A DNA stretch of 42,443 nucleotides, taken from assembly GCA_025358115.1 (NCBI GenBank), contig JANYKQ010000025.1:1-42443 (forward strand). The letters run 5' to 3'. The notes under the pieces are model-generated. The model was not told where the DNA came from. It saw only the letters and a list, made by a program, of their open reading frames with translations, and searched no databases. This stretch comes from Methanomicrobiales archaeon (lineage in GTDB: Archaea; Halobacteriota; Methanomicrobia; Methanomicrobiales; Methanospirillaceae). Positions 1-42,443 of the stretch are shown here, one piece after another; positions within the stretch are counted from its first letter, which is position 1; every line of letters starts with the position of its first letter. A program made the position numbers and the translations under genes.

Positions 1-813
1 GAGAAATATATTGATGATATCCCCCTGCGTACCGGCCAGCCAGCCGGCATACGTGTCTGCCCTGAGCGGGTACTTGTCCCAGCCCTGGTTGGCAAACCGG
101 AACGCTATGTCATCGGAGAGCTGGACATCCCGCAGCAGGACGGGCAGGTCGTTGCAGGAATAGATATGGTGCGGGCTTCTCCAGCCGAGGATCCGGTCTA
201 CGCCTTCGGTGAATATACCGGCATAGCCCATCTCTTTTACCAGGGTGGCGATCTGGTTATTGAATGTAAACTCGGTATTTTCAAAGACCGTGGGACGGGT
301 TTTGAAGAGATCATACATCAGGTCGTTATGCATCTTTGCCTGCTCCCTGAACTCTGATTTGTCGCCAAAACATCCTGCGATACTATGGTAATAGGTCTGC
401 CCGAGCAGTTCGGTATTTTTATGCCGGGCTACTGCATCGAAAAGTGACAGGACATCCTCCTGCCACTTTTCCAGTTGCTCGATCAAGGTTCCGGAGAGTG
501 AGAATGCACAACGGAATCCTTCATCCAGTTTTTCCAGGATTTTTAACGTAGCAGGGATGTAACATTTCTCGGATACCCGTTCAAGCACTTCCTTGTTCAG
601 CACGTCAAAATAGAGCGCAGGAAGATCATTTTTCTTCACTTTGGGGTCGGGAGCGAAATGCCGGTTGAGCCGGAAGGGCTGGTGCACTTCAAACCCGAAA
701 CAGACATTCTGCGCTGCCTGTCCTTCCTGCTTTTCCAACGATATCTCTGCACTGTTCTCTTTATGGTTTTCAGTTTTTTTTATAGGTTCAGCCACCACTT
801 TTTTCGGTTTCAT
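1..813 (-). CDS. GH57 alpha-amylase-like glycosidase, 3' end cut by window
   Basis: The minus strand is open without a stop from an ATG at 813 to the window edge, giving the first 271 residues. The protein matches glycoside hydrolase family 57, which hydrolyses or transfers alpha-glucans such as starch or glycogen. Visible family motifs are HQPFR near residue 46 (conserved region 1), LGQTYYHS (region 2) and FTEGVDRILGW (region 3), whose Glu is the expected catalytic nucleophile. The Asp acid/base and the C-terminal half lie outside the window. The first 40 residues are Lys/Glu-rich with no signal peptide, so a cytoplasmic enzyme acting on stored glycogen is likely. GAGG stands a few bases before the ATG and a TATA-like box lies about 75 bases upstream. 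Family assignment is firm; exact specificity (alpha-amylase or glucanotransferase) is not. Confidence 0.85.
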   Translation of the reverse strand, partial: MKPKKVVAEPIKKTENHKENSAEISLEKQEGQAAQNVCFGFEVHQPFRLNRHFAPDPKVKKNDLPALYFDVLNKEVLERVSEKCYIPATLKILEKLDEGFRCAFSLSGTLIEQLEKWQEDVLSLFDAVARHKNTELLGQTYYHSIAGCFGDKSEFREQAKMHNDLMYDLFKTRPTVFENTEFTFNNQIATLVKEMGYAGIFTEGVDRILGWRSPHHIYSCNDLPVLLRDVQLSDDIAFRFANQGWDKYPLRADTYAGWLAGTQGDIINIFL

Positions 814-886
814 ATATTCCTCATTTTTATATCCCTCTTCTTGCCAGGACATTCATTTTTCAATACATGGATATCTGCCGCATTCT

Positions 887-898
887 AAAATTTATAAG
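887..898 (-). promoter_or_regulatory. TATA box of the GH57 gene
   Basis: On the minus strand this reads CTTATAAATTTT, close to the archaeal TATA consensus. Transcription would be expected about 25 bases downstream, near 868, leaving a leader of about 55 bases before the ATG at 813. The surrounding stretch 814-1275 otherwise holds only the candidate small gene at 1001-1192. Confidence 0.5.
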
Positions 899-1000
899 CC
901 CGTTCCTTCTCGTCAAACTTCGGAAATGGGATTTTATGATCCTTTAAAGATGTGTAATGCCTGCATGGTCCATTCCTTTCGGGAAATATCTCCTGGATTT

Positions 1001-1192
1001 TTACGATATCACCCCATCAGTCCATTCCTCTTTGTTCCTGTGCTGCAGTGATCCGGGGGGACCCGTTAAGTTTGTCAGGACGGCAGCGATCCCCCCGTTG
1101 TCGAGAAGTTTGGTTCCGCAACTCCGGCTGATTGAAAGAGCAGAATACTGGATCCAGAGAGCTGCATTTTTTTGTGCCATCTCTGTCTGCAT
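1001..1192 (-). CDS. candidate 63-aa protein downstream of cheW
   Basis: A minus-strand ORF starts at ATG 1192 and ends at a TAA near 1001. What recommends it is a strong Shine-Dalgarno sequence, AGGAGG, 10 bases upstream (1203-1208) and its position behind cheW. The product begins MQTEMAQKNAALW and contains a glycine/leucine-rich middle (LLDNGGIAAVLTNL). I recognise no family, membrane segment or metal motif. The frame is open further upstream to a GTG at 1273, two bases after the cheW stop, so a 90-residue version is also possible. It could be a chance ORF in the cheW 3' region. Confidence 0.3.
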   Translation of the reverse strand: MQTEMAQKNAALWIQYSALSISRSCGTKLLDNGGIAAVLTNLTGPPGSLQHRNKEEWTDGVIS

Positions 1193-1275
1193 ATGGTCAG
1201 ATCCTCCTCTTGCCATTATTCCCCGGTTTGTCGGTAGTACCGAATGCATGGGTCCTCGTATTTTCTCATTCACTT

Positions 1276-1896
1276 TTACGTCAAAGACATCCCTTCGCCG
1301 ATATCCTTGAGCAGGTACTTGATATCGATCCAGATGATCAGTTCGTTCTTCTCGTGCTCCTTGTCCCGGACCTTCTTCTTGATGATGCCGAGGATCGCAG
1401 TATCTTCGTTCGCATCTGCAGCCGATGTCTTGTCGATATCACTTAAGTCAAAGGTTGAGACCGAGGTAACATCGTCGACCATGATCCCGGTCTTGGCCCG
1501 GGTGATCTTCTCATCCAGTACGATGATCCTGCTGTTCTCCTCCCGCACCTCAGTAGTTGCAGTAATATGCAGGCGTTCTTTTAAGTCGACGATGGTGGTG
1601 ATCTCGCCCCGGAGGTCAATGATGCCCTTCATATATGAGGCACTGTTTGGGAGCTGGGTGATGGTGGTGTACTCCACGACTTCCTTGACATCGAAAAGGT
1701 CGACTGCATAATGCTCGTTGCCGAGCAGGAACTCAACGACCTGGAGCATCCCCTTCTCGTGTTTTCCTGCCTTCTTGTCCTTTATCGCCTGCGTTTTTTC
1801 AGCTGATTCCTGGCCCTGTGCGACCGGGGGGGATGAGGGGTGGTCTCCCTCCTCATCGGTTGGATGGGTTACTTTTGGCATGTCAGTATCCCCCAT
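1276..1896 (-). CDS. cheW: CheW chemotaxis coupling protein
   Basis: CheW is the cytoplasmic adaptor that links chemoreceptors to the CheA kinase. The first 50 residues are polar and probably disordered. From about residue 50 comes the CheW beta-barrel, with VEFLLGNEHYAVDL, VKEVVEY, the loop MKGIIDLRGEITTIVDLKER typical of the family, and a late IIWIDIKYLLKD strand. The chosen ATG (1896) shares its A with the stop codon of the upstream receptor gene (TGATG), a usual coupling overlap; a GTG two codons earlier is possible. No cheA, cheY or cheB lies nearby, so the partner kinase must be encoded elsewhere. Its 3' 147 bases are about 90% identical to the partial cheW at the right end of the window. 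Confidence 0.93.
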   Translation of the reverse strand: MGDTDMPKVTHPTDEEGDHPSSPPVAQGQESAEKTQAIKDKKAGKHEKGMLQVVEFLLGNEHYAVDLFDVKEVVEYTTITQLPNSASYMKGIIDLRGEITTIVDLKERLHITATTEVREENSRIIVLDEKITRAKTGIMVDDVTSVSTFDLSDIDKTSAADANEDTAILGIIKKKVRDKEHEKNELIIWIDIKYLLKDIGEGMSLT

Positions 1897-4800
1897 CAGC
1901 ACTTGAATTTCGAGACTTCTTTGGTCACTTTGTCAACTATGTTGTTCACATTGCCAATGACCTTTGAGATCTGGTCAATGGCAGCAGCCGACTCCTCGCT
2001 TGCAGCCGCAGCGTCCGTGGACTCCTTGGCCGTGCTCTGCATCAGGCCCCCGACTTCATTGACACTGGCTGTCACTTCTTCAACGGAAGCTGCCTGTTCT
2101 TCAGCCGCTGCTGCGACATCGCTGATATTCTTGCTTACCTGGTCAATCGACTCGACAATCTTGGTGAAACTGTTGAGCGTGTCCTGCAGGGCTTCGCTGC
2201 CGGTCTTGACACCGGTGTTTGACGAAGCAACCGCATCGACAGCATGGTTGGTCTGCGTCTGGAGGTTGTTGATCATCTCGGCAATCTTCTCGGCCGATGC
2301 CCGTGACTCAACGGCAAGCGACTTGACTTCGGTTGCAACGACTGCAAACCCGCGTCCTGCATCTCCCGCCCGGGCTGCTTCTATGGCTGCGTTGAGGGCT
2401 AACAGGTTCGTCTGGTTGGCGAGGTCAGTAATGAGGCTGACAATCTCGCTGATCTTGTCCATCTGTCCTTTGATCTCCAGGATAATGGTGTTGACCTCAT
2501 TGGAGGACTTGGTAATGCCCTGCATACCGTTCTCAGTCTTGTGGGCAAGGTCCATTCCTTCCTTACTATATGTCGTTGTGTCCTGCACGAGTTTTGCCGT
2601 CACATCCGCACGGGTTGCGACTTCCTGGATGGTGCGGGAGAGATCTTCCATTGCCTTCTGGACCTGCTCGATACCCGCCATCGACTTCTCGACATTGGTG
2701 CTGACGGCGCTCGTGTTCTTTGCAACCTGTCCAGCACCGGCCGTGACTTCCTCCACGCTGGCATTGGCCTCTTCAGCGCCGGCCGCAAGGTCGGTAACCT
2801 GCGAACCAATGTTGGTCACCGCAGCCGAGACCGCGATACCTATGTTGTTCAACGCTTCCTTGAACGCTAACCAGTCTCCGGGTACCTTGAGGTTCGGGTC
2901 CACCCGGGTGGTGAAGTCCTGCGTTGCATAACCCTTTGAAACCCTGAGGGCCTCGTTGACCGGCTCAATGACCGAGTCGAGCGTCTGGTTGACCCCATCA
3001 ACAATCTTCTTGTAATCACCGGTATGCCTGCTGGCATCGGCACGGGTTTTTAACTTGCCTTCGTCCGCTGCCTTTGCCAGCATGCCGGCATCGGCCACGA
3101 GTGCATTGACTGCGTCGATACAGTTGTTGAGATTGTTCTTGATCTCGTTGAAGTCACCATTGTAATTGTCGGTAATCTTTGAGGGGATGTCTCCTTTGGA
3201 GATCCGGTCAACATATTCGGCAGCCACATTGAGCGGTCCTATCACGGAGTCAAGGCAGTTGTTCACGCCAATGACGATCCTCTGGTAGTCGCCCAAGTGC
3301 TTGCTTGCGTCAGCCCGGGTGTCGAGTTTGCCATCAACGGCGGCCTTTGCCAGCATGTTCGCATCAACCACGAGTGCGTTGATGTTGTCGATACAGTTGT
3401 TGAGGTTATTCTTGATGACGTTGAAGTCGCCGTTGTACGGGTCTGTTATCTTCGGGGGAATTGCTCCCTTGCTGATCTTGTCCACGTAATCTGCGGCAAC
3501 GTTGAGCGGCCCGATGACCGCGTCAAGGCAGTCGTCCACACCCTGCACAATCTTCCGGTAATCACCGTTGTGTCTGCTCGCGTCCGCCCGGGTCGCAAGT
3601 TTCCCGTCAATTGCTGCCGTCCGGAGCATGCCGGCATCTGAAACCAGTGCATTGACCGCGTCGATACAGTTGTTAAGGTTGTTCTTGATCTCGTTGAAGT
3701 CCCCGTTGTAGTTGTCGGTGATTCGTGCCGGTATATCACCTTTGGAGATGCGGTCAACATATTCGGCTGCCACGTTGAGCGGCCCAATCACGGAGTCAAG
3801 GCATTCATTGACACCCTTGACGATCTTCTGGTAGTCGCCCTGGTGCCTGCTGGCATCAGCCCGTGTGTCGAGTTTTCCTTCAACTGCAGCTTTTGCGAGC
3901 ATGTTCGCGTCGACGACAAGCGCGTTTATGTTGTCAATACAGTTGTTGAGATTATTCTTGATTACATTGAAGTCACCACTGTACGGGTCGGTGATCTTCG
4001 GGGGAAGTGCTCCTTTGCTGATCTTATCAACGTAATCTGCTGCCACGTTGAGCGGCCCGATCACGTATTCAAGACAGTTGTTCACACCGGTAACGATCTT
4101 CCGATAATCGCCCTGATGCCTGCCGGCATCCGCCCGGGTCGCAAGTTTGCCCTCGGTTGCTGCCTTTTCGAGCATCACTGCATCAGCCACAAGGGCATTG
4201 ATATTGTCGATACAGTTGTTGAGGTTGTTCTTGATCTCGTTGAAATCGCCGTTGTAGTTGTCGGTGATCTTCTTGGGGAGATCACCTTTACTGATGCGGT
4301 CAACATATTCAGCAGCAACGTTGAGGGGACCGATTACGGCATCGAGCGTTCCATTGACCCCTTCCACAATCTTCTTGTAATCGCCCTTGTGTTTGCTGGC
4401 ATCCGCCCGGGTATCAAGTTTTCCTTCTACTGCTGCCTTCGAGAGCATGTTGGCATCGGTGACCAGTGCACGGAGGCTGAGGGTTATGGTGTTGAGAGCC
4501 GGTACAATCTCGTCTTTGTCATCCCGGACTTTTAAGTCTGTGGTAAGATCGCCATCAGCAATCTTTTTCATGGTACCGACAATGAACTTCTGCAATTCGT
4601 CGGAAAAACTGTCCATGGTCTCGGCCATCTCCCCGATTTCGTCCTTCCTCTTCAGGCTGAGACGATTGCCGAGATGACCTTTTTTCATCTCGTTCAGGCC
4701 TTCAGCAACTTTCTCGACCGGCCCGGTGATGCTCTTTGAGAGATAGAGCGCGATTCCGATGCCGATGATGATGGCTATAATGACGGCGATTATCATCTGC

Positions 4801-5372
4801 GTCATCGCAGCCCCGGATTCCGTGTCAGAACTCTTATCCAATGCATCTGCTGCATTGGTATTGAAATCAAACAGATCATTCATATCTTTGACAGCAGCTG
4901 CACGAGCGAGAACCAGCGGGCTGCCATCAGCAAAATCTGCTGTTACATCGGCGGTCTTCCCCGCCTTCGCATCGTCCATCGTCTTTTGGACATTCTGTTT
5001 AAAGGATGCGTAGTCGGTTTCGAATTTTGCCTGTATCGCTTTTTCATCAGTACTAGCGGGGGATGCCTTGTAGTCCGCAAAACTTTTGTCTATAGTGGCG
5101 ATCAGGGCCGGCATGCTCACATCAATGGCACTTCGCGATTCCGGTACAAACGCATAGCGAAACAGGTCGCCCCGTACCTGTTGTAACCCTGAATCAACAG
5201 CATTTAACTGGGTTATGGGGATAAGATTTTCTTTGTATGTTGCATCCTGCCCCGCCTTGATTGTTGTCATTCCGGTATATCCTATAAACGCAACAACCGC
5301 CATCAGTAAAAGCACAATAAGAAACCCTCCCAGGAGTTTCTTCCCGATTTTCATATCATCAATGAAACTCAT
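1896..5372 (-). CDS. Methyl-accepting chemotaxis protein with poly-HAMP-like repeats
   Basis: A 1158-aa chemoreceptor. Transmembrane helices at about residues 14-32 and 192-212 flank an extracytoplasmic helical sensor domain of about 155 residues (4HB-like). A HAMP domain follows at about 213-265. Residues 302-756 consist of five head-to-tail 91-residue units and a diverged sixth, each looking like two HAMP modules (for example [19 protein letters not shown]). The C-terminal signalling domain has the hairpin tip [18 protein letters not shown] near residues 985-1000 and Glu/Gln-rich methylation helices ([29 protein letters not shown]). It would bind CheW and CheA. At 1158 aa it is about twice the usual length (500-700), the difference being the repeats. 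It is the first gene of a pair with cheW, divergent from the kinase operon. Confidence 0.95.
3105..4469 (-). repeat. Five tandem 273-bp coding repeats in the MCP gene
   Basis: Five in-frame units of exactly 91 codons start at residues 302, 393, 484, 575 and 666; a diverged sixth starts at 757. They alternate in type. Units 1, 3 and 5 carry [11 protein letters not shown] and [11 protein letters not shown]. Units 2 and 4 carry [11 protein letters not shown] and [11 protein letters not shown] (unit 2 has Ser for the Asn). The A-B-A-B-A order suggests growth by duplication of a 546-bp two-unit block. Confidence 0.9.
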
Positions 5373-5561
5373 ACACTCTCTACCCCTTTTTTATCCGGAT
5401 TGTTCAAGCACTGGCCGGATCTGGTTTCAAGATACTGACCGGGGAACTGCTAGGTAGTGCTTTTCAGGATCCACCCCCTGAATGATAGCCGGGCAAATCC
5501 CCGTATTTCTTCCCGCAGATGATCATCTCACCTGATCCCGTAGCGGGAGGTAAGTGTCAAT

Positions 5562-5612
5562 ATTGCAAGGAGATTAATAAAGACAGCCATATGCAAGGCA
5601 TTTATGCAAGGC
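5562..5612 (+). promoter_or_regulatory. Three TGCAAGG motifs upstream of the kinase operon
   Basis: TGCAAGG occurs at 5564-5570, 5592-5598 and 5605-5611. The last two are part of an exact 9-base direct repeat ATGCAAGGC, 13 bases apart, ending 9 bases before the TATA-like box. This position fits an operator or activator site. The 285-base divergent region 5373-5657 shows little else apart from a short CCCG/CGGG hairpin near 5536-5546. Confidence 0.35.
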
Positions 5613-5620
5613 GCAGCCAA

Positions 5621-5630
5621 AAAATAAATA
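5621..5630 (+). promoter_or_regulatory. TATA-like box of the 5658-25193 operon
   Basis: AAAATAAATA, preceded by further A residues, ends 27 bases before the ATG at 5658. Archaeal initiation about 25 bases downstream would give an essentially leaderless first transcript, consistent with the absence of a Shine-Dalgarno sequence before this ATG. Confidence 0.45.
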
Positions 5631-5657
5631 CTGCCGCTTGATGTATGGTGTATTACA

Positions 5658-8600
5658 ATGGCTGTGGAAAAATTCCCTGATGAAATTTCCGCTATCCGGA
5701 CCATGCTCTCTGAGCATCCGGAGGGATTGACGATTCGCAGCATCTCGGCAATGCTTGGCATGAATCGCAATTCCACAGCAAAATACTTGGACATCCTCCA
5801 GATGCAGGGAGGGGTAACTTTCCGGAGAAGCGGCCCGGCCAAGATCTATTGCCTTGCCGATAAACTGCCCGCAGCAGCGGTCCTGAAACTGGCAAAAAGC
5901 CATGTCATTATTTTTAATCATGACCTGTCTGTTACAGATATCAATGATTCATTCAGCCGTTTATTAAAAATTTCAAAAAAAGAGATTATCGGAAAGACTC
6001 TGGGTCATCTGCCATTTGCGGTGCAGAACCTTCCTGAATTGCGGACACTGATCCGGGATGGTGTGCGGGGAAGTGAATCCCGGACTTCAACACTCATAAC
6101 GATAGGGGATCGTGCGATTCCATGTAACCTTGCGTGCAGCCCGGTATTTTTTGAGAATGGAAATAATGGGGTCTCCCTGGTAATAGATCTCGGGTCGGAG
6201 GCAAAGGACAGGGAGATTACCGGTAATTATGCCGACGATTCCCTTGCTGAACTGGATGTGTCAGAATATATCTGCCGGTTCGCACCGGATGGAACCTTCA
6301 CCTACGTCAACAAGGCGTACTGTGACCTCCTGCACAAAACAAAAGCTGAATTCATCGGTCATATCTGGCGACCTACACTTCCGGAAAGCGAGGTGCGAAA
6401 GATCAAATCCTGTCTCCATGCACTGGACCCGGTGCACCCAGTCGTATCGCTGGACATCCGGGCAATCATGCGGACGGGGGATTCCCAGTGGCAGCGCTGG
6501 AAATTCCGCCTTCTGACCGATTATGACGGGCATTCTGCCGGGTACCAGTGCACCGGTCTTGACATCACCGAGTTAAAAAAACTCGAACAAAAGACCAACA
6601 AGGGTGCCGAAGAGATGGAGACCTTCATCCGGGAGCGCAAGGCCGAGATCCAGGACTTAAACAAGCAGATCTATGATGAGATCGCCAGCCACGAGAAGAC
6701 ACATTTCCAGCTCCAGTTCACCCAGTTCGCCATGGACAAGGCCTCGTACATGATCATGTGGATCACCCGCGAGGGACGGTTTGTGTACATGAACAAGGAA
6801 GCCCAGAATGTGCTGGGGTACCAGTACCGCGATGTGATCACGAAAAAATTCCCGGATCTCATTGCCGGTTTTTTTTCATTTCCCTGGGACGAGATCTGGG
6901 AAACCATAAAACGGGACCGGCAGTTTACGCTGGAGACTGCTCTAAAAACCAACAGGGGAACAGAGATCCCGGTTGAGATGGTCTTCAATTACCTTGAGTT
7001 CAAGGAGAAACATTACTGCTGCTGTTTTGCGCGGGATATCACCGGGCGCAAAGAAGCAGAGGAGGCATTGCGGCAGAGCGAGCAGAAATACCGGGACATT
7101 TTTGAAAAATCGGTATCCGGACTATTCAAAACTACCCCGGACGGCTGTCTTATCGATGCAAATGATGCATTCGCCCGCATGTATGGCTATAGCGGTGCCA
7201 CGGAGATTCTGGCAGCTGGCCTCGATGTTGGCAGGGATCTTTACGCCCGCCCGGAAGACCGCAATGAAATGCTCAAGCTCCTTGCGGAAAAAAGTAAAGT
7301 GGAAAACTTTGAGACCCGTCACATTAAACGGGACGGAACAGCGTTCTGGGTTGCGATCACGGCCCGGACCATCCGGGACAATGACGGGAATGTGGCTTTT
7401 TATGAAGGTACCTTTGTTGATATTACCGGGCGTAAACTGGCGGAGAATTCACTGCGCAACAGTGAAGCCCGCTTGAACACGCTGATCAAAACAATTCCTG
7501 ACCTTATCTGGCTGAAGGATAAAGACGGTATCTATCTCTCCTGCAACCCTGTGTTCGAGCGATTATATGGTGCGAAAGAGATAGACATTGTCGGAAAAAA
7601 CGATTACGACTTTGTCGATCGCATCCTTGCCGATTTCTTCCGGGAACATGATCAGAACGCGATCGAGGCCGGCAAGCCCACCAGCAACGAAGAGTGGCTC
7701 ACCTTTGCTGATGATAGCCATCGTGCCCTGATCGATACCATCAAGACACCTATGTACGATGATCGCGGAACACTCATCGGTGTGCTTGGAATCGGGCGCG
7801 ATATTACCGAACGCAAACGGGCGGAAGATGCACTTCACGAAGTTGCCCGGTACACCCGTAACCTGCTGGAGTCCAGCCTGGACCCGATGGTGACAATCTC
7901 TGCGGAAGGCCGGATCATGGATGTGAACACGGCGACCGAGTGGGCAACCGGGTATTCAAGAGAGAACCTTATCGGGACCGATTTCTCGGACTATTTCATG
8001 GTTCCGGAGAATGCCCGTAAAAGCTATCTCCAGGTGTTTGAAAAAGGGGTTGTGCGGGATTATCCGCTTGAGATAAAAAATCGCGACGGAACAATCCGGA
8101 ATGTCTTGTATAATGCAACTATCTACCGTGACAGTTCAGGATCCGTCAAGGGTGTTTTTGCCGCAGCCCGTGACATCACCGAACGCAGGAAGGCAGAAAC
8201 AGAGCTGCAGCTGCATGGGGAGATTGTGCAGAACCTGGCTGAAGGCGTTGTGATGATCCGGATCAGTGACGGTACTATTGTGTATGCCAACCCGCGTTTT
8301 GAAATAATGTCCGGTTATTCTCCCGGCGAACTGAACGGCAGGCATATAAGCACTATCAATGCCCCGGATGGAAGAAGTCCCGAAACGGTTGCGAACGAGA
8401 TCATCAGCAATCTCAGACAAACGGGGTTGTGGAGCGGGGATGTACTCAATATCAGGAAAGACGGGACAATGTTCCGGTGTCACGCAACCGTATCAGCGTT
8501 TGACCATCCGCAGCATGGCCCGGTATGGATATCGGTGCACCTGGATATCACTGAACGAAAGCAGGCTGAAGATGAAATTTTCTTTAAAAACCTCCTCCTC

Positions 8601-9626
8601 TTAACCCAGCAGGAGACATCACCTGACGGTATCCTCGTGGTTGATGAAAGGGGAAAAATTCTTTCGTTCAACCGGCATTTTGCCGGTGTGTGGGATATTC
8701 CACAAGAGGTAATTGCATCCGGTCTCGATGAACTGGCTATCAGTGCTGTCCAGGACAAACTCGTTGATCCTGAGGAATTCCTTGCGCGGGTCCGTCATCT
8801 CTATACTCACAAGACCGAGAAGAGCCATGATGAGATCCTCTTGAAAGACGGGAGGATCCTGGACAGGTATTCTGCCCCTATGTTCGGTGACCGGAAAAAA
8901 TATTTCGGCAGGGTGTGGTATTTCCGGGATATCACCGAACGCAAGCGGGCTGAAGAAGCACTGAAAATGGCAAACAGGAAGCTGAACCTCTTCTCTACGA
9001 TCACCCGGCACGATATCATCAACCAGATGACCCTGCTGCGGGGGTTTGCACGCCGGCTGGAACGGGAACTGCCTGCCCATAATCTCGATGAGTATTTCCA
9101 GAAGATCAATACTTCGGCAGACCGGATCTCTGCCATGATACAGTTTACCAAGACCTATGAGAACATCGGGATCAATCTTCCTGTCTGGCGGGATGTCGGG
9201 AGCCTTGTGGATGCCGCGGTAAAAGACGTTGAGCTCGGAAATGTACGGCTTGATAATGAGATTCCTGCCGGAACAGAAGTGTTTGCCGACCCGCTGATTG
9301 CCAGTGTATTTCATAACCTGCTGAATAATGCCCTGGTCCTGGGTGGGCCGGTTTCGGCTATCAGCTTCTCTTCAGAAGATCTGAACGGGAACCGGCTCAT
9401 AGTCTGCGAAAATGATGGCAGCGGAGTGCCTGCAGAAGAGAAGGAGAAGATCTTCGAACTCGGGTATGGCAGGAATACCGGTTTTAACCTGTTTCTCTTC
9501 CGGGAGATTCTTGGCATAACCGGCATTACCCTCAAAGAGACCGGAATGCCCGGCCGGGGGTTACGGTTTGAGATTACTGTGCCGGAAGGGATGCACAGAT
9601 ACCTGTCTCAGGGAAGTCCGGAATGA
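5658..9626 (+). CDS. HTH/eight-PAS sensor histidine kinase
   Basis: 1322 aa, no membrane segment, so cytoplasmic. Residues 8-66 form a winged-helix-like domain (LTIRSISAMLGMNRNSTAKY, then a basic wing FRRSGPAKIY). Eight PAS domains follow at about 77-175, 198-304, 352-463, 475-592, 603-719, 730-845, 851-968 and 975-1097, most ending in the DITERK-type linker, with a coiled coil at 305-350. The kinase core has His1118 in TRHDIINQ, the N box around Asn1220-1224 and G1 ENDGSGVP (1251-1258). The G2 box is odd: TGFNLFLF replaces the usual TGLGLALA, so ATP binding may be weak or lost. It is first in a run of overlapping genes; its stop overlaps the next start as ATGA. A DNA-binding domain on a kinase suggests direct transcriptional output. 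PAS ligands are unknown. Confidence 0.9.
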   Translation: MAVEKFPDEISAIRTMLSEHPEGLTIRSISAMLGMNRNSTAKYLDILQMQGGVTFRRSGPAKIYCLADKLPAAAVLKLAKSHVIIFNHDLSVTDINDSFSRLLKISKKEIIGKTLGHLPFAVQNLPELRTLIRDGVRGSESRTSTLITIGDRAIPCNLACSPVFFENGNNGVSLVIDLGSEAKDREITGNYADDSLAELDVSEYICRFAPDGTFTYVNKAYCDLLHKTKAEFIGHIWRPTLPESEVRKIKSCLHALDPVHPVVSLDIRAIMRTGDSQWQRWKFRLLTDYDGHSAGYQCTGLDITELKKLEQKTNKGAEEMETFIRERKAEIQDLNKQIYDEIASHEKTHFQLQFTQFAMDKASYMIMWITREGRFVYMNKEAQNVLGYQYRDVITKKFPDLIAGFFSFPWDEIWETIKRDRQFTLETALKTNRGTEIPVEMVFNYLEFKEKHYCCCFARDITGRKEAEEALRQSEQKYRDIFEKSVSGLFKTTPDGCLIDANDAFARMYGYSGATEILAAGLDVGRDLYARPEDRNEMLKLLAEKSKVENFETRHIKRDGTAFWVAITARTIRDNDGNVAFYEGTFVDITGRKLAENSLRNSEARLNTLIKTIPDLIWLKDKDGIYLSCNPVFERLYGAKEIDIVGKNDYDFVDRILADFFREHDQNAIEAGKPTSNEEWLTFADDSHRALIDTIKTPMYDDRGTLIGVLGIGRDITERKRAEDALHEVARYTRNLLESSLDPMVTISAEGRIMDVNTATEWATGYSRENLIGTDFSDYFMVPENARKSYLQVFEKGVVRDYPLEIKNRDGTIRNVLYNATIYRDSSGSVKGVFAAARDITERRKAETELQLHGEIVQNLAEGVVMIRISDGTIVYANPRFEIMSGYSPGELNGRHISTINAPDGRSPETVANEIISNLRQTGLWSGDVLNIRKDGTMFRCHATVSAFDHPQHGPVWISVHLDITERKQAEDEIFFKNLLLLTQQETSPDGILVVDERGKILSFNRHFAGVWDIPQEVIASGLDELAISAVQDKLVDPEEFLARVRHLYTHKTEKSHDEILLKDGRILDRYSAPMFGDRKKYFGRVWYFRDITERKRAEEALKMANRKLNLFSTITRHDIINQMTLLRGFARRLERELPAHNLDEYFQKINTSADRISAMIQFTKTYENIGINLPVWRDVGSLVDAAVKDVELGNVRLDNEIPAGTEVFADPLIASVFHNLLNNALVLGGPVSAISFSSEDLNGNRLIVCENDGSGVPAEEKEKIFELGYGRNTGFNLFLFREILGITGITLKETGMPGRGLRFEITVPEGMHRYLSQGSPE

Positions 9627-9994
9627 TCTCAATCCTTCTTGTGGACGATGATTCTGACCAGCTGGATATTGCCCGTATATACCTTCAGGAGCAGCGCGGG
9701 TTTCGCATTGAGTGTTTCACGTCTGCAAAAGAGGCACTGCGCCGGCTGCAGGAGACCGCATTCGATGTCATTGTTGCCGATTACCTGATGCCGGAAATGA
9801 ACGGGATCGAATTGTTAAAAAAAGTTCATGGAAAGAAAAAAAACATCCCGTTCATTATCTTCACGGCCAAAGGACGGGAAGAGATTGTCATAGACGCTCT
9901 CAATGCAGGGGCAGATTTCTATATCCAGAAAGGCGGGGATCCGTTAGCCCAGTTTGCCGAGCTCACCTCAGTTATCCGGAAGGTTGTCCGGTAG
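9623..9994 (+). CDS. Single-domain response regulator (REC), possibly the N-terminus of the next ORF
   Basis: A 123-aa receiver domain that would accept phosphate from a histidine kinase. The acidic pocket is DDD (residues 8-10), the phosphoacceptor is Asp53 in VADYLMPEMNG, the conserved Thr is in FIIFTAKGREE, and the Lys is in DFYIQKGGDP. The start ATG overlaps the stop of the upstream kinase gene (ATGA). Its own TAG stop (9992-9994) is followed in the same frame, without a gap, by codons for HRAEEALEKSEERY, the linker that normally joins REC to PAS in this family. It may be a true stand-alone REC or the first domain of a REC-PAS-PAS-kinase split by one nonsense codon. Confidence 0.85.
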   Translation: MISILLVDDDSDQLDIARIYLQEQRGFRIECFTSAKEALRRLQETAFDVIVADYLMPEMNGIELLKKVHGKKKNIPFIIFTAKGREEIVIDALNAGADFYIQKGGDPLAQFAELTSVIRKVVR

Positions 9995-11455
9995 CACAGG
10001 GCTGAAGAAGCCCTGGAAAAAAGCGAGGAGCGGTACCGGCGGATTACCGAAGGCCTCACAGATTACCTGTACACGGTCCGCATCCGGGATGGCAGGGCTG
10101 TGGCAACAACGCACAGCGCAGCCTGTCTCGCAGTTACCGGTTACTCTGCCGAGGAGTTTGCAGCGGACCCCTACCTCTGGATACGCATGGTATATCCTGA
10201 GGATCGTGATCGTGTTATCCGGCATTTCAGCGGGGTCCTGTCCGGAAACCCGGTTCCCCCGGTTGAACACCGGATTGTGCGAAAGGACGGGCAGGTGCGC
10301 TGGGTCCAGGACATCCCGGTTCTTCAGCTGGATCCCACCGGCAACCTTGTCTCCTACGACGGGGTGATCAAAGATATCACCGATCGCAAGGAAGCAGAAG
10401 AGGCCCTGCAGCGCCTTACCAAATTCCAGGAGAGCGTGATTGCCAATGCCCGGGTCTGGCTGAGCGTTTTAGACCCGGCTGGAAAAATCCTGGTATGGAA
10501 TACCGCTGCCGAGGAGATTAGCGGCTTTCCCCCGGAAGAAGTTCTCGGGGGAAACGGGATCTGGAAACTCCTCTACCCGGATAAAGAGTACCGTAAGCAG
10601 GTCACCGGTACCATCACCCGGATCATCCGTGACCGGAAGTTTCCCGAGACCTTCGAGACTACGATTCGCACAAAGCAGGGAATGCAAAAGGTGATTTCCT
10701 GGAACACACGGGGGATTCCGGACTCCGGAGGAAAAATATCAGATTATATCGCCATCGGTGTGGATGTAACAGATCGCACGCTGGCCCAGAAGGCGCTTGC
10801 TTCAGCCAACAAAAAACTCAACCTCCTTTCCAGTATCTCACGGCATGACATCAACAACCAGCTCGCGGTGCTTGTGGGTTTCCTCCGCATTCTGGAAAAG
10901 AAACTGCCCGATCCTTCGTTTGGGGAGTATTTCTCGAAGATTGCGAATGCCGCAGACCGAATCTCTTCCATGATCCAGTTCACGAAAATTTATGAGAGCA
11001 TAGGGGTCAAAGCTGCGGTCTGGCAGGACTGCCATACTGTCGTGGATACTGCGACAGCACTGGCATTGCCCGGTCATGTGGTCGTGAAGAATGATCTTCC
11101 TGCCGGTGCAGAAGTGTTCGCCGACCCCCTGATTGTCAGGGTCTTTTACAACCTTCTGGATAATGCGGTGCGGTATGGTGAGAAGATTACAAAAATACGG
11201 TTCTCTGTTGAAGAAAACGGAGACGGTTTCATCCTGGTCTGTGAGGATGATGGTGTGGGTATACCGGCTGATGAAAAAGAGAAGATCTTCGAGCGGGGAT
11301 TTGGCAGGAACACCGGGCTGGGTTTAGCCCTTGCCCGCGAAATTCTTGATATCACCGGCATTACCATCAGGGAGACCGGACAGCCGGGGAAGGGCGCCCG
11401 GTTTGAAATGGTGGTTCCCAAAGGCATGTGGCGTCATTCAGGAGATGGTGCGTAA
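9995..11455 (+). CDS. PAS-PAS histidine kinase lying in frame behind a TAG codon
   Basis: The frame of the preceding REC ORF continues for 486 codons after its TAG. It encodes the linker HRAEEALEKSEERY, a PAS domain at about 14-130 (DYLYTVRIRDGRAV), a second PAS at about 142-262 (LSVLDPAGKILVWN) and a kinase core with His284 in SRHDINNQL, N box NLLDNAV, G1 CEDDGVGIP and G2 TGLGLALAREIL, all intact. No ATG, GTG or TTG lies in frame between 9995 and the GTG at 10100, and that GTG falls inside the first PAS domain. As a separate gene it would therefore make a truncated PAS. The simplest reading is a 610-residue REC-PAS-PAS-kinase interrupted by TAG, through mutation, sequencing error or readthrough. 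The start given here is the first codon after TAG, not a proven initiation site. Confidence 0.75.
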   Translation, partial: HRAEEALEKSEERYRRITEGLTDYLYTVRIRDGRAVATTHSAACLAVTGYSAEEFAADPYLWIRMVYPEDRDRVIRHFSGVLSGNPVPPVEHRIVRKDGQVRWVQDIPVLQLDPTGNLVSYDGVIKDITDRKEAEEALQRLTKFQESVIANARVWLSVLDPAGKILVWNTAAEEISGFPPEEVLGGNGIWKLLYPDKEYRKQVTGTITRIIRDRKFPETFETTIRTKQGMQKVISWNTRGIPDSGGKISDYIAIGVDVTDRTLAQKALASANKKLNLLSSISRHDINNQLAVLVGFLRILEKKLPDPSFGEYFSKIANAADRISSMIQFTKIYESIGVKAAVWQDCHTVVDTATALALPGHVVVKNDLPAGAEVFADPLIVRVFYNLLDNAVRYGEKITKIRFSVEENGDGFILVCEDDGVGIPADEKEKIFERGFGRNTGLGLALAREILDITGITIRETGQPGKGARFEMVVPKGMWRHSGDGA

Positions 11456-14400
11456 TGCCAGATGTTATGCGGGTTATCTATGTTGATGATGAACCCGCGC
11501 TGCTTGAGATCGGTAAGCTGTTCCTCGAGGATACCGGGGCATTTTCTGTTGTGACAAGTGATTCTGCCTCTGCTGCCTTAGCCCGGCTCAAAAAAGAGCA
11601 GTTCGACGCCATCATCTCGGATTTCCAGATGCCCGGCATGGATGGCATCCAGTTCCTGACAGAGGTGCGGAAAAACTACGGAAAGGTCCCGTTCATCCTC
11701 TTCACCGGCCGGGGCAGGGAAGAGATTGTCATCCAGGCGATCAACAAGGGGGCGGATTTCTATCTCCAGAAAGGGGGAGAACCGCAGTCGCAGTTTGCCG
11801 AGCTTTCGCACAAGATCCGGACGGCTGTGGAGCGTCGCATCTCCGACAATGCGTTTCACGCGAGCGAGGACCGATACCACTCGCTGGTAGACACCATGCA
11901 TGACAGCATGGTAGTCTACCAAGCCGTTGCCGATGGCGAGGACTTTGTCATCCTGGAGTTCAACAAGGCTGCGGAAAAAGTGGAAAATATCTCCCGGTCC
12001 GAGGTGATCGGGCACAGGGTGACCGAGGTATTTCCCGGGGTACTGGAGTTTGGGATCCTTGACGTATTCCGGCGTGTCTGGCGCACCGGCACACCGGAAT
12101 CGTTTCCCATCTCGCTCTACAAGGATAACCGGATCTCCGGGTGGCGGGATAATTATATCTATAAACTACCCACAGGCGAGATTGTAGCTGACTACAGCGA
12201 TGAGACTGCACGAAGGCAGGCAGAAGAAGCCCTGCAGAAGAGCGAGGAGAAATCCCGGCTCGTACTGGAAGCCACCAATGATGGCATATGGGACTGGAAC
12301 GTCCCTTCGGGTACCGCGTTTTTCAGCCCCCGCTGGTATACGATGATCGGGTATGAACCCGGAGAGATGCCCGGTACCTATGCCACATGGCGATCTCTGC
12401 TCCACCCGGAGGATCTGGGTCCGACAGAACAGAAGATACAGGATCATATCGTTCGAAAAGACGAGGGTTATTCCGGAGAATTCCGGATGCGGACAAAGCA
12501 GGGGACCTGGAAATGGATCCTTGCCCGGGGAAAAGTAGTGGAACGGGATGCGGCGGGGAACGCGGTACTGATGGTGGGAACGCATACCGACATCGATGAA
12601 CTCAAAAAGAGAGAGAAAGAGATCCTGGATACACGGAACTTTTTAACCAGTATCATTGAACAAAGCCCCAATCCCCTGTGGATCTCCGATGAAAAAGGAA
12701 CACTGGTTCAACTGAATCAGGCTTTGTGCGATATGCTGCAGGTCACCCCGGAAGAGGTGATTGGCAGGTATAATGTTTTTGAAGATACGATTGTTGAAGA
12801 ACAGGGAAAGATGCCCCTTGTCAGATCCGTTTTTGATGAGGGGAAAAGTGTCACGTTTGATCTCGATTATGATTCATCCCGGCTGAAATCGCTCTCACTT
12901 GAACGATCCACGTCAATCAGTCTTCAGATCATCATCTTTCCCATCCGGGACAGCACCGGAAAGATCACGAACGCGGTTATCGAAGAGATTAATAATACCG
13001 GACGCAGGCAGATTGAACGGGAACTGGAAAGAAAGAACCAGGAACTGCTGGCCTCTTATGAGCAGCTGACCGCGTCAGAAGAGGAACTCCGTGGCAACCT
13101 GGAAGAACTGACCCGGCAGGAAAGGGTAATCAAGGAGAGCGAGGCCGGTCTCCGTGCAATCCTTGATGCAACGCCGTTTCCCGTTGCCTTAGTCGATCTC
13201 CAGGATAACAACATCGATTTCTGGAGCCGTAGCGCCCTCACCCTTTTCGGGCATACGGCTCCCACCGCGGCTGAGTGGTATCTGCTGGCATACCCGGATC
13301 CCAGGTACCGTCAGGAAGTGATTGACCGGTGGAAACCATGCCTGGAACAGGCAAAACTATCCGGCCAACCGGTCAATACGGGAGAATACCGGGTTACCTG
13401 CCGCGATGGTTCAGTACGTATCTGCGAGTTGTACGCCACGTTTCTGTCTGACAAACTCATCGTCACCTTCAATGAAATCACCGACCGCAAAAATGTTCAA
13501 GAGGCACTGCAGGCCAGTGAGGCGCGCTATCGTCTCCTTTTCGAAGGAGCAGCCGAGGGGATTTTAGTTGCGGACATTGCTACGGAAAAATTCCTGTACG
13601 CCAATAATGCCATCAGCCGGATGCTGGGGTATTCCCCGGAAGAGCTTACGGCAATGCGGCTGGAAGACATACACCCGCCAAAAGAGCTTGAAGATATACG
13701 GAACGAGTTCCTTGCTCTGTCACGCGGCGAAAAGAAAGTGGCAACCGATATCCCGTGCCTGAGAAAAGACAAGACCGTTGTTTATGCCGATATTGTTACA
13801 TCCATGGTTATGATTGACAACCGGCCGTGTAATGTCGGCTTTTTTACGGATATTACTGAACGAAAAACGACCGACATGCGGTTGAGGAATGCACTTTCCG
13901 AGGCGCAGCGTTTCCGCGAGGCACTGGATCAAGTCTCCGCGTACATTTACATAAAGGATCCCCAGTCCCGTTACGTCTATGCGAACCGGCCAACCCTGGA
14001 GTTGTTCGGTTGTTCCGCTGAAGAACTGGCAGGCAGTGACGATATCCGTTTTTTCCCCCTGGATACCGCAAAACATCTGCGGGAAGTGGACTCGCGTGTG
14101 CTGCAGGGTGAGCATACTTCAGAAGAGATCGAAATTGCCGGTATCAAAAACGGGCGGCGGGTGTACTGGGAAGTCAAGACCCCGATCTTTGGAGGGCCCG
14201 GAAACACGGAGATTGTAGGACTGATGGGTATCTCAACCGATATCACACAACGCAAGCGGATGGAGGAAGCACTGCGCGAGAGCGGGGACCGGTTCCATGG
14301 TATTTTTGACACAATCCCCAGCGGGGTTGCCATCTATGAGGTGAGAAATGACGGGGCTTTTGGGAAAGATTACATTATTAAGGACTTCAACAGGACTGCG

Positions 14401-16890
14401 CTGGAGTTAGAGGGGAAGACAAAAGCCGACGTGATCGGAAAGAGTCTTTTTGATCTGCGCCCTGCAATCGATGAATATGGATTAATCCCGGTCTTCCGGC
14501 AGGTATGGGAGACCGGTGTTCCGTCATATTTCCCCCAGAAAGTGTACCTTGATGAGAACTTTTCCCGCTGGTACGAGAACCGGGTATTCCGGTTAGACAG
14601 CGGTGAAATAGTCGCAGTCTATGACGATATCACCGAGCGGAAACGTGCAGAAGAAGATCTCCATCGACACAAGAATGAACTGCTGACGCAGAATGAGGAA
14701 CTGCACAGGATCCAGCAATCTCTCGAAGTGTCCCATGACCAGTATGTTAACCTCTATGACCTGGCGCCCGTGGGATACATCACCTCATCAGATAAGGGGC
14801 TGATCCTCAAAGCCAACCTCACCGCAGCCTCGATGCTTGCCACAGAGCGCAGCACGCTGCTCAACTGTCCGGTGACCCGGTTTATTGTACCGGAGGACCA
14901 GGACATTCATTACCTGTGCCGGAAGCGTCTCGAAGAGACGAACCGTCAGCAGTCGTGTGAGCTGAGGATGCTGAGGAAAGGAACCTCTCCTTTCTGGGCG
15001 CAGATAATTATGGAGCGGGTCTCTACAGATGCGGGAGAGAAGGCTGATGTCAGTCAGATGATTCTGGACATCACCGAGCGTAAAGAGGCACAGGAGGCCT
15101 TGCAAAAGAGCGAGCAGGAGTTCCACACCCTGGCCGAAGCTATGCCGCAAATCGTCTGGATCACCCGGGCTGATGGCTGGAATATCTATTTCAACCAGCA
15201 ATGGGTGGATTACACCGGCCTCACGCTTGAGGAAAGTTACGGGCATGGCTGGAATGTCCCCTTCCATCCGGACGACCGGCAGCGCGCCTGGGATGCATGG
15301 CAACGGGCAACGCAATATAATGATGTATATTCACTGGAATGCCGTCTGCGGCGTGCAGATGGCGTCTATCGCTGGTGGCTGATCCGCGGCGAACCACTGC
15401 TCGGTGCGAGCGGGGAGATTCTCAAATGGTTTGGTACCTGCACCGATATCGAAGAGATAAAACGGGCAGAAGAGGCATTGCGTGAGAGTGAGGAGAAATG
15501 GCGTTCTCTGGTGAATGTCCTGCCGGACTATATCTCACTGCTCGACAGGAATGGCACGATCTCATTCCTGAATCAGTATGCAGAGGGATTTGGAGAAAAC
15601 GAGGTTCTCGGGAGCAGTGTATACCAGTATCTTTCCGTGATCTCCCGGGATAATTTTGAAAAGGAGATTACCGCATGCCTGGATTCCGGGAAAATGCGCA
15701 GGTTTGAGCACACCGCTGAGGGAGACCAGGGACTCATGAGGGATTATGAAGATTTTCTTGTCCCGGTTATTGAAAAGAATAAAGAGGACCGGATTCTGGT
15801 CGTATCGAGAGACATCACCGAACGCAAACAGGCAGGAGAGGCGCTTGCCGAGTCCAATGCCTATCTCAACAACCTGTTCAATTACGCCAATGCCCCGATC
15901 ATTGTCTGGGATCCGTCATTTGTCATCACCCGGTTCAATCATGCATTCGAGAACCTGACCCTCCGTTCAGAACAGGAAGTTATCGGGAAGCATCTCGATA
16001 TCCTGTTTCCGGATGAGAGCAAGGACCGGTCGCTCTTTGAGATCAAAAAGACCCTTGATGGTGTACGCTGGGAGTCTGTTGAGATCCCGATCCTTACCCG
16101 GGACGGGAGTATCCGGACCGTGCTCTGGAACTCGGCTAATATCGTCGCTCCTTCCGGCAGTATTCTTTCAACTATTGCCCAGGGTATTGATATTACCGAC
16201 CGCAAAGAGGTGGAACGAGCATTCAAAGCAGCCAATAAAAAACTCAATCTCCTCTCTTCGATTACCCGGCACGACATCAACAACCAGATGACCGTTATCC
16301 GGGGCTACACAACCCTGCTCCAGAAGAAACAGTCCGATCCTTCATTTGCCCAATATTACGAGAAGATCAACACTTCTGAAGAGCAGATCGCTTCCATGAT
16401 CCAGTTCGCAAAAATGTATGAGGATATCGGTGTCAACGCCCCGGTATGGCAGGATGTCGGCACCCTTGTGGATCTGGCTGCAAAAGATGCAACACTGGGA
16501 GATATCCATATCGTTAATGAGATCCCCGGCGGCACAGAAATCTTTGCTGATCCTCTCATTGCCCGGGTGTTTTACAACCTGCTGGATAATGCAGTCCGTC
16601 ACGGCGGCAGGGTTACCACAATCCGGTTCACCGCAAAAGCAGAGAACCGGGAATGGATCATCGTGTGCGAAGATGATGGTGAGGGTGTCTTAGTTGAAGA
16701 CAAGGAGAAGATCTACGAACGCGGGTACGGGAAGAACACCGGCCTGGGCCTCTTCCTCTCCCGGGAAATTCTTGCGATTAATGGCATTACCATTAAAGAG
16801 ACTGGCGAGCCGGGTAAAGGTGCCCGGTTCGAGATCTCGGTGCCCAGAGGTGCGTGGCGGATAACCGGAACCGGCCCCGGGAGGAACTAA
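11455..16890 (+). CDS. Giant REC/eleven-PAS histidine kinase
   Basis: 1811 aa, cytoplasmic. The start is the ATG that overlaps the previous stop as TAATG; an ATG four codons later is possible. An N-terminal REC domain (about 1-125) has phosphoacceptor Asp56 in ISDFQMPGMDG and Lys in DFYLQKGGEP. Eleven PAS domains follow between about residues 140 and 1580, with coiled coils near 515-565 and 1065-1090. PAS 1 and 7 are one subtype (SGEIVA and related ends), and PAS 9 is of the WITRADGWNIYFNQQW type. The kinase core is complete: His1606 in TRHDINNQM, N box NLLDNAV, G1 CEDDGEGV and G2 TGLGLFLSREIL. Putting REC at the front of a kinase suggests that it is controlled by, or returns phosphate to, another kinase of the cluster. 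Eleven PAS domains in one chain is exceptional. Confidence 0.92.
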   Translation: MPDVMRVIYVDDEPALLEIGKLFLEDTGAFSVVTSDSASAALARLKKEQFDAIISDFQMPGMDGIQFLTEVRKNYGKVPFILFTGRGREEIVIQAINKGADFYLQKGGEPQSQFAELSHKIRTAVERRISDNAFHASEDRYHSLVDTMHDSMVVYQAVADGEDFVILEFNKAAEKVENISRSEVIGHRVTEVFPGVLEFGILDVFRRVWRTGTPESFPISLYKDNRISGWRDNYIYKLPTGEIVADYSDETARRQAEEALQKSEEKSRLVLEATNDGIWDWNVPSGTAFFSPRWYTMIGYEPGEMPGTYATWRSLLHPEDLGPTEQKIQDHIVRKDEGYSGEFRMRTKQGTWKWILARGKVVERDAAGNAVLMVGTHTDIDELKKREKEILDTRNFLTSIIEQSPNPLWISDEKGTLVQLNQALCDMLQVTPEEVIGRYNVFEDTIVEEQGKMPLVRSVFDEGKSVTFDLDYDSSRLKSLSLERSTSISLQIIIFPIRDSTGKITNAVIEEINNTGRRQIERELERKNQELLASYEQLTASEEELRGNLEELTRQERVIKESEAGLRAILDATPFPVALVDLQDNNIDFWSRSALTLFGHTAPTAAEWYLLAYPDPRYRQEVIDRWKPCLEQAKLSGQPVNTGEYRVTCRDGSVRICELYATFLSDKLIVTFNEITDRKNVQEALQASEARYRLLFEGAAEGILVADIATEKFLYANNAISRMLGYSPEELTAMRLEDIHPPKELEDIRNEFLALSRGEKKVATDIPCLRKDKTVVYADIVTSMVMIDNRPCNVGFFTDITERKTTDMRLRNALSEAQRFREALDQVSAYIYIKDPQSRYVYANRPTLELFGCSAEELAGSDDIRFFPLDTAKHLREVDSRVLQGEHTSEEIEIAGIKNGRRVYWEVKTPIFGGPGNTEIVGLMGISTDITQRKRMEEALRESGDRFHGIFDTIPSGVAIYEVRNDGAFGKDYIIKDFNRTALELEGKTKADVIGKSLFDLRPAIDEYGLIPVFRQVWETGVPSYFPQKVYLDENFSRWYENRVFRLDSGEIVAVYDDITERKRAEEDLHRHKNELLTQNEELHRIQQSLEVSHDQYVNLYDLAPVGYITSSDKGLILKANLTAASMLATERSTLLNCPVTRFIVPEDQDIHYLCRKRLEETNRQQSCELRMLRKGTSPFWAQIIMERVSTDAGEKADVSQMILDITERKEAQEALQKSEQEFHTLAEAMPQIVWITRADGWNIYFNQQWVDYTGLTLEESYGHGWNVPFHPDDRQRAWDAWQRATQYNDVYSLECRLRRADGVYRWWLIRGEPLLGASGEILKWFGTCTDIEEIKRAEEALRESEEKWRSLVNVLPDYISLLDRNGTISFLNQYAEGFGENEVLGSSVYQYLSVISRDNFEKEITACLDSGKMRRFEHTAEGDQGLMRDYEDFLVPVIEKNKEDRILVVSRDITERKQAGEALAESNAYLNNLFNYANAPIIVWDPSFVITRFNHAFENLTLRSEQEVIGKHLDILFPDESKDRSLFEIKKTLDGVRWESVEIPILTRDGSIRTVLWNSANIVAPSGSILSTIAQGIDITDRKEVERAFKAANKKLNLLSSITRHDINNQMTVIRGYTTLLQKKQSDPSFAQYYEKINTSEEQIASMIQFAKMYEDIGVNAPVWQDVGTLVDLAAKDATLGDIHIVNEIPGGTEIFADPLIARVFYNLLDNAVRHGGRVTTIRFTAKAENREWIIVCEDDGEGVLVEDKEKIYERGYGKNTGLGLFLSREILAINGITIKETGEPGKGARFEISVPRGAWRITGTGPGRN

Positions 16891-19653
16891 ATGGCGGAAA
16901 AAAAGAAGAGTGTACCGGTGAAGAAGGATGAAATAACCCCGGGTCCCGGACGAACATTACGGGACGGAGCAGACACGCAACCAGCACTCTCCCCTTCCGT
17001 TCGCGATTGCAACGGACACCCCCCTCCTGATCCGTCCGGGAAATGCCCGGAGCATCCGGACGAGTTCAATGCTACGAATGATGTTGTGGAAAACTGCGAG
17101 TCCTCACTTCTGAACAGCATACTTGAGAGCATGGATTCGGCAGTTTTTTCCGTGGATCGTGAATACCGCTACACCTCCTTTAACTCTCACCATGCAGACG
17201 TGATGAAACGGCTCTACGGGGCTGATATACGGCCGGGTACGAGCCTCTTTGAGTACCAGTCGGTCACCGGGGACCGCATCCTGGCAAAACGTAACCTGGA
17301 CCGGGCACTGGCCGGCGAATTGGTAACCGTGGAGGCCTTCTCGGGAGAAGAGTCGCGTTCACGGCGCTATTTTGAAGTGGCCCACCGCCCGGTAAAAGGG
17401 GCGGACAACACGATCGTGGGCGTTGTGGTATCTGCCCAGGATATAACCGGGCTCAGGCGGGCAGAAGAGGCGGTCCGGGAGAGCGAAGAGCGTTACCGGC
17501 GGATCTGCGAGGGGCTTACCGACTACCTCTATACGGTACAGGTACTGGATGGCCGGGCTGTCAGCACGGTACATGGCGCTGCCTGCGTGGCAGTGACTGG
17601 CTTTACGGCAGAAGAGTTTGCCCGGGATCCCTATCTCTGGATAACCATGGTTTTAGACGAGGATCGCGAACGCGTTATCAGCCATATCCATGCGGTCCTG
17701 AAAGGAGAACCCGTTCTCCCGGTGGAACACCGGATTGTGCGAAAGGACGGGCAGGTCCGCTGGGTGCCGGATACCCCCATCCTTCACCGGGACGCTGATG
17801 GCAGGCTGGTGTCGTATGACGGGGTAATAAAAGATATTACCGCAACAAAACGGGCAGAAGAGGCACTGCAGGAGAGCGAGCGTACATACCGCAATCTCTA
17901 TGAGTTAGCCCAGGTGGGATTGTTTGAAACAAGCCTCCGGGACGGTACTGTTATTGCATGCAACGAACGGTATGCCACCCTTGCAGGTTTTTCTTCGGTA
18001 GAGGATGCGATTGGAAAGGACATTGTCCACCTTTATGCAGATCCCGGCGATCGAAAAGAAGTAAGCCGGATTCTCCATGAAAAGGGACGTATCGATGATC
18101 ATATTGTCCGGTTTAAAAACCATCAGACCGGGCGTCCGTTCTGGGCACAGTTCTCTGCCCGAATCAACACAAAAGAGGATGCAGCTGAAGGAACCATCAT
18201 CGACATATCCGAACAGAAACGCGCAGAACAGGAGTTATCCGCAAAGCACGAGGAACTGATGGCAGCCTTTGAGCAGCTGACCGCAACCGAAGAAGAGCTC
18301 AAAGGGCAGTTCGATGCGCTCGCAGAGTCTGAACAGACCATACGGATAAATGAAAACAGGTTGCGGATGTCGCAGAAGATCGGGCGGATCGGGGCCTGGG
18401 AATATTCCTTTGAGACTAACAGGATCTGGGGTTCGGCGGAAGGACTTCGTATCTTCGGGTACCCTGCGGTGGCGGGAGATTTTCCCATTGGTGATATCGA
18501 AGCCTGCATCCCGGAACGGGAGCGGGTTCATAAAGCTCTTGTTGACCTCATAACGGAAGGTAAGGATTACAATCTTGAGTATGCGATCAATCCCGCAGAC
18601 GGTTCGGCAAAAAAAGTAATTCATTCCATTGCCCGTATCGATAACGATGCAGAGGGTAAACCCCTCAGGGTTGTCGGGGTTATCCAGGATATTACCGAAC
18701 GTAAGCGGGCAGAAGAAGAAGTGCAGCATCTCACCCGATTCCAGAAGAGCATCATTGACAACGCCCTGGTCTGGTTAAGTGTCCTTGACCCGGTGGGAAA
18801 GATCCTTGTCTGGAATGCGGCTGCGGCCGAAATAAGCGGTTACCGCTCCGACGAAGTAATCGGCTCCAGTGTGATCTGGAAGCAGCTCTACCCGGAAAAA
18901 GAGTACCGTCAGCAGGTCACCTCCACCATAAACCGGATTATCCGGGAACATAAGTATCTTGAAAACTTCGAGACGGTCATCCGCACAAAGGATGGTAATG
19001 AGAAGATCGTCTCATGGAACACCAAAGCTTTGCCCGATGCAACCGGAACAACATCAGATTATATCGTTATCGGGATGGATGTCACTGATCGTCACCGGGC
19101 AGAGGAAGCGCTGCGAACAAGCGAGAGCAAGTACCGCCTTCTCGTTGAGAATATCCATACAGCAGTTGTGGTCCTCAATCCGGACACAAGCATACTGATG
19201 ATAAACAGGACTGCGCTTGACCTGCTGGGGCTTACCCTGGATGAGGCAATTGGCAGGATTGCTTCCCATTCGTCGTGGCATTTCTCACGCGAAGACGGGA
19301 CTGTTCTTCCCCTTGCAGACTATCCGGTCAACCCGGTGCTTGCTACACAGAAACCGCTCAGGAATATGCTGATGGGCATCTTCCGACCGCGGAATCCGGA
19401 TACGGTCTGGGTACTGGTCAATGCAGATCCGGAGTATGATGAAAAAGGGATTGTCACCGCAGTCATTGTTACCTTTACTGATATCTCCGATCTGAAGCAG
19501 GCAGAAGAGCAGCTGCATAAGACCGTGGATGAACTCAAACGGTTCAACAACTTAACGGTGGACCGGGAACTGCGCATGATTGCCCTGAAACAGGAGGTCA
19601 ATGCCCTGCTGAAAAAAGCCGGGGAAGCGGAAAAGTACAGGAGCAGACCGTGA
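16891..19653 (+). CDS. Six-PAS protein without kinase domain
   Basis: 920 aa, cytoplasmic; the ATG follows the previous stop with no gap. After a polar, Pro-rich N-terminus (about 1-60) come six PAS domains at about 70-190, 197-325, 330-445, 490-610, 617-740 and 748-870. The chain ends in a coiled coil (ELKRFNNLTVDRELRMIALK) where sister proteins have the kinase. PAS 2 and PAS 5 closely resemble the two PAS domains of the kinase at 9995-11455 (shared DYLYTV, AACVAVTG/AACLAVTG, FARDPYLW/FAADPYLW, LSVLDPVGKILVWN/LSVLDPAGKILVWN). It probably acts as a sensory scaffold or binding partner, perhaps for the CheR encoded next, whose start overlaps its stop (GTGA). There is no sign of truncation; the terminal helix is the family's usual non-kinase ending. 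Confidence 0.88.
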   Translation: MAEKKKSVPVKKDEITPGPGRTLRDGADTQPALSPSVRDCNGHPPPDPSGKCPEHPDEFNATNDVVENCESSLLNSILESMDSAVFSVDREYRYTSFNSHHADVMKRLYGADIRPGTSLFEYQSVTGDRILAKRNLDRALAGELVTVEAFSGEESRSRRYFEVAHRPVKGADNTIVGVVVSAQDITGLRRAEEAVRESEERYRRICEGLTDYLYTVQVLDGRAVSTVHGAACVAVTGFTAEEFARDPYLWITMVLDEDRERVISHIHAVLKGEPVLPVEHRIVRKDGQVRWVPDTPILHRDADGRLVSYDGVIKDITATKRAEEALQESERTYRNLYELAQVGLFETSLRDGTVIACNERYATLAGFSSVEDAIGKDIVHLYADPGDRKEVSRILHEKGRIDDHIVRFKNHQTGRPFWAQFSARINTKEDAAEGTIIDISEQKRAEQELSAKHEELMAAFEQLTATEEELKGQFDALAESEQTIRINENRLRMSQKIGRIGAWEYSFETNRIWGSAEGLRIFGYPAVAGDFPIGDIEACIPERERVHKALVDLITEGKDYNLEYAINPADGSAKKVIHSIARIDNDAEGKPLRVVGVIQDITERKRAEEEVQHLTRFQKSIIDNALVWLSVLDPVGKILVWNAAAAEISGYRSDEVIGSSVIWKQLYPEKEYRQQVTSTINRIIREHKYLENFETVIRTKDGNEKIVSWNTKALPDATGTTSDYIVIGMDVTDRHRAEEALRTSESKYRLLVENIHTAVVVLNPDTSILMINRTALDLLGLTLDEAIGRIASHSSWHFSREDGTVLPLADYPVNPVLATQKPLRNMLMGIFRPRNPDTVWVLVNADPEYDEKGIVTAVIVTFTDISDLKQAEEQLHKTVDELKRFNNLTVDRELRMIALKQEVNALLKKAGEAEKYRSRP

Positions 19654-20495
19654 ACGGTGAGCTGGTACGGATTGTAAAGATCATGAGGGTAAAGCATGGC
19701 GGGGATATCTCCCGCTATGACGAATCCTTCCTCTTAAAATCTGTGGAGAAACGCATGGCGGCAACCTCGCGGGCTACGATGGCAGAGTATTGCACGTACC
19801 TGTCGGAAGATAATGGCGAGGCAGAAGCGTTCCTTCGATCGCTCAATATTACCTACAGCGAGTTTTTCCGGAACCCGCTCACCTTTGCCGTGCTGGAACA
19901 GAGGGTCCTGCCCCGGCTTATTGAAAAGAAGCTGGAGTCCGGGTCTGCAGAGATTCGCATCTGGTCGGCCGGGTGTGCCGCCGGCCAGGAGGTGTATTCG
20001 GTTGCCATCCTGTTGGATGAACTTCTCTTAGCACGGCAGATTTCTCTGGCGTATCGTATATTTGCAACCGATATCGCAGAAACTGCCCTGTCATCCGCAC
20101 GAAACGGCGTGTACGATGCGGCAGCCGTGCAGAACGTGCAGCTGAAACATATCCGTTCCAGTTTTTCCGAACAGAACGGGAGTTACACTATTGCCCGGCG
20201 CATCCGGGAGCGGATCGAGTTCTCGTTCTATGATCTCCTGGATGAGCGCTCCACCAGTCCCCCGGGAAGTATTTACGGCGATTTCGATCTCGTCTTCTGC
20301 AGCAACCTGCTCTTCTATTACACGCCGGCGATCCGGAAGTTTATCCTCAACAAGGTCTGCCATTCCCTGTCCGATGGCGGATACCTGGTAACCGGCGAGG
20401 CGGAACGCTCGATTTTAGAAACAATAAACCTGGATGAAATCTCTCCGATGAGTGGTATTTACCAGAAATCACAGGCCTGTAAGGTGATGATATGA
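19650..20495 (+). CDS. cheR: CheR-type protein-glutamate methyltransferase
   Basis: 281 aa. CheR uses S-adenosylmethionine to methylate glutamates on chemoreceptor helices. Visible motifs are the N-terminal helical domain with ITYSEFFRNPLTF, the SAM-binding loop IWSAGCAAGQEVYSVA, FATDIAETALSSARNGVY, and the late FCSNLLFYYTP. In most CheR proteins the last reads CRN rather than CSN and the loop ends GEE rather than GQE, so two usual residues differ. The GTG start overlaps the upstream stop (GTGA) and is preceded by AGGAG 8 bases away; an ATG 11 codons in is an alternative. It lies between a PAS scaffold and a hybrid kinase, with no cheB, so its target may be a neighbour's coiled coil or the MCP at 1896-5372. 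Confidence 0.9.
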   Translation: MNGELVRIVKIMRVKHGGDISRYDESFLLKSVEKRMAATSRATMAEYCTYLSEDNGEAEAFLRSLNITYSEFFRNPLTFAVLEQRVLPRLIEKKLESGSAEIRIWSAGCAAGQEVYSVAILLDELLLARQISLAYRIFATDIAETALSSARNGVYDAAAVQNVQLKHIRSSFSEQNGSYTIARRIRERIEFSFYDLLDERSTSPPGSIYGDFDLVFCSNLLFYYTPAIRKFILNKVCHSLSDGGYLVTGEAERSILETINLDEISPMSGIYQKSQACKVMI

Positions 20496-23400
20496 ACGGA
20501 AAAAATCTGACTATCGGCATGCAGCTGGGCATTGGTCTTGGCATCATCCTTGCCCTTGTCCTCCTGCTGGGGATTGTTGTGACGATCCAGGAAGCGAGCA
20601 TGTGGGAAGAAACATCCGGCCTGTATGAACACCCGCTGCAGGTACGGCGTGCAATAGGAGAGCTCAACGCGGATATCCTGATGATGCAGAAGGGGATGAA
20701 GGACGTGGTCCTGGCTGACAATGACCCGGAGATCACTGAGAACATCCAGTTGATCGATACAAAAGAAGCTGATGCCTATAAACAATTCGCTATTCTTTAC
20801 TCCCAGTACCTGGGGCCCCGTTCCGACGTTGACATTACCTATAATGATTTTGTCGGGTGGAAGTCCAACCGTGACGAGACTATACGGCTGGTGCGGGCAG
20901 GAAATGTGACCGAGGCAGAAAAACGCATAAAATCCACCGGTGTCGGGGGTGCTCATGTTAATAAAATGCTCTCTGATATCGGGACGATAAGTGATTTTTC
21001 CAAACAGCGGGGCGACCAGTTTTATCTCGCTGCCCAACAGCACCAGGAAAATTTGAAAATGCAGCTCGTCCTTATAGAAGGGCTCATCCTTCTTCTCCTC
21101 CTGGGAGTCTGTTTTTTCCTCTTAAAAAAGATCCGGGATCCGCTCAAAGATCTTACCCTGGTGACAGAAGAATACCGTACTGGCAGGAAAGATGCCCGCA
21201 GCCGGTATGTATCCTCGGATGAAATCGGGATGCTTGCCGCCTCATTCAATGGGCTGGCCGATACCGTGCAGGTTGAAGTGCAGGGTGCAGAAAATGTTGC
21301 CCGGATCTCGGCAGTCATGCTCCGGGAAGAGGAACTCCCTTCGTTCTGCCGGGAACTGTTAACCGTCCTGGTACAGTTCACCGGCTCGCAGGTGGGAGCC
21401 GTTTACCTGCTGAATAAGGAGAAAACTTCATTTGAGCCATTCGAATCCGTTGGTCTCTCCGCTTCCCGCAGGATATCCTTCTCTGCCACGGTCAAGGAAG
21501 GAGAGTTTGCTACCGTACTTGCAACCCGGCAGATCCAGCATATCCCGGCAATTCCGGAGGATACACCGTTCGTATTTTCCACCGTAACCGGCGAATTCCG
21601 TCCCACGGAGATCCTCACCATCCCGGTCGTTTCAGGCGATGAAGTTGTGGCAGTCGTATCTCTTGCCAGTATCCGGCCCTATTCATCACCGGCTCTCCGG
21701 CTGGTTAACGACAGCTGGGATATCCTGACTGCACGCTTCAACGGTGTGCTGGCATATTCCCGGATACAGGAAATCTCCACCCGACTTGAAGACCAGAACC
21801 GCGAGCTGACGGAGCAGTCCCGGGAGCTATCAGCCCAGGCAGAGGCCATGCGCCAGCAGAACGCCGAGATGGCAGTCCAGGCAAATGTGATGCGGGAGCA
21901 GAACGCTGAATTGGAAGCCCAGAAGAAACAACTGGATGATGCCAACCGGTTAAAGAGCGTCTTTTTGTCCAACATGAGCCACGAGCTCCGTACCCCGCTC
22001 AACTCGGTTATTGCCCTTTCCGGTGTCCTCAGCCGAAGACTGGCCGGTGCGATTCCTGAAGAAGAATACAGTTATCTGGACGTTATCGAACGGAATGGCA
22101 GGCACCTGCTCGGACTTATCAATGATATACTGGACCTTTCCCGGATCGAAGCGGGACGCGAAGAGGTAAGCCTCAGCCATTTCTCGATCAAAGATCTGGT
22201 CCGCACAGTGGTAGCAATGATCGAACCGCAGGCAACTGAGAAGCACATTGCCCTGACCTATGACGTAAGCGATACACTTCCCACGGTAACAAGCGATCTC
22301 TCCAAGTGCCAGCACATACTCCAGAATATTGTTGCCAATGCCGTGAAGTTCACGAGCCAGGGCTCGGTGGATATCGAGGCAGTTGTTGCTGACAATGAGA
22401 TCCGGATCTCGGTTGCGGATACCGGTATCGGGATCAATGAAGAATCGCTCCGCTATATCTTCGATGAATTCCGGCAGGCTGATGAGCGCATTGCCCGGAC
22501 CTACGGGGGCAGCGGGCTGGGACTGTCCATTGCAAAGAAATATGCCCGGCTGCTCAATGGCAGTATTGATGTGAAAAGCACCCCGGGCAGGGGTTCGGTC
22601 TTTACCCTGCGACTACCGCTCACTCTCTCCATGACCTCCTCTGAAGATACGCCCGTTGAAGCGCCGGTATATTCCCAGCCTGCCGGAGCGGTTGAGCAGC
22701 CATCCTTAACCCCGGGAAACGTGCATACCATTCTTGTCGTGGAAGACAGCGAACCTGCCGTTATCCAGATCAAGGATATTCTTATCGGGAAGGGCTATAC
22801 GGTCCGGGTGGCCCGGAACGGCAGGGAAGCTCTTGAACAGATTGGCCGGGAACTGCCGGATGCCATGATCCTCGACCTGATGATGCCGGAAGTGGATGGC
22901 TTTGAGGTCTTAAAGCAGATCCGGGCTGATGAAAGAACCGCCCCGATTCCCGTACTCATACTTACGGCAAAGCATATCACCGTAGAAGAACTCAAAGTCC
23001 TGAAAGGAAACCACATCCACCAGCTTATCCAGAAAGGGGATGTCAGCAGGAGTGGTATCCTCTCGGCAGTCTCGAAGATGATAGCGATGTCCGGCGATCA
23101 AAAACACCCGGTTGCAGGATCGCCTGCAGCTCGTGAAATTTCCGGGCGGCCGGTTATCCTTGTTGTCGAAGATAACCCGGATGATATGGTGACGGTAAAG
23201 GCACTGCTGAAGGATCAGTATACCGTGATTGAAGCCACGGACGGCCGGGCGGGGATTGAGCATGTGAAAGCCCGGACACCCGATCTCATCCTGATGGATA
23301 TCTCCATGCCAATCATGGACGGGTTTGCCATGCTCGATGCAATCCGCAGAGAGGATTACCTTAAACATATCCCGGTCATTGCCGTGACTGCCCGGGCAAT

Positions 23401-23512
23401 GAAAGGTGATCGTGAGGAGATCCTGTCCTATGGTTTCAATGGTTACCTCTCAAAGCCGGTAGACGGGTCCCTGCTTGAGCAGACGATTCGGGAGGTGTTG
23501 TATGGAAAATAA
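20492..23512 (+). CDS. Membrane hybrid histidine kinase, HAMP-GAF-HisKA-HATPase-REC-REC
   Basis: 1006 aa. Transmembrane helices at about 11-32 and 190-212 flank a helical MCP-like sensor region. Then come HAMP (about 210-262), a GAF domain (about 265-420) and a Gln/Glu-rich coiled coil (425-488) with a 14-residue repeat (AEAMRQQNAEM, ANVMREQNAEL). The kinase is of the common bacterial HisKA type, with His497 in SHELRTPLNS, N box Asn616, G1 DTGIGI and G2 GGSGLGL. Two REC domains follow, with Asp795 in ILDLMMPEVDG and Asp936 in LMDISMPIMDG. The ATG overlaps the cheR stop as ATGA. Its kinase differs clearly from the methanogen-type HDINNQ modules around it, which suggests acquisition from bacteria. 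A CheR neighbour and MCP-like N-terminus make methylation control conceivable but unproven. Confidence 0.93.
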   Translation: MNGKNLTIGMQLGIGLGIILALVLLLGIVVTIQEASMWEETSGLYEHPLQVRRAIGELNADILMMQKGMKDVVLADNDPEITENIQLIDTKEADAYKQFAILYSQYLGPRSDVDITYNDFVGWKSNRDETIRLVRAGNVTEAEKRIKSTGVGGAHVNKMLSDIGTISDFSKQRGDQFYLAAQQHQENLKMQLVLIEGLILLLLLGVCFFLLKKIRDPLKDLTLVTEEYRTGRKDARSRYVSSDEIGMLAASFNGLADTVQVEVQGAENVARISAVMLREEELPSFCRELLTVLVQFTGSQVGAVYLLNKEKTSFEPFESVGLSASRRISFSATVKEGEFATVLATRQIQHIPAIPEDTPFVFSTVTGEFRPTEILTIPVVSGDEVVAVVSLASIRPYSSPALRLVNDSWDILTARFNGVLAYSRIQEISTRLEDQNRELTEQSRELSAQAEAMRQQNAEMAVQANVMREQNAELEAQKKQLDDANRLKSVFLSNMSHELRTPLNSVIALSGVLSRRLAGAIPEEEYSYLDVIERNGRHLLGLINDILDLSRIEAGREEVSLSHFSIKDLVRTVVAMIEPQATEKHIALTYDVSDTLPTVTSDLSKCQHILQNIVANAVKFTSQGSVDIEAVVADNEIRISVADTGIGINEESLRYIFDEFRQADERIARTYGGSGLGLSIAKKYARLLNGSIDVKSTPGRGSVFTLRLPLTLSMTSSEDTPVEAPVYSQPAGAVEQPSLTPGNVHTILVVEDSEPAVIQIKDILIGKGYTVRVARNGREALEQIGRELPDAMILDLMMPEVDGFEVLKQIRADERTAPIPVLILTAKHITVEELKVLKGNHIHQLIQKGDVSRSGILSAVSKMIAMSGDQKHPVAGSPAAREISGRPVILVVEDNPDDMVTVKALLKDQYTVIEATDGRAGIEHVKARTPDLILMDISMPIMDGFAMLDAIRREDYLKHIPVIAVTARAMKGDREEILSYGFNGYLSKPVDGSLLEQTIREVLYGK

Positions 23513-25193
23513 TGGCCCTACTATTGTCGCAATCGATGACAATAAAGACAATCTCGTGGTTCTCAAGGCATTTGTCAGGGATGCCTTTCCCGGCGCCACG
23601 GTCTTTACCGCAACAACCGGGAAAACCGGTATCGAACTGGCCCTTGAGAAGAATCCTGATGTTATCCTGCTCGATATCCTCATGCCCGAAATGGACGGGT
23701 TCGAGGTCTGCCGGCAGATGAAAAAGGATCCGCGGCTCTCGTACATTCCGGTTGTTTTTCTTACCGCGTTAAAAGATGACAGGCAGAGCCGGATCCGGGC
23801 ACTGGAAGCAGGTGGGGAGGGTTTCATAACAAAACCCTTTGAAGAGGCAGAGCTGGTTGCCCAGATACGCGCGATGGTGAAGATCAAAGCGGCAAATGAA
23901 CAGGGACTGCGGGAAAAAGAGCACCTGACCTCCATGGTTGCGGACAGGACCTCAGAGCTGGAAACGGAACTGGCTGAACGAAAAAAGACCGAACAGGAAC
24001 TGGTTGAGGCCAACCGGGCACTTGAGCTGAACAAGACCGCTCTTTTGAACCTGCTCGAAGACCTGAACCAGGAGATCGAAGCGGGAAAGAAAAAAGAGCA
24101 GGCACGTGCTGACAGCGAAGCGTTTCTCTCAGATATTGTCAATACCCAGCCGGCCGGTGTATATCGTGTCCGCGTAAAGGCAAATGAGCCGTTTGCAATT
24201 GAAGGAACCTTAAACATTTCTTATGATTTTATCAGCAACCAGTACAGCGAATTGACCGGGTTTTCCCGGAGTGAACTGGAAGCAGATCCCTCATTGACGC
24301 AGAAGCTCATCCATCCTGAGGATCTCAAAGCCTTTATGGGGGAGAACAAAAAGGCAGATCTCTCCTTTTCGCGTTTTGCCTGGGAAGGGCGGATGATAAT
24401 TAAGGGCCAGATCCTCTGGGTCCACTTTGAATCCCTGCCAAGGATGGCTGGCAATGGTGACCGGTTATGGACCGGGGTGCTCATTGACATTACCGGCCGT
24501 AAACTCACCGAAGATACTCTCATGCGGGTGAACCAGAAGCTCAATGTTCTCTCCGACCTGACGCGAAGGGACCTGGCCAGCCAGATCTTTGTCCTGAAGA
24601 GCTACCTCCAGCTGGCCCGGAAAAATGCAGCCGGGCAGGAGCAGGTTCTTGAGTGCCTGCAGAAGATCGAGCGGTCTGTCCGGTCAATCGCTGATATCTC
24701 GGAAATATCCCGGGATTACCAGGATATGGGTGCCAAACCCCCGGTATGGCAGAACGTGAACATGGTGATGCTGTTCAGCCTTTCCCATTTACCCCTGGGA
24801 GAGATCCAGCATAGTCTTGAGACCGGATCCCTGGAAATCTTTGCCGATCCGCTTCTCGAAAAAGCATTCCAGGGTCTCTTTGAGAACTCGATTGCTCACG
24901 GGAACCATGTCAGCAGGATCCGGGTTTCGCACACGATCACACCGGAAGGGGCTGTCATTTTCTATGATGATGACGGTGGCGGTATTCCGGCAGAGAGGAA
25001 GGAACAGATCTTTTTACCCGGTGAAAGTGCCCGTACCGCAGTGCGGGGTCTCTTCTTTGTCCGGGAGATTCTCGATATCACCGGTATCACCATCCGCGAA
25101 AGCGGTGAGCCGGGCAGGGGGGCACGGTTTGAGATGACGGTACCGAAGGGGGCGTACCGGTATACCGGGGGGCCTGAGGAAGATGGTGCCTGA
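23502..25193 (+). CDS. REC-PAS protein with degenerate histidine kinase domain
   Basis: 563 aa. The ATG at 23502 is chosen because it lies just before the REC domain and overlaps the preceding gene by 11 bases. REC has Asp58 in LLDILMPEMDG and Lys111 in FITKPF. A coiled coil spans about 130-205, and one PAS domain 206-335 (ending VLIDITGRK). The kinase-like region (345-550) keeps the family scaffold, but the phosphoacceptor histidine is replaced: TRRDLASQ with Arg356 instead of TRHDINNQ. G1 is present (DDDGGGIP, about 489-496), while the G2 loop reads RTAVRGLFF, without GLGL. It is probably a pseudokinase that senses and dimerises, perhaps handing REC phosphate on. It is the last gene of the tightly overlapping run. 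Confidence 0.9.
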   Translation: MENNGPTIVAIDDNKDNLVVLKAFVRDAFPGATVFTATTGKTGIELALEKNPDVILLDILMPEMDGFEVCRQMKKDPRLSYIPVVFLTALKDDRQSRIRALEAGGEGFITKPFEEAELVAQIRAMVKIKAANEQGLREKEHLTSMVADRTSELETELAERKKTEQELVEANRALELNKTALLNLLEDLNQEIEAGKKKEQARADSEAFLSDIVNTQPAGVYRVRVKANEPFAIEGTLNISYDFISNQYSELTGFSRSELEADPSLTQKLIHPEDLKAFMGENKKADLSFSRFAWEGRMIIKGQILWVHFESLPRMAGNGDRLWTGVLIDITGRKLTEDTLMRVNQKLNVLSDLTRRDLASQIFVLKSYLQLARKNAAGQEQVLECLQKIERSVRSIADISEISRDYQDMGAKPPVWQNVNMVMLFSLSHLPLGEIQHSLETGSLEIFADPLLEKAFQGLFENSIAHGNHVSRIRVSHTITPEGAVIFYDDDGGGIPAERKEQIFLPGESARTAVRGLFFVREILDITGITIRESGEPGRGARFEMTVPKGAYRYTGGPEEDGA

Positions 25194-25339
25194 ATATTGC
25201 CACAACCTCGCGTATTGCTCACTGTGGGTTCCGATTGTAATGCCATTGTTCCGGGTTGGGTGGACCTGTCACCGTAAGGAACGTGACTCATTCGTACCCG
25301 GGCCCTGGAAGAAATGCCCGGCACTCATGTGAGAGACTT

Positions 25340-27898
25340 ATGCAACAAAGTTCGAATCCCCGGCCGGTTCTCCTGATTTGTTCCCCGGTACAATTCTGTG
25401 CCTTCCTCCTGGTTCTTCTCATTGTCGCGTGCGGTATCTGTCAGCCGGTTACTGCTTCTGCACCCGGATCAGATCCCCTGGAACAGGTCAGTCTCCAGCT
25501 CAAATGGACTCACCAGTTCCAGTTTGCCGGGTACTATGTTGCCGTTGAAAAGGGGTATTACCGGGATGCCGGGCTCAATGTCACCATCCTTGAAGGTTCC
25601 AGTCACATCAATCCGGCCGATCAGGTGACAGGAGGATTTGCCGATATCGGTGTCGGGACATCCGATATTGTACTCCGGCGGGCAGAGGGAAGTCCCCTTG
25701 TCGTTCTGGAAGTTATCTTTCAGCACTCACCGCTCATCTTCCTTGTCCGGCAGGACTCCGGCATTTCCAGCATTCACGATCTGGCAGGAAAGACCGTGAT
25801 GATGGAAGCCGGTTCCGAAGAACTTACAGCGTACCTGATCCATGAAGGGATCTCTCCGGAAAAAGTTCAGATCATAGCCAACCAGAGCAATGTCAGTGCT
25901 CTTATTGCCGGGGATGTCCAGGCAATCTCTGCGTACTCAACAACAGAACCGTACCTGCTGGAGCACAACGGTATCAGATATCTTTCATTCACTCCCCGGT
26001 CTTCGGCCATTGACTTTTATGGCGATAACCTGTTTACAACAGAGTCATATGAAAAGACGCATCCTGAGACCGTAAAAAAATTCCTTACCGCTAGCCGGCG
26101 GGGATGGGAGTATGCTCTTGCCAACCCGAATGAGACTGCTGACCTGATCCTCCAGAAATACAACCCCGGCCTGAACCGGGACCAGCTCCTCTTTGAACAT
26201 GACCAGATGATGCGTCTGATAGCGCCGGATGTTGTGCAGATCGGCTACATGAACCCGGGAAGATGGAAGGAGATCATTGCGACCTACGACGAGCTTGGGA
26301 TGATTCATCAGCCAGTTTCTCTTGATATTTTTCTCTATAATTCAAACCCGAAGCAGGACCTGACGGTGTATCTCCTGTCCATTGTCATCCTGGGGATATT
26401 ATCGACAATAGGCGGGTGTGCATTCTTCTATTATCGCAGGTTAAACCGTTCCCTGAACCGGGAGATTGAAGATCGTAAGCGGGCCGAAGAAGCATTACAC
26501 GTAAGTGAAGAGAAGTTCCGGGGTATCTTTGACATGGTCAATGACGGCATTCAGATACATGATATCGACCCGGATGGAAGACCCGGAAAATTCATTGAGG
26601 TGAACGAAGTTGCCTGCCGGATGCTGCAGTATATCCGCAACGAACTGCTGGAGCGTGGACCGTTGGATTTTGCTTCGAAATACCACAGCCGGCCTTTCAA
26701 TGCGATCATTGGGGAATTGTCCTCAACCGGCCACGCGATCTTCGAGACCCGGCACCGGAGAAAGGATGGAACGGACGTTCCGGTAGAGATCAATGCCCAC
26801 ATTGTCAATCTCCAGGATAAACGGATCGTTGTATCGGGGGTCAGGGACATCACCGAACGCAAACGGGGAGAAGAAGCCCTCAGTGAGCTGAGCACCTACA
26901 ACCGCAGCCTGATTGAGGCCAGCATCGATCCTCTGGTAACGATCAGCCACGAAGGGAAGATCCAGGATGTGAATACCGCAACGGAAAATGCAACCGGCCT
27001 GCCGAGACTGGAACTTATTGGTACTGATTTCTCGGACTACTTCACCGAGCCGGAAAAAGCCCGCGAGGGATACCGGGAAGTATTTTTACGGGGAAAAGTC
27101 CTCGATTTCCCGCTGGAGATCCGTCACCGCGACGGGCATCACATCCCGGTCCTGTACAATGCAACCGTATATCGTGACCGTGACGGGAAGATCCAAGGGG
27201 TCTTTGCTGCAGCGCGGGACATCACCATCCGTAAGCAGGCAGAAGATGCGCTTCACCTGGCAAACCGGAAACTCAATCTCCTGTATGGCATCACCCGTCA
27301 TGATATCAACAACCAGCTGACGGTTCTGGTCGGGTACCTTCGCATTCTTGAAAAAAAGCAGCCTGATCCCTTATTTCACGAATATTTCTTAATGCTTGCA
27401 TCTGCTGCACAGCGGATCTCTGCCATGATCCAGTTTACCAGGGAATATGAGTCGATCGGTGTTCATGCCCCTATCTGGCAGGACTGCCGTACCCTGGTGG
27501 ATACTGCTGCAGAGCAGGTCCCGCCCGGAATGGTCCGGGTGATAAATGATCTCCCTGCCGGCGCTGAAGTGTTTGCTGACCTGCTCATAGTCAAAGTCTG
27601 CTACAACCTGATGGACAACGCGGTCCGGTACGGCGGGAAGATCACGTTCATCCGGTTTTCTATTGAGGAACGCGATGGTGTTCATGTTGTAGTGTGCGAA
27701 GATGACGGCGATGGTGTTGTGGCTGAAGAGAAGGAGAGGATATTCGAACGGGGCTTTGGGAAGAATACCGGGCTCGGTCTCGCCCTTGCGAGGGAGATCC
27801 TTGATATCACCGGCATCTCCATCAAAGAGACCGGTGAACCGGGCAAAGGCGCCCGGTTTGAGATGACGGTGCCAAAAGGAATGTGGCGGTTCACCTGA
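25340..27898 (+). CDS. Sensor histidine kinase with NMT1/THI5-like extracytoplasmic binding domain
   Basis: 852 aa. The ATG at 25340 is preferred because the hydrophobic signal segment (about 11-36) follows directly; it contains IVAC, a possible lipobox. Residues 48-330 form a periplasmic-binding domain of the NMT1/THI5/SsuA type (LQLKWTHQFQFAGYYVAVEK, GVGTSDIVLRR). In this superfamily such domains bind thiamine-precursor pyrimidines, sulfonates, nitrate or similar small ligands. A transmembrane helix spans about 342-365. Two PAS domains (about 388-505 and 515-632) follow, then a complete kinase with His654 in TRHDINNQL, NLMDNAV, CEDDGDGV and TGLGLALAREIL. The 146 bases before it have no clear promoter, so it may be read through from the upstream operon. 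It would sense an external metabolite. Confidence 0.9.
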   Translation: MQQSSNPRPVLLICSPVQFCAFLLVLLIVACGICQPVTASAPGSDPLEQVSLQLKWTHQFQFAGYYVAVEKGYYRDAGLNVTILEGSSHINPADQVTGGFADIGVGTSDIVLRRAEGSPLVVLEVIFQHSPLIFLVRQDSGISSIHDLAGKTVMMEAGSEELTAYLIHEGISPEKVQIIANQSNVSALIAGDVQAISAYSTTEPYLLEHNGIRYLSFTPRSSAIDFYGDNLFTTESYEKTHPETVKKFLTASRRGWEYALANPNETADLILQKYNPGLNRDQLLFEHDQMMRLIAPDVVQIGYMNPGRWKEIIATYDELGMIHQPVSLDIFLYNSNPKQDLTVYLLSIVILGILSTIGGCAFFYYRRLNRSLNREIEDRKRAEEALHVSEEKFRGIFDMVNDGIQIHDIDPDGRPGKFIEVNEVACRMLQYIRNELLERGPLDFASKYHSRPFNAIIGELSSTGHAIFETRHRRKDGTDVPVEINAHIVNLQDKRIVVSGVRDITERKRGEEALSELSTYNRSLIEASIDPLVTISHEGKIQDVNTATENATGLPRLELIGTDFSDYFTEPEKAREGYREVFLRGKVLDFPLEIRHRDGHHIPVLYNATVYRDRDGKIQGVFAAARDITIRKQAEDALHLANRKLNLLYGITRHDINNQLTVLVGYLRILEKKQPDPLFHEYFLMLASAAQRISAMIQFTREYESIGVHAPIWQDCRTLVDTAAEQVPPGMVRVINDLPAGAEVFADLLIVKVCYNLMDNAVRYGGKITFIRFSIEERDGVHVVVCEDDGDGVVAEEKERIFERGFGKNTGLGLALAREILDITGISIKETGEPGKGARFEMTVPKGMWRFT

Positions 27899-28087
27899 TA
27901 CGAGCCGGTGCGATCCGCGTGAACAATTGCCACCGCCCGTTTGATTCAAAAATACTTTTTTCCCGTGTTCATGAATTCTTCTGATGAGTCGCGACCGGTT
28001 ACGGTCCTGTCCCGGGCTTAGGCCGGTCACGTAGCAGAATACCGGTATTATCAGGGTGATTAGGATATGACCCTCATCTATTCTCCT
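27899..28087 (+). other. Intergenic lead into the repeat block
   Basis: This stretch after the binding-domain kinase holds no supported gene. A run of six T at about 27955-27961 could end transcription from the upstream genes. A minus-strand ORF spanning 27389-28276 is mainly the antisense shadow of the kinase gene and is not accepted. Confidence 0.4.
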
Positions 28088-28431
28088 TCCGGGACCCCGG
28101 GAATCGGGGGGTATGGACCCCGGGGGCAAATAGGCCCTGAATGGGCTCTGATTGCTCTGCCCCGGTCCGGTAAACCCTGTAAAACCGTCCGTTTTGGTAC
28201 GGGTGAAAAAATACACTCTGTTCTCACCTGGTTTACACAAATGACGGTGGAAAGCCCCTCTCCCAAAGCCTGCCAAAGGCCCGGGCTTCGGGGTATTTTC
28301 TGCCCCATTGTTTAGCCCATCCGGGTTCCCGAAACCCTGCCGGAATGCAGATATGAGGGTCGTTTTTTTTTAGGCCCGGAAAAATGAGGTTTTTCCCGGG
28401 GATCATGCTCAGCCCGCTGGTACGGTTTGCC
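28088..28431. repeat. Structured intergenic repeat, unit 1
   Basis: First of three imperfect direct copies. Common landmarks, in order, are TCCGGGACCCCGGG, CTCTGCCCCGGTCCGG, CCGTCCGTTTTGGTACGG, AATGACGGTGGAAA, a GGGG...CCCC hairpin (28290-28306), a run of nine T and a final hairpin-like CCCGGAAAAA / TTTTTCCCGGGG. GTAAACC (28170-28176) can pair with GGTTTAC (28230-28236), enclosing an AAAAC/GTTTT stem (28181-28195). Single-base length changes between copies disrupt every reading frame, so it is taken as non-coding. Confidence 0.8.
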
Positions 28432-28450
28432 ACTGCACCCGGCTACAGGG

Positions 28451-28783
28451 TCCAGGTACTTTGTCCGGGACCCCGGGGGCAAATAGGCCCAGAATGGGCT
28501 CCGATTGCTCTGCCCCGGTCCGGTAAACCCTGTAAAACCGTCCGTTTTGGTACGGGTGAAAAATACACTCTGTTCTCACCCGGTTTACTCAAATGACGGT
28601 GGAAAGCCCCTCTCCCAAAGCCTGCCAAAGGCCCGGGCTTCGGGGTATTTTCTGCCCCATTGTTTAGCCCATCCGGGTTCCCGAAACCCTGCCGGAATGC
28701 AGATATGAGGGTCGTTTTTTTTAGGCCCGGAAAAATGAGGTTTTTCCCGGGGATCATGCTCAGCCCGCTGGTACGGTTTTCCA
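28451..28783. repeat. Structured intergenic repeat, unit 2
   Basis: Second copy, very similar to unit 1. It is preceded by CCAGGTACTTTG, which unit 1 lacks, and has lost about 22 bases near its start (the segment containing GGGGGGTATGG). It keeps the GTAAACC/GGTTTAC pairing, the GGGGTATTTTCTGCCCC hairpin at 28642-28658 and the T tract, here eight T. The A run after ACGGGTG is one base shorter than in unit 1. Confidence 0.8.
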
Positions 28784-28802
28784 AAACATGCGATCCCGGG
28801 GC

Positions 28803-29159
28803 CCAGGTACTTTGTCCGGGATACCGGGAATCGGGTGTATGGACCCCGGGGGCAAATAAGCCCTGCATGGGCTCCGATTGCTCTGCCCCGTTCCGGCAAA
28901 CCCTGTAAAACCGTCCGTTTTGGTACGGGTAAAAAATACACTCAGTTCTCGCCCGGTTTACACAAATGACGGTGGAAATCCCCACACCTAAATCCTGCCA
29001 AAGGCCCGGACTTAGGGGCATTTTATGCCCCATGGTTTAACTCATCCAGGCCCCGAAAACCCTGCCGGAATGCAGATATGGAGGTCTTTTTTTCAGACCC
29101 TAAAAAACGGGAGTGTTCTCCCGGGGATCGGCATCCGCCTGCCCCGGTCCGGTCTGCCA
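28803..29159. repeat. Structured intergenic repeat, unit 3 (diverged)
   Basis: Third copy, diverging towards its right end. Its central hairpin reads GGGGCATTTTATGCCCC (29015-29031), a perfect 7-bp stem. The changes from units 1 and 2 (T to C on one arm, C to A on the other) keep or strengthen the pairing. The T tract is seven T. It ends before the metE promoter region; the stretch 29160-29330 holds only a possible TATA box near 29277-29286. Confidence 0.72.
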
Positions 29160-29330
29160 CCCCGCAGAGCCCCGTGATCGGGATTGTACATCCCGGGTCA
29201 TACCGATACCCGGCAAATGTCCATGGTGCATCTCTCTTTTTTTCATGCCATGCACAGGCCGGCTCCCTTACCACAACTATTTTTACCCGAGAAACGATCG
29301 GACTGTATCCACAGGAGGCCGGGATGTTTC

Positions 29331-30236
29331 GTGTCCAAAGCATATGTTATCGATAAGGTACTGCCTACAACTGTCGTGGGCAGTTATCCGGTTGTCAAAG
29401 GTAGCGGACTCCGGAGTATTTTTGATCCGCTCCATGCTGCTGTCGAGACTGCGGTTGCCGACCAGATCGGGGCAGGTATTGATATTATCTCTGATGGCCA
29501 GGTAAGGGGGGATATGATCAGTGCCTTTGCATCGAAACTCCCCGGCATACGTGACCAGGAAGTTATCGGGAAGATCCAGCCTGCGGCCGGTGCGATCACG
29601 GTAAATGACACGAAATATGCCCTCTCAAAATTTCCTGAAGTGAAAGGAATCATAACCGGCCCTTCCACGCTTTCCCACGGGCTGCACCTCAGCAGCCATA
29701 TGTACCGGAACAAAGAGGAGGTTGCGCTCGATCTTGCCGCAGCCCTTATCATTGAAGCCCGGAGCCTTGAGACTGCCGGCGTCACCCTCCTCCAGATCGA
29801 TGAGCCAATCCTCTCGACAGGAATAGCCGATCTCGGAATTGGAAGGCAGGCAGTAGAGACTATCGTCTCTTCGGTCCGGATCCCCACGTGCATGCATGTC
29901 TGCGGGAACACAGCCGGCGTTATCGATGATCTCCTGAAGTTCAATGTCAGCATACTCGACCTGGAGTTCTCGAACAACCTCCCAAACCTCGAGACCATCT
30001 CGCGCCGTGACCTCACCGGGAAGATGCTTGGGTTCGGGTGCGTGGACTCATCATCTGAGGTGGTCGAAACCGTGCCGGAGATAAAGAAGCGAATCGGGAA
30101 AGCGGTTGAATATTTCGATCCAAAGATCCTCTTAATCGACCCGGATTGCGGTATGCGGATGAGGAGCCGTGAATCGGCCTACAGGAAGCTTAAGAATATG
30201 TGCGATGCAGCCCGGGAAGTACGGACAGCGCTCTGA
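29331..30236 (+). CDS. metE: Archaeal MetE-type methionine synthase (methylcobamide:homocysteine methyltransferase)
   Basis: 301 aa, the usual size of the short archaeal MetE, which corresponds to the C-terminal catalytic half of bacterial MetE. Archaeal enzymes transfer a methyl group from a corrinoid rather than from methyltetrahydrofolate to homocysteine. Visible are LPTTVVGSYP at the start, ISDGQVRGDM, LQIDEPILST, and the zinc ligands His and Cys in CMHVCGNT, Glu in LDLEFSNN and Cys in DPDCGMRMR. The GTG at 29331 is chosen because it directly precedes the conserved start; GGAGG lies 12 bases upstream. A better-spaced ATG at 29324 is out of frame and stops after 10 codons. A TATA-like CTATTTTTA lies near 29277. 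It is cytoplasmic, with its own promoter, and unrelated to the signalling genes around it. Confidence 0.9.
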   Translation: MSKAYVIDKVLPTTVVGSYPVVKGSGLRSIFDPLHAAVETAVADQIGAGIDIISDGQVRGDMISAFASKLPGIRDQEVIGKIQPAAGAITVNDTKYALSKFPEVKGIITGPSTLSHGLHLSSHMYRNKEEVALDLAAALIIEARSLETAGVTLLQIDEPILSTGIADLGIGRQAVETIVSSVRIPTCMHVCGNTAGVIDDLLKFNVSILDLEFSNNLPNLETISRRDLTGKMLGFGCVDSSSEVVETVPEIKKRIGKAVEYFDPKILLIDPDCGMRMRSRESAYRKLKNMCDAAREVRTAL

Positions 30237-30312
30237 TTTTACCTTGTTTTTATGGACCGGTGGATGCCGGAAGGAATAGAATTGCAGATCAGACCGGTCA
30301 TTGCAGGTTGCG

Positions 30313-30369
30313 ACAGCCTGAGGCTGCAGGGATGATTTTTGTCGGGGAATTCTCCCGGTTTTTCGTTTT
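30313..30369 (+). terminator. Putative metE terminator
   Basis: Two short hairpins, CAGCC-TGA-GGCTG (30314-30326) and CGGGG/CTCCCG (30344-30357), are followed by a T-rich tract to about 30369. It sits in the 214-base convergent gap between metE and the minus-strand kinase, which in turn has a T tract at about 30423-30430 on its own strand. Confidence 0.5.
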
Positions 30370-30450
30370 ATAATTGTTAAGAACCGCATAAAATCCCTTT
30401 TTGTTTTTATCATTGCGTGAACAAAAACAGAGCGGAAGGTTGGCAATTCT

Positions 30451-33400
30451 CTAGTGCTCAACAAACCGGTACGCCCCAATGGGGATGGCCATCTCGAACC
30501 GTATCCCCTTCCCCGGTTCTCCGGTCTCCCGGATGGTGATGCCGGTACTGGCGAGAATCTCCTGCACCAGGAATAATTTCATGTGAGTAAACGGCCCGAT
30601 GCTCTGTTCGAATATTTTCTCTTTTTGATCTGCAGGAATGCCGGCACCGTCATCTTCGTAAACAACAGACAATCCTTTATCCGTATGGTTTGCAGTAAAC
30701 CGGATAGTATTTGGATGTCTCCCATTCATGATCGCGTTTCCGATCAGGTTGCTGAATGCAGTTTCAAGCAGGGGATCGGCATATGCCTCAATGCCGGTGA
30801 TATCATTGAAGATGGAAAACCCGGAACCGGCAAACGGCCGTGTTGCAGCATCCACCGTCTCGTGTACCGGCTGCCAGCGGGGTTCTTCGACTCCGGCGGC
30901 CTGGTAATTACGGGTAAATTCGATCTGCTCCTGGACTTTCTCGGTCAATTGTTTTATATTCTGAAGCAGGGTGTCCAGCTCCGGGCGGGATGAGGGATCC
31001 TGTGCCATCTCAATCATGCCAAACAGTCCCGTTAACGTATTGACTATATTATGCCGGGTGATGCTGTTGAGCAGGCCAATCTTTGCATTCATCCGTTGCA
31101 ATATTTCTTCTGCCTGCTTGCGTTCGGTGATGTCCCGGAAGATCCCTTCAACTCCGGCTATTTCACCGCTTTCATCCCGGTAATAATGGCTGGAGGTCGA
31201 TACCCAGAATGCAGTACCATCCTTACGTTTCAACTGTATCTCGGCGTCCTCAATGGATCCTTTATCAGCAAGGATACGGATAAGGTCCCCGCGTTTTTCC
31301 GGTTCATAATAGAATGTCTCTGATATGGGTTTATTGAACATTTCATCAAACGATCCGTATCCCAGTTTTTTTACGCAGCTCGGGCTTGCCATGATCAGCT
31401 TCCCGTACCTGTCACTCCGGTAGAACATGTCCTGGATATTATCGATGACACTGCGGTACTTCTCCTCGCTCTCCCGCAGGGCTTCCTGACGTTGCCGCTC
31501 TTCAGTTACGTTATGGAGCGTACCAATCGTTGCCGGTCTTCCTCCTATGGATGCCGAAGTGATGTACATCATCACCCGGATATGGCTCTTCCCGTCATGG
31601 TGGAGCACAGAGAATTCGTAGGCTTCAGGAAGGGTTTTTCCCATTTGTCGTTCCCGGTGCCGGGTCAGGACCAGCTCCCGGTCATCAGGGGCGATCAGGT
31701 CCGCGATGGATCGTCCTGCGAGTTCGGCACTGCTGTAGCCGGTCATGGTAGCTAATGACGGGTTATGGAAGATGAGCCTGCCATCCTGGGCAATGAAGAT
31801 GCAGTCCTGGCTCTGCTCAATGACCGTGCGGTATTTTTCTTCGCTCTCGCGCAAGGTATCCAGGGTATTTTTCCGGTTCGTGATATCCTGGAGAGTGCCA
31901 ATAACGTATGAACGGGTCCCCTCGATTACCGGTGCAAGGCCCCGCAGTTCAGTCCAGATCTTTTTGCCGGTTTCAGTCATTACCCTGACTTCCAGAGCAA
32001 AGGGTTCACCGGTTGCAAGGCATGCAGATACTTTTTCCCGGATGCCCGGGACATCCCCCGGGGTAAAATATTTCAATCCCTCGGTAAGGCCGGGACGGTA
32101 CGTGCGTGGAGCTTCGATAATATCATACACTCCCTCAGTCCATTCAAGATAGTCCGTGTGGGGATTTGCCTTCCACCCTCCCAGCCGGGCTATCCGCTGG
32201 GTCTCTTTTAATAACAGATCGTTCTCCCGCAGAAGTCGTTCAACCTGCTTACGGCGCGTAATATCGCGGAGGATTACAAGACCGGCAAAATTATCCTTGT
32301 ACCGGAAGGTTGCTACAGCGGATTCGATATCCACCGGGGTACCATCCATCTTCAGGTACACCGTCTCCATGAGCCCGACCGGTTTGCGTTCGCCAATTAC
32401 AATCTGTGCACGTTTACGGATTCGCTCGTGGAATGACGGGTCAATCCGGTCGTAGAGTGACATGCCGAGCAGCTGATCGGCGGAGGTTGCTCCCATCAGC
32501 CGAATCATGGCGGGGTTGACATAGGCAAACCGCTCGCCCAGTGAGATATAGATAGCATCCGGTGCGGTTTCAACCAGCGACCCGAAGCTCTCCTCGCTCT
32601 CCCGCAGTGCCTTTTCCTGCCGGGTCAGTTCCTCCAGGTTGGCACGCAGTTCCTCTTCGGCTGCCGCGATCTGCTCATACGAGGCATTGAGTTCCTCGTT
32701 TTTCCTGAGCAGCTGATCTTCAGCATCTTTCCGTTCGGTGTTATCAAATACTACCCCATCGAAGATAAGCCGGTCATCTTCCTTAAGCGGGTTGGATACC
32801 GCACTGAACCAGATCTTTTTTCCCGAAGGTTTCACATACCAGCCGTCAAACACCCAGAGTGTTTTTGTACTGACAGCCTGCTGTATCGAGCTGAGGAACC
32901 GTTCCCGATCTTCCGGAACGATTCCTTTTGCAACCCGGTCAAAAAATCCAGCCCTGTCGTTCTCAAGACCAAGGATCTGCACGCTGCGCCCACTGAGATA
33001 GTCAAACCCGTACGTGCCATCAGGGCTCACACGGAACCGGAAGACTACCCCGGGAATATTGGCAGCCATTGCGTCCAGCTGGCGTCCGCTCTCCAGCAGG
33101 GCCTCCTCACCCTGTTTTCGTTTTGTAATGTCCCGTATGGACTCGATTGCGCCGGCCAGGTTTCCATCCTTATCGAAAAGGAGGCTGGCTTTTCCCCAGA
33201 AATGAACCGGGGGACCGTCCGGCTTTTCAAGAGTAGTTTCGGCCGTCAGTATCTTACTGTCGTGAATGGTATAGAGGTACTTCTCACTCTCGAATTGTTT
33301 ATCCGGGGCAGGGTTGAGATCAATGAGCATCGGGCGGCGTTCGTGGTAAAATGCGATCGCATACTCATAATTGCCTTTCCCGACAATTTCGGATGATTTT

Positions 33401-33921
33401 ACGCCGGTCATCTCCTCCATCGCATGGTTCCATGCGATTACCGTTCCTTCTTTGTCAATGGCAAAGGTGGCATCAGGAAGGAAGTCGATGATATCCGTTT
33501 CGCGATGCTCATGATCCAGGATTCGTGCCTCTGCCCTCTGTTTTTGTACGGCTGTCTGGATCTTGTGGGCAAGTTCGGCAAACTGGCTACGGGGCTCGCC
33601 ACCCTTCTGGAGGTAGAAATCGGCACCGCTGTTGAGCGCCTCAATGACCACCTCTTCGCGACCACGACCGGTAAATATGATGAACGGCGTGGTATTTCCC
33701 GAAGCCTTGAGCTGCATGAGGAATTTGATACCATCCATCTCCGGCATCTGGTAATCGGAGATGATCGCATCGTACTGCTCCGTCTTTACCTGTTCCAGAG
33801 CTACCGCAGCAGAAGTGAGTGTATCAACGGCAAATGTTCCCCCCTTCTCAAGAAAAAGTTTCCCTATCTCCAGCAGGCCGGGTTCATCATCAACATAGAG
33901 AATGCGGATCGCTGCTGTCAT
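30451..33921 (-). CDS. REC/six-PAS histidine kinase with altered ATP-lid motif
   Basis: 1156 aa, cytoplasmic. REC (about 1-125) has Asp56 in ISDYQMPEMDG and Lys in DFYLQKGGEP. Six PAS domains follow at about 143-267, 285-398, 442-557, 566-683, 694-810 and 822-936, with a coiled coil at 400-440. The first PAS is the IIDFLPDATFAID subtype also found twice in the upstream gene. The kinase core (947-1147) has His957 in TRHNIVNTL, N box NLIGNAI and G1 YEDDGAGIP, but the G2 region reads IGPFTHMKLFLVQEIL instead of GKNTGLGLALAREIL. Nucleotide binding is thus doubtful. The start overlaps the upstream stop as TGATG, so the two genes are translated together. Its stop is TAG, showing that TAG does terminate genes here. 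Confidence 0.92.
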   Translation of the reverse strand: MTAAIRILYVDDEPGLLEIGKLFLEKGGTFAVDTLTSAAVALEQVKTEQYDAIISDYQMPEMDGIKFLMQLKASGNTTPFIIFTGRGREEVVIEALNSGADFYLQKGGEPRSQFAELAHKIQTAVQKQRAEARILDHEHRETDIIDFLPDATFAIDKEGTVIAWNHAMEEMTGVKSSEIVGKGNYEYAIAFYHERRPMLIDLNPAPDKQFESEKYLYTIHDSKILTAETTLEKPDGPPVHFWGKASLLFDKDGNLAGAIESIRDITKRKQGEEALLESGRQLDAMAANIPGVVFRFRVSPDGTYGFDYLSGRSVQILGLENDRAGFFDRVAKGIVPEDRERFLSSIQQAVSTKTLWVFDGWYVKPSGKKIWFSAVSNPLKEDDRLIFDGVVFDNTERKDAEDQLLRKNEELNASYEQIAAAEEELRANLEELTRQEKALRESEESFGSLVETAPDAIYISLGERFAYVNPAMIRLMGATSADQLLGMSLYDRIDPSFHERIRKRAQIVIGERKPVGLMETVYLKMDGTPVDIESAVATFRYKDNFAGLVILRDITRRKQVERLLRENDLLLKETQRIARLGGWKANPHTDYLEWTEGVYDIIEAPRTYRPGLTEGLKYFTPGDVPGIREKVSACLATGEPFALEVRVMTETGKKIWTELRGLAPVIEGTRSYVIGTLQDITNRKNTLDTLRESEEKYRTVIEQSQDCIFIAQDGRLIFHNPSLATMTGYSSAELAGRSIADLIAPDDRELVLTRHRERQMGKTLPEAYEFSVLHHDGKSHIRVMMYITSASIGGRPATIGTLHNVTEERQRQEALRESEEKYRSVIDNIQDMFYRSDRYGKLIMASPSCVKKLGYGSFDEMFNKPISETFYYEPEKRGDLIRILADKGSIEDAEIQLKRKDGTAFWVSTSSHYYRDESGEIAGVEGIFRDITERKQAEEILQRMNAKIGLLNSITRHNIVNTLTGLFGMIEMAQDPSSRPELDTLLQNIKQLTEKVQEQIEFTRNYQAAGVEEPRWQPVHETVDAATRPFAGSGFSIFNDITGIEAYADPLLETAFSNLIGNAIMNGRHPNTIRFTANHTDKGLSVVYEDDGAGIPADQKEKIFEQSIGPFTHMKLFLVQEILASTGITIRETGEPGKGIRFEMAIPIGAYRFVEH

Positions 33922-36164
33922 CAGCTATCCTTTCCCGCGATACGCCACATCCCTTCCGGCACGGTCATCTCGAAACGTGCGCCATTCCCCGGCTCCCCGG
34001 TCTCTTCGAGAGTGATACCGGTGATATCCAGGATCTCCCGTGCGAGAAAGAGCCCCAGCCCGGTGTTCTTCCCGAAACCCCGGTCAAAGATCTTCTCTTT
34101 TTCATCCGCCATGACACCCTCGCCATCGTCTTCACACGCGATGACCAGATTATTTCCGGAATTCTCCGCCCGGAACTGGATCAGCGTAATCTTCCCGCCA
34201 TGCCGCACGGCGTTATCCATGAGGTTGAAAAAGACCTTGACAATGAGAGGATCTGCAAATACTTCCAGGCCCGGAGGAAGATCATCTGCGATCCGGATCT
34301 GTCCCAGAGCAACATCTTTTTCCGCGGCCTTAATGAGATAGGAAATATCCTGCCATGCCGGAGCATTGACACCGATATTCTCATAGGTCTTGGTGAACTG
34401 GATCATGGATGTGATCCTCCGGCTGGCATCTGCCATGTGCGTAAAATAATCAGCGAATGCGGTGTCAGGATATTTTTTCTGGAAAAGACGGAGGTATCCC
34501 TGGAGCACGGTAAGCTGGTTGTTGATGTCATGCCGGGTAATGGATGAGAGCAGGTTGAGTTTCTTGTTCGCTACCTTGAACGCCTCTTCGACCTGTTTTC
34601 GCCCGGTGACGGACCGGATTGATTCTATAGCTCCGGTAATCGCCCCGTCGCGATCGTACAATGGCGAAGCAATCATCCAGAGGTGTTCGCCCTTTTCACC
34701 GTGCAGATGTGGTATAAACACTTCAGCAATCAACTGATCGCCCGACCGGGTCAGGTTCGTATATGTCTTCTCCAGCTCCTTGTTTTCGTGCAGGACCAGA
34801 TCGATGAGCACCGGCCGGGCTGTGCCATAGAACGGGACTGCATACAGGTAATCACCCTTACCGAGCATATCAGACTTTGATACACCCATCATTGCTTCGA
34901 TTGCCAGGTTCCATGCTATGACTTTCCCGCGGGTATCAATGGCAAACGTGGCATCAGGAAGGAAATCGATGATGTCCGTGAGCCGCTCCTCCGATTGCCG
35001 GAGTTGCACTTCCGTGTCATGGATGGTGGTGATGTCCCGCATGGATTCGATAGCCCCGGTGATCTCACCATTCGCATTGTACAGGGGAGTGGCAATGACC
35101 CAGAGCACCACACGCCTGCCGTTGAGCTGGGAAATTTCCAGTTCTGCCATGAGCATCCCCCGCTCTTTTTTCAGATTCGGGTAATGCTTTTTTATTATCT
35201 CTTCGTCCCCCCTGAGCACGAGATCGATCAGTATCGGGCGCCGGCGCCCGAACATCCGGAACGCGTGTTCAAAATCTCCTTTCCCGATCATCTCATCCGC
35301 ACTTACATTGAGAAGGCTGGCAATCGCAGAGTTCCATGCGATAACCCTCCCGCCCGTATCAATGACAAATGTCGGGTCTGGCAGGAAATCGATGATGTCT
35401 GTAAGCCTTCGCTCCGATTCCCTCAGAGCTTCCTCGGCCTGTTTCTGTGAGGTTATATCCCGGTTACCAGCACGGCGCCCAAGATATACTCCCTCCGCAT
35501 TGAACACCTGCTGGCAGTTATGGCTGATCCACTTTTGCCCGCCACTTTTTGTGATGATCCGGTATTCCATGGATCTGCCCCCGGCCATGGTAGTTTCCTG
35601 TGCGCAGACGTGTTCTGCCAGAAGGTTACGGTCATCCGGATAGGCAATGGATGTGAGCAGGCCGGGATCATGAATAAACTCCTCTCCACGAAAACCGGTT
35701 ATTCGTTCGCAGGAGGGTGATACATAGAGTATTTTTCCGTCAGGTGCAATCCAGTACTCCCAGTCATACGTAAAGTCTGCAACCTTGCGGTACCGCTCCT
35801 CGCTCTCTTTCAGTGCATCTTCAGCCCGTATCCTTATGATGGACAGGTACGTAATGACACCGGCAACCAGGATGAAGATCAGCACCCGTATCAGCGCTCC
35901 TTCGAGGACCCCTGGATCCTGTGAGAAGATGGCCATCAGGACGAAATATCCCCCTGCCAGGATCACCGAGAAGATAAAACCCCGCTTCAAGTAATAGGCA
36001 CAGGCGAGGATGATCGGGAAATACAAGAGGTTCTGGAAGATAATCTGCCAGCCTGAGAGAAGCGAGATGACACTTATAATAAAGATAACGATGGTCAGGA
36101 CTGAAATGAGTATAGGGAGCAGCCATCCCTTTTGCGGTGTTGTGAGTGTCTGCAGGTTTTTCAT
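33921..36164 (-). CDS. Membrane-bound three-PAS histidine kinase
   Basis: About 747 aa from the ATG at 36164; a GTG at 36197 would add 11 residues. The ATG is preferred because a TATA-like ATATTTAA at 36207-36214 predicts a transcript start near 36184. Four closely spaced transmembrane helices (within about residues 15-110) form an integral membrane sensor of the YFPIILACAYYLKRG type, with almost no extracellular part. Three PAS domains follow, the second and third being tandem copies of one subtype (IIDFLPDPTFVID, IIDFLPDATFAID). The kinase is complete: TRHDINNQL, NLMDNAV, CEDDGEGV and TGLGLFLAREIL. It is the first gene of a two-gene operon with the REC kinase at 30451-33921, a likely partner. 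Confidence 0.88.
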   Translation of the reverse strand: MKNLQTLTTPQKGWLLPILISVLTIVIFIISVISLLSGWQIIFQNLLYFPIILACAYYLKRGFIFSVILAGGYFVLMAIFSQDPGVLEGALIRVLIFILVAGVITYLSIIRIRAEDALKESEERYRKVADFTYDWEYWIAPDGKILYVSPSCERITGFRGEEFIHDPGLLTSIAYPDDRNLLAEHVCAQETTMAGGRSMEYRIITKSGGQKWISHNCQQVFNAEGVYLGRRAGNRDITSQKQAEEALRESERRLTDIIDFLPDPTFVIDTGGRVIAWNSAIASLLNVSADEMIGKGDFEHAFRMFGRRRPILIDLVLRGDEEIIKKHYPNLKKERGMLMAELEISQLNGRRVVLWVIATPLYNANGEITGAIESMRDITTIHDTEVQLRQSEERLTDIIDFLPDATFAIDTRGKVIAWNLAIEAMMGVSKSDMLGKGDYLYAVPFYGTARPVLIDLVLHENKELEKTYTNLTRSGDQLIAEVFIPHLHGEKGEHLWMIASPLYDRDGAITGAIESIRSVTGRKQVEEAFKVANKKLNLLSSITRHDINNQLTVLQGYLRLFQKKYPDTAFADYFTHMADASRRITSMIQFTKTYENIGVNAPAWQDISYLIKAAEKDVALGQIRIADDLPPGLEVFADPLIVKVFFNLMDNAVRHGGKITLIQFRAENSGNNLVIACEDDGEGVMADEKEKIFDRGFGKNTGLGLFLAREILDITGITLEETGEPGNGARFEMTVPEGMWRIAGKDS

Positions 36165-36278
36165 GGCTGAGATCCCGGCCTTTTTATCTGTATCCACGGT
36201 TATGCGTTAAATATCATTCGCCGAAGAAAAAGGGGAAACAGTCTGGCTGAATTAAAAAAATGTAAATGAACCGGAGTG

Positions 36279-36341
36279 GTTCACCTCCAATAATGCTCAT
36301 ATTAATCTTAAATACCCCAGGTCTGGCGGGCGGAGGTGAAC
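36279..36341. promoter_or_regulatory. Perfect 10-bp inverted repeat around a TATA box
   Basis: GTTCACCTCC (36279-36288) and GGAGGTGAAC (36332-36341) are exact reverse complements, separated by 43 bases that include an A/T-rich core (CATATTAATCTTAAATACC). On each strand the arm lies about 25 bases beyond the core, where transcription would start, so transcripts in both directions could begin with GGAGGTGAAC. It could be an operator or a bidirectional promoter. The rest of 36198-36634 holds the candidate small ORF below and the TATA box of the next gene. Confidence 0.45.
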
Positions 36342-36458
36342 AATCTCATCAGGGGTTTTAAAAACAATCCGGTTATGATTAACATGGATGTACAATGTAT
36401 GAGAACCGGTCCCGAAGAGCTCGTAGTGGACCTGCGGAACTTTTTAGATGAGCAATAA
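36336..36458 (+). CDS. candidate 40-aa protein in the divergent region
   Basis: GTG at 36336, about 25 bases after the TATA core, opens a 41-codon frame to TAA, consistent with a leaderless transcript. In-frame ATGs at 36375, 36384 and 36399 give shorter versions. The end, RTGPEELVVDLRNFLDEQ, looks like an acidic amphipathic helix. No family is recognised. It may be a chance ORF. Confidence 0.22.
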   Translation: MNNLIRGFKNNPVMINMDVQCMRTGPEELVVDLRNFLDEQ

Positions 36459-36597
36459 TAAAATCTGAAATAAAACTCCGGTTTCCTGTTATCAATGTCT
36501 GCCGATTAATAAACAGATGGACGAATACTCGTACTTTTCACTGTCTGGCAGTCATCAATAATTGGCTGAACAACGGCATGGATCCAAATAGCAAGGC

Positions 36598-36607
36598 TTT
36601 AATATAT
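36598..36607 (+). promoter_or_regulatory. TATA box of the CHASE4 kinase gene
   Basis: TTTAATATAT ends 27 bases before the GTG start at 36635, as expected for a leaderless archaeal transcript. No Shine-Dalgarno sequence precedes the start. Confidence 0.5.
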
Positions 36608-36634
36608 CTGTACAATGATTATCGATAGACTACT

Positions 36635-38383
36635 GTGAAGATCCATACCCGCGCCCTGTTCATTCTCGGTGCAACTGTTTTGATTTTGATCTTCGTAATG
36701 ACATTACTGTTTCAGTTCTTTATCCTGTCATCGTATGCAAGCCTCGAGGAGAAGGAATCTTTTGTCAATGTCCAGCGGGTAACGAGCCAGATCGATTTCG
36801 AAAAAGAAAATTTTGGGGGAAAAATACAGGATTGGGCGGTGTGGGATGATACTTACCAGTTCATGGCTGACCGCAACCCGGCATATGCACAGAGCAACAT
36901 AGATTTTCCTGCGACCTATAAAAGTCTCCAGATAAACGGAATCCTGTATTATGACCGTGCAGGGAACTATTTTGATGGCAGATGGAATGACCCGCAGAAC
37001 AAAACCATGACAGAAGTTCCTCAAAGTGTTCGGGAATATTTTGATCGCAATATCGTCCTGTTCAATGGATCGGCTGATGACAGGACAACTACGGGTTTTA
37101 TCCAGATACCCGGAGGAATATACTTAGTTACTCTCCACTCAATTCTTCCCAGCAGCGTAACCGGGCCCTCCCGGGGGACCATTGTCATGGTCCGCAGGTA
37201 TAATGATGATCAGATACTGCGGCTGCAGGACCGGGCACACATTCCCATGAAAATGATACCTCTCGATGAGGCATGGCTCAGGACCGATCCCATTGTCCTC
37301 CAACTGACGGCTCCCGGTGCCCCGGATTATATCAGCAGGATACATGACTCCTCAACCCTGATAAGTTCAACCATCATCCCCGACCTTGAGGGAAAGCCGG
37401 CTCTTCTCCTGAAAGTGACAACGATTCGGAGCGTTTACCAGCAGGGGGTAACCACCATCATGTTTATTCTCGCGGCATTCCTGATCACGACTGTCGTATT
37501 TGTTCTTGTTACCGGACTGCTCCTGAAAAAGTACATCGTAAACCCGCTCACCGATCTGGATACCGCGACAAAAGCGATCGGGCAGAGACGTGACCTGTCG
37601 GAGAGGTTGACAATCAGCGGGGATGATGAGATTGCCTCGCTGAAACATTCGCTCAACGCGATGCTGCAGGAGCTGCAGGACAGCCAGGTCGATCTGTCCC
37701 TCCGGAAACAGGAATTGACAGAGGCAAACCGCAAGGCCAACCTGTACCTTGACATCTATCTCGATGTTCTCACGTACGAGATCATGAATGCGGTCTTTTC
37801 CTTAACCGGGTATGCTGATATCCTGAAAAACCGGGTCGGGGAGAAAGAGAGGGGATTTACCCTGCGTATGCTCGAGACTTTAAAGAAAAGCCAGGCGGTT
37901 ATCCGGAATATCGAGACCATCTCACGGATCTACAAACACCCGCCGGAACAAAAACCGGTCAATCTTCAGGATGTTATAATCAAAGAGGTTGCGGCCAATA
38001 ATGAAATTGTTATCCGGTACAGGAACTGTGAGGGTGTTGTTCTCGCAGATGAAATGCTTCCTGTGGTCTTCAAGAACCTCTTCTCAAACAGTTTAAAATC
38101 CGGCGGATCTGCTGTTGAAATAGAAGTGAGCGCGGAGGATCAGCCTGATGGCATGGTACAGGTATCCGTATGCGATAACGGCACAGGAATTCCGGATGAG
38201 ATAAAACCGGGGATTTTTGACCGTTTCTTACTGGACTCCGAAAAGCGCAGCAGTTACGGGCTGGGGTTGCATATCACGAAAATGCTTATCGAAGCCTACG
38301 GTGGAAGGATCTGGGCGGATGACCGGGTACCCGGGCAACCTGAAAACGGTGCTGCGATCCGGTTTACGTTAAAACGCGGTTGA
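36635..38383 (+). CDS. CHASE4-HAMP histidine kinase-like protein, H box His replaced by Tyr
   Basis: 582 aa, GTG start. Transmembrane helices at about 8-31 and 272-296 flank a CHASE4-type extracytoplasmic sensor (QDWAVWDDTYQFM at about 65-77). HAMP (297-349) leads by a coiled coil into the kinase-like part. The H-box region reads DVLTYEIMNAV, with Tyr381 where homologues have His. The ATP domain is well kept: N box NLFSNSL (481-487), G1 CDNGTGIP (513-520) and G2 SSYGLGLHITKMLIEAYGG. It may therefore bind ATP without autophosphorylating, or signal by conformation. The kinase subtype differs from the surrounding HDINNQ modules. It is transcribed singly, divergent from the operon at 30451-36164. 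The CHASE4 ligand is unknown. Confidence 0.9.
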   Translation: MKIHTRALFILGATVLILIFVMTLLFQFFILSSYASLEEKESFVNVQRVTSQIDFEKENFGGKIQDWAVWDDTYQFMADRNPAYAQSNIDFPATYKSLQINGILYYDRAGNYFDGRWNDPQNKTMTEVPQSVREYFDRNIVLFNGSADDRTTTGFIQIPGGIYLVTLHSILPSSVTGPSRGTIVMVRRYNDDQILRLQDRAHIPMKMIPLDEAWLRTDPIVLQLTAPGAPDYISRIHDSSTLISSTIIPDLEGKPALLLKVTTIRSVYQQGVTTIMFILAAFLITTVVFVLVTGLLLKKYIVNPLTDLDTATKAIGQRRDLSERLTISGDDEIASLKHSLNAMLQELQDSQVDLSLRKQELTEANRKANLYLDIYLDVLTYEIMNAVFSLTGYADILKNRVGEKERGFTLRMLETLKKSQAVIRNIETISRIYKHPPEQKPVNLQDVIIKEVAANNEIVIRYRNCEGVVLADEMLPVVFKNLFSNSLKSGGSAVEIEVSAEDQPDGMVQVSVCDNGTGIPDEIKPGIFDRFLLDSEKRSSYGLGLHITKMLIEAYGGRIWADDRVPGQPENGAAIRFTLKRG

Positions 38384-38442
38384 ATGTTATTCCGGCTTTT
38401 TCTTTCCCGTAAACGCGGGATAATACGTGATCCTTTAACCTG

Positions 38443-38622
38443 ATGAGAGCGACTGGCATGACAGAGATAATCGCTTCCGGGATTGATGCCGGTGTATGGC
38501 CCCTCCTCCTTATCATCTCCACTCCGGTTGTCATCCCCCGGCACACGTTTAAAAAGATTAATCAGTTTTCTCCCGAAATTCCGATACTGCATTTGTCGCT
38601 GGTGAAAATGGTGCCCTTGTGA
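38443..38622 (+). CDS. candidate 59-aa hydrophobic protein before the REC kinase
   Basis: ATG at 38443 (a second in-frame ATG at 38458 gives 54 aa) opens a frame that ends at a TGA overlapping the GTG start of the next gene as GTGA, the same coupling overlap used in the 5658-25193 operon. It includes a hydrophobic stretch, VWPLLLIISTPVVI, that could be one membrane segment. No family or strong ribosome binding site is seen. It is otherwise the only content of the gap 38384-38618. Confidence 0.28.
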   Translation: MRATGMTEIIASGIDAGVWPLLLIISTPVVIPRHTFKKINQFSPEIPILHLSLVKMVPL

Positions 38623-41483
38623 TCTCTGTCCTCTATATCGATGATGAACCCGGCCTTCTCGAGATTGGCAAACTTTTTTTGGAAGATAACGGGGGTTTTT
38701 CCGTGGATTGCGAACTATCTGCAAAAGACGCGCTCAGCCGGATTGCACACGGGAACTATGACGCAGTGGTCTCGGATTACCAGATGCCGGGGATGGATGG
38801 CATCACCCTGTTAAAAAAAGTGAGGATAGCTGACAGATCCATCCCGTTTATCCTGTTCACCGGCAGGGGCCGGGAGGAAGTGGTGATCGAAGCCCTCAAT
38901 AACGGTGCAGATTTTTATCTCCAGAAAGGCGGGGAACCGGAGTCGCAGTTCGTTGAGCTCGCCCACAAGATCCGTCTTGCCGTGGATCGCTGCCGTGCCG
39001 AATCCGCGATTAAGAGGGCTACCGGATTACTTACTGCAACCCTGAACTCTACTGCTGATGGTATACTGGTCGTGGATAACGCCGGAAAGATCGTCCAGTA
39101 TAACCAGAAATTCCGGGAAATGTGGCATGTCCCGGAGTCGGTTCTTGGATCAAGAGATGACCAGATGACTCTTTCCTATGTCATGGGGCAGCTCAAACGA
39201 CCCGGTGAGTTTGCAGCCCGGGTGGAACAGCTGTACAAGACCCCCTCCGCATGCGGGCTGGATATTGTAGACCTGCTGGATGGCAGGGTCTTCGAGCGCT
39301 ACTCCCAGCCACAGATGCACGGCGATGCGATTGCCGGGAGGGTCTGGAGTTTCCGGGATATTACACCCCGTATCCTTGTTGAGATGGAACTTCGTGCAGC
39401 AAACGAACAGATGGCTGCGGCGCTCGACCTGCTCAAAGCGACCGAAGGCTCCCTCCTTGACCAGAACCGGCAACTCACCGAACAGAAACGTACGCTGGCA
39501 GAGGCCGAGGAGCGGTTCCGGTTCTTCATGAATCACCTGCCCGGTACCGTATGGGCAATAGATCCCGCCATGCGGTTTACCCTCTCGCAGGGAAGTGGTC
39601 TTGGTGAACTGGGCCTGGCACCTGATCATGTCGTGGGAATGTCGCTTACTGCTCTTTTCGGCACCGATAATCCCTCACATCCGGTAATTGCCGGTCATTC
39701 CCGTGCCCTTCTGGGAGAAAATGTAGATTTCGAATACGAGCATAAGGGATCATTCTTCCGGATATCTCTTTCACCCGTCCACGACATCCAGGGACATATA
39801 ACCGGTGTTGCAGGTATTGCTGTCGATATCACTGACAACTGGCGCAGTCATGATGAGGTGCTCAAAAAGAACGAGGACCTCTCACAGCTGAACGAAGAAC
39901 TGCGGGCATATGAAGAGGAACTCCGGCAGAACCTCGATGAGCTCGGAGTAAAAGATCGACAACTTTCCGAAAGCGAGGAGATGTTCCGGAGGGCATTCCA
40001 TGCCTGCCCGGCGCCGATAATCCTTTCCCGGGCAGAAAGCGGAAAATACCTTGACGTGAATGAACAGTTTCTCACAACCCTCGGGTATACCCGTGAGGAT
40101 GTGATCGGCCGCACATCAAACGATATCCGGTTCTTCGTAAACCCGGCCGAGCGTGAAGTGATGGTTGAACACCTGCACGCTGACCGCAGGATCCGGAACA
40201 AGGAATACCGGCTGCACCGGAAGAATGGAACCGAGCTCCTTGCGCTCGTGAACGCGGAACTCTTTGAACTCAACAATGAAGACTGTATCCTCTTTATCGT
40301 AGACGATATAACGGCCGAGCGTGAAGCACAGGAGGAGATCCTCCGGAAGAACGAGGAACTCTCCCGGCTGACCGAAGAGCTTATGGCATCGGAAGAGGAA
40401 TTGCGGCAGAATATCGCAGAGCTTGGTGCTAAAGAACGGCTGCTGACCGAGAGCGAGAGGAAGTTTTCCTCACTTTATATGCATATGATTGAAGGTGCTG
40501 CCCTCCACGAGCTCACGTATGATAACCTTGGTGCTCCTGAGGATTATATCATCATTGAGACGAATCCTGCATTCAGCCTGCAACTAGACATCCCGCGGGA
40601 GACCGTCATAGGCAGGACCAGCCGGGAAGCATATGGTGTCACCACTCCGCCGTACTTTGATATCTACGCCCGTGTGGCCCTGAGCGGTAAACCGGAGGTC
40701 TTTGAGACATATTTCGCGCCGCTCTCAAAACATTTCTCGATCTCGGTTTTCAGTCCGTACAAGGGCAGCTTTGCGACAATCTTTGAAGATATTACCTCGC
40801 GCCGGCGGGCGGAAGAAACCCTTCTCCAGGCAAACCGGAAGCTCAATCTCCTTTCAGACATAACACGGCACGATATCACCAACCAGCTCTCGGTTCTTAA
40901 AGGCTACCTTACCCTCATGGAAAAGAAGCAGCCAAATCCAATACACCTTGAGTATATCAGGAAGGCGTCAGCATCTGCCCAGTGCATCTCGTCCATGATC
41001 CGCTTCACCCGGGAATATGAGTTGATCGGTGTCAATGCTCCCGTATGGCAGGAGTGCCGCTCGCTCGTACATATTTCGGCAGGACAGATCACGTCCGGCC
41101 GGGTCAGGATACAAAATGATCTCCCTGCCGGCATGGAGGTGTTTGCAGACCCGCTGGTTGTCAAGGTCTTTTACAACCTCATGGACAACGCGGTGCAATA
41201 CGGCGGGAAGATCAGGACTATACGTTTCGCATCTGAACAACGCAATGGCGATCAAATCATCGTATGCGAAGATGATGGCGATGGTATCCCCGGTGACCTT
41301 AAAGAGATGATTTTCGATCATGGATTCGGCAAGAACACCGGCCTTGGCCTGGCCCTTACCCGGGAGATCCTCGATATTACCGGCATGACCATTCGTGAGA
41401 CCGGTGAACACGGTGCGGGAGCCCGGTTCGAGATCACGGTACCCGGCGGGGCGTACCGGTCACGTGAAAGCGAACAGCGGTGA
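38619..41483 (+). CDS. REC/four-PAS histidine kinase
   Basis: 954 aa from a GTG; GGTG at 38610-38613 is a weak ribosome binding site. REC (about 1-125) has Asp53 in VSDYQMPGMDG and Lys in DFYLQKGGEP. Four PAS domains follow at about 133-250, 297-406, 453-566 and 614-728, joined by coiled coils rich in ELR/EELRQN. The kinase core is complete: His751 in TRHDITNQL, N box NLMDNAV, G1 CEDDGDGIP and G2 TGLGLALTREIL. Its C-terminal module is very close to that of the binding-domain kinase at 25340-27898, suggesting recent duplication or exchange. The REC domain probably couples it to another kinase in the cluster. A run of nine T near 41671 in the following gap may terminate it. Confidence 0.93.
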   Translation: MISVLYIDDEPGLLEIGKLFLEDNGGFSVDCELSAKDALSRIAHGNYDAVVSDYQMPGMDGITLLKKVRIADRSIPFILFTGRGREEVVIEALNNGADFYLQKGGEPESQFVELAHKIRLAVDRCRAESAIKRATGLLTATLNSTADGILVVDNAGKIVQYNQKFREMWHVPESVLGSRDDQMTLSYVMGQLKRPGEFAARVEQLYKTPSACGLDIVDLLDGRVFERYSQPQMHGDAIAGRVWSFRDITPRILVEMELRAANEQMAAALDLLKATEGSLLDQNRQLTEQKRTLAEAEERFRFFMNHLPGTVWAIDPAMRFTLSQGSGLGELGLAPDHVVGMSLTALFGTDNPSHPVIAGHSRALLGENVDFEYEHKGSFFRISLSPVHDIQGHITGVAGIAVDITDNWRSHDEVLKKNEDLSQLNEELRAYEEELRQNLDELGVKDRQLSESEEMFRRAFHACPAPIILSRAESGKYLDVNEQFLTTLGYTREDVIGRTSNDIRFFVNPAEREVMVEHLHADRRIRNKEYRLHRKNGTELLALVNAELFELNNEDCILFIVDDITAEREAQEEILRKNEELSRLTEELMASEEELRQNIAELGAKERLLTESERKFSSLYMHMIEGAALHELTYDNLGAPEDYIIIETNPAFSLQLDIPRETVIGRTSREAYGVTTPPYFDIYARVALSGKPEVFETYFAPLSKHFSISVFSPYKGSFATIFEDITSRRRAEETLLQANRKLNLLSDITRHDITNQLSVLKGYLTLMEKKQPNPIHLEYIRKASASAQCISSMIRFTREYELIGVNAPVWQECRSLVHISAGQITSGRVRIQNDLPAGMEVFADPLVVKVFYNLMDNAVQYGGKIRTIRFASEQRNGDQIIVCEDDGDGIPGDLKEMIFDHGFGKNTGLGLALTREILDITGMTIRETGEHGAGARFEITVPGGAYRSRESEQR

Positions 41484-41750
41484 TTTACGGCGGCGCAAAA
41501 TCACTGCCCACAGGGTCTGGTTTGAATAACCCGATCAATGTTCTGTTTTCATAAAGACAGAATTCGATCTCCTGGTACAGGGTGCCATAACTCATCTCCC
41601 GGTCCCTGCCTGGACCCGGGCTTCCTGAAATAATACCGGCCGGGAACCCGTCCCGGAACTGCATCCAATTTTTTTTTAAGGTAAGGATTACGCGGGTATG
41701 TCTCAGGAAAGGACCACAACGCTAATCATACTGGGTGTACATTTTCATGT

Positions 41751-42116
41751 ATGCAGGATCGGGCAGAGAAACATTTCAACAAGGCGGCTGATTTCGCCAA
41801 ACTGGGGGAGCTTGAAAAAGCGATAGCATTGTTCGACAAGGCGCTTATCCTTGAACCCGGGAATGATATGTTGTGGGTTCTGCGTGGATCGTTCCTGGAT
41901 GATCTCGGCCAGTATTCAGAATCCCTTGCATCGTACGACAAGGCGCTTGCTATTAAGACGGATTATCCTGTTGCATGGAACAGCCGGGGCATTGTGTTGC
42001 GTAAACTCGGCCGGAATTCTGATGCGGTAGCTTCATTTGACCGGGCCCTTGCCCTTAACCCGTCCTATGCCGATGCGAAAAAAAACCGGGAACTTGCATT
42101 GCGGGAAAACCCGTAG
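41751..42116 (+). CDS. Small TPR-repeat protein
   Basis: 121 aa made almost wholly of three tetratricopeptide repeats (AEKHFNKAADFAKLGELEKA, then SFLDDLGQYSESLASYDKAL and GIVLRKLGRNSDAVASFDRA), each with the Leu-Gly and Ala-x-x-x-(F/Y)-D-x-A-L pattern. Such proteins mediate protein-protein contacts; the partner is unknown. There is no signal peptide, so it is cytoplasmic. The ATG has no Shine-Dalgarno sequence and only a weak TATA-like sequence about 28 bases upstream. It ends in TAG and faces the cheW copy at the window edge. A role as adaptor for the signalling proteins is only a guess from location. Confidence 0.9.
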   Translation: MQDRAEKHFNKAADFAKLGELEKAIALFDKALILEPGNDMLWVLRGSFLDDLGQYSESLASYDKALAIKTDYPVAWNSRGIVLRKLGRNSDAVASFDRALALNPSYADAKKNRELALRENP

Positions 42117-42286
42117 AGAAATATCACCGGTCACCCGTTAACCCGGAGAAAACACCCAGATTTTTTAAGAGGTTCTCACAAAAATATTCCGATAAACCGT
42201 TTATTCCCGGATAAAAAAGCGGGGTTCTCCTGCGCTGATATCCGTTTGCCAGGAATTAGTTTTAGGAACCAATCTCTTTTTTTCGC

Positions 42287-42443
42287 TCAGGCAACCGACA
42301 TTCCTTCGCCAATATCCTTGAGCAGGTACTTGATATCGACCCAGATGATCAGTTCGTTCTTCTCGTGCTCCTTGTCCTTTACCTTCTTCTTGATGATGCC
42401 GAGGATCGCTGTGTCTTCATTTGCATCCGATGCGGAAGTCTTG
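42287..42443 (-). CDS. cheW: Second CheW, C-terminal end only
   Basis: The minus strand encodes the last 52 residues of a CheW, including ILGIIKKKVKDKEHEKNEL and WVDIKYLLKDIGEGMS, ending in TGA at 42287. The 5' part lies beyond the window. Bases 42297-42443 are about 90% identical to 1286-1432 in the first cheW, in the same orientation. An upstream MCP gene beyond the edge would mirror the left-hand pair, but this cannot be seen. Confidence 0.9.
   Translation of the reverse strand, partial: KTSASDANEDTAILGIIKKKVKDKEHEKNELIIWVDIKYLLKDIGEGMSVA

Follow-up and report, generated by a model that had tools for sequence, protein, structure and literature searches.

The domain orders listed for archaea in PMC5847659 include REC-(PAS)n-HisKA-HATPase. 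Here we describe a methanogen gene with the same order, REC-PAS-PAS-HisKA-HATPase, in which one in-frame TAG parts the REC domain from the rest. Two other kinds of gene resemble it. With nonsense pseudogenes in paralogue-rich families it shares a single stop, an otherwise intact frame and the lack of a matching stop in the relatives compared, although here the stop sits on a domain boundary, with a hairpin after it. With the pyrrolysine-decoding methylamine methyltransferase genes of methanogens it shares an in-frame UAG and a methanogen host, whereas here no PylS was found, UAG was not seen in homologues and the alignment column is variable. A published approach to stop-codon mining sets aside cases that lack homologues with the same stop, treating them as probable pseudogenes or errors of sequencing (PMC1914089); under that rule the cut kinase would be discarded. 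Our literature searches on stop codon readthrough, archaea and histidine kinases returned a match on Francisella only, and those on UAG, readthrough, archaea, pyrrolysine and Methanomicrobiales held no such kinase among the matches listed. The locus resembles ordinary decay of a gene from a large redundant family, or else an error of assembly, and not a new reading of the code.

An interrupted sensor kinase gene

The window, by which we mean the whole stretch of DNA analysed, comprises bases 1-42443 of contig C2; the genome is a draft of 2.26 Mb in 97 contigs, listed as 70% complete. In a named genome collection, its best relatives are Methanomicrobiales, many of them under the name Methanoregula. 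The features relevant to the cut gene, all on the + strand, are as follows.

5658..9626, + strand: upstream gene, a multi-PAS histidine kinase of 1322 aa, whose TGA overlaps ATG 9623 of the REC frame
9623..9994, + strand: REC (receiver) frame of 123 codons plus the TAG stop, from ORF reading and Pfam
9992..9994, + strand: in-frame TAG in the REC-PAS linker, a sense codon in 121/121 ungapped rows of relatives and paralogues
9995..11455, + strand: same-frame continuation with PAS, PAS, HisKA and HATPase_c, ending in TAA 11453-11455, with no start codon before 10100
9997..10015, + strand: possible hairpin with a 7-bp stem and a 5-base loop, starting 2 bases after the TAG, within the codons of the RAEEAL linker motif
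10100..11455, + strand: longest possible restart frame, GTG start, 451 aa, with a 3-base ribosome-binding match and no spacing
11455..16890, + strand: next gene, REC plus a multi-PAS histidine kinase, with AGGAG ahead of an ATG that overlaps the kinase frame's TAA

The initial annotation read a REC ORF that ends at the TAG and a frame that continues into a PAS-PAS-kinase, and both ORF reading and Pfam agree. The REC piece carries a Response_reg match (4e-25), and the piece after the TAG matches PAS_3, PAS_9/PAS, HATPase_c and HisKA; all domains of a REC-(PAS)n-HisKA-HATPase protein lie in order in one frame, read as two halves around the interruption. Since 486 codons stay open in frame up to the TAA and show homology throughout to fused relatives, the open frame past the TAG is, on sequence grounds, not a product of chance. 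Both neighbours overlap the ends of the frame, so that its roughly 610 codons occupy the slot of one gene in a packed array. Many single REC chains of solved structure are similar in length to the REC frame (among the best 60 of 128 matches).

The claim that no start codon precedes the first PAS domain held in part. The first in-frame ATG, GTG or TTG past the TAG is indeed GTG 10100, at codon 36; its placement inside the domain needs amending, as the Pfam PAS_3 match begins at residue 40 after the TAG, just 3' of the GTG, and the codon would fall within the PAS fold only when the preceding strand is counted.

Comparison with relatives and paralogues

We searched 39 genomes of the genus, the window's own included, with the REC-to-kinase translation carrying an X at the stop, and obtained matches in 39/39. 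Among the 150 matches listed (more exist), 22 from other genomes extended from query residue 5 or below through residue 600 or beyond, and 0 of these had a stop. Judged from these alignments, the REC-PAS-PAS-HisKA-HATPase architecture is encoded as a single gene in the genus. Separate genes divided at the REC/PAS boundary, a state that the initial annotation had considered for close relatives, were seen in neither the best-match nor the kinase-biased set.

For the junction itself, we aligned the first 165 residues to 153 loci by tblastn, giving 126 rows that include duplicates and own-genome paralogues. Two rows are the window gene itself (present in two loci), three are gapped at the TAG column, and the other 121 all have a sense codon. 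Arginine predominates in these 121 rows (R 80), followed by Q 11, K 10, H 6, L 4, G 3 and M 2, with E, A, W, S and Y once each. At 140 codons from stop to stop, the window REC frame is the shortest of the 150 genus REC matches listed (more exist); the second-shortest has 166 codons and runs off a contig end. Across 116 distinct REC matches from the fetched loci, a stop lies within 20 codons of the TAG point in two only: the window gene and one divergent REC with its stop 20 codons further on. No close orthologue of the cut kinase was found among the relatives searched.

Internal stops elsewhere in the kinase family do occur, but not often. They were confirmed in three further genes of kinase type, one of them in the window's own genome. 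In the search with an X at the stop, four of the other 149 listed rows contain one TGA, which in three of them (G004:C190, G001:C121 and G004:C98) terminates the gene where the match ends. In the fourth row the TGA is internal and interrupts a kinase within its ATPase domain; the genome is assembled as a single contig of 2,542,943 bases (G010; L177, record position 318916). Among the other 149 listed genus REC rows, one REC-PAS gene has an internal TGA followed by an internal TAG, at positions 13589 and 14792 (G006, L215, contig C6). In the own genome, an internal TAG occurs in one of the other 127 kinase rows (a row is a stretch, and a gene can have several); this codon, at 27841-27843 on the minus strand of contig C16 (G000, L169), falls late in the ATPase domain of a truncated kinase remnant.

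UAG in the window's genome

Reassignment or recoding of UAG, for instance to pyrrolysine, was raised in the initial annotation, and we regard it as the most improbable of the readings discussed here. The frame is open across the TAG, and the kinase remnant of the own genome supplies a second in-frame TAG. Across the window and 20 further own-genome stretches (L154-L173), TAG is also followed by somewhat longer open extensions than TAA or TGA is, with one-sided P of 0.02 to 0.06 over six length cut-offs. For frames of at least 150 aa, the median extension is 39 after TAG (n=19) compared to 18 and 18 for the other stops; for frames of at least 100 aa it is 34.5 (n=32, cut gene included) compared to 18 and 17 (P 0.018), and the difference persists at cut-offs of 200 to 350 aa (P 0.03 to 0.06). 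Antisense shadow frames as the cause of these longer extensions were not fully borne out at the longer cut-offs. The extensions are a weak result against the nonsense reading.

Against recoding, the PylS profile (TIGR02367) was over its cut-off in 0/60 genomes, namely the own genome, 35 more from its genus and 24 from the order; each of the 60 gave weak sub-threshold matches, and 1/14 control genomes, presumably Methanosarcina acetivorans, exceeded it. None of the 33 tRNA-model matches in the own genome (about 70% complete) has a CUA anticodon; ARAGORN named 30 of them, and the other three, read by eye, are Met, Ile and Ala. Both the PylS search and the tRNA scan came out negative. In a 2011 BLASTP survey, archaeal pylS is confined to Methanosarcinales (PMC3037878), and the title of a later paper reports it in Methanomassiliicoccales. 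A pyl cluster could sit in the missing part of the genome because the assembly is incomplete, but given the relatives this is unlikely.

The genome also uses TAG as an ordinary stop. It terminates 21/244 non-overlapping frames of at least 150 aa in the window and 20 further stretches, and the listing of frames bears out the observation that those at 30451 and 42116 end with it. Five of nine scanned TAG-ended frames have a Pfam domain, and three reach or nearly reach the end of the profile: a chaperonin (profile 1-484 of 490), an arginase (2-279 of 280) and a DUF2070 protein (1-561 of 561). Eight of ten scanned extensions past a TAG have no Pfam match; the other two, both long and with a start codon inside, match a QueT transporter and, below cut-off, LysM. 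Whole-genome reassignment of TAG is opposed by the complete TAG-ended proteins and the eight domain-free extensions, and pyrrolysine recoding is very unlikely.

Competing explanations

We think it probable that a recent nonsense change has left a REC-only product in one of many paralogous sensor kinases, a reading based on the intact remainder of the gene and its fused relatives. The starting point would have been an ordinary REC-PAS-PAS-HisKA-HATPase gene of about 610 codons, a member of a large paralogous family in a Methanoregula-like methanogen, and one premature TAG would then have arisen in the linker that follows its receiver domain. The translated product would be a REC-only protein, with the PAS-PAS-kinase part unmade or made at trace level, and the kinase function of this copy would therefore probably have been lost recently. 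A random substitution in the 486 codons past the TAG has a chance of about 3.1% of creating a stop; because 0 stops are seen there, drift since the event has probably amounted to less than ~0.07 changes per site, assuming that the sequence is drifting, and the absence of further stops fits a recent event and equally continued selection. Against a nonsense change stand the infrequency of internal stops (1/149, 1/149 and 1/127 in the three listed sets), the position of the stop in an interdomain linker of, by our estimate, roughly 20 of 610 codons with REC left whole, and the stable hairpin that starts directly after the TAG. The next most likely explanation, clearly less probable than a nonsense change though far from negligible, is an error in the consensus or the assembly, or a strain variant present in the minority, with the true gene intact. 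The draft state of the genome (97 contigs, about 70% complete), the flawless remainder of the gene and the intact state of the relatives compared are consistent with it; on the other hand, an internal stop was confirmed in the single-contig genome G010 too, so real nonsense does happen in this family. Of the options put forward in the initial annotation, nonsense mutation or sequencing error emerges as the best supported, with sense codons at this position in the relatives compared and internal stops in a few other genes of the family.

Little support was found for a working split or a readthrough switch, though either is possible. In a working split, REC would be made from ATG 9623 and a shorter PAS-PAS-kinase from the internal start GTG 10100, which we consider unlikely. 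Starting at the GTG would retain all Pfam matches of the second half, and the break leaves the REC domain whole, but the ribosome-binding match at the GTG is 3 bases without spacing, compared to AGGAG ahead of ATG 11455. Scored against the anti-Shine-Dalgarno sequence, ATG 9623 does little better (3 bases, spacing 7), and the ribosome-binding argument is weak because this REC start also has only 3 bases and TTG 25256 has none. No other split REC of the subfamily appears among the 150 best genus matches listed, one short frame there ending at a contig edge. Programmed readthrough, in which UAG and a 3' hairpin would give REC alone plus a minority REC-kinase fusion, has a slimmer chance still, and so does its specific form, a species-specific leaky UAG stimulated by the hairpin and read by a near-cognate ordinary tRNA, setting the ratio of free REC to REC-kinase with no pyrrolysine involved. 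The one feature of the proposed switch that speaks for it is the hairpin (-13.7 kcal/mol), noticed after the fact. With codon use taken from nine window frames, 31/20000 synonymous codings of its nine codons, and 45/3000 in a twenty-codon version, were as stable; it is the strongest of 31 linker-motif sites, itself included, in the window and 20 own-genome stretches, and stronger than all 112 such sites of the other fetched loci. It is, however, a single instance sought once the stop was known; the 100-base fold is mildly unusual (z -2.0, with 8/200 shuffles equally stable), and the same stop at the same place is absent from all 121 ungapped rows compared. According to a review, archaeal readthrough is demonstrated for selenocysteine and pyrrolysine (PMC8211752). 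The post hoc hairpin keeps a small chance of readthrough alive. A transcription terminator was rejected as an explanation for the hairpin, since A and not T comes after it on the + strand.

If the change is plain nonsense, as we favour, the locus is another case of how the large families of sensor kinases in Methanomicrobiales turn over, and a kinase gene annotated from GTG 10100 would probably have no real start. If readthrough were true, this would be the first archaeal stop-codon switch known to us besides selenocysteine and pyrrolysine, the two cases named in that review (PMC8211752).

Surrounding genes

From 5658 to 41483, both strands carry a cluster of long histidine kinases rich in PAS domains. 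The cluster includes a CheR-like protein (19650-20495) as well as a 4HB_MCP-HAMP-GAF-kinase-REC-REC protein (20492-23512). Beside it, the minus strand encodes at 1276-5372 a CheW-like protein and a chemoreceptor in which six HAMP_2 stretches occur. Over 390 bases, the cut kinase's first PAS region (10022-10411) is 74% identical at the DNA level to a PAS region (17482-17871) of the 16891-19653 gene, suggesting that a domain was copied fairly recently.
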